A stretch of DNA of 64,000 bases, taken from NCBI RefSeq assembly GCF_015265475.1, contig NZ_CP054493.1:1550001-1614000 (forward strand), in the 5' to 3' direction. Below the pieces are notes generated by a model, which did not search any database, was not told where the DNA came from, and was given only the letters and a program-made list of their open reading frames with translations. The stretch comes from Candidatus Sulfurimonas marisnigri (GTDB taxonomy: Bacteria; Campylobacterota; Campylobacteria; Campylobacterales; Sulfurimonadaceae). Numbering within the stretch: the stretch's first letter is position 1; each line of letters begins with the position of its first letter. Below, piece after piece: positions 1 to 64,000 of this stretch. The position numbers and the translations under genes are program-made.

Positions 1-843
1 CGTCTTGGCGGAGAAGCTGTTTTAAATCAACTTATTGGAACACGTGAGCCTGAGGAGATTCACCCCTTTGGAATTAACCTCATTGGTGAGTACAACGTGA
101 CAGGCGACATGTGGCAATACACTCCTATACTTGAGAAGATTGGTATCAAAATAGTCTCAACTCTAGCCGGCGATGGAAGAGTTGAGAAAATCCAAACTGC
201 TCACAGGGCAAAACTAAATGTGATTGTATGTGCAAAATCTTTAGTAACACTCACTAGAAAAATGCAAGAGAGATATGGCATACCTTACATCTCTGTATCG
301 TTTTACGGAAAAAGAGACACATCAAACGCAATTATGTCAATCGTAAATGCTTTTGGCGATGAAGAGTTAACAAGAAAAGCAAAAATCATTATTGAAGAAG
401 AAGAAGCTGCTTTGGAAGAACGTCTGATTCCATATAGAAAAATCCTAAATGGTAAAAAAGCCATACTCAACACTGGCGGAAACAAGTCATGGTCAATAGC
501 TTCAGCGCTTCAAGATATAGGGATAGAAGTTGTTGCAACAAGTGTTAGAAAATCGACACTTGAAGATATCGAAATAGCAAAGCAATATGTAAAAATACTT
601 ATGAAAGTTCCAGCCAACGAACAGGCAAAACTAATAGATGAGCATAATGTAGATATTTTACTAGCGGGTGGAAGAAGTCTATACACTGCCATAAAGAAAA
701 AAGTAGCCTTTGTAGATGTTAACCAAGAGAAAAAACTAAGTTACGGAGCGTATGGTGGACTTGAAAACTTGGCAAAAGATGTTTGTGCAGCTGTAAACAA
801 CCCAGTTTTTAAAATAGTTGGAGAAGCTGCTCCTTGGGAGTAG
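1..843 (+). CDS. nifE: NifE, nitrogenase FeMo-cofactor scaffold subunit (3' part)
   Basis: Partial gene: the reading frame is open from the first base, so the N-terminal part lies outside the window and about 280 residues are present. NifE pairs with NifN to form the scaffold on which the nitrogenase FeMo-cofactor precursor is built in the cytoplasm. Family landmarks include GEYNVTGDMWQ near the start of the fragment, then AGDGR, VCAKSL, RYGIPY, TGGNKSWS and GGRSLYTA, with a PWE terminus. The TGGNKSWS/ALQDIG stretch favours NifE over NifD. Its usual partner nifN lies about 13 kb away on the other strand, so the nif genes here are in at least two blocks with accessory DNA between them. Confidence 0.93.
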   Translation, partial: RLGGEAVLNQLIGTREPEEIHPFGINLIGEYNVTGDMWQYTPILEKIGIKIVSTLAGDGRVEKIQTAHRAKLNVIVCAKSLVTLTRKMQERYGIPYISVSFYGKRDTSNAIMSIVNAFGDEELTRKAKIIIEEEEAALEERLIPYRKILNGKKAILNTGGNKSWSIASALQDIGIEVVATSVRKSTLEDIEIAKQYVKILMKVPANEQAKLIDEHNVDILLAGGRSLYTAIKKKVAFVDVNQEKKLSYGAYGGLENLAKDVCAAVNNPVFKIVGEAAPWE

Positions 844-901
844 ACATTTGTACATGTAGATATTAAGCTCGAACCTTCCATATAAAAAAATCATAAGTTG
901 T

Positions 902-935
902 AAAAAAGCTAAGTTACGGAGAGTAAGGTGTACTA
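902..935 (+). repeat. Short degenerate echo of the nifE 3' region
   Basis: These bases resemble positions 731-762 inside nifE. The 13-base core CTAAGTTACGGAG is identical, and most flanking bases also match (the segment for KLSYGAYGG). Here the frame is broken by a stop soon after KLSYGE. It may be the trace of a partial duplication or of another nif-family gene end. It sits 60 bases downstream of the nifE stop, where an accessory block begins. Confidence 0.45.
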
Positions 936-959
936 CGATTTATTATAAACTTAATATAC

Positions 960-1079
960 TTATTTTCTGTGAGCTATCCTAATTACGGATATAACTAAAA
1001 GGTTGTTTTCTTTTAAATAGATAATGCGATAATTACCAGCTCGTTTTCTAAATTTACCTTTGTGTGGAATGTCCCCTAT
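960..1079 (-). pseudogene. RelE/ParE-family toxin, C-terminal remnant
   Basis: Forty codons, including the TAA stop, read like the C-terminal half of a RelE/ParE superfamily toxin. The order is GDIPHKGKFRKRAGNYRIIY, then LKENNLLVISVIRIAHRK. The pattern R-x-G-x-Y-R-hydrophobic-x-Y followed by hydrophobic strands and HR near the end is typical of these mRNA interferases and gyrase poisons. No start codon or N-terminal helices remain: the fragment begins directly after the stop codon of the fic gene, in the same frame. No antitoxin is visible next to it. It is probably the residue of a toxin-antitoxin module truncated when fic arrived or the region was rearranged. The family call is good; function is presumably lost. 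Confidence 0.7.
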
Positions 1080-2210
1080 TTAATAGACAATATCATATCT
1101 GATATTTCTTCCTTGAGTACCTTCAATCTGATGTAAACAACCCAATTTCACAAGCTCTTGTATATCTCTTTTTGCTGTTGCCAAAGATGTTTTGGTCATT
1201 GCAACATATTTTTTTGTAGTAAGCCCGCCTTGAAATTCTCCTTCGTTATACTCTAATAACTTGCTCAGCACTTTTAATTGGCGCTGATTTAAAGTAATTT
1301 GACGCACCTTATCCCAAAACTTTGTTTTTTGTATAACTCTGTTGATCGCATCAAGTGTCTCTTGAAGTGAGTCGTTAAATCTATCTAAATACCATAATAC
1401 CCAAGCTGTACAATCTAAATCTGGATTGTCTATCAAGTTTTGAGACATCTCTAGTTTGTCATAATAATTTTTACGATCTTTTGCTATTGCACTAGAGATA
1501 GAAAAATATTTATATTCTATCCCAAAATCTTTTGAGATTATGTAATCACTTATGATTCTTGCCATTCTGCCATTGCCGTCATCATAAGGGTGAGTAGTTA
1601 CAAACCATAAATGTGCTATCGCGCTTTTAATATAGATATCGTCATCGCTTGTATTAATATACTTCAACAAAGCATCCACATCATTATCTATTCTCTTAGC
1701 AGGCACTCCTACGAAATGTACTTTTTCTTTGCCAATTACGCCTGAGACAATTTGCATGTCATCATAATCACGAAACACTCCCAGTTTGATTTTAGTAAAA
1801 CGGCTTGGAGTCTGGGAAAGAAGTGAAATATGCCATTTATGTAAACGCTCTAATTCTAGTGGCGTTGTGTTGAGTATGGTATCCATTAAAATATCCGCGA
1901 GAGAGTCAGTGTGATGGGTAGACTTGTCATATACTTTGTCAAATGTTGCATCTAGTTTTTTTCTTATTGAAGATCTTACACTCTCTCTTTGAAGATGTTC
2001 CCCCTCTATTGCAGAAGTGGAAACAATCTCGCTTGTAAAAAGATCTATCTTAATGTTGGTTTGAGTATCTTTATCAAGAAGCGTGATTAATGCTTTTACT
2101 TGACCTATACTCTGAGATATTTGTGTGATTTTAGGAAGAAGCTCACGAAGGTTATAATTAAATTTTGGATAATTGGGATGTTGCCAAATCCATAGTTGTT
2201 TCTTTTTCAT
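1080..2210 (-). CDS. Fic family protein (putative AMP transferase)
   Basis: Fic proteins transfer AMP or another nucleotide moiety to a hydroxyl side chain of a target protein. The active-site motif HPYDDGNGRMAR is complete at about residues 207-218: catalytic His207, acidic residue, GNGR anion hole. An auto-inhibitory helix motif of the S/T-x3-E-G type is visible as TSAIEG near residue 65, so this is a self-inhibited Fic with its helix N-terminal to the core. The N-terminus (WIWQHPNYPKF) matches the DUF4172 module often joined to Fic. The last 60 or so residues look like a winged helix, suggesting DNA binding or autoregulation. The start is well supported by TGAGG five bases upstream of the ATG. 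No partner gene is present; target unknown. Confidence 0.9.
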   Translation of the reverse strand: MKKKQLWIWQHPNYPKFNYNLRELLPKITQISQSIGQVKALITLLDKDTQTNIKIDLFTSEIVSTSAIEGEHLQRESVRSSIRKKLDATFDKVYDKSTHHTDSLADILMDTILNTTPLELERLHKWHISLLSQTPSRFTKIKLGVFRDYDDMQIVSGVIGKEKVHFVGVPAKRIDNDVDALLKYINTSDDDIYIKSAIAHLWFVTTHPYDDGNGRMARIISDYIISKDFGIEYKYFSISSAIAKDRKNYYDKLEMSQNLIDNPDLDCTAWVLWYLDRFNDSLQETLDAINRVIQKTKFWDKVRQITLNQRQLKVLSKLLEYNEGEFQGGLTTKKYVAMTKTSLATAKRDIQELVKLGCLHQIEGTQGRNIRYDIVY

Positions 2211-2252
2211 TTTTACCTCATGAGCTGATTAGTTTTCTAATCGTATCATTAT

Positions 2253-2283
2253 ATGAGCTACTTGTCAATTATAAATAGCTCAT
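2253..2283 (-). promoter_or_regulatory. Inverted repeat and likely promoter upstream of fic
   Basis: A perfect 8-base inverted repeat, ATGAGCTA and TAGCTCAT, is separated by 15 bases. Read on the minus strand, a TTGACA hexamer lies inside the repeat and TATAAT just beyond it, so an operator would cover the core promoter of fic. A second small hairpin (GATTAG-TTTT-CTAATC) lies between this and the start codon. The winged-helix C-terminus of the Fic protein makes autoregulation plausible, but that is inference. Confidence 0.45.
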
Positions 2284-2526
2284 ATTTTAGATAGTTCCAA
2301 ATGTTACTGGTTGTGGAACTTTCTAGACCGTAAAATAAATTGTGTAAACCCACTTCTTATCCATTAAGCAATTGGTATTTTAGGATATATATGGCAGTTT
2401 CCAGTATCCGAAGCCATTACATTTAATTCATAAAACTGTTTATTTATAACTCACATTGCTTTATGTAAAGTGATGAAATCTATTACTTTCAGAGTAAGAA
2501 TCTAGTGATATGAAAGTACAACTTAG
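2284..2526. other. Gap between fic and the ankyrin gene
   Basis: No convincing gene is seen here. Apart from the fic promoter region at its edge and the short repeat A copy near the middle, it is AT-rich non-coding sequence. It should contain the end of the transcript from the downstream ankyrin gene, but no clear hairpin with a T run was recognised. Confidence 0.4.
2398..2416 (+). repeat. Short intergenic repeat A, copy 1
   Basis: The 19-base sequence TTTCCAGTATCCGAAGCCA recurs with one mismatch at 5407-5425. The two copies flank the ankyrin gene in the same orientation, about 3 kb apart. Confidence 0.6.
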
Positions 2527-5217
2527 TTATTTACTCTTATCTTCTAGACTTTGCACATGTTCTCTTAATAATACTAAAAGTTCTTGTTTTGCTTTTAGAT
2601 GACACTCTTTCTCAGTTATTTCTATAGCATCCAAACCTTTCTTATCACGAATATTGATATCTGCATTATGCTCAAGTAAATATTTAGCAACTTGAATTGA
2701 TTCGGGATGAGAACATCTTGCAACGGTATGCATTAGTGGTGTTCTTTCTGTTAATGTATCTTGAATATTAACATATGCACCATCTTTTATAAATAACATA
2801 AGCTCTTTATCTAGATTCCATTTAGCAGCAATATTTGTGGGTGTCATTCCTTTATAAATTGGAGTTTTAAAATTTGCACCTTTTTCAACTAGGAGTTTTG
2901 TAACATCAAAATAACGATATGCCAAAGCATGTATTAAGGGTGTCCTTTCACTATTGTTTTTTGCTTCAATATCCGCACCATTATCAAGAAGAAGATTAAT
3001 GGCTTCTATATTGTTTTTACTAACAGCAGTAAATAACAACCTGTTTTTTTCTATAAGTGAGACTTCTTTATTTGTTCCAATTTTTAATAAGATTTTTAAT
3101 TTTTCTATATCACTATGTACTATGGCGTGTTTTAGTGGAGATGGCTTTGATGAATTTTTATTATTATTATTATTATTATTATACTTTATTACAAAGCTCA
3201 CTGGAGCCTTTTCTTCAAGATGTTTTTTAAGGTAAGCCATTTGCATAATTTTTACGATTTTCTCTGCTGTACGATAATTAATATAGTCGTATACATATTT
3301 TTTTTCATTATTTTGTATACTAATATCTGCCCCTAGTTTTAGAAAAAACTGAACATCTTTAAAAGAGCCATTTTTAAATGCTTCAAAAAGAATGGTTTCA
3401 CCATTTGAATTACGTTCATTAATATCTGAACCATTTTTTATTAAATAATTAATCATAGATGCTTTCTTCTGATGGTAAGCGTATAACAATGGAGTTTCTT
3501 TAAAATTATTTTTTGTATGAATATTCGCTCCATATTGTAAAAGTAATTTTAGAGCTTTTTTGTTCTCATAACTTACAGCAAAAAATAACGGCGTTGCACC
3601 ATACCTATTTTTTGCCTCTACATTTGCACCTTTATCAAGTAACTTTTTCATAATATTGAGATTATCTAAAGATATTGACATATGTAAAGCTGTTGTACGA
3701 TTGTTATTGTAGTCATTAACATTTATATTATTTTGCAATAGTAAATCGACTTTGTTTTCATCATTTTTATAAACTGCATGCATCAACTCTGTCCAACTAT
3801 CTTTATCAGTATATGATTTCTCTGTATAAACAATTTTCTTTCCATATTGCGTAAGAACTTTTTCTACTTTAAAATTTGGATTCTTAAGTTTTTTTCTCTC
3901 CATCCAAAGAGCATTTCTAATTCTATAGGGTACATCATTATCAAAGTAATCAAAAATAGTTTTGCCATACTTGTCTTTATGCATAATATCTGCACCAGCT
4001 TTTATAAAAAGGTTTAGATAATACAAATTATTTAATTTGATGGCATAAAAAAGTGGTGTTTTTCCTTCGGAGTCAATAGTATTAATATCTGCTAGATGAT
4101 TAATTCCCTTAAATGGTTCTAGCTTTTTAGCCATTCTAAACAGACGTTTTTCAGCTTCTTTCTTTTTACTTACCATACGTTCTTTATGAGTCTGATAAGG
4201 TTTACACTCATTACATGATTCAGTAACTTGCTTCAACCACTCTTCACGTTTAATATAATGTTTTTTCAGTTCTTTCATTGGACGTTGTCTTGAAGACGTC
4301 AAGTCTTCAGTGTATTTTTTAACATATTTAGGCAGAAAATTTGTATAAAGCTCTGAACTTGACTGTTTTTTTAAACATGGATTAGTATGTAAACCACCCC
4401 ATAGGTCTGTGATATCATCTTGAATATTATTTACCATATTAAGATCATATAAATAAAATTTACGCCCCATATGATCTTCATTTTTACGTACAGATTTTCG
4501 TAATGTGGCAGTTGGAGTAAGTTCATATCGAATTGCTTTGCGAATTTGGCTACCTTCTTCAATCCACTTATCATTACCGTTAAGTTTTATACTACGACGC
4601 ATACAATCCATACTCATATCTTTTTCTACATCAAAACGAAATATATCAATCATACTTTTAGCATTAATGAAACTTTCATAAGATTTCTTATACTCATTAA
4701 GATAAAAATTTATGATTGGATCATCGTACTTCTTCAAGATAGGTGCTTTTGGCTTTCTTACATTACTAATATCATTGGGTATAGAAATATTTGTTGTGCT
4801 GTTACATAAAAAAAAGTCTTTAAGTTCATTAGTATTGTTTCCATCAACTTTCATTTTCATAGCTATTGTTGTTAGCCACCATTCCATTGAATTTTTTATG
4901 CCATGTTTGTAATCTTCCTCATTACCTGATGATTTGATCTCATCAAATATAAATTCATATAGTTTTCTAAAATGCTTCCCTGTAATGTGTTTTTCCAAAC
5001 AATCAGATAGTCTTATCGTTATCAGACCCTCCATAAGATTTTGTCCATCTGCATTAAATGTTACCTTTTTTGTTGCTGATAAAAGTTGCTGCATCTCATA
5101 TTTAACAGAATTGTTGTAATCAAGGGAATTTATGTAATCATTTGTTTTAGTGAATGTGAACTCGTTAACAGCTAAGAGACTAGTGTAAAATAGTATTAAT
5201 ATTGTGTAAAGTTTCAT
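2527..5217 (-). CDS. Exported ankyrin-repeat protein
   Basis: An 896-residue protein with a hydrophobic N-terminal signal (MKLYTILILFYTSLLAVN), so probably periplasmic or surface-exposed. Residues 20-370 are not recognised; they contain several Cys pairs (for example CNEC) and charged helices. From about residue 380 to 880 there are roughly eleven ankyrin repeats, recognisable by TPLxxA or TALHxx followed by LLxxGAxI. They are split by a less regular stretch of about 60 residues that contains seven consecutive Asn. Ankyrin arrays bind other proteins; no enzyme domain is visible. An AAGG sequence precedes the ATG. The gene stands alone between copies of a short repeat, so it may be a recently acquired module. 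Possible roles (envelope scaffold, effector, interbacterial factor) cannot be separated from sequence alone. Confidence 0.85.
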   Translation of the reverse strand: MKLYTILILFYTSLLAVNEFTFTKTNDYINSLDYNNSVKYEMQQLLSATKKVTFNADGQNLMEGLITIRLSDCLEKHITGKHFRKLYEFIFDEIKSSGNEEDYKHGIKNSMEWWLTTIAMKMKVDGNNTNELKDFFLCNSTTNISIPNDISNVRKPKAPILKKYDDPIINFYLNEYKKSYESFINAKSMIDIFRFDVEKDMSMDCMRRSIKLNGNDKWIEEGSQIRKAIRYELTPTATLRKSVRKNEDHMGRKFYLYDLNMVNNIQDDITDLWGGLHTNPCLKKQSSSELYTNFLPKYVKKYTEDLTSSRQRPMKELKKHYIKREEWLKQVTESCNECKPYQTHKERMVSKKKEAEKRLFRMAKKLEPFKGINHLADINTIDSEGKTPLFYAIKLNNLYYLNLFIKAGADIMHKDKYGKTIFDYFDNDVPYRIRNALWMERKKLKNPNFKVEKVLTQYGKKIVYTEKSYTDKDSWTELMHAVYKNDENKVDLLLQNNINVNDYNNNRTTALHMSISLDNLNIMKKLLDKGANVEAKNRYGATPLFFAVSYENKKALKLLLQYGANIHTKNNFKETPLLYAYHQKKASMINYLIKNGSDINERNSNGETILFEAFKNGSFKDVQFFLKLGADISIQNNEKKYVYDYINYRTAEKIVKIMQMAYLKKHLEEKAPVSFVIKYNNNNNNNKNSSKPSPLKHAIVHSDIEKLKILLKIGTNKEVSLIEKNRLLFTAVSKNNIEAINLLLDNGADIEAKNNSERTPLIHALAYRYFDVTKLLVEKGANFKTPIYKGMTPTNIAAKWNLDKELMLFIKDGAYVNIQDTLTERTPLMHTVARCSHPESIQVAKYLLEHNADINIRDKKGLDAIEITEKECHLKAKQELLVLLREHVQSLEDKSK
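3158..3181. repeat. (TTA)8 microsatellite inside the ankyrin gene
   Basis: Eight tandem TTA units encode the Asn run on the minus strand. Because the unit is three bases, changes in copy number would alter the length of the Asn linker between ankyrin blocks without shifting the frame. Confidence 0.9.
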
Positions 5218-5406
5218 TATAAACCTTTTTAATTATAAACAACAATATACCATAATATTTTGTCAATTTTAAATATCTGTATTATTATTAAAAATGAATA
5301 CATATGTGCCCAAGAATGACTAACTATAAAGAAGTTGAAAATTTTTTATAGAGTTACAAAGTCCTTGTTTACAGTCTTTTGTAGTTTTTATTATGTTGTT
5401 TTATAA
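5218..5406. other. Gap upstream of the ankyrin gene
   Basis: AT-rich sequence holding the ankyrin gene promoter on the minus strand. No gene or clear structure is seen here. The rest of the gap, up to the toxin-antitoxin operon, carries repeats, a hairpin and a resolvase remnant listed separately. Confidence 0.4.
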
Positions 5407-5425
5407 TTTCCAGTATCCGGAGCCA
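5407..5425 (+). repeat. Short intergenic repeat A, copy 2
   Basis: This copy, TTTCCAGTATCCGGAGCCA, differs from the one at 2398-2416 at a single base. It is followed 14 bases later by repeat B. Confidence 0.6.
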
Positions 5426-5438
5426 CACTAAACTTAAA

Positions 5439-5463
5439 CCTCATAACCTCTTATATTTGGAAC
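5439..5463 (+). repeat. Short intergenic repeat B, copy 1
   Basis: A 25-base sequence beginning CCTCATAA and ending TATATTTGGAAC recurs with one mismatch at 8931-8955. The stretch after each copy contains further GGAAC/GTTCC half-sites. The two copies bracket the resolvase remnant, the toxin-antitoxin pair and the histidine kinase gene. Confidence 0.6.
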
Positions 5464-5517
5464 AATTTTTAGTAACGGGAAGATTGCTCCAAAGTAAGTT
5501 GAATTTTGGAACATTAT

Positions 5518-5545
5518 GAAGTAGTCAATTTGACTACTTCTTTTT
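5518..5545 (+). terminator. Hairpin with T run, no obvious + strand gene upstream
   Basis: GAAGTAGTC pairs perfectly with GACTACTTC around a 5-base loop, followed by five T on the + strand. This is the form of an intrinsic terminator for + strand transcription. No + strand gene lies upstream within the gap; on the minus strand the T run is missing. It may end a small RNA or the remnant of a lost gene, or act only as a weak terminator for the resolvase remnant. Confidence 0.55.
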
Positions 5546-5681
5546 AGCTACATCTTTAATAGCTCTATAAATCTTCCAAATTGAACGCCTTTTTTCTTTG
5601 CAGCTTCAATCCCTTCCTTAACACGCTCACTAATGAGATCTCGTTCAGCTAGAAGTTGAAACTCTTGCATAACCTACATTC
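5546..5681 (-). pseudogene. Serine resolvase/invertase remnant with internal deletion
   Basis: The gene keeps both ends of the catalytic domain of a small serine recombinase but has lost the middle. After AAGGAG and an ATG it reads MNVGYARVSTSS, the conserved N-terminus with the nucleophilic Ser, and then stops. In the next frame, overlapping the same bases, it continues LLAERDLISERVKEGIEAAK and then KKGVQFGR, the end of the catalytic domain and the long E helix. The C-terminal DNA-binding domain is absent. An out-of-frame deletion of roughly 100 codons explains this. Such recombinases mark plasmids, transposons and integrated elements, so this is physical evidence that the surrounding block was once mobile. 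Confidence 0.85.
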
Positions 5682-5740
5682 ATAGTTGACTCCTTTATTA
5701 TGAATAGATTAACTATAACATTTTGTAAATTAGTACTTAT

Positions 5741-5784
5741 TTGCTATTTTAATCCGAATATCGTATAATTATAAAAAAGGAGGG
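5741..5784 (+). promoter_or_regulatory. Promoter and ribosome binding site of the AbiEii-type operon
   Basis: TTGCTA and TATAAT (5764-5769) are separated by 17 bases, a good sigma-70 arrangement. A strong AAGGAGGG follows, six bases before the ATG. The short leader leaves little room for an attenuator; autorepression by the first gene product would be expected for a toxin-antitoxin pair. Confidence 0.6.
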
Positions 5785-5789
5785 TACTT

Positions 5790-6182
5790 ATGAAAACTAA
5801 AGATATATTTGATGTATTTGGTATTGCTCCATCTACATTATCTGACTGGAGTAAAGAAGATAACAAAAAGTATACCCTTGCTCAGCTGCTTAAAAATATG
5901 AGCATGGATGATGTTAAAGATATCTTATCAAAGGAACAAAACTCTCAATCAAAGCCAGTGATGCTTTTATCAACGGTGAATTGTTCTATAGGAAATAAAA
6001 AAAAGCATTTTACACTTACTGGTTTAAAAAATCTGTTTTATAAAAAAGAGCCTTTAGATGTGTATGATAAATATGCACTTAAAACTATAAAGAATGAAGC
6101 ATTAGAAGAAGAGATAGTTGATTTTAGAAACTACTATAGAATATCTCCTAAGAGAGTTGAAACAGTATTGGCTTCATTATGA
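5790..6182 (+). CDS. Small helix-turn-helix-like protein, probable antitoxin
   Basis: A 130-residue protein of no family I can name. Residues 1-25 (KDIFDVFGIAPSTLSDWSKED) look like a short helix-turn-helix of the kind seen in phage and plasmid regulators. A basic central stretch follows, and an acidic helix near the end (ALEEEIVDF). It overlaps the AbiEii-type gene by four bases (ATGA), so translation is coupled. By position it is the antitoxin. It is much shorter than the usual AbiEi antitoxin and shows no similarity to it that I can see, so the pairing may represent a different antitoxin class. The assignment is inferred from position and coupling. Confidence 0.6.
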   Translation: MKTKDIFDVFGIAPSTLSDWSKEDNKKYTLAQLLKNMSMDDVKDILSKEQNSQSKPVMLLSTVNCSIGNKKKHFTLTGLKNLFYKKEPLDVYDKYALKTIKNEALEEEIVDFRNYYRISPKRVETVLASL

Positions 6183-6877
6183 AAAATATTGAATTTATAA
6201 AAGAACATTACAGTGAACAGATACACGCTTTAAACAGTTTTATTGAAGATGCTTACAGTTCCTTACCAAATAAAGACTACTCTACAATCAGGTTTGGTGG
6301 TGGAACTGCATTAGCTATATACTATTTTCAACACAGACTTAGTTTTGATATTGACTTATTTGTGACTGATGTACAAATATTAAACTACCTTAGCCCAAAG
6401 CACTGGATAGATGAAACAAATAAATTTAATACTAGCAAGTACATTGATCTATCAAACCACATAAGAGTATTGGAGAAGAAGAATAATATAAAAATCGACG
6501 TATTGGTCTCCCAAAATGCTTCATCTGACTATTTACTTGACAATTCAAAAGTCATTTTTACCAGTGATGTATATGTTGAGAGCATAGAAGATATTATTGC
6601 TAAGAAAATAGTTTATAGACGAAATGATAATCTTACAAGAGACATTATAGATATCGCCATAGCTATAAAGTTAAAAGATGGCATCCTGCAAAATATGCTT
6701 GAGAGAGGCTTGATTAATGAACTAGATTTGAAAGAGTTAAAAACTTCATTGGAAGAGTTGGATAAAAAAACTTTTGAAGAAGAGATAGAAATTGTAGCGC
6801 CTTTTGAAAATTACATAAATGATGCTAAAAATGCTCCTGAGATTATAAAGCAAGAATGTCAAAAAATATTAACTTAG
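6179..6877 (+). CDS. AbiEii/AbiGii-type nucleotidyltransferase toxin
   Basis: A 232-residue protein of the AbiEii family, toxins with a nucleotidyltransferase fold that arrest growth, in some members by adding nucleotides to tRNA acceptor ends. The first motif is GGGTALAIYYFQHRLSFDID: a GG(T/S) loop and two catalytic Asp in D-x-D. A third acidic residue is present in KIDVLV. The family-typical block ESIEDIIAKKIVYRR...RDIIDIA follows near residue 140. The catalytic residues all look intact, so the toxin is probably active and needs its upstream partner. The gene lies beside a broken resolvase in an accessory block, consistent with a plasmid-stability or anti-phage module. Confidence 0.88.
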   Translation: MKNIEFIKEHYSEQIHALNSFIEDAYSSLPNKDYSTIRFGGGTALAIYYFQHRLSFDIDLFVTDVQILNYLSPKHWIDETNKFNTSKYIDLSNHIRVLEKKNNIKIDVLVSQNASSDYLLDNSKVIFTSDVYVESIEDIIAKKIVYRRNDNLTRDIIDIAIAIKLKDGILQNMLERGLINELDLKELKTSLEELDKKTFEEEIEIVAPFENYINDAKNAPEIIKQECQKILT

Positions 6878-6965
6878 ATGTGCTTCTGTGGAGTTCGTTT
6901 GTTCCAAAAAGAAGCGGTTGTGACATAATGAAAAAAAACGGGCTCCTGAATAATAAACCTTTAAA

Positions 6966-8876
6966 TCATTCATGATTACTTTGAATATCATAAGGCAATT
7001 CAATTTTAAAACATGCCCCATCATCTTTATTATAAACGCTAAGTTTTCCTAAAAGATGCTTTTCAATAATCATTTTACTCATATATAATCCAAGGCCCGT
7101 TCCATTTTTTTCATTTTTTGTTGAAAAATATGGGTCAAATATCTTATCAATTATATCTTCGTGTATACCACCACCATTGTCACTAACTGTGATAATAGCA
7201 CTCTCATCATTGCTTTGCTCACATCTGATTACTATGCTAGCATCGATGGTTTTTTTCTCCACTAAAATATCTTTAGCATTATTGATTATATTAATAAACA
7301 CTTGCATGAGCTCTCTTGGATATATATTTATCTCTTTATCTTCTTTTGGTTTCTTCATTTTTAGAGTTATATTATTGGACTCTAAAGATTTGCCTATTAC
7401 TGAAAGGGCACTTTGTATAACAGTGTTTATTTTGGTTCTTTGTTTAATCTTATCTGGCTTAAAAAAGTCTCTGAAGTCATCAATTGTTTTAGATAATTCT
7501 TGGGTGCTGGTATTTATTTTATTTGCTATTTCTTTTAATTCAATTACATTTAGGCTATCTAGGTCAATATCAGCTAAGATACTGTTAGACAGCATTGATA
7601 TTGTTGATATGGGCTGTCTCCATTGGTGTGCTATCATACTTATCATCTCACCCATTGCAGCATTTCGGGATTGGACAAGAATCAAGTCATCTTTCTTTTT
7701 TGCATCTGTAATATCGTGAATATACCCATGCCATATTGTGCTACCATCTTCAAGTTTTTCAGGTTTAGAGAATCCTTGAAGCCAACGCACGCCTTTTTTT
7801 GGTAAATCTACTCTATATTTTAGATTCCAATCTTTCATACTCCGCGCGGAATCTTGAATTGTGCTTACTATCATCTCTAAATCATCTGGATGTAAAACAT
7901 TAAATGCTGGCTGTGCGTCTTCGACTAGGTCTTTAGGTTCAGCTTCATATATGTCTTTTATTCCACTGCTAGCATAAGGAAAGCTTGCATGCCCATCTGC
8001 GTCAAGTTTATATTGGTACACGGTTCCCGGTATATTTTCAGTTAGTTTTCTTAACATAGTATGACTATTTGTAAGCTCGATTTTCTGCTGTATACTTTGG
8101 GTAACATCACGTGCTATTCCGTAAAGACCGATGAGTGTTCCGTCCTTATCATTAACGGGGTACTTTCGGTTGTCTACCCAACCACGTATTCCATCTTTTG
8201 AAAGTGTTTCTTGGATTTCATGAGCAATAGAAATACCAGCAAAAACTTGTTTTTCAAGATTGTAGTAAATATCGGCTAATTCTTCAGGAAAGACATCATA
8301 GTCTGTCTGTCCAAGCAAATCAGTCCAATGTTCAGCTGGATCGCAAAGTGAAACGAGGGATTGACTAGCTCCCGTAAATACATGATTACGGTCTTTGAAA
8401 TAGATATAATCGTCAGTATTTTCCATTATTGCAGCAAAGTTGACCATCTCTGAGGAGTCTGCCATTGTTCTTTGCAAACTTTTTGAGTCTTGTAGCGTTA
8501 CATCTAGCACTACGGTATCGGTAGCGATTTCTTTATTATATAGCATCTTAATACAACGGACACGTCCATTTGCTTGTCGGAGGCGGATATTAAACACACC
8601 TTCACTCAAGTCTTCGGTAGAGAATAGTATTTCGGCGATCTCAAGGTCATCTAAATGAAACTGCTCTTTTAAGGATACTTGTCCAGTGAGATAATCTTGC
8701 ACTGTGTAACCAAGTAATCTTTCAATAGTATCGTCGATTGATAATACTAGTATGGATTCATTGCTTAATGACAATTTGAGGCTGACCTCAAGTATTGATT
8801 TTTGATTTAACAATTTTTCCCCTAAATGAGTTACTAATTTAGATTTTATATTTTGAATGATAATCTTATATAACAT
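6966..8876 (-). CDS. Soluble multi-PAS sensor histidine kinase
   Basis: A 636-residue kinase with no membrane segment, so it senses a cytoplasmic signal. About three PAS domains occupy residues 30-395; the middle one carries DRNHVFTGAS and a PAC-like GIARDVT. The phosphoacceptor is His417 in IAHQWRQP, the HWRQP-type box common in Campylobacterota. An ATPase domain follows with INNAKD (N box), DNGGG (G1) and GTGLGLYMSK (G2). No response regulator lies next to it. It stands between the AbiEii operon and rpoN and is bounded by copies of a short repeat. The start has no good ribosome binding site, so an internal start is possible. Confidence 0.88.
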   Translation of the reverse strand: MLYKIIIQNIKSKLVTHLGEKLLNQKSILEVSLKLSLSNESILVLSIDDTIERLLGYTVQDYLTGQVSLKEQFHLDDLEIAEILFSTEDLSEGVFNIRLRQANGRVRCIKMLYNKEIATDTVVLDVTLQDSKSLQRTMADSSEMVNFAAIMENTDDYIYFKDRNHVFTGASQSLVSLCDPAEHWTDLLGQTDYDVFPEELADIYYNLEKQVFAGISIAHEIQETLSKDGIRGWVDNRKYPVNDKDGTLIGLYGIARDVTQSIQQKIELTNSHTMLRKLTENIPGTVYQYKLDADGHASFPYASSGIKDIYEAEPKDLVEDAQPAFNVLHPDDLEMIVSTIQDSARSMKDWNLKYRVDLPKKGVRWLQGFSKPEKLEDGSTIWHGYIHDITDAKKKDDLILVQSRNAAMGEMISMIAHQWRQPISTISMLSNSILADIDLDSLNVIELKEIANKINTSTQELSKTIDDFRDFFKPDKIKQRTKINTVIQSALSVIGKSLESNNITLKMKKPKEDKEINIYPRELMQVFINIINNAKDILVEKKTIDASIVIRCEQSNDESAIITVSDNGGGIHEDIIDKIFDPYFSTKNEKNGTGLGLYMSKMIIEKHLLGKLSVYNKDDGACFKIELPYDIQSNHE

Positions 8877-8930
8877 TTTAACATTTTTGACTTAATTAAA
8901 AAATGGATGCTTATATTGCTAATTTTTATA

Positions 8931-8955
8931 CCTCATAAACTCTTATATTTGGAAC
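8931..8955 (+). repeat. Short intergenic repeat B, copy 2
   Basis: This 25-base copy differs at one position from that at 5439-5463. It is followed by GGAACACG and, 20 bases further on, CGTGTTCC, a perfect 8-base inverted repeat. Another GTTCC/GGAAC pair lies just downstream. Confidence 0.6.
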
Positions 8956-9058
8956 ACGAAGCACTCATATTAGTTTTCCGTGTTCCATAAAGTGTTTAAA
9001 AAGTAAAAACTGCAAAGTTCCACAAATCTTAAGGGATTATGGAACATATCATAGTCTT

Positions 9059-9117
9059 TGAAGATTTGCCTTTTCCGCTTCGAGAGCTGCTTCGGTAGAC
9101 TTTGCTACATGTATAAA
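9059..9117 (-). pseudogene. Protein-like in-frame extension after the rpoN stop
   Basis: After the rpoN TAG the same frame continues as FIHVAKSTEAALEAEKANL and QRL before a TGA. The Ala/Glu/Lys-rich helix-like composition is unlike random AT-rich spacer. It may be the tail of a lost gene or, less likely, a former longer rpoN C-terminus. No family could be assigned. Confidence 0.25.
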
Positions 9118-10356
9118 CTAATCTCTAACCTTATAAATCTTCTTTCTCTCTTTAGAAGATGGAACATTTAGAAGTTTTCTGTACTTTGTTATGGTGCGTC
9201 TTACCATCTGCATGTTGTATCTCTGCATAACCATGTCAACTAAGTCTTGGTCAGTTAGTGGCTCTTCATGGTTCTCATTTTCTATAAGGTTTTGTAGATA
9301 GTTTTTAATCTCCGCTGATGATAAGTTTTTGCTTACTGCATTTGTAAAAAATGACTTGAGTGAAAACATTCCTCGCTCACACTTTATGTACTTGTTTGAA
9401 ACTGCTCTGCTTATGGTCGACTCTTCAAAACCTATCTCATCTGCAACTTGAGCCATTGTCATTGGTTTAAGCTCGCTTCCGACAAAAAAGCCCATCTGTT
9501 TTTCCACTATAATCAGCACGAGTTTGTAAAGAGTTGATTTTCGAAGCTCCAGCAGGTTAACCAAGTCTCTAGCCTCTTTTAGTTTATCTTTTAACTCACT
9601 GTTTTTAGTTTTAAAAGGGTCTTTAATGATTATATCTGGATAATAACTCTGATTTATTTTGACTGATATATCATCCCCTACATCAACAAAAAAATCTGGA
9701 ACTATATATGTAGAATCCTCTTGAAAGTCAATCGCAGGAGGATATTTGAACCTTTTTACAATCTCTGTAGCTTCTAAAAACCTATGATGTTTATGATACT
9801 TATCTATTTGTTTTAAATTTTGGATTATTTTTTGAACAAACAGATTTAACTCATCATCTATAAAAAGCTGTGAGAGTTGAAACTTAAATGATTCAATCAT
9901 ATCTAAAGAGCCTATCCCACTTGGTTCAAGATAAGAAAACCTTTGTCTGACACTCTCTACAAACTGATTTGTTGTGTTACATGTAATAGCTATTTGTTCT
10001 ATATCACCTTCGAAATACCCATCACTGTTTATATTTTGAAGTATTTCATGAGCCACTTTTTGTGAAGAAGGAGTCGGAAACAGTGGAGCATCAATTTGAT
10101 TTAAAACAGTATCGTATAAAGACTCTTTATATAAACTCATATTCTCAATAAAACTACTTTTATTATCAAATGTTGATAAACTGGAGTAATTTGATTCAAA
10201 AGATGATTTATATTCCAAAAATGGATTATCAAAGCTATGCTCTTTAAAGATTGTTTCCAAATCTTGAACCTGTGCTTGCAACAGTGGCAACCAAAGTTTT
10301 AGTGACAGTTGTAGTGATTGTTTTTGTGTTGTAAATAAATTAAATGTACTTGACAT
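9118..10356 (-). CDS. rpoN: RNA polymerase sigma-54 factor
   Basis: Sigma-54 directs RNA polymerase to -24/-12 promoters, which then need an ATP-dependent activator; typical targets are nif, flagellar and nitrogen genes. The start chosen is MSSTFNLFTTQ; an upstream in-frame start would add 14 atypical residues. The N-terminal activator-contact region is rich in Gln and Leu (QKQSLQLSLKLWLPLLQAQ). The core-binding region follows, then a helix-turn-helix (ADEIGFEESTISRAV). The RpoN box is VRRTITKYR near the C-terminus, close to the consensus ARRTVAKYR. At 412 residues the length fits the shorter Campylobacterota proteins. It is the last gene of the nif-related run, so nitrogen-fixing conditions may raise sigma-54 levels. 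Confidence 0.93.
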   Translation of the reverse strand: MSSTFNLFTTQKQSLQLSLKLWLPLLQAQVQDLETIFKEHSFDNPFLEYKSSFESNYSSLSTFDNKSSFIENMSLYKESLYDTVLNQIDAPLFPTPSSQKVAHEILQNINSDGYFEGDIEQIAITCNTTNQFVESVRQRFSYLEPSGIGSLDMIESFKFQLSQLFIDDELNLFVQKIIQNLKQIDKYHKHHRFLEATEIVKRFKYPPAIDFQEDSTYIVPDFFVDVGDDISVKINQSYYPDIIIKDPFKTKNSELKDKLKEARDLVNLLELRKSTLYKLVLIIVEKQMGFFVGSELKPMTMAQVADEIGFEESTISRAVSNKYIKCERGMFSLKSFFTNAVSKNLSSAEIKNYLQNLIENENHEEPLTDQDLVDMVMQRYNMQMVRRTITKYRKLLNVPSSKERKKIYKVRD

Positions 10357-10422
10357 AAGAATATTATACTCAAACCATAAGAGGCTTGAGCAGCTCAATT
10401 GTGCATATATTATGCAGTTTCA

Positions 10423-10719
10423 TTAGTATTTTAGTCTAACTAAACCATTAGGTTTTTCGATTTTCATTTGACATGCAAGTCTGGAGTTTGGCGTACATGT
10501 ACCAGAACAAATCTCTTTGAGCACTTTTACTTCTTTTTCTGTTTTATCAGATAAAAATTCCATTCCGGATACAACTTCAACTACACATGTACCACACTCA
10601 CCGTCACGGCACCCAAAAGGAAGTGCAGAACCACTTGCCTCAACGATTTCTTGGATAGTACTACCCTCTTTTACATTGATTGCTAAAAAATCATTTACTA
10701 TTTCTACTCTTGTTGTCAT
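10423..10719 (-). CDS. [2Fe-2S] ferredoxin (nif-associated)
   Basis: A 98-residue plant-type [2Fe-2S] ferredoxin. The cluster loop is CRDGECGTC (C-x4-C-x2-C), with the fourth Cys in RLACQ near the C-terminus. A short insertion between them carries two further Cys (ICSGTC). It is an electron carrier in the cytoplasm and, from its position with nif genes, is likely to serve nitrogenase or its cofactor assembly. AAGGAAAAAAG immediately upstream of the ATG supports the start. A second ferredoxin of the same family lies just upstream, separated by a short GC-richer spacer with hairpin potential. Confidence 0.88.
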   Translation of the reverse strand: MTTRVEIVNDFLAINVKEGSTIQEIVEASGSALPFGCRDGECGTCVVEVVSGMEFLSDKTEKEVKVLKEICSGTCTPNSRLACQMKIEKPNGLVRLKY

Positions 10720-10732
10720 CTTTTTTCCTTAA

Positions 10733-10800
10733 TTTTATTTCGCTCACGCTTGGTTTGACTCGGCGTCAAGCCCACGCACCTTAGTGCTTTTTAATTCTTA
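10733..10800 (-). repeat. Structured GC-richer spacer between two ferredoxin genes
   Basis: Read on the minus strand, TTGAC-GCCGA-GTCAA forms a 5-base stem. The wider spacer carries GCTTG and CAAGC arms. A 16-base part (10767-10782) recurs with two mismatches at 38956-38971. It could fold in the mRNA and set the ratio between the two ferredoxins, or be a dispersed intergenic repeat. Confidence 0.4.
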
Positions 10801-11142
10801 TTATAGAAATGGTTTAATAATTACGTCGCCCTTAACTAATGTTTGACATGCTAGTCTAACCTTAGGACTGATTGTAAACTGCTGGCAATACTCAGCATCT
10901 TTAGAGTTCATTACACCCATTTCGATTAACTTATTAAGCTCCAAATCATCTATATAGTTTGTAGGCTCTTCATCCTCAATATTTTCATATTTGATTAAAC
11001 AATTTCCACACTCACCATCTTGACACTCAAAGTTAATTGCAATACCATTCTCTTTAGCCAATCTTATAATCGGCTCACCTTTAGGTGCATGATAAAGACC
11101 GTCTTTATCTTTGCTAAAACCTATAAAAATCACTTTTGCCAT
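10801..11142 (-). CDS. [2Fe-2S] ferredoxin (nif-associated, FdxB-like)
   Basis: A 113-residue ferredoxin with the cluster loop CQDGECGNC and a fourth Cys in RLACQT. Between them is an extended segment of about 45 residues (NIEDEEPTNYIDDLELNKL), as in ferredoxins found beside nifX and nifN. It is probably a cytoplasmic one-electron carrier for FeMo-cofactor assembly or nitrogenase reduction. An AAGGAT ribosome binding site precedes the ATG. It follows nifZ by about 25 bases and is clearly part of the same transcript. Confidence 0.88.
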   Translation of the reverse strand: MAKVIFIGFSKDKDGLYHAPKGEPIIRLAKENGIAINFECQDGECGNCLIKYENIEDEEPTNYIDDLELNKLIEMGVMNSKDAEYCQQFTISPKVRLACQTLVKGDVIIKPFL

Positions 11143-11167
11143 CTTTTTATCCTTTTTTTTAAGATTG

Positions 11168-11551
11168 CTATTTATTTAATTTAGCCATTTTTTCTCTATG
11201 AGCTTTCATAGCTTCTTGTTCTAGTATGTCTTCGCTAACATAACCATCTTCTATTAGTTTTAGCTCATGCTCTCTACAACCAATAATATCTACTTCCATT
11301 TCTGTACCAAAAAAATGCACTTCATAAACTCTTATTACTTGTAAAAACTCACCCATATCTTTTATGTAACCTATGCTGCCCTTTGGCATCATTAAGCTAC
11401 CTATCTTTGCATGTGGGTATGTTCCATCATTTACAATATCTTCTAAAAGTTCTACTTTTTGTCCAATAGCGTATTTAGCTTCCTCGGCATCTTTTCCAGA
11501 ACGACTAGCTGTTACACTATCGTGTAGTTTGACATTTGGATCAACAACCAC
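11168..11551 (-). CDS. nifZ: NifZ family protein
   Basis: NifZ assists P-cluster maturation in the nitrogenase MoFe protein. The conserved core is visible from about residue 27: YAIGQKVELLEDIVNDGTYP, then KIGSLMMPKGSIGYIKDMG, then VYEVHFFG and GCREHEL. I placed the start at a GTG preceded by AGGA seven bases upstream, which overlaps the end of nifW. An upstream in-frame GTG at 11590 would add 13 residues and a longer overlap. The residues before the core are not conserved family sequence, so the exact start is uncertain. The gene follows nifW, a common pairing in nif clusters. Confidence 0.88.
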   Translation of the reverse strand: MVVDPNVKLHDSVTASRSGKDAEEAKYAIGQKVELLEDIVNDGTYPHAKIGSLMMPKGSIGYIKDMGEFLQVIRVYEVHFFGTEMEVDIIGCREHELKLIEDGYVSEDILEQEAMKAHREKMAKLNK

Positions 11552-11882
11552 AACTGTTTCCTGGTTGTGGTGTACAAGCCATACATCCACTTAGTTTTCC
11601 ATCTTTAAACATACCCCAAATATCAGCTGCACTCGGAGCATAGCCGTTTGTAAATCTTCCATATACCTTAATAAGTGAATACTTTAAAAAATCAAGCAGT
11701 TGTTCTTCTTGCTCGGCAAGATTTGAAAACCCTGTTTTAATTAAAGTGCCATACTCTTTTAGTATATGAAACCTCTTAACGTCTATAAGACCTGAGTCAT
11801 ATTCTAAATCAAAAAAATCAAAATAATCTTCCGCATCAGTTAGTTCATAAAACTCATCTAATGACTTTGTATCAGTATTCAT
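11541..11882 (-). CDS. nifW: NifW, nitrogenase stabilising/protective protein
   Basis: A 113-residue NifW. The family pattern runs from residue 8: EFYELTDAEDYFDFFDLEYD, followed by VDVKRFHILKEYG. NifW associates with the MoFe protein and is thought to protect or help mature it. The C-terminus is unusual: it ends CMACTPQPGNSCGC, a four-Cys tail not typical of NifW as I know it, which could bind metal or be redox-active. The 3' end overlaps the probable start of nifZ. Confidence 0.88.
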   Translation of the reverse strand: MNTDTKSLDEFYELTDAEDYFDFFDLEYDSGLIDVKRFHILKEYGTLIKTGFSNLAEQEEQLLDFLKYSLIKVYGRFTNGYAPSAADIWGMFKDGKLSGCMACTPQPGNSCGC

Positions 11883-11893
11883 AAATCATTCCT

Positions 11894-12295
11894 TTAACTA
11901 CATGGTGTGTCAATATTGGTTGTTAAACCACATTGCACATTCTTAATTTTCTTATTTACTTGAGTAGTTAGAGCATCTACATCTTTTTCGCCAGTACGAA
12001 TTCTCTCAACACCGCCAACTTCAACCCACCACATTTTTCCAGCACCTCTACCTAAATCTTGGCTGTTACTTCTGATACACTCCATGGCTATTTCCCTATG
12101 ATTAGTATCAGATATAACAATCTCAAGCTTAACTTTAGCGAGTAAATCAGTTGGTATATTGTCGGCTTCTTTTAGCCCAAAAGAACCTTTACCGATTACA
12201 TAACTAACAGTGATCCCTTCTATATCATTGGAAAACAAGTCTTCAAGTACACTTTTTAAGTCATCTTGATTTATTACTGCTGTTACCATATACAT
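11894..12295 (-). CDS. PII-family nitrogen regulator with short T-loop
   Basis: A 133-residue member of the PII (GlnB/GlnK) superfamily, trimeric sensors of ATP/ADP and 2-oxoglutarate. Family features include the KVKLEIVISD strand, the Gly-rich B-loop (GRGAGKMWWVEV) and the C-loop ERIRTGE. The T-loop segment between GKG and KVKLEI is about six residues shorter than in GlnB and lacks the Tyr that is uridylylated in proteobacteria. It should therefore not be controlled by GlnD in the usual way. An AGGAG ribosome binding site overlaps the flavodoxin stop. Its place in the nif operon suggests a nitrogenase-specific regulator, comparable in role to NifI proteins, though it need not be orthologous to them. 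Confidence 0.82.
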   Translation of the reverse strand: MYMVTAVINQDDLKSVLEDLFSNDIEGITVSYVIGKGSFGLKEADNIPTDLLAKVKLEIVISDTNHREIAMECIRSNSQDLGRGAGKMWWVEVGGVERIRTGEKDVDALTTQVNKKIKNVQCGLTTNIDTPCS

Positions 12296-12296
12296 T

Positions 12297-12821
12297 TTAA
12301 TCTCCTAGTTCCGATTTTAAGATACCAACCCATTGCTCAATCCTTTGTGTTGTTTTCTCAGACTCGTTGTGCTCATCAATTGCTAGTCCACATAACTTGT
12401 CATCCATCTCAGCAAGTGAAAACTCATAGTTATAACTATCTTTTGGCATAAAGCCAATTGCTTTTGCACCAGCACCTGTAAATGTTTTGTGAAGCTTTCC
12501 TATGGCAGAACAAAAATGTTCTCCATGCTTTATGCAGTCTCCTGCTCCAAAAAATGCAACTCTCTTTGAGCTAAAGTCTATACTCTCATCTTCTATCTCT
12601 AAAATAGGATCAACCCAACTAAAGTGCAAATCACCCTGTCCCCAAGTTGAACTTCCTAAAAATAAAACATCATATGCAAGTAGCTGTTCCTCAACATCAT
12701 CAAAATCTTCCTCCATGTTAATAACATCATCTTCTTCAATTTCAAATGCTTCAATCAAAGCATTCGCAACCTTCATACTTGTTCCACCTGCTGTACCTAC
12801 AAAAATTCCAATTTTACTCAT
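12297..12821 (-). CDS. nifF: Flavodoxin (NifF-like)
   Basis: A 174-residue long-chain flavodoxin. The FMN phosphate loop is GTAGGTSMKVA at residues 9-19, which keeps the Gly and Thr/Ser pattern of the family. The isoalloxazine-stacking loops are SSTWGQGDL (Trp) and GAGDCIKHGEHFC (Tyr of the usual motif replaced by His/Phe). It carries electrons as FMN semiquinone/hydroquinone in the cytoplasm. With nifN, nifX and nifW alongside it is the likely physiological donor to the nitrogenase Fe protein, the role known for NifF. A housekeeping flavodoxin is the alternative, but the operon context makes the nif role more likely. Confidence 0.85.
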   Translation of the reverse strand: MSKIGIFVGTAGGTSMKVANALIEAFEIEEDDVINMEEDFDDVEEQLLAYDVLFLGSSTWGQGDLHFSWVDPILEIEDESIDFSSKRVAFFGAGDCIKHGEHFCSAIGKLHKTFTGAGAKAIGFMPKDSYNYEFSLAEMDDKLCGLAIDEHNESEKTTQRIEQWVGILKSELGD

Positions 12822-12832
12822 ATAAATCCTCC

Positions 12833-13255
12833 TTATTTTTTATATTCTTCATAAATTTCCATAACACTCTTGAGCATCTTTTCGCCCTCTTCTTCTAACT
12901 TTTCATATGTGCGAAATGAGTGTCTGTGTGCATCTTTAAAAAATTTGTTTACAATTACTATCTTGTCTGCAATAACAACTACTCTACCAAATCCCTCATG
13001 GCTCATCTCCATCACAACTGAACACATAATTCCTGTCTTTGTTTCAAAAGCTAATGCAATCGACTGATAAATAAGTCTAATATCTTGAATCTGCATCTCA
13101 TCAATATCTGCAATAACTGGGATATTTTTCAAATCCTCTTTAGTTTTTACATACTTCTCTTTTAAAATATCCTCATCAGTTCTATTAGTCCATGTACCAA
13201 ATTGGTCAAGTGCTCTTACTTGACCAACAAGCGTGCTTATAAATAACTCTTTCAT
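12833..13255 (-). CDS. NifX-associated nitrogen fixation protein (DUF269)
   Basis: A 140-residue protein of the NifX-associated family (DUF269). Recognisable parts are LVGQVRALDQFGTW near the N-terminus, the polar block KEKYVKTKEDLKNIP, and VIVNKFFKDAHRHSF in the second half. Its biochemical role is not established; it is found next to nifX in most nif clusters and is tied to FeMo-cofactor assembly by that association. Its start overlaps the nifX stop (ATGA type), so the two are translationally coupled. Confidence 0.88.
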   Translation of the reverse strand: MKELFISTLVGQVRALDQFGTWTNRTDEDILKEKYVKTKEDLKNIPVIADIDEMQIQDIRLIYQSIALAFETKTGIMCSVVMEMSHEGFGRVVVIADKIVIVNKFFKDAHRHSFRTYEKLEEEGEKMLKSVMEIYEEYKK

Positions 13256-13653
13256 TATTTACTCTTTTTTTCTATGATTTTTTTAATAAATGGAGGCGGG
13301 TTTTCATTCAACATATTTACAAGTTTATTTAGCTCTTCATCAATAGAGATAATCTCTTTGTACTTAATAGGAAAAATCCCTTTTCTGATTACTTTAGCAG
13401 CCGCAGTTGGACCAATATTTAAAAAATAAACTATGTCACATCCGTTCAGTAAAGCAACAGTTGCATCTGTATCTTTGGTTGTTATTTTAATAATTGTAGA
13501 TATATCAAATCCATCACTATTGATGTCATATATATTAAACTGTTTCGTACTGCCAAAGTGTGCATCGATATGCTCATTGTCATTTGTAGCAAAAGCCACT
13601 TTGATACTACCAAGGCTGTCGCTATTTGAAGTTACTTTTATAGTTGAATTCAT
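13255..13653 (-). CDS. nifX: NifX, FeMo-cofactor precursor carrier
   Basis: A 132-residue protein of the NifX/NifB C-terminal (dinitrogenase iron-molybdenum cofactor binding) family. The diagnostic segment is KVAFATNDNEHIDAHFG near residue 18, followed by STKQFNIYDI, then a Rossmann-like half ending in GPTAAAKVIRKGIFPI. NifX binds NifB-co and the VK cluster and passes them to NifEN. A GGAGAG ribosome binding site precedes the ATG, and the gene follows nifN closely. Confidence 0.9.
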   Translation of the reverse strand: MNSTIKVTSNSDSLGSIKVAFATNDNEHIDAHFGSTKQFNIYDINSDGFDISTIIKITTKDTDATVALLNGCDIVYFLNIGPTAAAKVIRKGIFPIKYKEIISIDEELNKLVNMLNENPPPFIKKIIEKKSK

Positions 13654-13698
13654 TTTACTCTCCGTATCTTTTATAAATATACATTCATAAAGTGTTCC

Positions 13699-14958
13699 CT
13701 AGAGAGAATTTATAGTGTTTGCTACCTCAAACAACATGTAACAACTCCCCTCATAAAGAGTGTCATTTACAAGTTGATTGCCAACAGTCTCGTAGTTTGG
13801 GTATCCTCTAAGGAGTAAGGCTTTTTTATGTTTATGTGCAATTCTTTCACCGTGAAAATTACTTATTAACAAATCTGCTTCTTGTAACTCTTTTTCAACA
13901 TCTTCAAAATCACCAACAATAATATTTTCACAACCTAGTTCATCTAAAGCAGTTGTCTTTGTCGGAATCACAATAGCTTTTATATTCGCGCCAGCTTCTT
14001 TTATGGTAGTTGCTATAGACAAAACTTGGTCTGCTTCAAGTGCTAAAACTACATCTGTACCACCTAGTGCAAAATGAGTATCTAAAAGAGCATCTTGAAG
14101 TCTTTTTCTCCATCTGACAACACTTGGTTTTGGTTTTGATATATGTTTAAAATCCATCAAAGCCTTGTAAAACTTATCTACATGTAGAAGTCCGCTCAAA
14201 GTATTAAAATGAAGATGTGTAGATTTAGGATTTTTCTCTATAAACTTTTCACCAGCCTTGTTTACAGAGTCACCTACAGTTATAACCAAAGCACTGTCTC
14301 CAAGATTTTTTATCTCTTCAACACTAATTCCGCCACTGCTAAGCGCTCCTTGTTTTACTCCTAAATGACCATCAAGCGATTCACTTAAATCTGGCAAAGC
14401 AAAAGTCTCTAAGCCAAAACTGGAGATTTCATCTTTAATCTTCTCTACTTCTATTGGTGTCAAGTTTACATTTGGGATTAAAAGAGCTTTTTGCATATCT
14501 ATTTCATTTTTAGGCTCTACAAGTTGCTCTATAATTGCCTCTATTGATTTAGCAAAACCGCTCTCTAAACCACCCTCAAAATCAGGTGTATGCACATACG
14601 ACATAAGTTGTGTCTCTTTTAACAAAAATGTAGCACCCTTGATATCGTCACCTTTAGTCTCCGTCATACCGGTTGTAAAAAGGCCAACCAAATCAGGTTT
14701 AACTTTTTTTGTTATGTTCTCTACAGCTTCACTGATAGAATAATCCCCTCCATCAATTACAGCAGTTATATCATTCACTGCTGTTGTTTGTACAGCTATT
14801 GGATCGCTAAAATGGCGCGTAAAAAAAACTTTGCTAAAAGAGGCACACCCTTGAGCACCATGCATCAAAGGCATACAATTTTTTACGCCTAAAAAGCACA
14901 AAAGTGCTCCCATGGGTTGTGATAGTTTTATTGGATTAATCTGTAGTGGTTTGTTCAT
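13699..14958 (-). CDS. nifN: NifN, FeMo-cofactor scaffold subunit
   Basis: A 419-residue NifN, partner of NifE in the cofactor scaffold. The N-terminus matches the family closely: INPIKLSQPMGALLCFLGVK, then CMPLMHGAQGC with the P-cluster-like Cys ligands, then VFFTRHFSDPI and QTTAVNDITAV. TTGMTETKGDD, which distinguishes NifN from NifK, follows. The C-terminal third is less conserved, as usual. AGGAA lies seven bases from the ATG. It heads the nif run that ends with rpoN. NifE is encoded far off on the opposite strand, which is not the usual adjacent nifEN arrangement. Confidence 0.92.
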   Translation of the reverse strand: MNKPLQINPIKLSQPMGALLCFLGVKNCMPLMHGAQGCASFSKVFFTRHFSDPIAVQTTAVNDITAVIDGGDYSISEAVENITKKVKPDLVGLFTTGMTETKGDDIKGATFLLKETQLMSYVHTPDFEGGLESGFAKSIEAIIEQLVEPKNEIDMQKALLIPNVNLTPIEVEKIKDEISSFGLETFALPDLSESLDGHLGVKQGALSSGGISVEEIKNLGDSALVITVGDSVNKAGEKFIEKNPKSTHLHFNTLSGLLHVDKFYKALMDFKHISKPKPSVVRWRKRLQDALLDTHFALGGTDVVLALEADQVLSIATTIKEAGANIKAIVIPTKTTALDELGCENIIVGDFEDVEKELQEADLLISNFHGERIAHKHKKALLLRGYPNYETVGNQLVNDTLYEGSCYMLFEVANTINSL

Positions 14959-14980
14959 GATAAATTCCTATTATAGAATA

Positions 14981-15006
14981 TACATGTACATTTTTTGTTC
15001 CATTAA
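14981..15006 (-). promoter_or_regulatory. Possible nifN promoter region
   Basis: On the minus strand a TATAAT-like hexamer lies about 15 bases before the nifN start. Further upstream TGGAACAAAAAATGTA has the spacing of a sigma-54 -24/-12 element but with a poor -12 half (TGT instead of TGC). A TACATGTA palindrome overlaps the same stretch. No firm choice can be made between a sigma-70 and a degenerate sigma-54 promoter. Confidence 0.25.
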
Positions 15007-15109
15007 AAATGAAGTAATGATTTGTATCTCTTAATCAGATTTAAAATATTACTACTTAAATATTGTTTTGATAAAATTGTGGAATAAGAAAATTAAAAAA
15101 GAACTTTGG

Positions 15110-15409
15110 ATGATACACATAAACTTCACACTAAGCTACTTTGAAATATATCTGATATCTATAAATATAATTTCATTTACGCTGTACGCTTACGATAAAA
15201 TACAAGCACTAAAAAACATACAAAGAGTATCTGAAAATAAGCTACTGTTTTCTGCTTTTATTGGTGGAACTATTGGCTCTATAATATCTATGCTTATTTT
15301 TATACATAAAATTAAAAAACCATTATTTGTTATCAAATTTAGTATTGTAGCTATAGTACAAGCATTATCAATATATTTTTATATGAGCAAAGGTATTCAT
15401 TTAATATGA
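15110..15409 (+). CDS. DUF1294 small membrane protein
   Basis: A 99-residue membrane protein of the DUF1294 family, function unknown. The family signature is present: SINIISFTLYAYDKIQA, then RVSENKLL, then GGTIGSIISMLIFIHKIKKP. Three transmembrane helices are predicted by eye. I chose the ATG at MIHINF; an upstream TTG in the same frame would add 14 basic residues with no support. The gene runs towards the exonuclease gene and the two ends nearly touch. Confidence 0.75.
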   Translation: MIHINFTLSYFEIYLISINIISFTLYAYDKIQALKNIQRVSENKLLFSAFIGGTIGSIISMLIFIHKIKKPLFVIKFSIVAIVQALSIYFYMSKGIHLI

Positions 15410-15410
15410 C

Positions 15411-15938
15411 TCAAATAGTTTTAGATTCCATCTTATTCAAAATCTCTAAAGTCTTAGTTACATCATAAATAGCACTATGATACTGTTCATCATCAAACTC
15501 AATATCGTAGTATAAACAAGTCTCAATAAGCTTTGGATTTTTTATATTACCTCTAACATTAGTAGCTTTAACAATTTTTTTATTCTCTTTCATAGTACAA
15601 AAGTGATTTTCAAATGAAAGTAACTCTCCAATATGACGAAGTTCAAAAGATATGTTGTGAGCTACTAAGGTTTTAGAATTTTTACAAAACTCTACAAAGT
15701 CCGTATCATCTTCAAAGTACTCTTCGTAATCTACATCTTTTCTTAATCTTTCAAGTCTGTTTGGTGATAGTTTATGCACTGCTAGTGCGTGAGGGTTTAC
15801 TTCATACTCTGAAAAATAGTATCGATGGAATGTATCTACAACTTTATATTCATTACTTACTAGTTCAACACGAAAAGCAGCAACTTCTATAACATCATGT
15901 ATATTTGCTGAGTTAGTTTCAAAGTCTAAAATTATCAC
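15411..15938 (-). CDS. DEDDh-type 3'-5' exonuclease
   Basis: A 175-residue stand-alone exonuclease domain related to the DNA polymerase III epsilon chain. The first motif is LDFET (Asp5, Glu7). The second is HNISFELRHI, where the usual Asp of FD is Glu. The third is YHSAIYDV with the His and final Asp. The family uses two metal ions to remove 3' nucleotides. The Asp-to-Glu change in motif II may be tolerated or may lower activity. It could be a repair or RNA-trimming nuclease; the replicative epsilon subunit is usually longer. It lies just upstream of nothing transcribed with it except possibly the thioredoxin gene 20 bases before it. Confidence 0.78.
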   Translation of the reverse strand: MIILDFETNSANIHDVIEVAAFRVELVSNEYKVVDTFHRYYFSEYEVNPHALAVHKLSPNRLERLRKDVDYEEYFEDDTDFVEFCKNSKTLVAHNISFELRHIGELLSFENHFCTMKENKKIVKATNVRGNIKNPKLIETCLYYDIEFDDEQYHSAIYDVTKTLEILNKMESKTI

Positions 15939-15958
15939 GTATTCTCCATCTTTTCAAA

Positions 15959-16330
15959 TTAAAATAACTTTGAAAAGAAACCTTTTGAGGTTCCTAATTC
16001 TTTATCAATCATCTTAAAGTAGCTCGCCATTGCAAGTAGACCAGCTTCGGCTCGTTTAACCATTTTATCTTTTCCTATAACAACAGTTAATGGAACACTT
16101 CTTACCATAAACTTATTTGAGAGTTTTGGGTTAATGGCCGAATTAACTTTAGCAATAACAACATTCTTCTCTTTATAATGCAGGGCCAAATTTGGCAAGT
16201 ATGTTAGTAGCGTTTGACAAGGAGCACATGTGTCACTGTAAAAATCTATAAATACCACTGAGTCTGTCTCTTCCATAAATGCAATATAATTTGAATCTGT
16301 TAATTCTAAAATATTTTTAGGATCATCCAT
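15959..16330 (-). CDS. Thioredoxin-like protein
   Basis: A 123-residue thioredoxin-fold protein. The active site is DTCAPCQT at residues 33-40 (CAPC instead of the usual CGPC). SVPLTVVIG supplies the cis-Pro strand. No signal peptide is seen, so it acts in the cytoplasm. The second Ala in place of Gly between the cysteines can shift the redox potential. A disulfide reductase for a specific client is more likely than the main thioredoxin. It precedes the exonuclease gene and diverges from the small gene at 16508 across an operator-like region. Confidence 0.82.
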   Translation of the reverse strand: MDDPKNILELTDSNYIAFMEETDSVVFIDFYSDTCAPCQTLLTYLPNLALHYKEKNVVIAKVNSAINPKLSNKFMVRSVPLTVVIGKDKMVKRAEAGLLAMASYFKMIDKELGTSKGFFSKLF

Positions 16331-16431
16331 CTATTAACTCCTTAACACACTTCAGATTTCAAAAGTATATCAAAATCATACTACTATGAAAATAGCCATT
16401 GGCATATTATTTGCTATTTACAGATTATAAT

Positions 16432-16448
16432 TATGACAAATTGTCATA
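16432..16448. promoter_or_regulatory. Perfect 17-base palindrome in a divergent promoter region
   Basis: TATGACAA-A-TTGTCATA is a perfect 8-1-8 inverted repeat. Just upstream AAATAGC (16390-16396) and GCTATTT (16413-16419) form a second perfect pair. The region lies between the divergent thioredoxin and small-protein genes, so a dimeric repressor could control both. The regulator is not identified. Confidence 0.5.
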
Positions 16449-16507
16449 TATTTTAAAAGATACAATTAGTTATGTAAAAATATCAATTAAACTACAAGGA
16501 ATAAACT

Positions 16508-16693
16508 ATGTTATCATTAAATAACTCCATCCTACCGGCACAACTACTTCATTCAAGTGAAGAGGAAACAATCATATACAATGGTAAAGTAGTAAAAATT
16601 ATTACAGTGTTTAACGACGCTAGAGGTGCAACTGCATTAGTGGAAAATGAAGATGGTGATATTTATCAAGTTCCAAAATCTTCTCTTAGATAA
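16508..16693 (+). CDS. Small conserved-looking protein of unknown function
   Basis: A 61-residue protein that I do not recognise. AAGGA lies seven bases before the ATG, and the codon pattern is coding-like. The second half (YNGKVVKIITVFNDARGATALVENEDGDIYQVPKSSL) suggests a small SH3-like beta barrel: alternating hydrophobic strands with a KV(V/I)x5-Ar...ALVE rhythm. It precedes the membrane SprT-like gene by 18 bases and is probably co-transcribed with it. Confidence 0.6.
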   Translation: MLSLNNSILPAQLLHSSEEETIIYNGKVVKIITVFNDARGATALVENEDGDIYQVPKSSLR

Positions 16694-16711
16694 ACTCCTC
16701 ATTATCTAATA

Positions 16712-17206
16712 ATGTTCAATAAAAAATTAGAATTTACTTTTATTATTGTTATAGCACTTGCCCTATCCATTTTGGGTTTTAATTTTTACAGTGATTACTC
16801 TTTTAAAAATAACGATATCTCAGATGGCTTTAAAGAACGCATCAAACACAAAGAAGAAGAAGTTTTGCAACATATGAAAAAGAACTTTGGACATGTATAT
16901 AAGTTTCAACTTATAGTTACCGATAAACTACAAGGAAAACTTTATGGTCTTACTTCTTATAATAATGGTGAGATTAAGATATATCTCAATAAAAACGTAA
17001 TGCAAGAGAGCATGGACTATATTATTGATAGCGTTATCGCACATGAGTATGCTCATGCTCTTCTTTTTAAACTCAATAGCCATCATTCTAAAGATGATGG
17101 ACACTCGCAAGAGTGGAAACAGACTTGCTTAAAACTTGGTGGAGATGATTGTCAACAGTATGTAGATAGACATGAGATTGTTATGTCTAAGATGCCATTT
17201 AAATAA
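16712..17206 (+). CDS. Membrane-anchored SprT-like zinc metalloprotease
   Basis: A 164-residue protein with one N-terminal transmembrane helix (residues 9-26, FTFIIVIALALSILGFNF) and a C-terminal SprT-like domain. The zinc site is HEYAHALLF (His111, Glu112, His115) with a third His in GHSQEWK (His131), the spacing of the SprT/Wss1 family. Two Cys follow in TCLKLGGDDCQ. Most SprT proteins are soluble and linked to DNA or protein repair; here the catalytic part would sit in the periplasm. No Shine-Dalgarno sequence is clear, so translation may depend on the gene before it. Confidence 0.75.
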   Translation: MFNKKLEFTFIIVIALALSILGFNFYSDYSFKNNDISDGFKERIKHKEEEVLQHMKKNFGHVYKFQLIVTDKLQGKLYGLTSYNNGEIKIYLNKNVMQESMDYIIDSVIAHEYAHALLFKLNSHHSKDDGHSQEWKQTCLKLGGDDCQQYVDRHEIVMSKMPFK

Positions 17207-17240
17207 ATGATTTATACAAAAGAGGTATCTATATTTTGGG

Positions 17241-18260
17241 CTACCCCATAGGATACATTATCTCTTCTTGAATAGCTTTTATCTCAGCCATGGTCTCATC
17301 ACTCAACTCTACATGTAGAGCTTCAAACGACTCGTCAAGTTGCTCAGCGTTTCTTGCACCAATAATTGTTGAGGCCACAAAATCAAAATGTTTTGAGTAC
17401 GCAACAGCTAGAGTCACCGGTGATATTTCTAGTTTTTTTGCTATTTCCATATATTTTGCAGTAGTTATAAGTGATTTTTCATTTACAAACCTTGTACCTT
17501 GAGCTTGTATGCGAGGATTATCACTTTTTAAATATTCTGAATATCTAGCATTGTCAGGATAAAACTTACCATTATATTTCCCACTCAAAACACCTCCGCC
17601 AATAGGTGAATATGGAAGAAGTGAAATCTGTTCCTGCTTACACACATTTGCCAACTCATCTAAAAACCTTGGATTATTTAGGGAGAAGTTATTTTGTATA
17701 GATTCGAATCTGGAAATGCCTAATCTTTTTGATGTCTCATTTGCTTTAGTTATACCATAAGCTGTGTCATTAGAAGTTCCTAAGTATCTAACCTTTCCCT
17801 CTTGAACTAACTCATCAAAAGCTTTTAACGACTCCTCAATTGGTACAACAGAGTCTGGCCAATGCATCTGGTATAGGTCTATATAATCCGTACCAAGTCT
17901 TTTAAGGCTACCCTCAATTGCAGTTTTAATATGAAACTTATCAACCGCAGTCATACCATGTCTAATGGGAGGAACAAACCAACCATTCGCAGCTCCTGCA
18001 ACTTTTGAAGCAATTATTAATTTATCTCGTTGTTTGTCTTTGAGCCATTTTCCAATTATAGTTTCTGTCTCACCGGCATACTCTGCCTTTGGAGGTACAG
18101 GATAAAGTTCGGCTGTATCAAAAAAATTAATCCCTCTATCGTAAGCTTTGTCCATAATCTTAAAAGACTCAGCTTCATCACTCCAGCTACCAAAACTCAT
18201 GGTTCCTAAACATATTGGAGTAACTCTTAGGCCTGTTTTTCCTATATATCTATATTTCAT
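17241..18260 (-). CDS. Aldo/keto reductase
   Basis: A 339-residue NADPH-dependent oxidoreductase of the aldo/keto reductase superfamily. Catalytic residues are in place: Asp48 and Tyr53 in NFFDTAELYP, Lys86 in IIASKVAG, and His in YQMHWPD. The loop YSPIGGGVLSGKY and the C-terminal NADPH block IIGARNAEQLDE are typical of the Tas/YajO branch. The substrate is unknown. Its start overlaps the end of the ferredoxin-like hydrogenase subunit gene by 11 bases, so it is the last gene of the hydrogenase run. It may use reductant from that system or be carried along. Confidence 0.88.
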   Translation of the reverse strand: MKYRYIGKTGLRVTPICLGTMSFGSWSDEAESFKIMDKAYDRGINFFDTAELYPVPPKAEYAGETETIIGKWLKDKQRDKLIIASKVAGAANGWFVPPIRHGMTAVDKFHIKTAIEGSLKRLGTDYIDLYQMHWPDSVVPIEESLKAFDELVQEGKVRYLGTSNDTAYGITKANETSKRLGISRFESIQNNFSLNNPRFLDELANVCKQEQISLLPYSPIGGGVLSGKYNGKFYPDNARYSEYLKSDNPRIQAQGTRFVNEKSLITTAKYMEIAKKLEISPVTLAVAYSKHFDFVASTIIGARNAEQLDESFEALHVELSDETMAEIKAIQEEIMYPMG

Positions 18261-18657
18261 TTGTACCCTTTTTAAGTTTTTCTAACTCAAACCACTCATC
18301 ATTAACTCTATCAGATTTAATACCTATTGGTGGCTTTTTATTGGTTTGCCAAAGTGCTTCATCTGGCTTTGGACAAGCTCTAACACATTCTGTACAATAT
18401 ATACAAAGGTGCGGGTTATAATAATATTTTAACCCTTTTTTATTTTTTTCATTTTGGGAATGATTTTCTATAGGAACAAATAAAATTGCTCCAGGGGGAC
18501 AAACTTTTTCACATTTCAGACAGTAGATACAATCTTTCTCACCATATTCAATAAGTCCTCTATAATTTTCATCTTTTTGTATTTTAGTAACAGGATAGTC
18601 TATAGTTTGTGGTTTTTTAAAAAGATTTTTAAGCGCATTAAGTGATGATGTAAACAT
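18250..18657 (-). CDS. echF: Ech/Hyc-type hydrogenase 2[4Fe-4S] subunit
   Basis: A 135-residue polyferredoxin of the EchF/HycF/NuoI family. It carries two cluster motifs: Cys43, 46, 49, 53 (CIYCLKCEKVCP) and Cys85, 88, 91, 95 (CIYCTECVRACP). The subunit passes electrons between ferredoxin and the catalytic NuoB-like subunit on the cytoplasmic side of the membrane. It follows the large-subunit gene by nine bases. The symbol is used by analogy with Ech hydrogenase. Confidence 0.85.
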   Translation of the reverse strand: MFTSSLNALKNLFKKPQTIDYPVTKIQKDENYRGLIEYGEKDCIYCLKCEKVCPPGAILFVPIENHSQNEKNKKGLKYYYNPHLCIYCTECVRACPKPDEALWQTNKKPPIGIKSDRVNDEWFELEKLKKGTNEI

Positions 18658-18666
18658 ATTGTCTCT

Positions 18667-19755
18667 CTATTTAGCTGTACACGATAAACAAGGATCAAAT
18701 GAAGCCAAAATTGCTGGTGCATCTGCATAATCCTGTCCAACAAATATATGTGAAAATGCTGGAATACAAGCAAAAGTAGGAGTCTTTATTCTAACTCTCT
18801 CTAAGATTGCCTTGCCATTACCTTTTACATAATACATTAACTCCCCTCTTGGGGCTTCAAATCGTACAATAGATTCCCCGTTAGGTTTTCCTTTTGCTTT
18901 TGTAAAAATTTCACCTTCAGGTAAACCTTCTATTATATTATTGCACATTTCAATCGAGTTTAGTAGTTCATTAAGTCGTACTATATTTCTTGCATTTATA
19001 TCTCCATCAGAATGTGTTTGCATTTTAAAGCCAATTTCATTATATGGAAGATAATCTATCTCATTTCTAACATCTATATTAAGGCCTGATGCACGTGCTA
19101 ATGGCCCTATAGCATTAAATCTATAAGCTTCATCAAGTGTTAGAGTTCCTATGCCTTTAAACTTTAAAGACAAACTCCAGTTGTTTGTAAACTCGTCAAT
19201 ATAAGATAGAACTTTTTCTTTAACTATTTTTAGTTTTTCAGTTATTTGTTTAGCCATTTGAGCATCTAAATCTCTATTTACTCCGCCAATACTTATAAAA
19301 TCAAACTGAACTCTGTTTCCGGTGAGAAGCTCTTGAATCTCCATAATAAGTTCTCTGTCACCCATCATTCTCATAAACATTGCTTCAAATCCTGCATTTT
19401 CACATGTATGTGATAAACAAAGCATATGAGAATGGATTCTATCTAGCTCTAAAAGTAAGATTCTTAAATATTTCGCTTTTTTACTTACCTCTGCGCCTAT
19501 AAGTTTTTCAATCGCAACACTATAAGAGAGGGAATGAGTAATAGCACAAAGCCCACAAACTCTTGCTACTACATATCCAATAGAGTCAAACTTAAACTTT
19601 GTAGTACAAGCTTTCTCAATCCCACGATGAACAAACCCAACATCAGAATCTACACCTATAATTTTCTCATTTTCACACTCAAACTTAAATCTTACAGGCT
19701 CTAATAGAGAAATGTGTTGTGATCCTAATGGTATGTTTATGGTTTTATTACTCAT
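18667..19755 (-). CDS. echE: Group 4 [NiFe] hydrogenase large subunit
   Basis: A 362-residue catalytic subunit of an energy-converting membrane hydrogenase. The nickel ligands are Cys67 and Cys70 (RVCGLCAITH) and Cys356 and Cys359 (DPCLSC). The protein ends two residues after the second pair (DPCLSCTAK). It therefore has no C-terminal extension to be cut off by a maturation protease, as in some Ech enzymes. The EAPRGELMYYVKG block is typical of the NuoD/group 4 fold. It overlaps the small Lys-rich gene upstream by four bases. Confidence 0.9.
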   Translation of the reverse strand: MSNKTINIPLGSQHISLLEPVRFKFECENEKIIGVDSDVGFVHRGIEKACTTKFKFDSIGYVVARVCGLCAITHSLSYSVAIEKLIGAEVSKKAKYLRILLLELDRIHSHMLCLSHTCENAGFEAMFMRMMGDRELIMEIQELLTGNRVQFDFISIGGVNRDLDAQMAKQITEKLKIVKEKVLSYIDEFTNNWSLSLKFKGIGTLTLDEAYRFNAIGPLARASGLNIDVRNEIDYLPYNEIGFKMQTHSDGDINARNIVRLNELLNSIEMCNNIIEGLPEGEIFTKAKGKPNGESIVRFEAPRGELMYYVKGNGKAILERVRIKTPTFACIPAFSHIFVGQDYADAPAILASFDPCLSCTAK

Positions 19756-19994
19756 TTAGTATCTTTGTATGCCTTAATAATATCTTCTCTCATTTTTCCT
19801 AGCATATACAACTTCTTTTTCATCCCTTTTTTCTTTTCTTTCTCATCAGACTCTTTTATCTTTTCTTTAATCGATGAAATTTTATCTTTTATGGCAGAAA
19901 GTAATTTTCTTGCTTTTTTTCTATTTTTCTTATGTTCAGAATCTTCTGTTCCAAATAATCTTTCAACTTTTGTAAATATTTCTTCTATTTTCAT
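19752..19994 (-). CDS. Small Lys/Glu-rich protein in the hydrogenase run
   Basis: An 80-residue protein with no family I recognise. It is almost entirely charged helix (KKNRKKARKLLSAIKDKI, KEKIKESDEKEKKKGMKKK), probably a coiled coil. It overlaps the transporter gene upstream and the hydrogenase large-subunit gene downstream by four bases each, so it is certainly translated with them. An assembly or regulatory role is possible but not shown. Confidence 0.65.
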   Translation of the reverse strand: MKIEEIFTKVERLFGTEDSEHKKNRKKARKLLSAIKDKISSIKEKIKESDEKEKKKGMKKKLYMLGKMREDIIKAYKDTK

Positions 19995-21763
19995 GTTATT
20001 TCTCCTGCTAATGTTTTTATCTCTTTATCTTTTATAAATAGAGTAATTGCAACTTCAATTAATCTTTTTGATATATCATAAGCAAATGAAGAATCATTTA
20101 TTAATGATGTTGCCATTTTAGAGGTAATACTATTATTTCTAATTATTGTATCAATCCTCCCATTTGCTATTATGTCAAGATCTTTTACATCTTCTTTTAA
20201 GAGTTTTATCTTAAGTAAAATCTCCATGTCGTCATCTTCTCCATTTCTAATCTCATGAATACTATTTAATGTATTTGCAATCTTCTCTCTCAATACATTG
20301 TACTCATTTTTAATGACATCATTTTTACTTTTTTGATAAAAATTGATGTTTTTTTGTAGCTCCTCTACTTCCTTGATCGCTTCAACAATATCTTTTGATG
20401 CTACTTTATAATAATAAACCATTCTTATTTGAAATTCATCCATCTTATCTTGGGACAATGTGGCATATTTTACAATATCCCCATAAAGTTCTTTAATCTT
20501 TGTTTCATAAAATCTATTGACATCGATGTCTATTTTAGAACTTGATTGTTTTACAACTTCTGACACATTTTCTTTTCCTAAAAAAGAGTGCCTATGCAGA
20601 GAGATAGCATGAGATAAAACTTCTGTTGCATTATCATATAAGTGAAGAAGCTCTTTATCTAATGCAGCTAATGCAGATTCTGGAACTTCAATCACTGCAC
20701 TATCTAAATATTTAGCTCTAGATATATTCTTGTTTTTTTCTAGAAAAAGACCCTCTAAAAAAACAACTAATTTATGAGTAAAAGGAGAAACAGCCAAAAC
20801 ACCTATTATATTGAATACTGTATGAAACAGAGCTAACTTCATCGCATAATCTTTATCACCTATACCAACACTTGCACTTAAAACATCTACAAAATCTGCC
20901 AGCTGATACAAAAACACAATGGCTATAAAACCGGTAACAATATTAAAAATAAAATGGGCTACTGCGAGTCTTTTTCCATTTGCATTAGAAGACAATGAAC
21001 CTATAATTGCTGTTACAGTAGTACCTATATTTGCACCAATTGCTAAGGCAAGAGCATTTACATATTCTATTTGTCCTGTGGCTAAAGCTGTAATAATAAT
21101 AGCCATTGTTGCACTACTTGATTGTATTACAACTGTTGCTACAGCTCCAATAAGAATATATACTAAAACTCCAAGGTAACCATCCATCGCAAACTGAGCA
21201 AGGTCAAGTCCAGCCTTCATCCCTTCAAAGCCCTCTTTCATGTATCCAATACCTAAAAAAACAAAACCAAGACCAACTAAAATATTTCCTAAACCTTGGT
21301 AACTTTTGTTTTGATTGAACCTAAAGACTACACCAAAGATAAGCATTGGCATTGCGTAGTGAGCAATGTTAATTTTTACACCAAAAGCAGATACAATCCA
21401 AGCTGTTGTTGTCGTACCAATATTTGAGCCAAATATTACACCTATTGCACCGCTTAATGATATAAGTTCAGCACTTAAAAATGATATAATAATAATTGTA
21501 AGAAGAGATGAACTTTGAACAATAGCTGTTGCCAAAAAACCTGTTCCTATAGCTTTTGGAACAGTTTTTGTGCTTTTTTCCAACACTTTTTCAAGCATAC
21601 CACCACTAAAAAGTTTAAAACCATCTTCCATAAAGACCATACCAATTAAGAATATGGCAATCCCTGCTATAATTGTTTTTGCATCAGCACTTGAAAACAA
21701 TAAATACGCGATAGCCAATAGAAATAATGGGTACATTGACCTTTTGAATATATCTGTTCCCAT
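19991..21763 (-). CDS. Na+/phosphate cotransporter family protein with PhoU-like tail
   Basis: A 590-residue inner-membrane protein of the NptA/PNaS family. Two inverted repeats carry the QSSS motif (residues 83 and 214, QSSSLLT and QSSSATM) with GSNIGTTTT and GANIGTTVT. About nine membrane segments lie in residues 10-340. The last 230 residues form a helical PhoU-like domain. The family couples phosphate movement to Na+. The gene lies inside the hydrogenase run, two bases after echD and overlapping the next gene, so it is part of the same operon. That suggests either a sodium-dependent partner of the membrane hydrogenase or a shared need for phosphate. Confidence 0.87.
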   Translation of the reverse strand: MGTDIFKRSMYPLFLLAIAYLLFSSADAKTIIAGIAIFLIGMVFMEDGFKLFSGGMLEKVLEKSTKTVPKAIGTGFLATAIVQSSSLLTIIIISFLSAELISLSGAIGVIFGSNIGTTTTAWIVSAFGVKINIAHYAMPMLIFGVVFRFNQNKSYQGLGNILVGLGFVFLGIGYMKEGFEGMKAGLDLAQFAMDGYLGVLVYILIGAVATVVIQSSSATMAIIITALATGQIEYVNALALAIGANIGTTVTAIIGSLSSNANGKRLAVAHFIFNIVTGFIAIVFLYQLADFVDVLSASVGIGDKDYAMKLALFHTVFNIIGVLAVSPFTHKLVVFLEGLFLEKNKNISRAKYLDSAVIEVPESALAALDKELLHLYDNATEVLSHAISLHRHSFLGKENVSEVVKQSSSKIDIDVNRFYETKIKELYGDIVKYATLSQDKMDEFQIRMVYYYKVASKDIVEAIKEVEELQKNINFYQKSKNDVIKNEYNVLREKIANTLNSIHEIRNGEDDDMEILLKIKLLKEDVKDLDIIANGRIDTIIRNNSITSKMATSLINDSSFAYDISKRLIEVAITLFIKDKEIKTLAGEIT

Positions 21764-21764
21764 A

Positions 21765-22118
21765 TTACGCTCCTACCCCACAGCTGCTTAGTGGCATTTG
21801 TGTAGAGTCTGCGTCTAGATAGAGTCCTTTTGAACTTCCTTCAACCTCAACACCGAACATATCAACTATCTCTCTTTGTGAAATTATTGCTGATGGTATA
21901 ATATCTACTACAGAAGGAACTACATCTCCTTGATTAATTACCGTAAAAAACACAACAACCTCATCTAAACTCTCATATTTTGAGAACATCCATTGAATTT
22001 CTATTTTTCCATCTTCTAACGCAACGCCATTTAGTGTTATAAAGTGCCACTCTTTTTCAGTGTAAAACTCTTTTATTTTTTCTATTGTATTCTCGAGTGA
22101 TACTTCAATTTTTCTCAT
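21765..22118 (-). CDS. echD: Ech/Hyc-type hydrogenase NuoC-like subunit
   Basis: A 117-residue subunit related to the 30 kDa (NuoC) subunit of complex I and to EchD. The family region is near the C-terminus: VVPSVVDIIPSAIISQREIVDMFG. I placed the start at MRKIEVSL, with GGAG seven bases upstream; the frame is open further upstream but that would overlap echC by 60 bases. NuoC-like proteins pack against the large subunit. The gene overlaps the end of echC and is followed directly by the transporter gene. Confidence 0.78.
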   Translation of the reverse strand: MRKIEVSLENTIEKIKEFYTEKEWHFITLNGVALEDGKIEIQWMFSKYESLDEVVVFFTVINQGDVVPSVVDIIPSAIISQREIVDMFGVEVEGSSKGLYLDADSTQMPLSSCGVGA

Positions 22119-22638
22119 CAGCTTCTCCAACTTTAAGTGCACTATCTCTTCTGGAAATAATACCATCTTTTAAATTATTATCTTTAAATAATTTAAATGG
22201 TTTTTCCATTTCTTTAGTTTTTATCTGTAAAATCTCTAATCCTTTTACCACTCCGTCAATTATAAGCTCTGGCGAAGTTGCACAGCCTGGAATATAAATA
22301 TCAACTGGTATATATCTATCTACACCATCCTCCACATTATACATATCTCTAAATACTCCACCCGTACAGCTGCAACTTCCAACCGCAACAACAATCTTTG
22401 GCTCTGGCATCTGAGTATATAACTCAACAAGACGCTCCCTGCTTCTATATGTTACTGGGCCTGTAACTAAAAATATATCTGATTGTTTTGGGTTTCCTGT
22501 GTTTATAACTCCAAATCTCTCTAAGTCATATTTTGGGGACATACATGCAAGTATCTCAATATCACACCCATTACAGCTACCGGCATTATAGTGAAGTATC
22601 CACGGTGATTTTCTTCTATACTTTTTTATATCAAACAT
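22105..22638 (-). CDS. echC: Ech/Hyc-type hydrogenase small subunit (NuoB-like)
   Basis: A 177-residue small subunit that carries one [4Fe-4S] cluster near the nickel site. The four ligands are Cys22 and Cys25 (GSCNGC), Cys89 (GSCSCTGG) and Cys119 (PGCATSP). It lacks the medial and distal cluster domains of periplasmic-type small subunits, as expected for group 4. A tail after residue 145 is charged and divergent. It overlaps the NuoH-like gene by eight bases. Confidence 0.9.
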   Translation of the reverse strand: MFDIKKYRRKSPWILHYNAGSCNGCDIEILACMSPKYDLERFGVINTGNPKQSDIFLVTGPVTYRSRERLVELYTQMPEPKIVVAVGSCSCTGGVFRDMYNVEDGVDRYIPVDIYIPGCATSPELIIDGVVKGLEILQIKTKEMEKPFKLFKDNNLKDGIISRRDSALKVGEADEKN

Positions 22639-23455
22639 AACTAAGTCCTAAAAGATTGACTAACGACAGGGTAAATCCGATAGATAAAACAATATTTATC
22701 AGATGTTTCATTTTAACTCTGGCTGTAGCGTTATCGACTATATTTACCAATAAAAAAACTCCAATCAAAAGAGCAATAGAGAGAATTATATTATTACCTG
22801 CAAACAAAACAAGTAATAAATATATAAAAACATATTCAAGCCATTTAGCCATATATATAAATTCAAAGAATATCCCACTAAATTCTACCTCTACGCCACC
22901 TACTATCTCTTGATGAGCTTCACTAGCGTCAAATGGAGACTTTTTAAGCTTTATGGGAATAATCAGTAAAAAAGAGAGAAAGATTAGGACTAGTGAGATT
23001 ATTTCTGAAGGGTTTGCTCTTATAACAGGTATGTCAAAAGTGCCATTAATTATATAAAACCCTACTGCCATAATTATTAAGATTGGCTCATACGCTATAG
23101 TGGCTAACAACTCTCTGTTGGAACCTATGTGAGAATAGATAGAGTTCACACTAAAGCCAGCAAGGATTATAAAAATAGTTGAGAGCAGATGTAAAAAAAC
23201 TACATAGAGTAAGTTCTCTCCGAGTATTATAAAAGCAACAACCACCCATATAGTTACAAAGTGCATTATCCCCAATATACTGTGGTAAGGGTTTACAATA
23301 AAAGCCTGCTTACCAATTAGCTTGTACATGTCATAAAAAGGCTGCAAGATTGGAGGACCTTGTCTATTCTGCATTCTAGCTCTTACAACTCTCTCAAAGC
23401 CATAAATCAAACCACCTACAATGGGTGCAATAACAATCAGTATTATTTCTATCAT
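22631..23455 (-). CDS. echB: Ech/Hyc-type hydrogenase membrane subunit (NuoH/HycD-like)
   Basis: A 274-residue membrane protein with about eight helices. The family landmark is RVVRARMQNRQGPPILQPF and YDMYKLIGKQ in the first loop, as in NuoH, HycD and EchB. DASEAHQEIVGGVEVEFSG is the conserved acidic cytoplasmic loop. This subunit joins the catalytic arm to the ion-pumping membrane arm. It overlaps echA by four bases. Confidence 0.9.
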   Translation of the reverse strand: MIEIILIVIAPIVGGLIYGFERVVRARMQNRQGPPILQPFYDMYKLIGKQAFIVNPYHSILGIMHFVTIWVVVAFIILGENLLYVVFLHLLSTIFIILAGFSVNSIYSHIGSNRELLATIAYEPILIIMAVGFYIINGTFDIPVIRANPSEIISLVLIFLSFLLIIPIKLKKSPFDASEAHQEIVGGVEVEFSGIFFEFIYMAKWLEYVFIYLLLVLFAGNNIILSIALLIGVFLLVNIVDNATARVKMKHLINIVLSIGFTLSLVNLLGLSYV

Positions 23456-25209
23456 AACATCACCCCCACTATAAGTATGAATATACTAACTATAGCTATA
23501 ACATTAATAAGTTGTTTATACTTTTGAGAAATATCAAAGTAATACATGTTTAACTTCACTTCATCTTTCTCACCACAATTATACTCTTTTACCCTATGTG
23601 CTTTTTTAAATACAAATATAGCAAATAGCATTGGTATCACAGCAATTAAAACCAAAGGAACTATAATCTCTAAAGCACTTAACAGCTCTATATCAAAACT
23701 GATATAGACACCGATAAATAGCAAAGCCAAAAGCATATATGATGGAACTGTATATAGCTTTGGTATCTCTACATGTAGCTTCTCTTTATAATCAACATCT
23801 TTGGCAAAAAGTTTTGTCACCACCTTAAAATAGAGCAGTGTTAAAAATACACTTCCCATTGCAACAAATATCAGAGCAAGAGAGTATAGAGGATTGTTTA
23901 CAATCTCTTTTGCTATGGACTCAATTGCCATAAACTTTGCTACAAATGCTCCAAAAGGTGGAAGTGTCAATGAAGCAAAACCAATAATTATAAAAAAGAC
24001 CACTAACGGGGAGTGATTGATTAAACCGTTTATATCATTAACATATTTCAGATGGAAGCTTTTTTCCAAAATACCAGCTTGTAAAAAGAGCAGTGCCTTA
24101 GAGATAGCATGAAACACTATTAAAACCAAACAAGCCATAATAGCTTCTTCTGTTCCTATAGCTGCTAAGCTCATCATCAGAGCAAGAAGTGCTATAGTAG
24201 AAAGACCCAATATCTCTTTAAAATAATCTTTGCTCAGAGCAAGCAGTGAGGCACTAAAAAATACGAAGGTACCGATAAGAGTAATAGTCACAGATACAAA
24301 TCCGCTCATTGCAGGAGCAAGTTTAAACATTATATACGGAGCGATTTTCACCATTGTTGCACTATGTAAAATTGCACTGACTGGAGTTGGTGCAACCATA
24401 GCACCTAAAAGCCACTTCTCAAACGGTATGCTCGCCCCCTTAACAAAGCCAGCAATTGCTAAAAATACAATCGGGAGAAGATATAGCTCATTAATGTTTG
24501 TTATTAACATGTCAAAGTAGGCAGTGTTATAGTGATGTATTGAAAAAATTATAGCTATCAAAATAGCAACTCCACCTATCTGATTCATCCATAGTGCTTT
24601 TAGTGCATTATTAGAAGATATCTCATCTCCCCTATATCCTATTAATATAAAAGAGCAGAGTGTAGTCAATTCAAACAACATAAAAAATATCTCAATATTG
24701 TTAGTTGAAACAATAAAGTTCATAATCGACAAGAAGATAAACAGTATAGCAATAAAGGCATTTTTTTTAAACGCACTAAACTCTTCACTCTTTATATACT
24801 CTAAGGCATATATAATAATTATCCCACCTACAATATTTATGATTAGATACATAACTGATGATATATTATCAACTAAAATATCATTTGAAAGAAGCGTAGG
24901 GGACAAAGATAAAACTACTGAGTATAAGAGCATTTGCATTATGGCAAGAACGGTCACTAGATAGTGTTTTTTTATAATCCCTTGTGCAAGAAAGTATATA
25001 AGCAGTAGAGTATCAACTAGAATAAATATATTATGTAATGAATGAGACAAGTTGCTCTCAAAAGAAGTGGTTTCTAACGTCATGTTAAGCAGGCTTAATA
25101 TACTCAAAATTATAACAAAAGAGACAACTAAAATATTTCTAATTTTAACTCTCCCAATAAAAACTGTAAGAGCAAAAATTAGTGGAGAAATAATCAATAT
25201 ACTATACAC
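23452..25209 (-). CDS. echA: Ech/Hyf-type hydrogenase antiporter-like subunit (NuoL/HyfB-like)
   Basis: A 585-residue membrane protein of the Mrp/NuoL/M/N family with about 14 to 16 helices. The conserved pump motifs are visible: GFVKGASIPFEKWL, APTPVSAILHSATMVK, and the Lys/His helix FHAISKALLFL. Such subunits move H+ or Na+ across the inner membrane, driven by redox at the catalytic arm. It is the only antiporter-like subunit here, as in Ech. The ion is not decided by sequence. Confidence 0.88.
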   Translation of the reverse strand: MYSILIISPLIFALTVFIGRVKIRNILVVSFVIILSILSLLNMTLETTSFESNLSHSLHNIFILVDTLLLIYFLAQGIIKKHYLVTVLAIMQMLLYSVVLSLSPTLLSNDILVDNISSVMYLIINIVGGIIIIYALEYIKSEEFSAFKKNAFIAILFIFLSIMNFIVSTNNIEIFFMLFELTTLCSFILIGYRGDEISSNNALKALWMNQIGGVAILIAIIFSIHHYNTAYFDMLITNINELYLLPIVFLAIAGFVKGASIPFEKWLLGAMVAPTPVSAILHSATMVKIAPYIMFKLAPAMSGFVSVTITLIGTFVFFSASLLALSKDYFKEILGLSTIALLALMMSLAAIGTEEAIMACLVLIVFHAISKALLFLQAGILEKSFHLKYVNDINGLINHSPLVVFFIIIGFASLTLPPFGAFVAKFMAIESIAKEIVNNPLYSLALIFVAMGSVFLTLLYFKVVTKLFAKDVDYKEKLHVEIPKLYTVPSYMLLALLFIGVYISFDIELLSALEIIVPLVLIAVIPMLFAIFVFKKAHRVKEYNCGEKDEVKLNMYYFDISQKYKQLINVIAIVSIFILIVGVML

Positions 25210-25222
25210 TTTTACTGAACCT

Positions 25223-27928
25223 TTAAACTGTTTTATTTACTGTTATACTCTCAATATATCTTTTAAATTCTACTACAAAAAGAACACCGGATGCAATTAC
25301 TAATATCCCTATCCATGTTTGTATATCCAAAGCTTCACTTTTAAACATAATATTCATAAAACTGACATGTGTGAATGTTAACTGAGCAAAAATCATTAAA
25401 CCTACCCCTAAAAGTAAAAATTTATTGTTAAATATATCTGTTTTAAAAACTGAGTTTTGCAGCTCTTTACAGCTAAACAGGTAAAAAAGTTCTACAAAAA
25501 CAAATATATTTACAGCAACTGTTCTGGCATACTCAACACTATGTCCATTTGCTATCGCATAATTAAACATGCCATAAGCGGTAATCAACATGTAAACGCC
25601 AACAACTAACATCTGAACAATCATACTTTTTCTAAGAATAGAGGAGTTTGGCTTTCTTGGCTTTCGTTTCATAATACCGTCCTCTTTTGGCTCAAAAACC
25701 AACATAAGACCTAGAAATATAGCAGTTGACATATTAATCCATAAAATTTGCACAGGAAGTATAGGAAGTGTTAAACCAAGCATAATAGCAAAAAGTATCA
25801 CAAGTCCTTCTCCAAGATTTGTAGGTAGTGTCCATGTGATAAATTTAATCAAATTATCAAATACATTTCTACCCTCTCTAACAGCATGAGTAATTGAGCT
25901 AAAGTTGTCATCGCTTAATATCATATCTGCTGCCTCTTTTGCCACCTCTGTGCCACCTCGTCCCATGGCTATCCCTATGTCAGCCTGCTTTAGTGCCGGA
26001 GCATCATTTACTCCATCACCTGTCATTGCCACTATCTCACCCCTTGCTTGAAGGGCATCCACTATACGAAGTTTTTGTTCAGGCTCAACCCTTGCAAATA
26101 CTCTTGCATGTGATACTTTTTCAATCAACTCACTGTCTCTCATTTTTGAAAGCTCTATTCCTGTTATAACTGACTCCTCAAACTTTGAACCCTCGTCAAC
26201 TATAGACATCATTTTTGCTATAGAGAATGCGGTAAGAGCATGGTCGCCTGTTATCATAATAATTTTTATTCCAGCTCCAATAGACTCTTTAACAGCTTCA
26301 ATAGCTTCAGGTCTTGGAGGATCCATCATTGCCACAAGACCTAGAAAGATAAATTTATTATCAAGCAGCCTGCTGTCTATTTTATCTCCTGCTACTAATT
26401 TTTTTGAGATTGCTAGTACCCTCAAGCCTTGACCTGCAAACTCTTTTACTTTTTCAAGAATCTTATCTTTATTTATTTCTACAAGTTTTTCATCTATAAA
26501 TTCAAATTCACTAATATTTAAAATTTTTTCAACAGAACCCTTGAGATACAAAATATTTTGATTATTCTCTACATCCATGTTGATGGTAGCCATAAACTGT
26601 CTATCTGATTCAAATGGGAGCAAATCACTTCTTGGAAAGGTTTTGTTTAGTATCCGTTCTTCATAACCACTTTTCAAAGCACTAACAATAAGTGAACCTT
26701 CAGTAGGGTCACCGTTTATGCTGTAGTGCCCATCTTTGTTTATCAGATAAGACTCATTACATAGATAGCCGGCTCTTAGAAGATCTTTTAATTCATCACT
26801 GAAAAATTCTAATTTATTGCCATCTTGCAAAAAATCGCCTTTTGGCTCATATCCATTTCCGGTTATCTCATATGTGTTGTCTGAACAATATATATGTGTA
26901 ACACTCATCTTATTTTGTGTCAAAGTACCTGTTTTATCTGAACATATTACAGTAACACTTCCAAGTGTTTCAACTGCTGGAAGTTTTCTGATTATGGCAT
27001 TTTTACTAGCCATTCTACTTACCCCAATAGCAAGAGTAATAGTTACAGCTGCTGGCAACCCCTCGGGAATAGCTCCAACAGCTAAAGCAACTGAAGCCAT
27101 AAACATTTCAACCGCACTATTATCTCTTAATATACCAACAACAAATGTAAATGCAGCAAGAGCTAAAATCACATAAAGTAAAATTTTACTAAAGGCTGAA
27201 ATTTTCTTTGTAAGGGGAGTATCCATAGCTGTGGTGTTTTCTATGAGATGCGCAATTTTTCCAAGCTCTGTATACCCTGCCGTTGCTACAACTATACCTT
27301 TTGCTCTGCCATAAGTTACATATGTTCCGGAGTATGTCATGTTGTCTCTGTCATTAAGTGTAATATTTTCTTTATGTATGTCTGTATTCTTTTGTGAAGG
27401 GAGTGATTCTCCTGTGAGCATAGACTCATCTACTTTTAGATTTTTACACTCTAAAAGTCTCATGTCAGCAGGTACTTTTGAGCCAGACTCTAGTAAAACT
27501 ATGTCCCCTGGGACTAAATCAATAGAAGATATATTTATCTTTATTCCATCTCTAATCACTATAGCTTCGGCATTCATCATATTTTTTAGTGACTCGATTG
27601 CCTCTTGTGCTTTTACCTCTTGTATGTACCCTATAATAACGTTAATAATTACTACAGCAAAAATCACCCCGCTATCTATCCACTCTTGCAAAAAAGCAGT
27701 CACTGCAGATGCACCTAAAAGTATATATATTAAAGCACTATGAAACTGCATAAAGAATTTTTTTAACTTAGAGTCTTGTTTAGTTTCTTTTAATATATTT
27801 TTACCAAAGAACTCTTCACGGTGTTTTATGCTTAGTGGCGATAAACCATCGCTAATATCACTTTCAAATAGTTCTGTAATCTCTTTAGCTTGTATACTGT
27901 GCCAATTTTGACCTGTTAAATATTTCAT
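25223..27928 (-). CDS. P-type cation-transporting ATPase
   Basis: A 901-residue P-type ATPase of the P2 group (Ca2+, Na+ or H+ exporters). Key elements are intact: TGES (172-175), PEGLP in helix M4 (288-292), the phosphorylated Asp331 in [16 protein letters not shown] and the hinge [10 protein letters not shown]. Ten membrane helices are expected, with a full C-terminal set of six. The PEGLP motif argues against P1B heavy-metal pumps. Helix M5 reads [10 protein letters not shown], which differs from the SERCA-like calcium site, so the ion is uncertain. The gene lies between the two hydrogenase gene sets in the same direction, which is unusual. Confidence 0.88.
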
Positions 27929-27959
27929 GAAAACTTCCTCTGATTTATATATAATAATT

Positions 27960-28478
27960 CTATTTTAACTCTTTAATTACCTCTTGTAATAACACGTTAT
28001 CTTTTTTTATAGCTTTAACACCTAACTCTTCTACACTCTTTATTACTGCCTCTATCAGCAAGTTGAATTTTTTTTGTAATGCCTTACTAAGTCCTATTTT
28101 AACATTGTAAATATCTTCTGCAACAACGCCAAAAATAGTTACATTTGCTATTTTATCATGTAGCTCACAAGCTTCTAACATCTGTACTACTTCAACTTCA
28201 TGGGCTGTATTTTTGTATCTTGTACTCCCTAACAACTCATCAGATGGTATTTTATAGACCTCACCTGCTTCATCTTCAATTGAGATAGTGTCAATAATAA
28301 AAACATTATCATATTCAAGAAAATACTCTATCAGTCCAAAACCGAGTGTTCCACCATCAAGTATCTCTAACTCTGGATTGAAATCAAAGTTCTTTTTCAA
28401 ATATGAAGCAGCAATAATACCCACCCCATCATCACAAAAAAGCAAGTTACCGATACCTATAATTATATTTTTAGCCAT
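27960..28478 (-). CDS. Hydrogenase maturation endopeptidase (HyaD/HybD family)
   Basis: A 172-residue protease that removes the C-terminal extension of a [NiFe] hydrogenase large subunit after nickel insertion. The family signature IGIGNLLFCDDGVGI is at residues 6-20, with the nickel-sensing acidic residue in the DDGVG loop. DGGTLGFGL and FIIDTI follow, then the His in EVEVV-rich loop region (HEVEVVQML). It directly follows the group 2-like large subunit, whose extension is its likely substrate; the group 4 large subunit in this operon has none. Confidence 0.88.
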   Translation of the reverse strand: MAKNIIIGIGNLLFCDDGVGIIAASYLKKNFDFNPELEILDGGTLGFGLIEYFLEYDNVFIIDTISIEDEAGEVYKIPSDELLGSTRYKNTAHEVEVVQMLEACELHDKIANVTIFGVVAEDIYNVKIGLSKALQKKFNLLIEAVIKSVEELGVKAIKKDNVLLQEVIKELK

Positions 28479-28492
28479 TTTATCTACTTTGT

Positions 28493-30172
28493 CTATAGAG
28501 TTTTAATCTTGTATTGACCTAGTTCTTTACCGTTTGTGTCTATTACATGTACAGCACATGCAAGACATGGATCAAAAGAGTGTATAACTTTTAATACTTC
28601 TAACGGCTTTGAGGTGTCTTGTATCTTTATCCCAATTAACGCCTCTTCGTAAGCTCCACGTTTTGAGTCAAAATTTTTAGGAGTAGCATTCCATGTTGTC
28701 GGTGCAATTACAGAAAAGTTTTCTATTTTAGCATCTTTAATTTTTACAAAATGGCACAAAACTCCACGAGGAACTTCAAGAAAAGCTCTCCCTTTGGTAT
28801 CTTTTTGTAAATTGTTAAAATCAAATTTCACCCATGTATCTGTATCGTAGTATTTAATATTTTGAATCATTCTTGATACAAGTTTAAAAATATATTCACA
28901 TACATAACTGGTCTCTATAGCTCTTGCTACATTTCTTCCAACAGTAGATGAGAGGTCTAAAAGTTCTAAATCTGTCTCTTGTAAAAACTCATCTACAAAA
29001 GGTTTTATAAGTTTGTTCTCTTTTATATAACTAACCAACACTCTTGCAAGCGGTCCTGTCTCCATGGTTTCACCATCGTACCTAGGAGCTTTTATCCAAG
29101 AGTATTTATCATCATTTTTTGCAGTCTTTAGAGTTCCGTCTTCATTCAAATCTGTATAGCATACTTCATTTTCTTCAGGAGTACCCTTATACCAAGCACG
29201 ATCAATCTCTTCTGTTACTTTTCTCTCATCAAAATCTTCTATTTTACTAAAATCATGATTGTATATAACTCCACCGCAAAATAGTCTCTGGTCACCCTCA
29301 AACTCATATCCGCCAACAGATAAAAAGTTTCCATTAGCCCTTCCTAGCCCGACTTTTATCTCATCACGATATGCTGTGGCTAAAAGTTTTGCATCTGGAA
29401 GATAAGCACGCTCAATAAAATCTTTAGCCTCTTTTATAATAAAAAGATAATCATTGAGTCTCTGAGGATTTAACATATCGGCCACACTAGTAACCCCGCC
29501 TACTACTAATGTCTGAGGGTGTGGAGTCTTTGCCCCAAAAATAGCTACAGCCTTGCTTATATTTGTTTGAAATTTCAGCGCTTCTAAATAGTGAGAAATC
29601 ATAATCAAGTTTTGTTCAGGTGTTAGTTTATAATCACTATGTCCCCAGTAGGCATTTGCAAATGGCCCAAGTTTTCCAGCTTTTACAAAATTTTGTAGTT
29701 TTTCTATAACCGCTTCATAGTGTGAATGGGAGTTTCTAAAAGGTTTTTTTGCATACTTGTGAGCCTCTTTGGATGTCGCTTTAGGGTCTGCACTTAATGC
29801 AGATGTTACATCAACAAAATCCAAAGAATGAAGATGGTAAAAATGGACTACATGGTCTTGAATAAAAAGTGCCATAGCAATTAAGTCTCTAATAATCTCA
29901 GCATTTTTTGGGATTTTTAAAGAGTAAGCATCTTCTACACATGTAATTGCTCCGCGAAAGTGTGAATTAGTACAAACACCACAAATTCTACCAGCCATAA
30001 GTCCTGCATCTCTAGGGTCTCTATCTTTTAATATAATCTCAATTCCGCGAAAAAGCTGACCACTTACATAAGCCTCTTGAACAACTCCATCTTCATCGAC
30101 TTCAACCTCAACTCTTAAATGTCCCTCTATTCGTGTAATAGGGTCTATTACAACCTTTTTTATACTGCCCAT
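28493..30172 (-). CDS. hupL: [NiFe] hydrogenase large subunit (group 2-like)
   Basis: A 559-residue catalytic subunit. The nickel ligands are Cys64 and Cys67 (GRICGVCTNSH) and Cys536 and Cys539 (DPCLACAVH). Seventeen residues follow His542 and would be cut off by the protease encoded next. DPITRIEGHL at residues 10-19 is the classical N-terminal motif. There is no membrane anchor gene, and the small subunit has no Tat signal, so the enzyme is cytoplasmic. That, and the CSGN motif in the partner, point to group 2 of the uptake hydrogenases. The start overlaps the stop of the fused small-subunit gene by one base. Confidence 0.9.
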   Translation of the reverse strand: MGSIKKVVIDPITRIEGHLRVEVEVDEDGVVQEAYVSGQLFRGIEIILKDRDPRDAGLMAGRICGVCTNSHFRGAITCVEDAYSLKIPKNAEIIRDLIAMALFIQDHVVHFYHLHSLDFVDVTSALSADPKATSKEAHKYAKKPFRNSHSHYEAVIEKLQNFVKAGKLGPFANAYWGHSDYKLTPEQNLIMISHYLEALKFQTNISKAVAIFGAKTPHPQTLVVGGVTSVADMLNPQRLNDYLFIIKEAKDFIERAYLPDAKLLATAYRDEIKVGLGRANGNFLSVGGYEFEGDQRLFCGGVIYNHDFSKIEDFDERKVTEEIDRAWYKGTPEENEVCYTDLNEDGTLKTAKNDDKYSWIKAPRYDGETMETGPLARVLVSYIKENKLIKPFVDEFLQETDLELLDLSSTVGRNVARAIETSYVCEYIFKLVSRMIQNIKYYDTDTWVKFDFNNLQKDTKGRAFLEVPRGVLCHFVKIKDAKIENFSVIAPTTWNATPKNFDSKRGAYEEALIGIKIQDTSKPLEVLKVIHSFDPCLACAVHVIDTNGKELGQYKIKTL

Positions 30173-32589
30173 TATTTCTCATCCTCAACATACTTTCTCT
30201 CATTTGCAAACTTATCAAAGAAGCCAACTTCCACACAACCCATACAACCATGTCCAGCCTGAACCGGCCAACTTGTTCCAGCATTGAACTTCATGGTCGG
30301 GCAGTTTACATTTGTGTAAGGACCTTTGCATCCAACTTCGAAGAGACAGTAACCCTTTTTAGCACCCTCATCGCCCCACTCTTTTACAAACTCGCCAAGT
30401 TCATAATGACCGCGTCTCTCACAGTTGTCATGAACTCTCCCCTCATATGCCCAAAGAGGACGGTTAAACTTATCAAGTGCCGGCAACTCTTCAAACATTA
30501 TATAAGAGAGGAGAGTTCCTACTATGTTTGTCGGATTTGTAGGACATCCTGGAATATTGATAATATCATCACGTTTAAGTGCCTCGGCAACTCCAACTGC
30601 ACCCGTAGGGTTTGGATGAGCTGCTACAACACCGCCATCAAGTGCACAGCTTCCAACTGCAATAACAAGTGCGGCATCTTTTGCACATTTTTGCAGAAGC
30701 TCTAATCCTGTCTCACCTTTCGGTCCGATTCTAAGGTATTTTCCATCCATAGCCAAAGGTACTGCACCCTCAACCATTAAAATGTACTTACCCTTTTCAT
30801 TCTCTATGATATCTTCTAAAATTGTCTCACTCTGGTCTCCGCTTGCACTCATAAGCAACTCATGATAGTCAAGTGAGATATAGTCAAAAATAAGATCTTC
30901 TATAGCGGGGTTTGTTGATTTTATAAAAGCTTCTGAGTTTCCGCTACAATCTGCCAGCTCCAGCCAGATTATTGGGACTTTATTCAGATTACAAACTGCA
31001 TTGTCTACAACCTGCTCAAAACTAGGGTGAAGCTGCATATTTGCAGTTACCATAGATATCCAGCTGTTTACCTCTTTTTTGCCTATATCGAGAGATGCCA
31101 TTGCTGATTCTAGGTTGTCTGTGCTTAGGTTATTTCTCGGGTGGATAGAGTTAAATTTATCTATTCGTTTGGAGACTTCTGCAATCTCTTTTTCTCTTTT
31201 TATATCTTCTGGAGATTTTCTGGGCATATTCGGGTCTATGAGATGTTGAGACTCTTTAATTACATCTGCAACCATAACCTTACATCTTCCACACACCCTG
31301 CCCGCTTCACTAAACTGTGCAAGTTCTGAAAATGATGAAATTCCTGCTTGAGTCACAATATCAACTAAATCTTGCTGGTAAATATGCTCACAACTGCATA
31401 TAAGTCTCCCTCTCTCGCCGATTAGTCTATTCTCATACAAGTAGTTTATATCTAGCTTTTCTCCGCTGTTTATTAGAGTTTCCAAATAGCCTACATCAAC
31501 ATTAGAGTTAATACCTATAAATCTTGTCAATTTGTCATCAGTTACAAAATACTCATCTATTCTGTTGTCTGCTTTTGATGTTATGAGAACCTTCTCATAA
31601 TCACTTGTAAACTTCGGTGAATTAACTTCAATTAAGTCAAACTCACCAACTTTCAACATATCAATACTTGTGTTTAGTTCAAACTCTTTTATATCTATTT
31701 GAAGTAGATGTGAGATAGCGCAATCAGCCTGAGCAGTACACTCTTTTACATGTCCTGCTACATAGTTAAACTCGCTAACTTCTGCACACTCACCAACGGC
31801 ATAGATATCCTCATCATCTGTTTGCATGTATAGATTTGTTAAAATCCCTCTGTTGCACTCAAACGTCTCTCTGAACTCCTCAATGTTTGGCTTTATGCCG
31901 ACGCCAAAGACTAAAAACGGGTTTTTTATTTCAAGTTTTTTAGTTTTAAGAAGTTTAATCTCGCCGTTTTCTATAACTTTGTCAACTATCTCATCTTCAT
32001 AGGATATTTTAATTTTTCCATCTTTTAGATAACACTCTTCAATGGTTTTAATAGAGTCTATTGAGAGGTTTTTGTCATACAAATGTTTACCACGGATAAG
32101 AAGAGTTATCTCTTGCACATTTGGCATCTCATTTAGAGTTTCAAGTAGTTCAAGCCCTATCGGACCGCTCCCTACAACAACAACCTCTCTATTGTTAATG
32201 CCATATTTAATCATTTCACAATCGTCAGCACTTCTAAAAACTGTTGCATTTTTTATATTTTCTATATTAAACAGAGAGATTGGTGTGGAACCGGTTGCTA
32301 TAATCAGCTTATCGTAGCTAAACATAGAGTTGTCAGAAAATACACGCTTAGCATCTTTGTCTACTCTTACTACTTTTTGAGAAAGTTCCAATTTTACGGT
32401 CGGGTCTAAGGGCAGAGATATTCTGTCTGTATCATCATCTCCGTCAACCAAACGACAGAGGTGAATTCTATCGTACGGAGGGTACTTCTCATCACTTAAT
32501 ATCGTAACTTCCAAAGAACTGTTTTGCTTTTTAATATTGTTTGCCAAATATACTGCGGCTATGCCGCCGCCTACGATTATAACTCTCAT
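30172..32589 (-). CDS. Fusion of FAD/NAD(P) reductase, BFD [2Fe-2S] domain and [NiFe] hydrogenase small subunit
   Basis: An 805-residue three-part protein. Residues 1-320 form a pyridine-nucleotide disulfide oxidoreductase like NirB or rubredoxin reductase: FAD loop GGGIAA at 7-12, NAD(P) loop GSGPIG at 140-145, and DIYAVGECAE at 261-270. Residues 390-445 form a BFD-like [2Fe-2S] domain with Cys398, 400, 433 and 436. Residues 535-805 are a hydrogenase small subunit. The proximal cluster has Cys548, Cys648 and Cys682; the fourth position is Asn551 (CSGN), as in cyanobacterial HupS. His720, Cys723, 748, 754 and Cys763, 782, 785 serve the other clusters. No signal peptide is present. The layout suggests direct electron flow from H2 to NAD(P)+ or, by bifurcation, to a second acceptor; that is inference. 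Confidence 0.9.
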   Translation of the reverse strand: MRVIIVGGGIAAVYLANNIKKQNSSLEVTILSDEKYPPYDRIHLCRLVDGDDDTDRISLPLDPTVKLELSQKVVRVDKDAKRVFSDNSMFSYDKLIIATGSTPISLFNIENIKNATVFRSADDCEMIKYGINNREVVVVGSGPIGLELLETLNEMPNVQEITLLIRGKHLYDKNLSIDSIKTIEECYLKDGKIKISYEDEIVDKVIENGEIKLLKTKKLEIKNPFLVFGVGIKPNIEEFRETFECNRGILTNLYMQTDDEDIYAVGECAEVSEFNYVAGHVKECTAQADCAISHLLQIDIKEFELNTSIDMLKVGEFDLIEVNSPKFTSDYEKVLITSKADNRIDEYFVTDDKLTRFIGINSNVDVGYLETLINSGEKLDINYLYENRLIGERGRLICSCEHIYQQDLVDIVTQAGISSFSELAQFSEAGRVCGRCKVMVADVIKESQHLIDPNMPRKSPEDIKREKEIAEVSKRIDKFNSIHPRNNLSTDNLESAMASLDIGKKEVNSWISMVTANMQLHPSFEQVVDNAVCNLNKVPIIWLELADCSGNSEAFIKSTNPAIEDLIFDYISLDYHELLMSASGDQSETILEDIIENEKGKYILMVEGAVPLAMDGKYLRIGPKGETGLELLQKCAKDAALVIAVGSCALDGGVVAAHPNPTGAVGVAEALKRDDIINIPGCPTNPTNIVGTLLSYIMFEELPALDKFNRPLWAYEGRVHDNCERRGHYELGEFVKEWGDEGAKKGYCLFEVGCKGPYTNVNCPTMKFNAGTSWPVQAGHGCMGCVEVGFFDKFANERKYVEDEK

Positions 32590-32724
32590 TTTTAGCCTTA
32601 CATGTAGAAGTTATTTAAAATAAATATTATATAACATTATGAATTAAAATATATTTAATTAACTGCTTTACAATTTATTCTTATTATAGACACTTCAATC
32701 TATTTAATTCCCATTTTAATTATG

Positions 32725-32738
32725 AAATAAGCTTATTT
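32725..32738. promoter_or_regulatory. Perfect 14-base palindrome between divergent operons
   Basis: AAATAAGCTTATTT is a perfect palindrome about 55 bases before the Lon-like gene and 135 bases before the hydrogenase run. It has the look of a dimeric repressor or activator site. It matches neither the CIRCE (HrcA) nor the HAIR (HspR) heat-shock operator. Confidence 0.35.
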
Positions 32739-32792
32739 TACTTATTATGAGTAAATCTTAAAAAAAATTATTTATTGTTACAAAGGAACTTT

Positions 32793-35189
32793 ATGCCTTA
32801 CACTTTAGAAGTCTCTCAACTTTACCATACATGTAACAGTTCTCTTTTGTCATTTGAAACTACACAGGAGTTGCAAATGACAGATGAGTATGTATGGCAT
32901 AAGGGTGCTATTGAAGCTGTCGATTTTTCCGCAAATATCGAGCAGGATGGGTATAATCTTTTTGCTATGGGTACTACTGGAAGCGGAAAATTTTCAACTA
33001 TTATGAGCTATTTAAAGAACAAAGCAAAAAATGGAGCTTCACCAAGCGACTGGTGTTATGTAAACAATTTTAAAGACCCGAAAAAGCCTATTGCAATACA
33101 AATGCCGTCTGGACTCGCTTTTGTTTTTAAAGATGACATGTATGAGCTTATTGAACTTTTAAAAGGGATGCTTCCCGCTGTTTTTGAGAGTAACTCCTAC
33201 AACAATGAACTCGAAGCAATCACAAAAAAATATGTTGATAAAGAAGCAGAGATATTTGAATATTTACAAGAGGAGGCAAAAAAATACGATGTCGCTATGA
33301 ACTCGGCTTCAAGAAGCAGAGTTACTTTTGCCCCTGTAATAGACTCAAAGATACTAACAGCTGAAGAGTATAACGCTATAAAAGGTGAAGAAAAAGAGAA
33401 TATAAAACACAAGATTGACTTGTTTGAAAAGATAGTAAAAGAGCAACTGCAAAAGGTCAGTGAACTTAGCAAAGCACAACAAAAAGAGTTTAGGGCGCTT
33501 GAGCGTAAAATCACGCAAGAGTCTGTAGAATCATTAATAGATGAAATTCGAAATAAATACAGCGATTTTGAAAAAATCACCGAGTATCTAAATGCGTTGC
33601 AAAATGATGTTGTCCGTCATGTGAAAGATTTTTTAGTAAAACCTGAAGAGATGGGTATGCCGCCATTTATACAGGAGTATTATACGCCGTCATTTTCTCG
33701 CTATAAAGTAAATCTCTTAATATCTCATGAGAAAAATGCAACTCCACCCGTAATTTTCGAGGATAACCCTATTCATCAAAACTTGATAGGTGCAATAGAA
33801 CATGTATCCCAGGTCGGAACATTAGTGACTGATTTTAGCATGATTAAACCTGGTGCCCTACACAAGGCAAACGGTGGATACCTTATTCTTCATGCAAAAA
33901 AACTCTTAATGCAGCCGTTTGCCTATGAAGAGCTCAAAAGGGCTTTACATTCAAAAGAGATACGGATAGAATCACTCGCTCAACAATACTCTTTTATAAG
34001 CACAACAACCCTCGAGCCTGAGCCAATTCCGTTAAATATAAAAATAGTACTTATCGGAGAGAGGATTTTATACTATCTTCTGTATCAGTATGATCCTGAT
34101 TTTCAGGAACTTTTTAAAGTGAATGCAGACTTTGAAGACGAGATACCAAGAAGTGACGACAATATTCAGCTCTATGCCAAGATGATAGGGACAATGGCAA
34201 AGCGTGATAAATTACTTCCGCTTACTCCAGAGGCTGTTGCAAGGGTAATAGAGCAGAGCTCGAGAGAAGTATCACACTCCACAAAAGTTTCCACCCATCT
34301 TAGAACACTTAGTGACCTTTTAAAAGAGGCCGATTACTGGTCTAAAAAAAACAATAAAAAGGTTATAGATGCTGACGATGTAAATCAGGTGCTGCATACC
34401 CGCATGCAGCGCCACAACAGGATTCAGATGAGGCTTTATGAGCTGATTGATGAAGGTACTATTATGATTAACGTAAAAGGGAGCGTCGTAGGACAGATAA
34501 ATGCTCTTAGTTATATATCTATGGGTGGATACAGCTTTGGCATTGCATCTCGTATTACTGCAAGAACTCGCATTGGCAAAGGGGAAGTTATAGATATTGA
34601 GCGTAAAGTTGAGTTAGGCGGCCCTCTTCATTCAAAAGGGGTTATGATACTTAGTTCATATCTAGGCTCTACATACTCGCCAAATATGCCTCTGAGTCTT
34701 TGGGCTTCACTTGTATTTGAGCAGTCCTACAATTTAATTGACGGAGACAGCGCATCATCTACGGAACTATATGCTATTTTATCTTCGCTTAGCGGTCTTG
34801 CTATCAAACAGAACATTGCCGTCACAGGTTCGATAAACCAGTTTGGCGAAATTCAACCTATTGGCGGTGTTAATGAAAAGATTGAAGGCTTTTTCGATAT
34901 TTGCATGCGCCAAGACCCTCAAGCTTCCTACGGCGTCATCATACCTTATGCAAACGTAAAACACCTTATGCTGAAAGAACAACTGCAAGAAGCTGTTAAA
35001 AACGGGATTTTCACTATTTACGCCGTAAAAACAGTAAATGACGGTATCTCTATCTTGACAGGTGTTGAGGCGGGTGAAGTGGATGCAGAAGGGGAGTTTC
35101 CACCCTCTTGCGTGAACGGCTTAATCACTGCTAAACTTAGAGAACTCTCAAAAATCTCCAAAGAGTTCAACAGTATAAAAAGAGCCTGA
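32793..35189 (+). CDS. Lon-like AAA protease with altered Walker motifs
   Basis: A 798-residue Lon-family protease of the type with an insertion of about 200 helical residues between the Walker motifs (the LonB/YcbZ-like branch). The proteolytic Ser-Lys dyad is intact: Ser in DGDSASSTE and Lys in GGVNEKIEG. The Walker A is GTTGSGKFS, with Phe where Ser or Thr should follow Lys. The Walker B-like strand GGYLILHAKKLL has His in the usual Asp position. ATP hydrolysis may therefore be weak or lost, or the family may tolerate this. I chose the ATG preceded by AAAGGAA; an upstream TTG is unlikely. It is cytoplasmic. Confidence 0.85.
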   Translation: MPYTLEVSQLYHTCNSSLLSFETTQELQMTDEYVWHKGAIEAVDFSANIEQDGYNLFAMGTTGSGKFSTIMSYLKNKAKNGASPSDWCYVNNFKDPKKPIAIQMPSGLAFVFKDDMYELIELLKGMLPAVFESNSYNNELEAITKKYVDKEAEIFEYLQEEAKKYDVAMNSASRSRVTFAPVIDSKILTAEEYNAIKGEEKENIKHKIDLFEKIVKEQLQKVSELSKAQQKEFRALERKITQESVESLIDEIRNKYSDFEKITEYLNALQNDVVRHVKDFLVKPEEMGMPPFIQEYYTPSFSRYKVNLLISHEKNATPPVIFEDNPIHQNLIGAIEHVSQVGTLVTDFSMIKPGALHKANGGYLILHAKKLLMQPFAYEELKRALHSKEIRIESLAQQYSFISTTTLEPEPIPLNIKIVLIGERILYYLLYQYDPDFQELFKVNADFEDEIPRSDDNIQLYAKMIGTMAKRDKLLPLTPEAVARVIEQSSREVSHSTKVSTHLRTLSDLLKEADYWSKKNNKKVIDADDVNQVLHTRMQRHNRIQMRLYELIDEGTIMINVKGSVVGQINALSYISMGGYSFGIASRITARTRIGKGEVIDIERKVELGGPLHSKGVMILSSYLGSTYSPNMPLSLWASLVFEQSYNLIDGDSASSTELYAILSSLSGLAIKQNIAVTGSINQFGEIQPIGGVNEKIEGFFDICMRQDPQASYGVIIPYANVKHLMLKEQLQEAVKNGIFTIYAVKTVNDGISILTGVEAGEVDAEGEFPPSCVNGLITAKLRELSKISKEFNSIKRA

Positions 35190-35192
35190 AGA

Positions 35193-35738
35193 TTAAGATT
35201 CGCTTGTTATCTCTATTCTTCTTGTCTCTTTTTTGGGCAACACTTTTCTTGGAATAACCACACTTAACACTCCATCTTTATAGCTTGAGGTGATATTAGT
35301 TGAATCAGCATCATCGGGTATGTCAAGAATACGCTCAAATGAGCCATAACTCCGCTCTATTCGATAATAATCTTTCTTTTTCTCCTCTTTCTCCTGATGC
35401 TTCTCCCCTTTAATTTTTAATATATTGTTTGTACACTCTATACTAATATTATTTTTATCCATTCCGGGAAGTTCAACCTTGATGCTGTACTCTTTACCGT
35501 CAGAAGCCACATCAAGAGACGGCTTAAACAAATCAGTTCTGATAAGTGGATTATTTATCCACTTTGAGCCAATGGTGCGCTTCACAGAATCTAAAAAACC
35601 ATCGAATTCTGTCTGCAACTCATGTATTGAGGCAGGAAACAGATGAACATCTTCTTCTATTTTAACGGGAACTATATGCCCTTTTTCCTCTTCTTCTTTT
35701 TTAAACCAATTCCACGGCACTAATTTTCCAAAATCCAT
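35193..35738 (-). CDS. Hsp20 small heat shock protein
   Basis: A 181-residue alpha-crystallin-type chaperone that holds unfolding proteins without ATP. The crystallin domain starts near residue 75 with YSIKVELPGMDKNNISIE, continues through LKIKGEKHQE, and ends with YKDGVLSVVIPRK. The C-terminal anchoring motif is ETRRIEI (I-x-I type RIEI). The first 70 residues are the variable N-terminal arm. Its 3' end lies four bases from that of the Lon-like gene, which is convergent; both are proteostasis genes. Confidence 0.92.
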   Translation of the reverse strand: MDFGKLVPWNWFKKEEEEKGHIVPVKIEEDVHLFPASIHELQTEFDGFLDSVKRTIGSKWINNPLIRTDLFKPSLDVASDGKEYSIKVELPGMDKNNISIECTNNILKIKGEKHQEKEEKKKDYYRIERSYGSFERILDIPDDADSTNITSSYKDGVLSVVIPRKVLPKKETRRIEITSES

Positions 35739-35952
35739 TCTAAACTCCTTTAGTGTTTTAATATCAAAAACAAATATTATTACATTAAATATAACATATG
35801 GCTTAAATTAAAATAATACAGGTTCCTGAATGTTTTTATTTTTAATCCATATATAATCTATAATTATTTTAATATACATTTAACATCATAATAACTATAA
35901 TTGTTGCTATATATGTAAATATATTAAATTTAATTCAAATAGGAAGCATAAA

Positions 35953-36237
35953 ATGAAAAGAGTTTTTACCGCGATTGTTGCTATAGTTGCAACAACTACT
36001 TTGACGGCTGAAGTGAACGTTAGCACATGTACTGGATGTCATGGGACTGATTGGAGCAAAGCTGCTCTTAATAAATCTAAAAATGTTGCTGAGATGACTC
36101 ATTCTGAGATTGCTGATGCTCTTAAGGGATACAAAGCTGGCACTTATGGTGGTCCGATGAAAGGTCTTATGAAGGGTCAAGTTGCAAAATACTCTGACGC
36201 AGATTTAGATGCTTTCTCACTTACTGTAGGTAAGTAA
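35953..36237 (+). CDS. Small c-type cytochrome (c553-like)
   Basis: A 94-residue protein with a signal peptide (MKRVFTAIVAIVATTTLTA) and one haem motif, CTGCH, at residues 26-30. The axial Met is likely in GPMKGLMKGQ. This is the class I cytochrome c553 type used in Campylobacterota as a periplasmic carrier from the bc1 complex or Sox/Hyd systems to a terminal oxidase. AGGAAGC precedes the ATG. It is monocistronic and converges on a histidine kinase gene. Confidence 0.9.
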   Translation: MKRVFTAIVAIVATTTLTAEVNVSTCTGCHGTDWSKAALNKSKNVAEMTHSEIADALKGYKAGTYGGPMKGLMKGQVAKYSDADLDAFSLTVGK

Positions 36238-36270
36238 GTAGATTTTTTCTTAAAAAATTAATTTCAAGAA

Positions 36271-38799
36271 CTATTTCGCTTTAAGAATAGGTAATCTAAT
36301 CTTAAAACATGTAGTTCTACCTTCGCTTGCAACCTCTATTTTGCCACTGAGATGTTCTTGTATAATCATTTTACTCATGTAAAGTCCAAGACCTGTCCCT
36401 AATGTTTCGCCTTTTGTAGTAAAGTAGGGATCAAATATTTTTGGTAATATTTTTTTATCTATACCCTTTCCATTATCACATATCTCTGTATTTACATACT
36501 CTTCATCATCGTATACTTTAATTTCAATCGTGGCATTTTCTACTTTATGAGATAATATTGAATCTTTAGAATTATTTATGATATTCACAAACACTTGCAT
36601 CAACTCTCTTGGATAAGCACTCACCTCTGAATCGGAATCACAAGAGTATTTAAATTCAATACCATTATTTACAAGAATATCTTTTACCATTGAATGTGTC
36701 TCTTCTAAAATATCTTTTAACTTAACAGGGGAAAGTATCTTATCTGGTTTAAAAAAGTTTCTAAAGTCATCTATTGTTTTAGATAGATATTGTGTCTGCT
36801 TAAGGATACTATTAGAGTACTCCTCAGCACTTTTGCTGTTAAAATCATCAAGGGATATATCTAATAGCATATTATTAGTCCACATAGCAATAATTGCCAA
36901 AGGCTGACGCCATTGATGAGCAATCATGCTTATCATCTCTCCCATTGCCGCAGAGCGTGATTGTATAATTAACATTTCATCTTTTCTTTTTAGTTCTGTA
37001 ATATCCATTGCTGATGATATGACGGTGCGTTTACCATCCATTACACCAAGTGGAGCTGAGCTAAACTGCCCTATAATTATCTCTTTATTTTTTGTGATAA
37101 TATTGTACTCCCCCTCACCAACAGCCTTGTTAAGCTCATACAATTCATCTATATGTTTTTTTACAGTTGGCATCTCTTTGCCATATGCTTTTTGTGTCCA
37201 TTTTTCTATGGTGTTTATTTCACTGAAGCTGTAGCCTGTAAGTTCTTCCCATACTTTATTTACCATTAAAACTTTACCATCCTCGTTATGCAACATAATC
37301 GGATTTGGCGCTTCTAGTATTATGGTTTCAAACTCTCTTTTTTTCTGCTCTAACAATTCAAGAACGTTTTGTTGTTCTGTAACATCTTCATGTGAGATAA
37401 CAATGTTTTGCACAGTTGCATAACTATCTTTTAAAGGGTAAATAATAGTCTTTAACCAACGTACCCTGCCTAAACCGCTCCCCTCTGTTTTACCGGTAGG
37501 ATTAAACTGATATATTGGTACATGTACAGATTCACCAGCATATGCCATATTAATATACTCTAGTAGACCTGTCTTCTTTACCTCTTCGCTTTTAAATAAA
37601 TTAAACTTGTTCAGAGTATGACTTGCTGGAAATTCCCATAGTTTTTCATATGCACTATTAACATCTATCTGTAAACCATCCAAATCATAGATTTCTATCA
37701 CAGATGGGGATTGTTCCATTAACGACTTAAACTGCTCCTCTCTTACATGAAGTGATTTTTCTGCCTCTATTCGTTCGGTGATATCCATAAAGCTTATAAC
37801 AACTTCTGTGATTTCATCTTTAGCATCAAAAGCCGCAAAACCATTTACCAATGCCCAGATAATGCTTTTGTTACCCTCAACACCATTTTTCTTAAGAATT
37901 CCAATCATTATATTTTTTATAGGTTTTTTGCTAGACAAAACTAAATTTACAGGATAATCCTCAATTTTCAAAGGGGTTTCATCTTCACGAATAAATACCC
38001 ATTGCTCATCACTTACCAAACGACCTTTAATGCTTTCATTATCTAAACCAAGAATTTCCGATGCTTTTGGATTATTATATACAATTGTTGTATCCGGGGC
38101 ATACACTACTACTCCCAAGTTTATGTTATATAACAAATCAGAGAATCTTTTTTCACTATTTATTATTTTTTCTTCCATCTGTTTTTGTTCAGTAAAATCA
38201 GCTGAATTTCCAACAATCCCAAAAGTATTCCCATCTTCATCTAATAGCGGTGATTTTACTGTTAAGAGATAAGCTTCATGTCCATCAGGGTAAGTAACCC
38301 ATTCAAAGTTTGACTTTGCTTTATTTTCTAAAATCATTTTATTATCATATTTACGGAAAGAATCAGCAACTTCTTTTTCAAAAAGGTAATAATCACTCTT
38401 ACCTATAATCTCATCTTGCAACCTACCTGTATATTTTTCAAAAGCACTATTGCAAGCAATATAAAAACCATCCATATCTTTTGCAAAAAGTATATTTTCT
38501 ACACTGTTAATAATATTGTCATATAACTCCTGTTTGGATTTTATAAGATTCATAGCTTCGGATTGTTTTTTCAAAAAGTATAAAACAATAAAATAGAGGA
38601 TAATGCTTGTAGAGAAGACGTAAAAAAAACCTTTGTACGTTTGGAGAAGATTTAAGTTGTTTTTATCGGTAGATATCGCTTCAACAGCAGTATCCGAAAA
38701 GTATATCCATAAAATACCCAATATAAAATAGAATATGGCAATAAGTAAGGCACTCTCAAAATTGTTTAAATTTTTATTTTTCATCAAATAATCCTGCAT
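36271..38799 (-). CDS. Membrane-anchored multi-PAS histidine kinase
   Basis: An 842-residue kinase. Two N-terminal transmembrane helices (about residues 17-34 and 53-70) flank a short periplasmic loop that is too small for a sensor domain. Four PAS domains follow to about residue 610. Each has an INxAxxxL or YVNNxA-type core and a PAC end such as GNSADFTEQ or SFMDITERIE. The phosphoacceptor is His628 in IAHQWRQP. The ATPase domain has NIINNSKD, DNGKG and GTGLGLYMSK. No response regulator is adjacent. Sensing is probably cytoplasmic, by redox or small molecules bound to PAS. Confidence 0.88.
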   Translation of the reverse strand: MQDYLMKNKNLNNFESALLIAIFYFILGILWIYFSDTAVEAISTDKNNLNLLQTYKGFFYVFSTSIILYFIVLYFLKKQSEAMNLIKSKQELYDNIINSVENILFAKDMDGFYIACNSAFEKYTGRLQDEIIGKSDYYLFEKEVADSFRKYDNKMILENKAKSNFEWVTYPDGHEAYLLTVKSPLLDEDGNTFGIVGNSADFTEQKQMEEKIINSEKRFSDLLYNINLGVVVYAPDTTIVYNNPKASEILGLDNESIKGRLVSDEQWVFIREDETPLKIEDYPVNLVLSSKKPIKNIMIGILKKNGVEGNKSIIWALVNGFAAFDAKDEITEVVISFMDITERIEAEKSLHVREEQFKSLMEQSPSVIEIYDLDGLQIDVNSAYEKLWEFPASHTLNKFNLFKSEEVKKTGLLEYINMAYAGESVHVPIYQFNPTGKTEGSGLGRVRWLKTIIYPLKDSYATVQNIVISHEDVTEQQNVLELLEQKKREFETIILEAPNPIMLHNEDGKVLMVNKVWEELTGYSFSEINTIEKWTQKAYGKEMPTVKKHIDELYELNKAVGEGEYNIITKNKEIIIGQFSSAPLGVMDGKRTVISSAMDITELKRKDEMLIIQSRSAAMGEMISMIAHQWRQPLAIIAMWTNNMLLDISLDDFNSKSAEEYSNSILKQTQYLSKTIDDFRNFFKPDKILSPVKLKDILEETHSMVKDILVNNGIEFKYSCDSDSEVSAYPRELMQVFVNIINNSKDSILSHKVENATIEIKVYDDEEYVNTEICDNGKGIDKKILPKIFDPYFTTKGETLGTGLGLYMSKMIIQEHLSGKIEVASEGRTTCFKIRLPILKAK

Positions 38800-38955
38800 T
38801 TGTATTTATAAAATTGTATCTGTTTTAGACTTATTAACTGATTTATAAAGAGTTGATGAGATACATAAAGAGTTTATGAATATTGTTAGTCTGTTTGGCT
38901 ATATATAGGGAGAAAGAGCGAAATTACAATGGCTCTACATGTAGGATTTATCTCA

Positions 38956-38971
38956 AAGGTTCTTGGGCTTG
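38956..38971 (+). repeat. Copy of a GC-richer intergenic repeat
   Basis: AAGGTTCTTGGGCTTG matches the minus-strand sequence at 10767-10782 with two mismatches. Both are in gaps and are richer in G and C than their surroundings. It lies just downstream of the mntP stop and could also form part of that gene's transcript end. Confidence 0.35.
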
Positions 38972-38999
38972 TGCCCCATATGAGCACTCGCTTTATGTA

Positions 39000-39551
39000 C
39001 TAAAATATTGTATTTTCCAGTAAAATTTTCAGACCAATTCCTATAAGGACAATTCCGCCGATTTTCTCAGCTTTATCCTCGTAAGCACCTCCCCCTTTTG
39101 TTCCAACATACACACCGATATAACTAAACATATATGTAACCACACCTATTATAATCATAGACACAAAAGGGTTTAAATCTAAAAGCTCTAGTGAAAAACC
39201 GGCTGCCATAGCATCTATGCTTGTTGCAATTGCCAGCAGAAGAAGCACTTTGTCCGTTACTGCAGATATCTCTTCTTCTGTGTTCTCCCCAAAGCTGTCA
39301 TAGAGCATTTTGATACCGATAAGACTTAGAAGAAAAAATGCAATCCAATGAGCAAACGACTCTATAAAAGTTCCAAGTCCAACACTCGCCAAATACCCAA
39401 AAAGAGGCATTATTCCTTGAAAAAATCCAAATAAAACTGCAACTTTTATGGCTAGATTTTTATTAAACTCTTTGGTTTTCACCCCAATTCCGATTGAGAC
39501 GGCAAATGCATCCATACTAAGTGCAAAGGCTAAAAGTATCACTTCAAACAT
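39000..39551 (-). CDS. mntP: MntP, manganese efflux pump
   Basis: A 183-residue, six-helix membrane protein of the MntP (DUF204) family, which exports Mn2+. The two homologous halves each carry the Asp motif: [14 protein letters not shown] at residues 9-22 and [14 protein letters not shown] near 110. [12 protein letters not shown] is also typical. No yybP-ykoY-type riboswitch was seen upstream. The gap upstream instead carries a roughly 48-base segment that recurs before the two-piece permease at 44181. Confidence 0.92.
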
Positions 39552-39578
39552 ATTTTATCCGTCTATTTAATTTATTTG

Positions 39579-39626
39579 CCATTTTTCCATAAATGATATA
39601 AAGATAGGCTTTCTTATATTACAAAT
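39579..39626. promoter_or_regulatory. Shared upstream element, mntP copy
   Basis: About 48 bases match 44109-44155 with a few mismatches and one gap. The core ATAAAGATAGGCTTTCTTAT is nearly identical. It lies 28 bases before mntP on that gene's minus strand, so it could cover the promoter. The other copy is in front of a permease operon in the opposite relative orientation. Confidence 0.5.
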
Positions 39627-39664
39627 GCAGTATGCTACATGTAATTTTTGCAGTGTTTTAACTC

Positions 39665-40957
39665 TTATTTCAGCGGAATTGTTATAGTGAAACAGGCTCC
39701 GTTATCCCTATTTTCCCATGTCAATGTTCCTTTAATATGCTTCTCTACAATCATCTTTGACATATAGATACCCAGACCGGTTCCACTTACGACTTTAGAG
39801 GTTGTGTATGGTTCTCCAAGACGAGAGAGTATATCTTGTGGAATCCCTCCGCCCTCATCACAAACGCAAAGAGTTACTTCTGTGTCTCTCTCCGTAATAG
39901 TGATATAAATCTTTGCTCCGTTTTTATGCAACTCATTGATGGCATCTTTTGCATTGTTGATGAGGCTGAGAAGTACCTGAAGCAGTTCATTGGAGAAGGT
40001 ATCTATCTCTCGCGTACATGTACCGTTGATAACTACCTCTATGTTGTCGTTCTCCAGACTTTTTCCGATGATATTCATAGTGTCGTCAATGATTTTATAG
40101 ATGGTGGTTGTCGTGCGTTGCTTGTTGGGATGAAAGAAATTTCTGAAATCGTCAATAGTTTTGGAAAGGTATTTTGTCTGATCTGAAATATAGTCGCTCA
40201 TTTCGTCAAGCTGCTCATTTGTAATAGTCTTGCCCATGGCAATACCTATCTTGATGTTACTCGCTGCCAAGGATACCACCATAAGCGGTTGTCTCCACTG
40301 GTGCGCAATCATGGAGATCATCTCCCCCATTGCTGCTTGACGTGACTGGGAGAGCATAAGCTGCTCTTGTTGAAGGAGCTTTTCTTGTGTTTTTTTAAGC
40401 TCCGATATGTCGCTGATAGTGATATTGATTAAGGGTTCATTATCCTCACCTTCACTCAAAGAGCCTGACATATGTGCCCAGAAGCTCGCAGAGTTGTTTT
40501 TTAGTATCTGCACGTCACATGACTCTGTTTTGGCTGACTCCAATATTTTTTTGCGATACAGATAGTATATATCTTGACTTTCTTTAGCTATAAAATTTGT
40601 TAGATTTTTGTCAATTATGATACCTCTTGTAACTCCAAGCATGTTGGCTGCAGTAAGATTTGATTTTAAAACCACCCCTTTATGGTTGAGAGTGAAATAA
40701 CCAACCGGAGCAAGATTATAAAGGTCAAAATACTTTTGTTTTGAATTGTTAAGCTTATCTTGTGTCTCTTTCAGCGCTTCATTTTGCATCTCAAGCTCAA
40801 CCTTGTGTATTTCGAGCTCCTCAAACATATGCTTTATCTCTTGTGTCGACATGAAATCAATCTGCTCGTGGAGTTTTGGCATTTTATTACCAGAAATTTC
40901 AACAGCCTTCACCCTTAAACTCTCTTTGGATTCTTCTTGTTTTATTGTTTCTCTCAT
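39665..40957 (-). CDS. Soluble PAS histidine kinase
   Basis: A 430-residue kinase without membrane segments. An N-terminal coiled coil (residues 35-75, EIKHMFEELEIHKVELEMQ) leads into one PAS domain (80-200; NLAPVGYFTLNHKGVV). The phosphoacceptor is His219 in IAHQWRQP, and the ATPase motifs are INNAKD, DEGGG and GTGLGIYMSK. It lies 27 bases downstream of the CheB-CheR-PAS gene on the same strand, so the two are probably co-transcribed and may work in one pathway. Confidence 0.88.
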   Translation of the reverse strand: MRETIKQEESKESLRVKAVEISGNKMPKLHEQIDFMSTQEIKHMFEELEIHKVELEMQNEALKETQDKLNNSKQKYFDLYNLAPVGYFTLNHKGVVLKSNLTAANMLGVTRGIIIDKNLTNFIAKESQDIYYLYRKKILESAKTESCDVQILKNNSASFWAHMSGSLSEGEDNEPLINITISDISELKKTQEKLLQQEQLMLSQSRQAAMGEMISMIAHQWRQPLMVVSLAASNIKIGIAMGKTITNEQLDEMSDYISDQTKYLSKTIDDFRNFFHPNKQRTTTTIYKIIDDTMNIIGKSLENDNIEVVINGTCTREIDTFSNELLQVLLSLINNAKDAINELHKNGAKIYITITERDTEVTLCVCDEGGGIPQDILSRLGEPYTTSKVVSGTGLGIYMSKMIVEKHIKGTLTWENRDNGACFTITIPLK

Positions 40958-40984
40958 CGTTTTTTAGCCTTAGTTAAGGTGTTT

Positions 40985-43954
40985 TTATTTTATCTCACGC
41001 TCTGTTGTAGCAAATGCGTACATCTCCCCAGCTTCATTTACCAAAGCTGTAGCTGTTAGAAAAATATCAATAATTGAACCGGATTTTGTTTTTCTTTTTG
41101 TTTGATAAGGCTCCATAATTTCATGCTTAGCAAGCTTTTGTATAAGCTTTAAGTTCTCTTTTTTTAGTTCATTTGGAATTATCTCTTTTACATTCATCTT
41201 CAATGCTTCGGCTTCGCTCCATCCGTACATTTTTTTTGCCATCGGGTTCCATGCCAAAATTTTCCCGTCTAAATCCTGCATGGTGATAGCATCATTTGCA
41301 TCTCTGATGATAACAGCCATGTGCAGTAGTCTTTGATTGGCATCACTGAGCCTTTCTCTCATCTTTATGATTTCCGTGATATCCACAAAGGTGATGACCG
41401 CTCCTTCGATAATATTCTCTAGCGTGCGGTATGGCTGGATACGCATCATATACCATCTGCCGTCTATAGTTTGCACCTCAATCTCTTTTGGAATCAAAGT
41501 GTCAAGAGTCCTTTGTATGTCACTTTTTAAGTTGTCATAACCGACAAGGTTTGAAGCAATATGGCTGAGTGGCCGTCCTAAATCATTTGGAAGAAGGTTG
41601 ATTATTTTAGTGAGTGCGGGAGTAAAACGGAGTATGCAAAGTTTTTGGTCAACAAACACAGTTCCTATATCTGTACCTGCTAAAAGGTTGTTCATATCAT
41701 TGTTTGAGCGGGATAAATCTACGACTTTGATTTGCAGTTCGGTATTGACTGTTGAGAGCTCCTCGTTTACCGATTGCAACTCCTCTTTTGAAGTTTCAAG
41801 CTCTTCGTTTGTAGATTGCAACTCTTCATTCACAGACTGAAGTTCTTCACTAAAGGACTTCATCTCTTCATTTGAGTTTTCAAGTTTTTCATTGGCAGTT
41901 TTTAAAAACTCTCCTTGGTCTAGAAGCTCTTTTGTGAGTTTTTCTATTTGCATACCGGCATCTGACTCTGAAATATTTTTTTCATTCAATGAGAGCTCTT
42001 TTTGCTGCTCTTGTGAGATGGGAATTTCTTCAAAAATCACCAGATAAAGCGAAGAGTCATCATCTGTTGAAAGGCCTGTTTGCACCGGAATAATCACCAG
42101 ATTCACCTTTAGAAAAGTATTATTTATTTTTACACTAAGCGTTGGGCTGTGTACAATCTTTTTAGTCTGTACTGCCTTATGCAGAGCTATACTTATAGCG
42201 CGATGCAACCCTTTTCGTGCCATTTTTATAATGTTGCTGGTGCCTGGTTCACCTGATGGAAGTTCAAAATATGCTCCCGTATGCCCATGCAGATAGAGAA
42301 GGTCCCCCTTGTCATTGACAAGCGTGGCCGCATGTGAGATATATTTTAAAAGGGTTTGTTCTGTTAACTCTTTAAATGGTAGCTTTAATGGTTGAATCTC
42401 TTTTTCAACCATCTGCGGTGTAGTTGAACGGATGGAATTTCCGACGGGAAATATCTTACTTATGTTGATTTTATGCTCCTTGCTGGAATACTCTTTGCGC
42501 TCATAAATATTTGCTTTATTGTCGATTACAGAAAAAAGGTTTTCATAATCACCAATGGCCTCGGAACTTCCCAAAAACAAAATTCCACCCGGATTGAGTG
42601 CATAATGGAACAATGGGAAAATCTTCTTTTGCAACTCTGAGTTCATGTAGATAAGTAGATTTCTGCAACTGACGAGGTCAATTTTTGAAAATGGAGGGTC
42701 TTTGATAAGATTTTGTTCAGAAAAAATCAGCATATCTCTGATATTTTTGTTTACTCGGTAAGTGTTCCCGTTTGACTCAGGTTTAAAAAAATAAGATAAC
42801 CGCTCGCTGGAGATATCTGCTACAATATCCGCAGGGTAGATTCCAGCACGAGCTTTAGCTATAGCATTTGGGTCGATGTCGGTAGCAAAGATTTGGATTG
42901 GATTTTTTTTTTGAGTCTTGTGCATGTACTCTTTAATGAGGATTGCGATTGAGTAAGCTTCCTCCCCGGTTGAACAGCCTGCTGTCCATACCCTGATAGT
43001 GTCGTTTTCTGATTTGTTTATAAAAAGTTTTTGGATGACTTTTTCTAGCGATGCAAATGCGACTGGGTCGCGGAAAAAATTTGTCACTCCTATGAGAAGT
43101 TCATGAAAAAGGGCATCTATCTCCTCCGGTGTCTGCTGGAGATACCTAACATACTCTTCTATCATCTCAATCTGATGCAGTGCCATGCGCCTTGCTATAC
43201 GGCGGTTTATAGTGCTTGCTTTATAGTTGGAAAAATCATGACCGACATTGGAACGGAGTATGATAAATATTTTATTGAGTTCATTTTCATGTTGTTGGCT
43301 TATGGTTAGTTCGGTTTTATTTATGATAAAAAAGGCATGTTGAACATAGGCGATAAGCTTCGATGGCATTTCAGTCAGCGGCAACTCGAAATCAACCAAA
43401 CCCGTAGCAATTGCACTTTTTGGCATGCCGTCATACTCGGCAGTATCTGGCTTTTGTACTATTACCATTCCTCCCTCTTCTTTAATGGCTTTAATCCCCT
43501 GTGTCCCATCGCTTCCGGTTCCGGAGAGAATAATTCCGATTGCCCTCTCGTGCTGGTCATGAGCCAAAGAACGAAAAAAGAAATCTATGGGAAGACGGTG
43601 ACCTCTAGGGGATGGAGGCTCAAGGAGTTGCAGTTTTCCGTTGATAAAGGCCATGTCAAAGTTAGGGGGGATGATGTAGGTGCAGTTTGGTTCTACTTTC
43701 ATCCCATCTTGAACCTCATACACTTTCATTGTTGTGTATCTTTGGATGATTTCTGTAAGAATGCTTTTGTGATCAGGGGCTAAATGCTGAACTATAACAA
43801 AAGCCATGTTCATATTTATCATCTCCGGCATAGCAGAAAAAAAAGCTCCAAAAGATGAAATACCGCCAGCTGAAGCGCCTATACCGACTATTGGGAAGTT
43901 TATACGATTTTGTGTTTCATTTTCAGCAGAACTCATCTCTTTTTTTTTTACCAT
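40985..43954 (-). CDS. CheB-CheR-PAS fusion protein
   Basis: A 989-residue fusion of a chemoreceptor methylesterase, a methyltransferase and PAS sensors. The CheB part (residues 20-210) has a complete triad: Ser28 in GIGASAGG, His57 in VQHLAPDH, Asp149 in GSGTDGTQG. It lacks the receiver domain of normal CheB. The CheR part (230-500) has GVTNFFRDP and the SAM site TAGCSTGEEAYS. A coiled coil rich in SVNEELQSTNEELE repeats follows, then two PAS domains. A run of ten A follows ATGGT, so a slip there would shift the frame; a second in-frame ATG is six codons on. A partner kinase gene is next. Confidence 0.9.
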   Translation of the reverse strand: MVKKKEMSSAENETQNRINFPIVGIGASAGGISSFGAFFSAMPEMINMNMAFVIVQHLAPDHKSILTEIIQRYTTMKVYEVQDGMKVEPNCTYIIPPNFDMAFINGKLQLLEPPSPRGHRLPIDFFFRSLAHDQHERAIGIILSGTGSDGTQGIKAIKEEGGMVIVQKPDTAEYDGMPKSAIATGLVDFELPLTEMPSKLIAYVQHAFFIINKTELTISQQHENELNKIFIILRSNVGHDFSNYKASTINRRIARRMALHQIEMIEEYVRYLQQTPEEIDALFHELLIGVTNFFRDPVAFASLEKVIQKLFINKSENDTIRVWTAGCSTGEEAYSIAILIKEYMHKTQKKNPIQIFATDIDPNAIAKARAGIYPADIVADISSERLSYFFKPESNGNTYRVNKNIRDMLIFSEQNLIKDPPFSKIDLVSCRNLLIYMNSELQKKIFPLFHYALNPGGILFLGSSEAIGDYENLFSVIDNKANIYERKEYSSKEHKINISKIFPVGNSIRSTTPQMVEKEIQPLKLPFKELTEQTLLKYISHAATLVNDKGDLLYLHGHTGAYFELPSGEPGTSNIIKMARKGLHRAISIALHKAVQTKKIVHSPTLSVKINNTFLKVNLVIIPVQTGLSTDDDSSLYLVIFEEIPISQEQQKELSLNEKNISESDAGMQIEKLTKELLDQGEFLKTANEKLENSNEEMKSFSEELQSVNEELQSTNEELETSKEELQSVNEELSTVNTELQIKVVDLSRSNNDMNNLLAGTDIGTVFVDQKLCILRFTPALTKIINLLPNDLGRPLSHIASNLVGYDNLKSDIQRTLDTLIPKEIEVQTIDGRWYMMRIQPYRTLENIIEGAVITFVDITEIIKMRERLSDANQRLLHMAVIIRDANDAITMQDLDGKILAWNPMAKKMYGWSEAEALKMNVKEIIPNELKKENLKLIQKLAKHEIMEPYQTKRKTKSGSIIDIFLTATALVNEAGEMYAFATTEREIK
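43941..43950 (-). repeat. A10 tract at the start of the CheB-CheR gene
   Basis: Ten consecutive A (coding strand) begin five bases after the ATG and encode part of Val-Lys-Lys-Lys. A single-base gain or loss would put most of the gene out of frame from this start. A second ATG at codon 7, after the tract, could still be used but has only a weak ribosome binding site. Confidence 0.85.
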
Positions 43955-44108
43955 AATAACCCTTGATTTGAATAATTATTTTTAATATTATCTATTTTAA
44001 ACTGTTAAATAACTGATTTGGTATCTATTAAACTCTTAATTTTTCATACCAATTCGTATTGATAAGCAAAACTTAAAATATATATAACCCAATTATTTAA
44101 TTTCAATG

Positions 44109-44155
44109 GCATTTTCCATAAAAGATATAAAGATAGACTTTCTTATGTTATAAAT
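44109..44155. promoter_or_regulatory. Shared upstream element, permease copy
   Basis: This segment repeats the one upstream of mntP; its core is ATAAAGATAGACTTTCTTAT. It ends about 25 bases before the permease start, where the -10 and -35 regions should be, with TATAAA at its edge. A regulator that controls metal or metalloid export could bind both copies. Confidence 0.5.
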
Positions 44156-44180
44156 AGACAAAAAGATAAAAGCAGTAATA

Positions 44181-44594
44181 ATGAAAAAAGCATTTATAAA
44201 AGCATCACTTGGATTTTTTTCCATGATACCGATGATAGTTGCAACAGTTGCACTTGTAGGTCTGATGCAGGTACATGTAACTCCGCAGACACTCTCAAAA
44301 TTATTTGGTCATGGTGATATTCTCGATGTTTTAACAGGAACTCTTGTCGGTGCAGTTTCAGTAGGACAAGGTATACTCTCTTACGTCATAGCTGGTGAAC
44401 TAATAGAACAAGGTGTCTCTTTTTATGCCATGAGCGCCTTTACTCTTGCTTGGGTAACTATCGGTCTTGTTCAAATACCGGCTGAAGCTTCTGTATTTGG
44501 ACTTAGATTTACTTTTTATCGCAATATTTTAGCTCTAATAAGCACTATATTGGTTTCATATTTTACTGTTATCAGTTTGGAATTGTTGTCATGA
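44181..44594 (+). CDS. Two-piece permease, N-terminal component (DUF318-like)
   Basis: A 137-residue membrane protein with about four helices. The stretch LTGTLVGAVSVGQGILSYVI and the GxxSxGxGPxxxY-like loop resemble one half of the DUF318/ArsP predicted permeases, which normally are single chains of about 300 residues with two homologous halves. No Cys is present, so the As(III)-thiolate mechanism of ArsP is unlikely. The stop overlaps the start of the next gene by four bases (ATGA), so this is a real two-gene arrangement. The substrate is unknown. Confidence 0.65.
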   Translation: MKKAFIKASLGFFSMIPMIVATVALVGLMQVHVTPQTLSKLFGHGDILDVLTGTLVGAVSVGQGILSYVIAGELIEQGVSFYAMSAFTLAWVTIGLVQIPAEASVFGLRFTFYRNILALISTILVSYFTVISLELLS

Positions 44595-45085
44595 AAATAA
44601 ACTTTAAAGGTCTTAAATTTTTAGCAGCTGTATCGCTTATATATCTAACACTTTTTATATTTGACACATCAAATACTTTCGCTTCAATACAAAAGAGCGG
44701 AACTATTTTATATAATCTTTTACCGATTTTTTTATTTATTATTTTTATAACAGCTATGCTTAACTACTTTTTAAAACCAAAAGAGATTATTAAACATTTT
44801 GGAAAAGAGAGCGGTATAAAAGGTGTAATATACTCAGTTCTTGGAGGAGTTTTAAGCCATGGTCCAATCTACGCGTGGTACGGCGTTTTGAGTGATATGA
44901 GAAACGAGGGAGTAAAAGACAGACTTCTGGTCACTTTTCTCTATGCCCGTGCAGTCAAGCTTCCTCTACTTCCATTTATGATTGATCTATTTGGAGTTTT
45001 ATTTACAATCATAATGACTGTGTACATACTTTTATCATCAGTGCTACAAGGTGTAGCTATGGAATATTTAGAAAAAAGACGTTAA
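44591..45085 (+). CDS. Two-piece permease, C-terminal component (DUF318-like)
   Basis: A 164-residue membrane protein with about five helices. GVIYSVLGGVLSHGPIYAWY and YARAVKLPLLPFM are recognisable from the DUF318 permease family. Together with the preceding gene it makes one full-length permease, probably as a heterodimer. The gene ends just before a TACATGTA palindrome and a convergent ferritin-like gene. Confidence 0.72.
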   Translation: MKINFKGLKFLAAVSLIYLTLFIFDTSNTFASIQKSGTILYNLLPIFLFIIFITAMLNYFLKPKEIIKHFGKESGIKGVIYSVLGGVLSHGPIYAWYGVLSDMRNEGVKDRLLVTFLYARAVKLPLLPFMIDLFGVLFTIIMTVYILLSSVLQGVAMEYLEKRR

Positions 45086-45112
45086 ACACCAAAATACAAT
45101 CTACATGTAATA

Positions 45113-45628
45113 CTATTTGATAGTACTTTTAATGTCTGTTATAAACTCTGCAATATCATCATGTAAGGCTTGTAAATCTTCTTCATGTTCAACTTCATCA
45201 GCTAAAATCTCTGATACAAGATTATATGTAATAATATCCTTGTCTTTAACTATATCAGCAATTGAAGAGTAAGTACTGATTGCACACTGCTCGCCTTTTA
45301 TTGAGTCTTGAAGGATTGCAACAACATCAAAATTTTTAGGCTCTTCGTAACCGCAGTTTGTGTGTGTAAACCAATCTTTAGGGTTTAGTATAGGCGTTCC
45401 ACCAAGCTGAAGTATTCTATCTGCCACCATAGTTGCATGTCTTAGCTCATCTGCTGCATGTTGATTTAACTCTGCAATTGCCGCATCTTTCATAATTCCT
45501 TTAATCACTTTTGCTTCTATAAAATACTGATAATACGCCAACCACTCATCTGCATACGCCTTGTTTAAAAGTCTAATGACTTCGCTAATCTCTATACCTT
45601 TAATAATCGAATTCCCTCTAATAGCCAT
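45113..45628 (-). CDS. Ferritin-like/Dps-like protein
   Basis: A 171-residue four-helix-bundle protein of the ferritin-like (bacterioferritin/Dps-like) group. Iron ligands are suggested by DEWLAYYQYF (residues 27-36), DELRHATM (60-67) and DEVEHEEDL near 150. Two Cys lie in the loop NCGYE and GEQC, as in the thermophilic Dps-like proteins with a Cys pair. It probably stores iron and removes peroxide in the cytoplasm. It is monocistronic. Confidence 0.82.
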   Translation of the reverse strand: MAIRGNSIIKGIEISEVIRLLNKAYADEWLAYYQYFIEAKVIKGIMKDAAIAELNQHAADELRHATMVADRILQLGGTPILNPKDWFTHTNCGYEEPKNFDVVAILQDSIKGEQCAISTYSSIADIVKDKDIITYNLVSEILADEVEHEEDLQALHDDIAEFITDIKSTIK

Positions 45629-45750
45629 AATATACTCCTTTTGTTTTATTGTACATAAAAATTAATTATTACAAAATAAAACTTAATATAATTAATATGT
45701 TTTTTTATATTTATCTGATACTATTTTTAAATTACGGTCTGGAGTGCATT

Positions 45751-47097
45751 ATGATTAATCAGCGTTTTATCTTAACAATCATGCCTTTTATGCTATCTAC
45801 CAGCCTCTATGCACAAAACAACTCAGAGGAAAAAGCTAAATGGGGTGATGTATCTGGTCTTATTCGCTTTTACTATGTTTTTTCTCCTTCTTATATCAAA
45901 AGTGGCCGTTCTAAAGATTACAGTATTGATGGAAGCGCAATTGGTGGACACATTCGCTACACCTCACCTACTTTATCAAATATTGGAGCTTCTGCTGCAC
46001 TCTACTATGCACAGGATACCGGACTAAACAACTTTGATAATCCAGACACAATAGGTGCAGCTGGACGGTTTTTTACAAAAGATTATTCAGCCAAAGCTGT
46101 TCTTGGAGAAGTAAACCTGTTTTATAAAGACAAACTGCATCAGATTATTGCAGGGCGACAAAAGATAGATTCTCCTTTAACGAATTCCATCTACACATAT
46201 ATGCCAAATATGTTTGAAGCACTATATTATTCAAACTCAAATATTTCTAATAATCAATTTATAGTTCTTCAGATAGATAAAATGGCTTATGGAACAAGAG
46301 CACCAGTAGAGTTTGGGCTGATTGGTGAGACTACAAAAACTGCAGGTTCAACACAAAGTGCTATTGATATCAGGGGAGATTTTTTACAAGTTGAGCAACA
46401 AATATTGGCAGATAGCACAGCCTCAACAAATGGAATCTCTGGATTGGCTCTTATAAACAGTTCACTTCCTAACACCACTCTGCGTCTATGGGATTTTTAT
46501 GTACATGACATTATCAATATGCTCTATGTTGATGCAATCTATAAAAATAAATACAATGATGAACCCTACTACTTCTCTGCGCAGTACCTGAATGTGCGTA
46601 GTGTTGGAAAGAACTTAGCTTCAGCATGGCTAGATGCAAATAATGCAAATCTGTATGGTGTAAAAGCCAGCTTCAATTATAAAAATATTTCTACTTATGT
46701 AGCCTACAACCACTCAGGAAATGCAAAAATACTAAACCCTTTGGGAGGTGACCCGGCATACACCTCTTCATTTTTTTCAAGAAATGCATACAGAGCAAAT
46801 GTTGATGCATTTAAACTATGAATGAATTTTCAACTTGCAAAAAATTTCAAAATTATCACAAGTCATGCTGATTACGGACAATCAACCACTGATGGTACAT
46901 TCTCGCCGGCAAAACCGGTTGAAGCGGCAACGCAGCCAAAAGGCGATGCAATAGAATCTGCTTTACTTTTTTCATATTTTCCGATAAAATCTATAAATAT
47001 ACTAAGTGGTATTATTTATAAAACTAGTGAGTATTTTTACTCTGGTGAACAGGTTAAACTTCTAGATTTAGACTTGCTCATTACATATAAATTCTAA
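45751..47097 (+). pseudogene. OprD-like outer-membrane porin interrupted by an in-frame TGA
   Basis: The frame encodes a porin of about 448 residues in total, with a signal peptide (FILTIMPFMLSTSLYA) and beta-strand alternation throughout. It is cut by one TGA at 46819-46821, after residue 356, in AYRANVDAFKL. The same frame continues as MNFQLAKNFKII and ends in LDLDLLITYKF with the terminal Phe typical of outer-membrane barrels. The length of both parts together fits OprD-type porins of Campylobacterota. A sense codon (probably Arg) has become TGA. GGAG precedes the ATG. Either the gene is dead, the TGA is read through, or it is a sequencing error. The lost end holds the last strands, so the truncated barrel should not fold. 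Confidence 0.85.
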
Positions 47098-47107
47098 AGG
47101 TGTTTTA

Positions 47108-47848
47108 ATGGGTAAGGTTGCAATTATTTTTCTAATAACATTCTCATTTTTGCAAGCTTCAGGGCAAATATTAACTATTAACTCTGGCTACAGCTTTCCT
47201 GAAACAAACCTTCTTGAGTCAATCATAAAAGAGGGATTTAAAAGAGCTAATATTGCACTTAAATACCAACCCCTTCCAAATCAACGCTCTTTAATCAATG
47301 CCAATAATGGTGTTGATGACGGAGAAGCTGCAAGAATTTGGGAAATCAATGAGCATTACCCAAATTTAATTCGTATTCCAGTAGCAATTCATTCAATTGA
47401 CCTCGTTGTTCTAAGCAGAGAGAACCTGCATATTAAAGAGTCATCAGATTTGACATTTTACAATGTTGGCGTTATAAGAGGGATGAAAATTGCAGAACAA
47501 ATTACTGAGAATGCCAAACCTCTTTCAATAACAAAAACAACCAATCATATAACGTTAATAAAAATGCTATCTAGTCATAGGCTTGATGTTATAGTAACAA
47601 GTAAAATTTCACTACTCTCAGGACTCAATGAAACAAAAGAGAAAAATTTATTTATGCTTTCAAAACCTCTTGTTTCACGTCCTTTATATATGCACTTGCA
47701 TAAAAAGCATAAAAAGCTTATACCTCAGCTCGAAGAAGCGTTCAATTCAATGATAGAAGATGGTACACTAAAGCAAATTCGTGACACTTTTCTTAAGGAT
47801 TTAGAGAGCCATATAGCCAATACAGTTAGGATTATCAAAGATGATTAA
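47108..47848 (+). CDS. Periplasmic solute-binding protein (SBP family 3-like)
   Basis: A 246-residue protein with a signal peptide (AIIFLITFSFLQASG) and the two-lobe fold of family 3 solute-binding proteins: ILTINSGYSFPET at the first strand, DDGEAARI in the first lobe, GVIRGMKIAEQ at the hinge, and the C-terminal HKKLIPQLEEAFNSMIEDG helix. No ABC transporter is nearby. It lies between a porin and a membrane GGDEF/EAL protein and overlaps the latter by eight bases. It is thus more likely a ligand sensor for the signalling protein than part of an importer. Confidence 0.82.
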   Translation: MGKVAIIFLITFSFLQASGQILTINSGYSFPETNLLESIIKEGFKRANIALKYQPLPNQRSLINANNGVDDGEAARIWEINEHYPNLIRIPVAIHSIDLVVLSRENLHIKESSDLTFYNVGVIRGMKIAEQITENAKPLSITKTTNHITLIKMLSSHRLDVIVTSKISLLSGLNETKEKNLFMLSKPLVSRPLYMHLHKKHKKLIPQLEEAFNSMIEDGTLKQIRDTFLKDLESHIANTVRIIKDD

Positions 47849-50189
47849 AAACTTTTTATATAACTATTTTATTGACAGAAAAATATCTTTCAAGTTAATG
47901 ATACTTACACTGCTTTTCAGTGCAGTTATAACCTTAATAATTAGCATAATACAACTTTATATGGACTACAGAAACGGCATAAAATCAATAAATACACAAC
48001 TTTCTCTTATTGAGTCAGGTTATATAGCCAGTATCAATCAAAGCATTTGGGTATATGACAAGAAACAGACTCTTTTACAGCTAGATGGGATTTTAAACCT
48101 ACCGGACATTGAATTTACTGCTATAGAGCTTACAGAAGGCGAACACTATGAACGTGGAAATGAGGTAAATAAAAATTTTATTACAAAAAAAATCCAACTT
48201 TCATATCAACATGATTATGAAGAAATTATATTGGGTGAACTCACTGTGGTTGCTGATTTAAATAAACTTTACCAACAACTTGTTGATAAAATTATTGTTA
48301 TATTATTATCTCAAGGTATTAAAACATTTTTAATCTCATTTTTTATACTCTTTATCTTCCAAAGATTGGTAACGCAACATCTTGAAAAAATAGCAGAGTA
48401 CGCTAAATCTTTAAGAGTTTACTCTAAATCTAAACCTTTAATTCTCAATAAAACTATTTCCAAATCTAACCATGATGAACTTGATAATCTTACAGAATCT
48501 ATTAATTCAATGCAAAATCAACTTTATAAATCATTTTTAAATCTATCTTCTGAATTAGAGGCAAGAAAAAAATCAGATAGATCTTTGCTAGAGTACAAAA
48601 AAGCATTAGATGCCAGTGCTTATGTTTCTAAGAGTGACTTAAACGGTGATATAACTTATGTAAACGATGCACTCTGCTCAATTACCGGATATACAAGAGA
48701 AGAACTTATAGGAAAACAACACAATATTTTCAGATATAAAGAAACTCCACCAATTGAGTATAAGGAGATGTGGGACACCATACAAAATAAAAAAGTATGG
48801 AGAGGGAGTATGAAAAATGTTAAAAAAGATGGAAGCTGCTTTTATATCAGTCAGACAATCATCCCTATCTTAGACACTCACGGAAATATTATTGAATACA
48901 TTGCTTTACGCTATGATATTACAGAACTTGTAGAAAAAACAAAAATGTTAGAAAGACATTACGAAACAGATACTCTCACAAAACTAGGTAACCGTTTTAA
49001 ACTTTTAAATGACATTGAAAATAGCGAACACCCTTCTCTTGCTATTGTAGATATAGATTCATTTAAGCAGATTAATGATTTTTACGGACATGAGATAGGG
49101 GACTATGTCATCATAGAGCTCTCTAAAAGGTTATTAGAACAGGCAGATGGTCGCTATACGGAAGCATACAGATTGCAAGCTGACCAGTTTGCATTTATTT
49201 GCAAGGCGTGCACAACAAAAGATCAATTTAAAGATACTATCGAGAATCTAATAAAAGAGTTAACAAAGAAACCTATATTTTTTCAACAACATGAAATAAT
49301 AATTGGAGTGACTGTTGGCATAGCCACCAATAAGCAAGATTTATTCATTGATGCAGATATAGGATTAAAATTAGCTAAGCAATTGAAAAAAGATTTTGTT
49401 ATATATGACAAAGCTTTCAACATTGAAAAAGAGTATGAAAATAATCTGGAGTGGACAAAAAAAGTAAAAAAAGCAATAGAGGATGGTAGAATAGTCGCTT
49501 TTTTTCAGCCTATATATAATCAAAACAGCAAAAAAGTTGAAAAATTCGAAGCACTTGTAAGAATGATAGATATTGATGGAAAAATAATTTCTCCATTTTT
49601 CTTTTTAGAGATTGCGAAAAAAGCCAAACTTTATACAAAAATCACAATGATTATGATTGATAAGGCAATTGAAGCAGCTAAACATCATGATTATGAATTT
49701 TCAATCAACCTCACCATAGATGATATAATCAATCAAGAAACAACTGACTATTTTATACAAAAAGTAAGAGAGAGTAATATTGGCCACAAAATAGTTATTG
49801 AACTTGTTGAATCAGAAGGAATAGAAAACTTTAATGATTTTTATTCATTTATCGAAAAAGCAAAACTTCTTGGATGTAAATTGGCTATAGATGATTTTGG
49901 AACAGGCTACTCGAATTTCGAATATCTGTTAAAATTAGATGTCGACTATGTAAAGATTGATGGATCACTTATTAAGAATATAGATACAAATAAGCATATG
50001 CGCCTTGTTTCAGAGACAATAATCTCATTTGCCAAAATTGCAAATATGAAAACTATTGCAGAGTTTGTATCACACAAAAAGATTTCAGACATTGTCTCAG
50101 AAATAGGAGTTGACTTTATTCAAGGCTACTATATTGGAGAACCTATGCCGTATAATGAGATTGAAAAATTTGAACATATAGTGATTTAG
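47841..50189 (+). CDS. Membrane PAS/degenerate GGDEF/EAL c-di-GMP phosphodiesterase
   Basis: A 782-residue signalling protein. A helix at 18-38 and another near 150-172 bound a periplasmic region of about 110 residues, followed by a HAMP-like linker and a PAS domain (245-365; DASAYVSKSDLNGD). The GGDEF domain is degenerate: the signature is replaced by LQADQFAF, so it should not make c-di-GMP. The EAL domain looks active: FEALVR, NLTIDDI, ELVESEG, DDFGTGYSN, and QGYYIGEP at the end. It should therefore degrade c-di-GMP in response to a periplasmic signal, perhaps supplied by the binding protein just before it. Its stop overlaps that of the convergent alanine dehydrogenase gene. Confidence 0.88.
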   Translation: MIKNFLYNYFIDRKISFKLMILTLLFSAVITLIISIIQLYMDYRNGIKSINTQLSLIESGYIASINQSIWVYDKKQTLLQLDGILNLPDIEFTAIELTEGEHYERGNEVNKNFITKKIQLSYQHDYEEIILGELTVVADLNKLYQQLVDKIIVILLSQGIKTFLISFFILFIFQRLVTQHLEKIAEYAKSLRVYSKSKPLILNKTISKSNHDELDNLTESINSMQNQLYKSFLNLSSELEARKKSDRSLLEYKKALDASAYVSKSDLNGDITYVNDALCSITGYTREELIGKQHNIFRYKETPPIEYKEMWDTIQNKKVWRGSMKNVKKDGSCFYISQTIIPILDTHGNIIEYIALRYDITELVEKTKMLERHYETDTLTKLGNRFKLLNDIENSEHPSLAIVDIDSFKQINDFYGHEIGDYVIIELSKRLLEQADGRYTEAYRLQADQFAFICKACTTKDQFKDTIENLIKELTKKPIFFQQHEIIIGVTVGIATNKQDLFIDADIGLKLAKQLKKDFVIYDKAFNIEKEYENNLEWTKKVKKAIEDGRIVAFFQPIYNQNSKKVEKFEALVRMIDIDGKIISPFFFLEIAKKAKLYTKITMIMIDKAIEAAKHHDYEFSINLTIDDIINQETTDYFIQKVRESNIGHKIVIELVESEGIENFNDFYSFIEKAKLLGCKLAIDDFGTGYSNFEYLLKLDVDYVKIDGSLIKNIDTNKHMRLVSETIISFAKIANMKTIAEFVSHKKISDIVSEIGVDFIQGYYIGEPMPYNEIEKFEHIVI

Positions 50190-51286
50190 TTAAATTCTCT
50201 ACTTTGTATGCCATGAGCTAATCCGACCGCCTTGTTGTAAAGCACTCCGTCATAAGTATTTAGAGCAGTAACCATAACAGGCATTTGTTTACAAATATTT
50301 TCAGACCCATAGTGAGCTAAATGTTTGACATAAACTATTGTTGCATTTGTTAAAGCGTAAGTTGAAGTTCTCGGATAAGCCCCCGGCATATTGGCAACAC
50401 AATAGTGTACTATCCCTTCTTCCATAAAAGTAGGTTTTGTATGCGTAGTTGCATGTGAACTCTCAAAACATCCACCTTGATCAATCGAGACATCAACTAG
50501 TACGCTCCCTTTTTTCATCTTACTTAACATTTCACGTGTTATAAGTTTTGGAGCTTTTGCACCTGGAATAAGTATGGTTCCCACTATTATGTCTACATGT
50601 GGGAGTAAAGAGTCTATTGCTTCACTGCAGCTATAAAGAGTTGCTACATTTGCCGGCATTACATCATTTAGATAGTGTAGACGTTCAGTATTTATATCGA
50701 GTATTATAACATCAGCTCCTAAACCTGCTGCGACTTCTGCCGCAGCTTTGCCGGCAACGCCACCACCAAGCACCATTACCTTAGTCCTATGTGTTCCAAC
50801 TACTCCACCGGCGAGAAGACCACTACCTCCATGATAACGTCCCAAATGAACTGCACCCATCAAAGAAGCCATTTTCCCTGCCACTTCACTCATAGGTTCT
50901 AAAAGTGGCAACCTGTTCCCAATTTTTAAAGTCTCATAAGAAAAAGCTCTTATCCCTTTTTCAAGTAAAAAATCTGTTAGCTGTTTGTCTGCTGCAAGAT
51001 GAAGGTAAGTAAATAGTGTCTGGTTTTGCTTAAAAAGTTTATACTCTTGCTCAATTGGCTCTTTAACCTTAACAATCATCTCTACTTTACTAAATAGTTC
51101 TTCCACATTTTTTAAAAGTATAGCTCCTGCGGTTTTATAATCAAAGTCGCTAAAACCGCTTCCATCGCCCGCACTGCTCTGTACATAAACCGCATGCCCA
51201 TCTATTGTAAGTTCTGCTACTCCAGCCGGTGTAACTGAAACACGATATTCATCAGTTTTAATCTCTTTTGGTATACCAATAATCAT
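50186..51286 (-). CDS. ald: Alanine dehydrogenase
   Basis: A 366-residue NAD-dependent enzyme that interconverts L-alanine with pyruvate and ammonia. MIIGIPKEIKTDEYRVSVTP is the family N-terminus, with Arg15 for substrate. Lys in MIVKVKEP and His in YLHLAADK are the catalytic pair. The NAD loop is LGGGVAGKAAAEVA near 175. The C-terminal half is complete. It is monocistronic, before sodB on the same strand with a short gap. It could assimilate ammonia when nitrogen fixation provides it. Confidence 0.93.
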   Translation of the reverse strand: MIIGIPKEIKTDEYRVSVTPAGVAELTIDGHAVYVQSSAGDGSGFSDFDYKTAGAILLKNVEELFSKVEMIVKVKEPIEQEYKLFKQNQTLFTYLHLAADKQLTDFLLEKGIRAFSYETLKIGNRLPLLEPMSEVAGKMASLMGAVHLGRYHGGSGLLAGGVVGTHRTKVMVLGGGVAGKAAAEVAAGLGADVIILDINTERLHYLNDVMPANVATLYSCSEAIDSLLPHVDIIVGTILIPGAKAPKLITREMLSKMKKGSVLVDVSIDQGGCFESSHATTHTKPTFMEEGIVHYCVANMPGAYPRTSTYALTNATIVYVKHLAHYGSENICKQMPVMVTALNTYDGVLYNKAVGLAHGIQSREFN

Positions 51287-51310
51287 CTTATCTCCTATGA
51301 AAGCGAATGT

Positions 51311-51898
51311 TCATTTTTCTACATTAGCAAAGTTATCTGAAACAAATTGCCAATTTATCAGTTTCCACCATTTTTCAAGATACTCAGGTCTCATATTACG
51401 ATAATCTATATAGTAGGCATGTTCCCATACATCACATGTAAGAATCGGTATCCTATTATGACGTATTGGGTTGTCTGCATTAGATGTTGCTTCAACAATA
51501 AGCTTTTTATCTTCGTTGATGCTCAACCATACCCATCCAGAACCGAAATGTCCTGCTGCTGTACTGATAAATTCTTCTTTAAAGGCTTCTATTGAGCCAA
51601 AACAACTCTTTATAAGGTCAGATAGCTCCACTGATGGATCAGTAGCTGTACCACTAAGCCCATGCCAATAAAAATCATGGTTACACACCTGTGCTGCATT
51701 GTTAAAAATCGCACCATCAGCATTTTTCACTATATACTCAAGTGACTTATTTGAGTACTCAGTCCCCTCTGTAAGAGCGTTTAGTTTGTTTACATAAGCT
51801 AAATGGTGTTTGCCATAATGGTAGCTTATGGTCTCAACAGATATGTACGGTTCCAAAGCATTTGTTTCATAAGGCAATTGCATCAATTCAAATTTCAT
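51311..51898 (-). CDS. sodB: Iron superoxide dismutase
   Basis: A 195-residue Fe/Mn-type superoxide dismutase. The metal ligands are His in SYHYGKHH, His in CNHDFYWHG, and Asp and His in DVWEHAYYIDY. The Gln-containing loop FNNAAQVCNHDFYW favours iron. The protein removes superoxide in the cytoplasm. It lies directly upstream of the ald gene. Confidence 0.93.
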   Translation of the reverse strand: MKFELMQLPYETNALEPYISVETISYHYGKHHLAYVNKLNALTEGTEYSNKSLEYIVKNADGAIFNNAAQVCNHDFYWHGLSGTATDPSVELSDLIKSCFGSIEAFKEEFISTAAGHFGSGWVWLSINEDKKLIVEATSNADNPIRHNRIPILTCDVWEHAYYIDYRNMRPEYLEKWWKLINWQFVSDNFANVEK

Positions 51899-52020
51899 AT
51901 TATACTCCTCAATATAAAATATTAACTATTAATTATATCTAATAATAATGCACAATGTATATAAATTCTACTGAGGCACTCACTATCTCTTAAACGTATA
52001 CTTACACCGACGAGGTTATA

Positions 52021-53166
52021 TTAGTGTAAATCTTTATAGGTATTTCTAATTTTATTAATCTCTTCAAAGTTGTCAAAAAATATATCTACGAGTTTTGGAT
52101 CAAAGTGCTTTGCACTATTTGCTCTGAAAAGCTCAAAGATCGCTTCATCCTTCCACGCTTTTTTGTAGCATCAGTCTGAGCCAAGTGCATCAAAAACATC
52201 TGCAACAGCTGTTATTTGTCCGTATATATGAATCTCTTCACCTTTTAGTTTTCTTGGATAACCACTGCCGTCATATTTTTCATGATGCTCATGTGCAACT
52301 ATTGCAGCAGCTTTTAGAATGTCACGATTAGAGTGTTCTAACATCTCATAACCTAGCTTTGCATGTGTTTTCATAATTGTAAATTCAGAGTCTGTCAGCT
52401 TTCCTGGTTTATTTAATATATTATCAGGAATTGCCACCTTTCCTATATTGTGCATTGGACTGCATAGTCTAAGAAGTTTTGCTTCAGCAGTAGATAGACC
52501 GGCTTTTAATGCAAGAAGTTCAGAGTATGCAGCAACACGTTTTACATGCTTTCCAGTCTCTTTAGAACGTGTCTCAGTAATTGAACCCATTGTAAAGAGC
52601 ACCTCTTTTTGTGTATCAGTTATCTCATTGTTTAAATTTTCAATATCTTCTATCCCCCTGCCTTATGGATATCCTCATACTATTTATTGCATTTGATATC
52701 TCACCAAGTTCATCTGAACGTATAATGTTTAGCTCATCATCAAAATTACCATCTTTTATTTTATTTTATTTATGGACTATACTATTGTTAGGGTATCTTT
52801 TTTTAGTAGTTTTCCAAAGAATATTGCTACAAAGACAACAACAAATAAAAAGAATAGACCTATATATAAAACCTCAATAAGAACCTTGTCCTCTATTACC
52901 CCCTGCACATAGTAACCGAGTCTTGGTATAGAAATATCTCATTTCTAACTGTTGAATTTAATAAAAAGAGCTTCTCTAAAAATTATATGAAAAACAAAAA
53001 CTATAGAGAAGTTAAAAAGTATTTGAGAAGGTCTAAGCCCGTCTATAAAAGAACACACATTTGTACAGTAGTTTTGCATAAATATAAGAGATAAAAGTGA
53101 GGAGAGATATAAAATAATACGAATACGCCACGTTATTAATTTTTTAAAATGTTGTGAGTCTGTCAT
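52021..53166 (-). pseudogene. Decayed membrane HD-GYP phosphodiesterase gene
   Basis: One gene can be followed through several stops. It begins MTDSQHFKKLITWRIRI after AGGAAA. A membrane helix and part of a periplasmic segment follow. Two stops come near IKFNS, then LGYYVQGVIEDKVLIEVLY and a second membrane helix (LFFLFVVVFVAIFFG). Further stops and a frame change precede HAMP remnants (RSDELGEISNAINSMR), and the HD-GYP domain is nearly whole: HNIGKVAIPDNIL, HHEKYDGSGYP, DVFDALGSD. A TGA then replaces the Arg of the usual SDRCYKKAW, and the frame continues CYKKAWKDEAIFELFR to a TAA. The periplasmic part looks internally deleted. At about 380 codons it is much shorter than intact relatives. 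It is a dead c-di-GMP gene. Confidence 0.85.
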
Positions 53167-53263
53167 TGCTCTATTTCCTAGATATTTAATTTAAAAATCA
53201 TCTAAATAAACTGCTCTCGGTATAGGCAAATTAATATGAGAAGAGCATTAAATATTTAACTAC

Positions 53264-53611
53264 CTAACTAAGTGTAGCATCTAGGATTTTTATTGGTAAA
53301 ATACCATTAGGGCCTCTTTTATTTTTAATTTTTTCTTCTAAATTGAAAAGAAGTTTTTTGATTTCACTTTTTGATTTATCAAAATCTAATTTTGTTTTTT
53401 CTGTTTCACGGCAACGCCTACCAAGAGATTCACGTTTACGACTTTTTAAATGTTGAATAGTAAGTATATCGTGTCCGTCTTCATCTTTTTGCCAGAACAT
53501 CCTATATCTCAACACAATATTATAGCTATTCATTGCATCTATATAATTCTTATAAAGTATTTTTATGTTTTCACGTTCTTTTATTCGCGTGTTATTTTCA
53601 AAAAATGACAT
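53264..53611 (-). CDS. Hypothetical 115-residue protein
   Basis: I do not recognise the family. GGAGGAAG lies directly before the ATG, so it is well translated. The protein is mostly helical and charged: KERENIKILYKNYIDAMNSY, then a short beta-like stretch (MFWQKDEDGHDILTI), then the basic block RKRESLGRRCRETEKTK, and a C-terminal RGPNGILPIKI. It stands alone between the dead HD-GYP gene and a hybrid kinase gene. The basic block could bind nucleic acid, but this is a guess. Confidence 0.55.
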   Translation of the reverse strand: MSFFENNTRIKERENIKILYKNYIDAMNSYNIVLRYRMFWQKDEDGHDILTIQHLKSRKRESLGRRCRETEKTKLDFDKSKSEIKKLLFNLEEKIKNKRGPNGILPIKILDATLS

Positions 53612-53717
53612 ACTTCCTCCATTTCATAAACTTTATTAAATTATACCTAATTATAATAATTTAAAATGAAATATAATTTATAAAATCAAAGAGGCTTATG
53701 TAGCATGCAATTAATTA

Positions 53718-55679
53718 TTATAGTCGCAAAGCAACTGTAAAACAAGCTCCATCTCCTACATTTTTCCAACTAAGTGTTCCTTTTAGGTGCTTCTCTATAA
53801 TTGTTTTAGACATATAAATCCCAAGACCAGTGCCATTTTTATTTTTAGTTGATACATAAGGTTGACCTAGTAATTGCATTGTATCATTGGATATCCCGCC
53901 ACCATTGTCGCAAATAGTAGTAACAACGAATCCATCAACTTCATTAATCTCAATAGCTATACGAGGATTATTAGATTCAGAATGCTTAACAGCATCTTTA
54001 GCATTATTTATAATATTTAAAAATGCTTGTAACAACTCACTAGGATAGATATTTACATTCTTTTTAGATTTCATTGTAATGTCTACATCTATATTGTTAT
54101 TTTTAAGGCTATTACCAGTCATTCTCATAGCACGTTCCATAACATCACAAACATTAACTGACTCTTTTTTCTTGTCTGGTTTTAAAAAATCACTAAAGTC
54201 GTCTATGGTCTTGGAGAGATGATTAACTTGGTCAAAAACTCTATCACTCATTTCGTCAATCATCTCATTAGTTACTTTATTTCCTAGTTCCATATCTATT
54301 TTTAAGTTATTAACAGCCATTGAGACTACCGTAAGAGGCTGTCTCCATTGATGTGCTATCATTGCTACCATTTCACCCATTGCCGCTTGTCTCGACTGAG
54401 CAATAACAATATCCTCTTGTTTTTTCAACTCTTCTTGTGCTTCTTTTAGCTCAGTCAAATCAATATCAATACAGTACATCTCAGGCTCATTATATTGATT
54501 CTCCAATAACACACAATTTGAAAAAACTGTAACATCTGAACCATCTTCTTTTTTCAATACACGCTCAGATGATGGTATTGACTGACCACCTTTTATCCAC
54601 ACTGCAATATCAGAATTTACTTTATCGCATATTTCATCTGGAATAATGAGCTCATCAATCTGTTTTCCCATTGCATAGTCACAACTGTAACCAAATAAAT
54701 TTTCACTGGCTCTATTCCAATATATAACTCTATGGTTTTTGTCATAACCTTGCACTGCAATGGCATCTGTATATTCAAACAGTTTACGAAAACGTGCTTC
54801 GCTCTCTTGTAATGCTGTTTCAGCTCTTTTTCGTTCGCTTATATCTCTAAAAACTACAACAACACCATTTAGTTCACCATTTTCAACTAAGGGGTTACTA
54901 GAACAATCAACTGTAAAACTGCTGCCGTCTTTACGCCAGAACAGAGTCTCAACTTGGAGTGCGGAACTTTGTTTCTTCATCGTTTTATATATTGGACAAT
55001 CAGACTCATGAAAAGTAGTGCCGTCTGGATGTGTATGATGCCACATTTCGTGGCTATTCTTGCCAATCATTTCATCAATAGTATATCCAAGCATATCAGC
55101 TGCAGCCTGATTAACAATAGTGTGTTTTCCATCAATATCTAAAACAAAAATTCCGTCCCTTACAGTAGAAAGAATAAGTACCTCTTTTTCGCGCAGATTA
55201 ACAACATCAGAAATTTTTTTATCTAGCTTTTGAGAGATCCTCTCTTGATAAAGAACGTCAATTCTTGTTTGAGGTTGAATTTGCTTATTACTTCTATTTA
55301 TAGCTCCTTCATAATACTTATCAATTATCTCTTTAATACGCTGAATAAACAGCACTGGCTCTAATGGTTTGTGTATATAACAACAAGCCCCTAGCGCCAA
55401 TCCAAGCTCTTCATCCTCTTTTTCAAGATAGGTTGCTGTATAAAAAACAAAAGGAACATCTTGTAAATTATCAATACATTTCATAACACGACATAAGGTG
55501 AATCCATCCATTTTAGGCATTAAAATATCAGAAATTATAATATCTGGAGGAGTTGCCTGTGCCAAGTTTAAAGCATCTATACCATTAGAGGCTTCCTGTA
55601 CACTTAGCCCCAGACTTTCAAGCATGCTGCTTAATAAAACTAAATTATCTTTATTGTCATCTACTATTAAAACATTCAT
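53718..55679 (-). CDS. Receiver-PAS-histidine kinase hybrid
   Basis: A 653-residue soluble protein. Its receiver domain comes first (residues 1-125), with Asp7 and Asp8 in IVDDNK and phospho-Asp51 in IISDILMPKMDG. A short coiled coil leads to two PAS domains (about 160-285 and 290-415; LDIDGKHTIVNQ and YDKNHRVIYWN). The phosphoacceptor is His443 in IAHQWRQP. The ATPase motifs are IINNAKD, DNGGG and GTGLGIYMSK. It overlaps the upstream GAF-kinase gene by four bases, so the upstream kinase probably phosphorylates its receiver. Confidence 0.9.
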   Translation of the reverse strand: MNVLIVDDNKDNLVLLSSMLESLGLSVQEASNGIDALNLAQATPPDIIISDILMPKMDGFTLCRVMKCIDNLQDVPFVFYTATYLEKEDEELGLALGACCYIHKPLEPVLFIQRIKEIIDKYYEGAINRSNKQIQPQTRIDVLYQERISQKLDKKISDVVNLREKEVLILSTVRDGIFVLDIDGKHTIVNQAAADMLGYTIDEMIGKNSHEMWHHTHPDGTTFHESDCPIYKTMKKQSSALQVETLFWRKDGSSFTVDCSSNPLVENGELNGVVVVFRDISERKRAETALQESEARFRKLFEYTDAIAVQGYDKNHRVIYWNRASENLFGYSCDYAMGKQIDELIIPDEICDKVNSDIAVWIKGGQSIPSSERVLKKEDGSDVTVFSNCVLLENQYNEPEMYCIDIDLTELKEAQEELKKQEDIVIAQSRQAAMGEMVAMIAHQWRQPLTVVSMAVNNLKIDMELGNKVTNEMIDEMSDRVFDQVNHLSKTIDDFSDFLKPDKKKESVNVCDVMERAMRMTGNSLKNNNIDVDITMKSKKNVNIYPSELLQAFLNIINNAKDAVKHSESNNPRIAIEINEVDGFVVTTICDNGGGISNDTMQLLGQPYVSTKNKNGTGLGIYMSKTIIEKHLKGTLSWKNVGDGACFTVALRL

Positions 55680-56905
55680 CTACTCACCTTGCTGATATTT
55701 TGTATATCATGTATATTTTCTACATGTTGTGGAATATTTAAAGTAAATGTACTACCTTCATCTATTTTGCTTATACAACTAACATCACCGCCTAACACTT
55801 CTCTAGTTAATTTTTGAGTTATATAGAGTCCAAGACCAGTCCCTGCAACTTTTTCCTTGAGTTGTGACTCTAATCGCTCAAATGGCTGATATAATCGAAT
55901 AAGATTATTTTGTGAAATACCTATTCCATTGTCACTAATTGATATTTTCACTAATTTTTCATCGCATTCAGACGTCACATTAATTACTCCACTTTCACTA
56001 TATTTCACAGCATTACTTATAAGATTAAATAAACATTGTTTAAGATGGATACGATCAGAATAGAGCTCTATGTTATTCGGAATATTTACAGCCAATTGTA
56101 ATCCTTTTTTATGAGCTTCTTCCTCCATTATTTTCACAACTTCTCCTGCAAGAACATTTAAATTAAAAGGTTCATACTTAATAATTATTACTCCTACTTC
56201 AATTTTTAGAACTTCCACAATATCTGTAGTTAGTAGAAGGAGATGTTTACCTGATTTCTCAACCCTCTGAATATAATCACGCTGCAAATCACTTATTGGA
56301 CCTACTATATCGTTTAAAATCAAGCCAGTGAAGCCAATAATAGAGTTAAGAGGTGTTCTAAGTTCATGAGACATAGAAGAAATAAATATAGACTTATTTT
56401 TATCATTATAACTTTGGTGATTTTCAACCGCATCAACATGTGTTAACTCTAATATTCTAAGACTATTTTCAATAGAGCCGCGGAATATTCCTAATAACTG
56501 CTTGGAAATGTCAGTTAGAATCAACTCTTTATTGTCAACAATACATATAGCACCAAAGACGCTATTATCCGACCAAAGTAAAGGTTCTCCATAGTAACCG
56601 ACAATCTGTGTCAAATCGCTATTATTACTATTGCAACACTCATCTTTAAGTGAGTTCTCAATATAAAGCGCACTCTTTTCTCTTATAACACTCTCGCTAT
56701 ATAATTCAGATTCCAAACTTTTACTTGCATCAATTTTAGAAGTACATACAACCTCAATTTTCTCACTAACTGCACGCACAACCAATGAATAACTCACATC
56801 GGCAACACATGTCAGAGAATCAACCATCTCCAGCCACTTTTTAAATAATTCTTTTGGAATATCAGGCTTTTTTATTCCAATATTACAAACACTTCTAATA
56901 TCCAT
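55676..56905 (-). CDS. GAF-like histidine kinase
   Basis: A 409-residue soluble kinase. The first 160 residues resemble a GAF domain (VADVSYSLVVRAV, YYGEPLLWSDNSVFGAICIVD). The HisKA domain has His180 in SSMSHELRTPLNSIIGF, the classical SHELRTP box, unlike the HWRQP kinases in this window. The ATPase domain has LISNAVKYS, DNGIGIS and GTGLGLYI. It is translationally coupled to the receiver-PAS kinase and should be the first step of that phosphorelay. Confidence 0.88.
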   Translation of the reverse strand: MDIRSVCNIGIKKPDIPKELFKKWLEMVDSLTCVADVSYSLVVRAVSEKIEVVCTSKIDASKSLESELYSESVIREKSALYIENSLKDECCNSNNSDLTQIVGYYGEPLLWSDNSVFGAICIVDNKELILTDISKQLLGIFRGSIENSLRILELTHVDAVENHQSYNDKNKSIFISSMSHELRTPLNSIIGFTGLILNDIVGPISDLQRDYIQRVEKSGKHLLLLTTDIVEVLKIEVGVIIIKYEPFNLNVLAGEVVKIMEEEAHKKGLQLAVNIPNNIELYSDRIHLKQCLFNLISNAVKYSESGVINVTSECDEKLVKISISDNGIGISQNNLIRLYQPFERLESQLKEKVAGTGLGLYITQKLTREVLGGDVSCISKIDEGSTFTLNIPQHVENIHDIQNISKVSR

Positions 56906-57164
56906 ATATTTGTCCTAACAGTATTGGAATAAATTATTATATTATGAATAATACGATAAAAACATTAAACAACACATAAAGTATATAATAAAATTTATAT
57001 TAACAACAGATAATCTGTAAAATGAAAAGTAATATAAGTAATTTATTATTTCCTTGATTACTTTCTCAAATATAATCAGCATTTATTAACTAATATCACG
57101 ATATCATTACAAACCGATACAAAACCTCAATAAAGCCCTAAAACGGGGGAAATGAAATATATAA

Positions 57165-59102
57165 ATGGCATTAATAGACCTACTAAACATATCTAAACAC
57201 TACGAAGCACAAAAGATTTTAATAGATGTAAATTTTCATGTAAATGAAGGTGATAGAATAGTTGTTATAGGTAAAAATGGCAGCGGAAAATCTACTCTTA
57301 TGAAAATCGTAAATGGTACTCTTGAACAAGATGCCGGAGATAGGATTATAAGACAAAATTTAGAAGTTAAGATGTTAGACCAAAGACCTAATTTTAAAGA
57401 GGGTCACACAGTAAGAGAAGCTGTTGAAGATGGGCTTAATGAAATCAACATAGCAAAAAACAGATATGATGAACTTTCATTGATGCTAGCTGATAACTTT
57501 GATAACAAACCTCTTATAGACGAGCATGAAAAATTATCAAAATACATAGAGCATCATAATGCATGGAACTTAGACGACAAAATAGAGCGGATAATTCAGC
57601 ATTTTGATTTAAAACGTTATGAAGAGAAGCCAATAACTCTATTAAGTGGTGGTGAACAGCGTCGTGTCGCTCTAGCATCACTATTACTTCAAAAACCTGA
57701 CATTTTACTTCTTGATGAACCTACAAATCACCTTGACGTCTACATGGTTGAATTTTTAGAAGAGCTTTTGTTAAAAGAGAAATTTACAATAGTTTTTATC
57801 TCTCATGATAGATACTTTATAGACAGAATTGCTACTAAAAGTGTAGAGGTAGAAGATTGTTCACTTAGAGAATATAGTGGTGGGTATAGTAACTATCTAA
57901 CTCAAAAATCAGAGTATCTAAGAACTCTGCAAAAACAGCACGATAATCTTCTTGGAGTTTTAAAAAGGGAAAACGAGTGGTATGCAAGGGGCGTAAGGGC
58001 TAGACTTAAACGGAATGAGGGTCGTAAAGAGCGACTTATGAATATTCGAGAAGATGCAAAAACGAACCCTGCAAGAATAAAAAAAATGTCTATCGAACTT
58101 CAAAGAGAGGCTAAACACTTTAACCGTGACAAAAGTATAAATAAACAAAAAATGCTTTTTGAAGTAGAAGATTTAGGCTTGACACTTGGAACAAAAGAAC
58201 TTCTAAAAGAGTTTACAACAAGAATACTGCAAAAAGATGTTATTGCAATTGTCGGACCAAATGGCAGTGGAAAATCAACTCTGCTAAAAGCTCTTTTAGG
58301 AAGAATAGAACCTACATGTGGAAGTATAAAACGTGGTGAATTTAAAATAGGATACTTCGACCAACATCGCGAAATGTTAGACGATGATAAAAATCTTTTA
58401 GAAACTTTTTGTCCCCTTGGTGGAGATAGAGTAGATGTTCGTGGAAAGAACTTGCATGTATATGGCTATCTTAAAAACTTTCTCTTTCCAAGAGAGTTTT
58501 TAGATAAAAAAATAGGTGTACTTAGTGGTGGAGAAAAAAACCGTATTGCCCTTGCCCTGCTCTTTACTAAAAATGTAGACATTCTAATACTAGATGAGCC
58601 TACAAATGATTTAGATATTCCGACTATAAACATTTTAGAAGAGCAGTTAACTAACTTTCCTGGAGCTGTCATCATAGTAAGTCATGATAGGTATTTCGTA
58701 GATAAGATTGCAAAAAAACTATTTATTTTTAAAAGCGATAAACGAATTGAGGAGAGTTATCAAGAGTATTCCGAATATTTAGAGCTTGAAAAAGAGTTGA
58801 AAACCTTAGATGAGATAGGAAAAGAAGTTGAGCAGGAGAAGCCAAAAATAAGAGAGAAAGAAAAAGTACTAAAACTAACTTTTAAAGAAAAAACGGCACT
58901 TGAAAATCTACCTTTAGAGATAGAAAAACTTGAGCTGGAGATGGAAGAAAAAAACAGCTGTTTAGCCAATCCAAAATGCTATGAAGAGATTGGGATAACA
59001 AAACTGGCGCAAGAGCTACAAAAGATAGAAGATATTTACGAGCAAAAAGTTGAAGAGTTACTGACTATACAAGAGAAAGAAGAGGAGATATTGAGTTTAT
59101 AA
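57165..59102 (+). CDS. ABC-F family ATPase (Uup-like)
   Basis: A 645-residue protein with two ATP-binding cassettes and no membrane domain, the ABC-F type that works on ribosomes or DNA. Cassette 1: Walker A GKNGSGKST near 38-46, signature LSGGEQRR, Walker B ILLLDEPTNHLD. Cassette 2: GPNGSGKST near 365, LSGGEKNR, LILDEPTNDLD. The linker between them is short and basic. A C-terminal coiled coil of about 100 residues (EIEKLELEMEEKNS) makes Uup the closest relative; a ribosome-protection factor is less likely. A hairpin follows the stop. Confidence 0.9.
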   Translation: MALIDLLNISKHYEAQKILIDVNFHVNEGDRIVVIGKNGSGKSTLMKIVNGTLEQDAGDRIIRQNLEVKMLDQRPNFKEGHTVREAVEDGLNEINIAKNRYDELSLMLADNFDNKPLIDEHEKLSKYIEHHNAWNLDDKIERIIQHFDLKRYEEKPITLLSGGEQRRVALASLLLQKPDILLLDEPTNHLDVYMVEFLEELLLKEKFTIVFISHDRYFIDRIATKSVEVEDCSLREYSGGYSNYLTQKSEYLRTLQKQHDNLLGVLKRENEWYARGVRARLKRNEGRKERLMNIREDAKTNPARIKKMSIELQREAKHFNRDKSINKQKMLFEVEDLGLTLGTKELLKEFTTRILQKDVIAIVGPNGSGKSTLLKALLGRIEPTCGSIKRGEFKIGYFDQHREMLDDDKNLLETFCPLGGDRVDVRGKNLHVYGYLKNFLFPREFLDKKIGVLSGGEKNRIALALLFTKNVDILILDEPTNDLDIPTINILEEQLTNFPGAVIIVSHDRYFVDKIAKKLFIFKSDKRIEESYQEYSEYLELEKELKTLDEIGKEVEQEKPKIREKEKVLKLTFKEKTALENLPLEIEKLELEMEEKNSCLANPKCYEEIGITKLAQELQKIEDIYEQKVEELLTIQEKEEEILSL

Positions 59103-59120
59103 CTGTGTAGTTATAAACTC
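59093..59120. terminator. 12-base perfect hairpin at the end of the ABC-F gene
   Basis: GAGTTTATAACT and AGTTATAAACTC pair around GTGT. The stem includes the stop codon of the ABC-F gene. No strong T run follows, but the convergent gene is close and a second hairpin lies just beyond, so together they probably separate the two transcripts. Confidence 0.6.
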
Positions 59121-59130
59121 TTAATAAGCT

Positions 59131-59146
59131 CTTACCAAAAGGTAAG
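59131..59146. terminator. Second small hairpin between convergent genes
   Basis: CTTACC-AAAA-GGTAAG lies between the ends of the ABC-F and DAHP synthase genes and can fold on either strand. An AT-rich run follows in each direction. It is a plausible bidirectional terminator element with the hairpin before it. Confidence 0.5.
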
Positions 59147-59153
59147 AAACATT

Positions 59154-60503
59154 TTACTTACGAGACTCTTTTAAAGTATCTGCAATTAAAAATGCCAACT
59201 CCAAAGATTGATCTGCATTTAGTCTTGGGTCACAATGAGTATGGTAACGAGAACTTAAATCCTCTTCAGTTACAATAAATGAACCACCAATACACTCAGT
59301 AACATTTTTACCAGTCATCTCTAGATGAACCCCACCAGCAACTGTTCCCTCAGCTTTATGAACTTGAAAAAACTGTTTCATTTCTGTAAGGATTGAATCA
59401 ACCGGTCGAGTTTTGTAGCTGTTTGATGATTTTATAGTATTTCCATGCATTGGATCACAACTCCAAACAACATTCATACCCTCTTTTTCAATTGCACGAA
59501 TTAGCTTAGGCATACCCTCGCCAACTTTATCAGCACCCATTCTAACAATAACATTCAGGCGACCTGCCTCATTTTCAGGATTTAGAGTATGACAAAGTTT
59601 AATTAAGTCTTCTGGATCCATTGACGGACCTGCTTTAACACCTATTGGATTTTTCACACCTCGGAGGTATTCAACATGAGCACCATCAAGCTGGCGAGTT
59701 CTGTCACCAATCCATAACATGTGAGCTGAAGTATCATACCAATCTCCACTCAAAGAGTCTTGTCTTGTGAAAGCCTCCTCATATGGAAGCAATAGTGCCT
59801 CATGTGAAGTATAAAAATCTGTCTCTCTTAAATTTCTATAAGTTTTAGATGTTATGCCGCAAGCTTTCATAAACTGCAGAGAGTTTTCTATATCTTGTGC
59901 CATTTTTTCATACTTTGCAGAAACTTCACTTTGATGTGCAAAGTCTAAGTTCCACTGATGAACTTGGTGTAAATCTGCCAAACCACCAGATGCAAATGCA
60001 CGAAGTAGATTCAAAGTTGCAGCAGACTGATTATATGCTTTTATCATACGCTCAGGATCTGGTGTACGAGCCTCTTTCGTAAAATCAACTCCATTAATAA
60101 TATCTCCACGATATGAATCAAGAGTAATGCCATCGAATGTTTCTGTATCAGAAGAACGTGGCTTAGCAAACTGTCCGCCTAAACGACCAACTTTAACTAC
60201 AGGAACGCCACCTGCATATGTCATAACAACTGCCATTTGCAAAAGTGCTTTAAACGTGTCACGAATATTATCAGCATGAAATTCACTAAAGCTCTCTGCA
60301 CAATCTCCACCTTGAAGTAAAAAAGCATTACCATTTGCAACATCTGCAAGTTCACTTTTCAATCTTCTCGCCTCACCAGCAAACACCAGTGGCGGATAGT
60401 TTTTTAACTCAGATAAAACTCTATTTAAATCATCTTTATTTTGATAAGTTGGTTGTTGTAAAATTGGTTTTTCTCTCCAACTAGTTGGACTCCATATACT
60501 CAT
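59154..60503 (-). CDS. aroG: Class II DAHP synthase (3-deoxy-7-phosphoheptulonate synthase)
   Basis: A 449-residue plant-type (class II) enzyme for the first step of the shikimate pathway: phosphoenolpyruvate plus erythrose 4-phosphate. [15 protein letters not shown] is the family N-terminus. [11 protein letters not shown] with the metal-binding Cys, [14 protein letters not shown], and [10 protein letters not shown] with the metal His are all present. The [15 protein letters not shown] block completes the active site. No fused chorismate mutase. Class II is the common form in Campylobacterota. It is monocistronic. Confidence 0.93.
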
Positions 60504-60688
60504 TATAAAACCTTTTCAGAAATGTACTCAACTAGATGTACAATTTATATATTTTATGAAATATTACATAAAAATACCTAAAATAGCTCTGATTAATCAT
60601 AGATATTTATCTAAGAATTATATTAAAAGATATTTTTATGTATAAATGTGTATAATAATCGCAACATTTCACGCAGGAAGACAATTTA

Positions 60689-61603
60689 ATGCAAAAAGAA
60701 GAATTAAAATCTCTTGCTAAAGAGATGTATGACAATCTTATTGTCTCTATTGATGAACAAGACAGTGCGAGTGTAGAACAATTAGTAAACTACCTAGGTA
60801 CAGCAACAGAAGCTATTTCTAATATTGATGGTAGTGATATAACGACTTTAGAATATGCAAAATTAACTTTCCATAATGCTTACAAAGAGATTGCCGCTGA
60901 GGGTTTGAAACAATATCAATCTACAAATGGCAAATTTTTAGAAATTTCCCAAGAACAGAGTACAATTTTAGACCAGTACCTTGTAAAAGATATTGATTTG
61001 CCAGATGTAACAAAAAAATTTTATGAGATTCAAAAACAGATGAGTGACGAGATAGAAAAAGCAAATGAAATTATTATTAACTTGTCTAATCAAGTAAAAA
61101 CACTAGAAACGAAATCAAGTATTGACTCATTAACAAAAGTTTATAATAGAAGCGCCTTGTCAGTTTACTTAGAAACCCTATGTGAAGAGGGAAATAGTAA
61201 CTATGAAGTGCATATGCTTATAATGGACTTAGATGACTTTAAATTAGTAAATGACACATACGGACATATTGCTGGAGATAAAATTTTAATATTCATATCA
61301 AATATTCTTAAAAGAACACTAAGAGATGGTGATAAAATATTCAGATACGGAGGAGAAGAGTTTATAATTATTTTAAATAGAATAGATGCTAAACGTTGTA
61401 TGAGCATAACAAATAGAATTTTAGAACTTGTTCGCGCTAATAACCTTATATATAAAGGTAAAACTATTAATGTAACAGGAAGTATAGGCACTACGATGTT
61501 TAAGACTGGGGACACTCCAGATTCACTAATAGAAAGAGCAGACAGGGCTCTATATATTGCTAAGAATAATGGCAAAAATCAAGTGCAAACGGTACTTGAC
61601 TAA
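60689..61603 (+). CDS. Diguanylate cyclase (GGDEF)
   Basis: A 304-residue soluble protein. The first 130 residues are helical and not recognised, perhaps a sensory or dimerisation part (GTATEAISNIDG, HNAYKEIAAEGL). The GGDEF domain covers residues 140-304: DSLTKVYNR, LIMDLDDFKLVNDTYGH, and RYGGEEFIIIL. The GGEEF signature is canonical, so it should make c-di-GMP. No I-site RxxD could be confirmed just before the signature. AGGAAG precedes the ATG. It overlaps cvpA by one base. Confidence 0.88.
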   Translation: MQKEELKSLAKEMYDNLIVSIDEQDSASVEQLVNYLGTATEAISNIDGSDITTLEYAKLTFHNAYKEIAAEGLKQYQSTNGKFLEISQEQSTILDQYLVKDIDLPDVTKKFYEIQKQMSDEIEKANEIIINLSNQVKTLETKSSIDSLTKVYNRSALSVYLETLCEEGNSNYEVHMLIMDLDDFKLVNDTYGHIAGDKILIFISNILKRTLRDGDKIFRYGGEEFIIILNRIDAKRCMSITNRILELVRANNLIYKGKTINVTGSIGTTMFKTGDTPDSLIERADRALYIAKNNGKNQVQTVLD

Positions 61604-62223
61604 TGGAATTTAGCTATTTTGACATTATCATATCTACAATAATACTTTTTTTGGGACTAAAAGGAGTTTTAAATGGTTTTTTTAAAGAACTCTTTGGACT
61701 GCTTGGCATTATAGGTGGTATATTTGTAGCCTCTCGTGTGGGAGACACTATTGGACAGCGAATTAGTGACCTAGTCTTTAAATTTGAAAGCAGTGCCGCT
61801 ATCAGCTTTACTGGTTTTTTAGTTACTCTAGCTATCTTTTGGCTATTTATGGTAACTATTGGCTTTATATTTAAAAAATTAAGTTCAATGAGTGGATTAG
61901 GAATTTTTGATAAAATATTAGGATTTTTCTTTGGTGCTAGTAAATTTTTCTTTATTGTTGCAGTAATTGCTTACGCAACCTACAACATAAAAGCTATGAG
62001 GACAAGTATAGATTCGGTTATGAAAAACAGTTTTATGTTTCCAATACTTATTGAGACAGGCAGTTTTATTATGAAGCTTGATCCAGTAAATATGTCCAAT
62101 GACATAAATATAACAATAGACAAAACTATAAAAAATTCAACACTTAGTATTGTAGAAAATGTAAAAGAAGAAATAAAAGAAAATCTAGAACAAAACGCAT
62201 CAATTAAGGAAGATAATAAATAG
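61603..62223 (+). CDS. cvpA: CvpA family membrane protein
   Basis: A 206-residue inner-membrane protein with four predicted helices in residues 1-130. The family pattern is clear: FDIIISTIILFLGLKGVLNG, then FKELFGLLGIIGGIFVA, then FDKILGFFFGASK. CvpA proteins are needed for colicin V production in enterobacteria and for envelope fitness elsewhere; the molecular role is unsettled. The C-terminal 75 residues are soluble and helical. It is tightly coupled to both neighbours and runs on into fur. Confidence 0.85.
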   Translation: MEFSYFDIIISTIILFLGLKGVLNGFFKELFGLLGIIGGIFVASRVGDTIGQRISDLVFKFESSAAISFTGFLVTLAIFWLFMVTIGFIFKKLSSMSGLGIFDKILGFFFGASKFFFIVAVIAYATYNIKAMRTSIDSVMKNSFMFPILIETGSFIMKLDPVNMSNDINITIDKTIKNSTLSIVENVKEEIKENLEQNASIKEDNK

Positions 62224-62224
62224 T

Positions 62225-62701
62225 ATGGCAGATATAATTACTAACTTTAATGATAAAACAATTGAGTATAAACAACTACTAAATGATTTCAAAGCACTTC
62301 TTAAAAAGAATGCTCTAAAATTCACAATTCAAAGAGAGGTTATTTTAGAGACTCTTTACAATTCAGATGAACACTTGACACCAGAGTCACTTCATCATCT
62401 AATGCAAGAAAATTTTCCAGATTTAAAAACTGGAATTGCCACTGTTTACAGAACTCTATCACTATTAGAAGATTCAAATATGGTCACATCTTTATCTTTT
62501 GGTGCTCAAGGGAAAAAGTATGAGCTTGGTGCAAAACACCATCACGACCATCTTATATGCACAGAGTGTGGAATTATAACAGAGTTTGTAGATAATCTAA
62601 TTGAAGAGAGGCAACATAAGATTGCGGAAGAACTTGGTTTCAATATGCAAGACCACTCAATGCAGATTTATGGAATCTGTAAAAACTGTCAAACTAAATA
62701 A
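62225..62701 (+). CDS. fur: Fur family iron-responsive repressor
   Basis: A 158-residue ferric uptake regulator. Winged-helix domain: FTIQREVILETLYNSDEHLTPE. The metal sites are HHHDH followed by CTECG, and a second Cys pair CKNC at the C-terminus. This gives the structural ZnS4 site of Campylobacter and Helicobacter Fur. Length and the N-terminal extension fit those proteins better than the shorter E. coli Fur. The order fur-lysS is the one seen in Campylobacter, which supports Fur rather than PerR. Confidence 0.9.
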   Translation: MADIITNFNDKTIEYKQLLNDFKALLKKNALKFTIQREVILETLYNSDEHLTPESLHHLMQENFPDLKTGIATVYRTLSLLEDSNMVTSLSFGAQGKKYELGAKHHHDHLICTECGIITEFVDNLIEERQHKIAEELGFNMQDHSMQIYGICKNCQTK

Positions 62702-62712
62702 AGGAAAAGCCA

Positions 62713-64000
62713 TTGGTTTTTGATAACAAATTTATACAACAAAGAATTGAAAAAGCAGAATTGCTTAAAAAAGCTGGATACAATCCATATTCTAACGATT
62801 CTAAAAGAAATACAACCATAGAAAAATATTTAAATGTTAATACTGATGTTGCAGATAGAGAAAATAAACGTAATGAAAACCGTCATTATGTTGTTAGTGG
62901 CCGAATAAAGCTTCTTAGAATTATGGGTAAAGCTACTTTTTTAAAAATAGAAGATGAGAGTGGAATGCTACAAATTTATGTTGCAAGAGACAATCTTCCT
63001 GAAGGCTTTTACAACGATATTTTTAAAAAAAACATTGAAGTTGGTGATATTATTGAAGTAAGCGGTTACCCATTTGTTACTGGTCAAGGTGAATTATCAC
63101 TACATGCAGACGGATTGAAACTTTTAACAAAAGCTATATCTCCTCTTCCAGAAAAGTTTCATGGTGTTACAGACAAAGAGATTAGATATAGAAAAAGATA
63201 CTTAGATTTAATTATGAATACTGAAGTTCGTAAAACATTTAAAATTCGTTCAAAAGTTATATCACTTACTAGACGTTTTTTTGAAGATAAAGGCTTTTTA
63301 GAAGTAGAAACGCCTATGATGCACCCTATTGCTGGCGGGGCAAATGCTAAACCATTTGTAACACACCATAATGCACTTGGGATAGACAGATTTTTAAGAA
63401 TTGCCCCTGAACTTTATCTAAAAAGACTTATTGTTGGTGGATTTGAAGCTGTATTTGAAATAAATCGCAACTTTAGAAATGAAGGTATGGATGCCACTCA
63501 TAATCCAGAGTTTACATCTATAGAGTTTTACTGGGCTTACAAGACTTACAAAGATTTGATTGCAATAACAAAAGAGTATTTTAAATATCTTTTTGAACAC
63601 CTAAGTCTTCCTACAATACTTCCTTATGGAGATTTAGAAATAAACTTTGAGCTATTTAGTGAAATTCCGCTTATTGAGTCACTATCTTCTATTGGTGATG
63701 TTCCATCAGAGATAGTTAATGATAAAGAGAAAATTGTTGAATTTTTAAATAGTAAAAACATAACTGTTAAACCTGGCATGAATCTAGGGCAGCTTCAAGG
63801 CGAACTATTTGATGAGTTTGTTGAAGACAAACTCATCAATCCAACTTTTATAACTGAGTATCCAGTTGAGATATCTCCGCTTGCTCGCAGAAGTGATGAA
63901 AATCCTGATATTACAGAGAGATTTGAGCTTTTTATAGCAGGTCGTGAAATTGCCAATGCATTCAGTGAGTTAAATGACCCAGTTGATCAATTAGAACGTT
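62713..64000 (+). CDS. lysS: Lysyl-tRNA synthetase, class II (5' part)
   Basis: Partial gene: about 429 codons are present and the frame is open at the window end. It joins lysine to its tRNA. The N-terminal OB fold carries VVSGRIKLLRIMGKATFLKI and IEDESGMLQIYV. Class II motif 1 is the stretch around RRFFEDKGFLEVETPMM; motif 2 includes FEINRNFRNEG and NPEFTSIEFY. The start is a TTG preceded by AAGGAAAAG, giving MVFDNKFIQQR; no nearby ATG is in frame. It follows fur by 11 bases and is co-transcribed with it. Confidence 0.93.
   Translation, partial: MVFDNKFIQQRIEKAELLKKAGYNPYSNDSKRNTTIEKYLNVNTDVADRENKRNENRHYVVSGRIKLLRIMGKATFLKIEDESGMLQIYVARDNLPEGFYNDIFKKNIEVGDIIEVSGYPFVTGQGELSLHADGLKLLTKAISPLPEKFHGVTDKEIRYRKRYLDLIMNTEVRKTFKIRSKVISLTRRFFEDKGFLEVETPMMHPIAGGANAKPFVTHHNALGIDRFLRIAPELYLKRLIVGGFEAVFEINRNFRNEGMDATHNPEFTSIEFYWAYKTYKDLIAITKEYFKYLFEHLSLPTILPYGDLEINFELFSEIPLIESLSSIGDVPSEIVNDKEKIVEFLNSKNITVKPGMNLGQLQGELFDEFVEDKLINPTFITEYPVEISPLARRSDENPDITERFELFIAGREIANAFSELNDPVDQLER

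Follow-up and report, generated by a model that had tools for sequence, protein, structure and literature searches.

The gene at 30172–32589 was found to join an FAD/NAD(P) oxidoreductase, a BFD domain and a [NiFe] hydrogenase small subunit in one chain of 805 aa. Its sequence makes it probable, at roughly two chances in three, that the fused enzyme is a cytosolic H2:NAD(P)+ oxidoreductase that supplies biosynthetic reductant. The domain order, conserved ligands, decayed leader, single clade, selection and gene neighbourhood were all taken from sequence. The window below is the whole 64,000-nucleotide stretch of Candidatus Sulfurimonas marisnigri DNA that was analysed; the fused gene, its partner genes and a neighbouring hydrogenase, which we take to be of the Ech type, all lie on its minus strand.

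The frame comprises 805 unbroken codons and all of the domains were matched by Pfam, which bears out the claim of an earlier note on this DNA that the three parts form one chain. Residues 1–395 (31405–32589) are a NirB-like pyridine nucleotide-disulfide-type oxidoreductase with FAD and NAD(P) sites and a C-terminal domain, as judged by Pyr_redox_2 (residues 1–276, 147 bits), the NirB model and a fold match. The BFD [2Fe-2S] domain follows at residues 396–446 (31252–31404; Fer2_BFD, 35 bits, cut-off 26). A linker (residues 447–536, 30982–31251), which in its second half consists of a decayed twin-arginine (Tat) leader as judged by alignment and leader profile, connects it to a group 1-type hydrogenase small subunit (residues 537–805 plus the stop, 30172–30981), which was identified by domain models (Oxidored_q6, residues 548–695, 103.5 bits; NiFe_hyd_SSU_C, residues 715–795, 101 bits), alignment and tree. 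The stop overlaps the start of the large-subunit gene by one base, 30172. Chance and a frameshift or assembly join between the domains are excluded, since the full-length fusion was found in 38 of 397 Campylobacterota genomes and also in two family samples. The predicted structure (mean pLDDT 74, pTM 0.56) was good for the reductase half only; the small subunit was poor, with six longer segments between residues 479 and 781 at a pLDDT below 50. Promoter and terminator scans gave results near chance (23 vs 17.8 expected and 3 vs 2.5 expected, respectively).

In the sample of the own family (111 genomes), the fusion was full length in 55 and partial in 3, and a gammaproteobacterial family carried it in 6 of 62 genomes, the centre genome included. 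Of the 38 Campylobacterota genomes with the fusion, 6 had no other small subunit at E 1e-10. Both the fused large subunits and the fused small subunits formed one clade (support 100/100 each), inside which the Thiomicrospira lineage nests in both trees. The exported group 1b large subunits of Campylobacterota (ECTGC type) were the sister of the fused ones (100/97). The large-subunit tree was built from 88 rows thinned to 71, and the final small-subunit tree held 31 fused rows, 28 of the 57 distinct proteins and 3 of the Thiomicrospira family, with two very distant rows left out. Those two rows had fallen inside the fused ones in a first small-subunit tree (57 fused, 22 exported and 2 group 2-like rows), which was taken for a long-branch effect. 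As far as the trees tell, the fusion arose once in Campylobacterota. Unfused forms were seen in L046, L047 and L049 (the latter two Chloroflexota), but they were set aside as their small subunits are Tat-exported and carry CAGC. Among 486 matching plasmid records, no single stretch covered 80% of the query, and no anti-phage family was matched at E 0.001.

Ligand conservation was scored on an alignment of 57 distinct full-length relatives. The BFD cysteines C398, C400, C433 and C436 were kept in all 57, so the four-Cys domain described in the earlier note stands. Ten of the eleven Fe-S ligands of the small subunit were also kept, the sole gap being at C785 in L020, a frame cut off by the end of its contig. 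The eleventh position is N551, an Asn in 57/57 proteins, which replaces the second Cys of the proximal-cluster motif D547-C548-S549-G550-N551 (30937–30951, from alignment to HoxK structures). An Asn at the corresponding site is listed for Nostoc punctiforme, and a C81N change in a model hydrogenase was functional (PMC4070099). By analogy with such changes, the Cys to Asn replacement is compatible with activity.

The changed proximal Cys, together with the lost Tat motif, could also mean that the hydrogenase is decaying and inactive, as Hansen and Perner considered for Hydrogenovibrio crunogenus XCL-2, which showed no activity in any fraction (PMC4744846). Broken copies of the fusion do exist, although they were few (L035 and L037). 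This explanation is very unlikely given that the ligands were invariant down to 51% identity and that the Asn is common to exported relatives too. Selection argues against it as well, with median dN/dS values of 0.11, 0.07, 0.11 and 0.046 for the four parts of the gene, calculated from 26 pairs that were drawn from 40 of the 57 genes and are not independent of one another.

The earlier note had also reported no signal peptide. An N-terminal one is indeed absent and a usable export signal is missing, but the chain holds something that the note's author could not see. Residues ~491–536 align to the leaders of exported small subunits, 57/57 linkers matched the profile of those leaders and the RR motif was found in none of the 57. 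The linker ahead of the small subunit is thus, on this alignment, a decayed Tat signal peptide. A leader-derived linker in 57/57 proteins suggests that an exported group 1 hydrogenase moved into the cytosol. The small subunit of an exported group 1 uptake enzyme would have been joined behind a NirB-like reductase, and this fusion, with the decay of the leader, would have shifted the enzyme from respiration to biosynthesis.

The partner large subunit (28493–30172; PF00374, 650 bits, sequence and tree) was group 1b-like by profile models and tree. It fell in the group 1 clade among the named references HoxG, HyaB, HybC and HoxC, whose group labels we assumed, and NF033181 scored 505 bits on it compared to 73–132 bits for the matching group 3-type models. 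It is therefore not a group 3 large subunit, and a group 3-like one was found in none of the four [NiFe] large-subunit frames of the genome (two placed by tree, two by reading). The traits of group 1b respiratory uptake, Tat export and a membrane cytochrome b, were likewise not found, as the RR motif is absent and the large-subunit gene is not followed by one for cytochrome b in the 64-kb window.

These absences bear on whether the enzyme is instead a membrane-associated uptake hydrogenase that feeds a quinone or other membrane partner, with the reductase domain as a side input. H2 uptake was in fact observed in the membrane, not the soluble, fraction of Hydrogenovibrio strains with the same large-subunit type (SP-41, TH-55, MA-3 and L-12), but the small-subunit sequences of these strains were unavailable to the authors, and in XCL-2 the cytochrome b gene is missing too (PMC4744846). 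We consider a membrane role quite improbable. The uptake seen in membranes also counts against our cytosolic reading.

A HupUV/HoxBC-like hydrogen sensor would also lack an export signal, and the CxGN motif recurs in the genome's own group 2-like small subunit (ACNGN). Two histidine-kinase-like frames were recognized by reading at 36271–38799 and 39665–40957. However, they are at least 3.7 kb off, and the fused gene has no kinase-like neighbour directly beside it. The large subunit belongs with group 1 and continues past DPCLACAVH in a C-terminal extension, where HoxC stops at the motif and group 2 sensors have no extension. It is also accompanied by its own maturation protease of the HycI/HyaD kind (27960–28478; PF01750 and TIGR00072 above cut-off), which HoxC lacks, and a sensor is hardly credible. 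Group 2d, the Aquifex-type cytosolic enzyme tied to the rTCA cycle (PMC5401914), was rejected as the identity of the fused gene; the genome has a separate 433-aa frame, next to which lies the group 2-like small subunit (C1:1728238-1729395).

The closest reductases to the N-terminal half were NirB, CoA-disulfide reductase, BphA4 and putidaredoxin reductase, the last of which, with BphA4, gave the fold match. The known electron partners of these four enzymes were used as support. The NirB model TIGR02374 matched residues 4–446 at 158 bits, under its whole-protein cut-off of 578, and the NirB-like order of FAD/NAD domain then BFD is present. R166 (32092–32094), an Arg in 56/57 aligned proteins, closes the second strand of the NAD(P) Rossmann fold; the residue before it is V, I, L, S or A in the 57, and the site carries no acid. 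This Arg pattern is that of BphA4 triple mutants, which score above the wild type. Comparison with NirB gave 23% identity over the aligned part, and the automatic alignment was gapped at the Arg motif. From this one short motif, NADP+ is more likely preferred over NAD+.

From these features, we infer which types of cluster the enzyme holds, how electrons pass through it and in which direction, its coenzyme, its place in the cytosol and its role in the cell. The [NiFe] site in the large subunit would split H2, and the electrons would pass to a proximal cluster held by three Cys and the Asn, a medial [3Fe-4S] and a distal [4Fe-4S] cluster. The BFD [2Fe-2S] cluster would then deliver them to FAD, from which a hydride would go to NAD(P)+, more likely NADP+. 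The single-chain route to FAD and NAD(P) proposed in the earlier note thus gains from ligand sets conserved but for one proximal Cys, whereas ferredoxin as a direct partner found no support in the chain; it is the neighbouring genes that suggest a link to low-potential reductant.

Those genes encode the putative Ech-type hydrogenase. Its NuoL-like (23452–25209) and NuoH-like (22631–23455) membrane subunits and NuoC-like subunit (21765–22166) were named by reading and belong to the recurring neighbour classes 8, 10 and 14, respectively. The NuoB-like small subunit (22105–22638; class 9) was matched by Oxidored_q6. The large subunit (18667–19755; Complex1_49kDa and NiFeSe_Hases) keeps both CxxC pairs in its translation (RVCGLC and DPCLSC), and a ferredoxin-like subunit with Fer4 domains lies at 18250–18657. 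The fused enzyme and the Ech-type hydrogenase may jointly provide NAD(P)H and ferredoxin to fix CO2 and N2. In the family sample, 28 of the 30 genomes with the Ech type also carry the fusion, with the two within 20 kb on one contig in 22 of the 28 and on different contigs in the other 6. Within the own genus, Ech type vs fusion gave 6/8/1/15 (n=30, p 0.03), while nif vs fusion was not significant (8/6/5/11, n=30, p 0.27).

Another explanation for this linkage is that the fused enzyme mainly makes H2 from NAD(P)H, which the Ech-type enzyme then uses with an ion gradient to reduce ferredoxin, the pair acting as an NAD(P)H:ferredoxin oxidoreductase. In L082, a ferredoxin-like gene directly precedes the fused gene, ending 3 bases before it. 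Making H2 from NADPH requires low H2 pressure, however, and the direction that this explanation assumes finds no support in the evidence. Moreover, 30 of the 58 fused genomes lack an Ech-type gene at E 1e-80, and the fusion must therefore also work without Ech; this count weighs against the joint supply role as well. We regard such cycling as unlikely. Similarly doubtful is the wider idea that an exported respiratory hydrogenase became the cytosolic NADP-linked half of this H2-cycling unit (from NAD(P)H via H2 to reduced ferredoxin), by which sulfur-oxidising autotrophs would obtain low-potential electrons without bifurcation, to be spent on nitrogenase and the reductive TCA cycle.

If the H2:NAD(P)+ reaction proves true, H2 would have one more way to drive NAD(P)H formation. 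The two-subunit module would then be of interest for recycling coenzymes, and it would exemplify a signal peptide that has become a linker. Classifiers that use only the large subunit would label the fused enzyme respiratory group 1b, as Hansen and Perner did (PMC4744846). Several Sulfurimonas strains have two or three "Group I" hydrogenases, for which different H2 affinities were suggested (Wang et al. 2021, PMC7952632). Some of the hydrogenases counted there may instead be cytosolic, be NAD(P)-linked and have another role. The electron acceptor of the XCL-2-type hydrogenase, a standing question, becomes testable.

Within a limited literature search, the fusion was found described only by Hansen and Perner (2016; PMC4744846, citing Scott 2006), who reported it from XCL-2 and five further organisms without settling its function. 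The other carriers named are Thioalkalimicrobium microaerophilum, Sulfuricurvum kujiense, Sulfurovum AR, Sulfurimonas autotrophica and Arcobacter nitrofigilis. The "cluster II" hydrogenase of XCL-2 (Tcr_2035-2043) has an 813-aa small subunit with a pyridine nucleotide-disulfide oxidoreductase (NADH-binding) domain, no Tat signal and a group 1b-like large subunit (PMC4744846). The enzyme type is thus not undescribed, as the earlier note had supposed, since the fusion, missing Tat signal and NADH-binding domain were already in print; the note's proviso that such fusions might be characterised with the same function holds for the description, not for the reaction, in the literature found. Our enzyme is like that of XCL-2 in its ~800-aa small subunit (805 aa here) with the oxidoreductase domain in front, its missing Tat signal and its group 1b-like large subunit; the BFD domain, decayed leader, invariant Asn and Ech neighbour go unnamed in the available parts of PMC4744846. 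The decayed leader, invariant Asn, low dN/dS, Arg NAD(P) site and Ech linkage are what the present analysis adds. The N-terminal half of the nitrite reductase NirB shares the order of FAD/NADH domain then BFD [2Fe-2S], but carries a Glu close to where the second strand ends and has the low identity given above. In NirB, the reductase half feeds siroheme. Cyanobacterial HupSL (group 2a) is cytosolic and tied to N2 fixation, and to our knowledge it has no fused reductase and is of a different lineage. It shares the proximal Cys to Asn change (PMC4070099). The exported group 1b hydrogenases of Campylobacterota (ECTGC type) share a homologous leader region and the sister large subunit, but they are Tat-exported, unfused and have a CxxC proximal motif. 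Groups 3b and 3d, the NAD(P)-linked [NiFe] hydrogenases, have separate diaphorase subunits and another large-subunit lineage. The reaction predicted for our enzyme is nevertheless the same as theirs (HydDB table).

The fused gene (30172-32589, minus strand) was found to be one uninterrupted open frame of 805 codons. The three domains read from it in the earlier note were confirmed by Pfam in the same order, with Pyr_redox_2 at residues 1-276, Fer2_BFD at 396-446, Oxidored_q6 at 548-695 and NiFe_hyd_SSU_C at 715-795. Residues 491-795 matched the hydrogenase small subunit model TIGR00391 with 375 bits, exceeding its cut-off, and residues 4-446 matched the NirB model with 158 bits, under that model's whole-protein cut-off. 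The large-subunit gene (28493-30172) overlaps the fused gene by one base, and a maturation protease gene comes next. The host genome is a single contig of 2,488,728 bases. A 151-codon opposite-strand open frame within the fused gene (30250-30705, plus strand) is probably a shadow of the fused gene's codon use.

Whole-query matches to the fused protein were present in 38 of 397 Campylobacterota genomes from four families (29 of the 38 in the organism's own family) and partial matches in two more (G324 and G392). A frameshift or assembly join between the domains, named in the earlier note as a refutation, is thereby ruled out, and the fusion is genuine. In the own family, 58 of 111 genomes matched at 1e-150, 55 of them at full length; the matches in G881, G860 and G846 were partial. 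Outside the phylum, the family to which Thiomicrospira microaerophila belongs had the fusion in 6 of 62 genomes, centre genome counted, and that species' class-level sample had it in 1 of 369, the centre genome itself. Among 45 loci from our genome collection, 36 had a near-full-length fused frame (including L020 and L025, which run past a contig end, and L033, which stops early), two had broken copies (L035 and L037), four were truncated by contig ends (L040, L044, L045 and L048) and three had unfused exported small subunits. In L035:5499-9556 the gene lies in three pieces, two of them separated by extra DNA, and in L037:6001-8020 it is split into two pieces that overlap, a portion of the gene being absent. 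Median dN/dS values, from 26 non-independent pairs among 40 of 57 fused genes, were 0.11 for the reductase, 0.07 for BFD, 0.11 for the linker and 0.046 for the small subunit, and such low values speak against gene decay. A second match at 1e-50 was detected in 32 of the 38 genomes with a whole-query match. The remaining six yielded no small subunit at E 1e-10 besides the fused one and, therefore, the fused gene can stand alone.

Next, the Fe-S ligands were compared across 57 distinct full-length fused proteins, drawn from 64 loci passing the length criterion. The BFD cysteines C398, C400, C433 and C436 did not vary. Small-subunit ligands were placed by alignment to solved HoxK structures, at positions that we take to be distal (H720, C723, C748, C754), medial (C763, C782, C785) and proximal (C548, C648, C682). 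All of these are retained, C785 being absent only in L020, where the frame is cut. The fourth proximal position is Asn (N551) in 57/57. The same CxGN motif (DCAGN) occurs, together with a twin-arginine motif, in the small subunits at 11 of 19 picked exported-type Campylobacterota loci, which form a clade apart from the classic ECTGC type (L088, L080, L079, L087, L089, L086, L084, L083, L082, L081 and L036). In the available text of Yonemoto et al. 2014 (PMC4070099), Nostoc punctiforme is listed with Asn at this position, and the C81N variant of an Alteromonas hydrogenase was functional in H2 evolution.

The genome's own exported small subunit aligns to the fused protein from residue 471 onward, Tat leader included. 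RR was absent at the leader position in 57/57 fused proteins, with the remaining leader still alignable. A profile of 22 exported leaders matched 57/57 linkers (E 5e-11 to 2e-4, with those linkers alone as the search set). In a shuffling control of six linkers, real scores were 70-93 vs shuffled means of 33.6-36.4, and 0/500 shuffles per linker reached the real score. Judging from these alignments, the linker is a decayed export signal and, therefore, the fusion was built from an entire exported precursor whose leader turned linker.

In the large-subunit tree, the 46 partners of fused proteins formed a single clade (100/100), with the exported ECTGC clade as sister (100/97), the exported DCAGN clade next and the Thiomicrospira lineage inside (99/95). 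The small-subunit tree was concordant, with the sister relation less well supported (92/70); both trees have midpoint roots and few named references. This topology fits a putative single origin in Campylobacterota followed by transfer to gammaproteobacteria, a transfer already proposed by Hansen & Perner (PMC4744846, available portion). Given Cys in the sister clade, the Asn must reflect either two gains or a single gain and a single loss.

The NAD(P) site retains the Rossmann motif GxGPI. Residue 165 is V, I, L, S or A across the 57 proteins, and residue 166 is Arg in 56, with Ile in L043. In BphA4, these align opposite E175 and T176. Mutants of the E175A/T176R/Q177G type favour NADPH, and they outscored wild type against the fused protein (61.7 and 55 bits). 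The Glu of E. coli NirB was aligned by eye only because the automatic alignment has a two-column gap here. We lean toward NADP(H), or both coenzymes, as the probable substrate.

The most economical electron route would run from H2 through [NiFe], Fe-S, BFD and FAD to NAD(P)+. We predict a cytosolic H2:NAD(P)+ oxidoreductase, with a probability of about two in three. Two findings in the accessible part of PMC4744846 count against it: H2 uptake was membrane-located in Hydrogenovibrio strains with the same type, and H. crunogenus XCL-2 was inactive. The former favours a membrane-associated uptake hydrogenase feeding quinone or another membrane partner, which we consider improbable. The abstract of PMC9304861 gives potentials of -414 mV (standard) for H2, about -280 mV for NADH and about -500 mV for ferredoxin; on these values, electron transfer from H2 is downhill when NAD(P)+ is the acceptor and uphill when ferredoxin is. 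This split fits a soluble NAD(P) enzyme alongside an ion-driven Ech-type enzyme.

Ech-type hydrogenase genes (18250-25209) lie downstream of the fused operon, enclosing a Na/Pi cotransporter gene (19991-21763) and separated from that operon by a P-type cation ATPase gene (25223-27928); 18250-27928 is a cluster of ion-linked genes. The Ech-type large subunit was found at E 1e-80 in 30 of 111 family genomes, 28 with the fusion. The two were <=20 kb apart in 22 of the 28 and on separate contigs in 6, with two relative orders among relatives. Within the own genus (n=30) the link was weak (6/8/1/15, p 0.03). NifN, flavodoxin and ferredoxin-like genes, related to nitrogenase, lie at 10801-14958, and nifH lies ~3 kb beyond the window's left end (G000:C1:1546152-1547009). 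nifH was present in 51 of the 111 genomes (42 with the fusion, 9 without; 16 had the fusion only and 44 neither; Fisher 4e-9, kinship uncorrected), and within the own genus this link was non-significant (n=30, 8/6/5/11, p 0.27). In L082, the sole such operon read base by base, a ferredoxin-like gene stops 3 bases upstream of the fused start. No group 3-like [NiFe] large subunit was evident among the genome's four large-subunit frames, and its single NuoF-type gene adjoins frames reading as NuoD and NuoE. On the 50-kb Sulfurimonas paralvinellae plasmid NZ_CP041407 (L114), a hydrogenase of the exported type lies together with another hydrogenase pair, close to a transposase and an integrase.

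The earlier note's suggestion of an undescribed enzyme type did not hold up, as the available text of PMC4744846, citing Scott 2006, reports the fusion, its lack of a Tat signal and the carrier organisms. None of the other papers that we consulted describes the fusion, and the accessible part of PMC7952632 tallies group I hydrogenases in Sulfurimonas and does not mention it. The window gene belongs to a kind already described, though uncharacterised; to the account in the available text of PMC4744846, our analysis adds the fossil export leader, the Asn that never varies and the link to the Ech-type genes.
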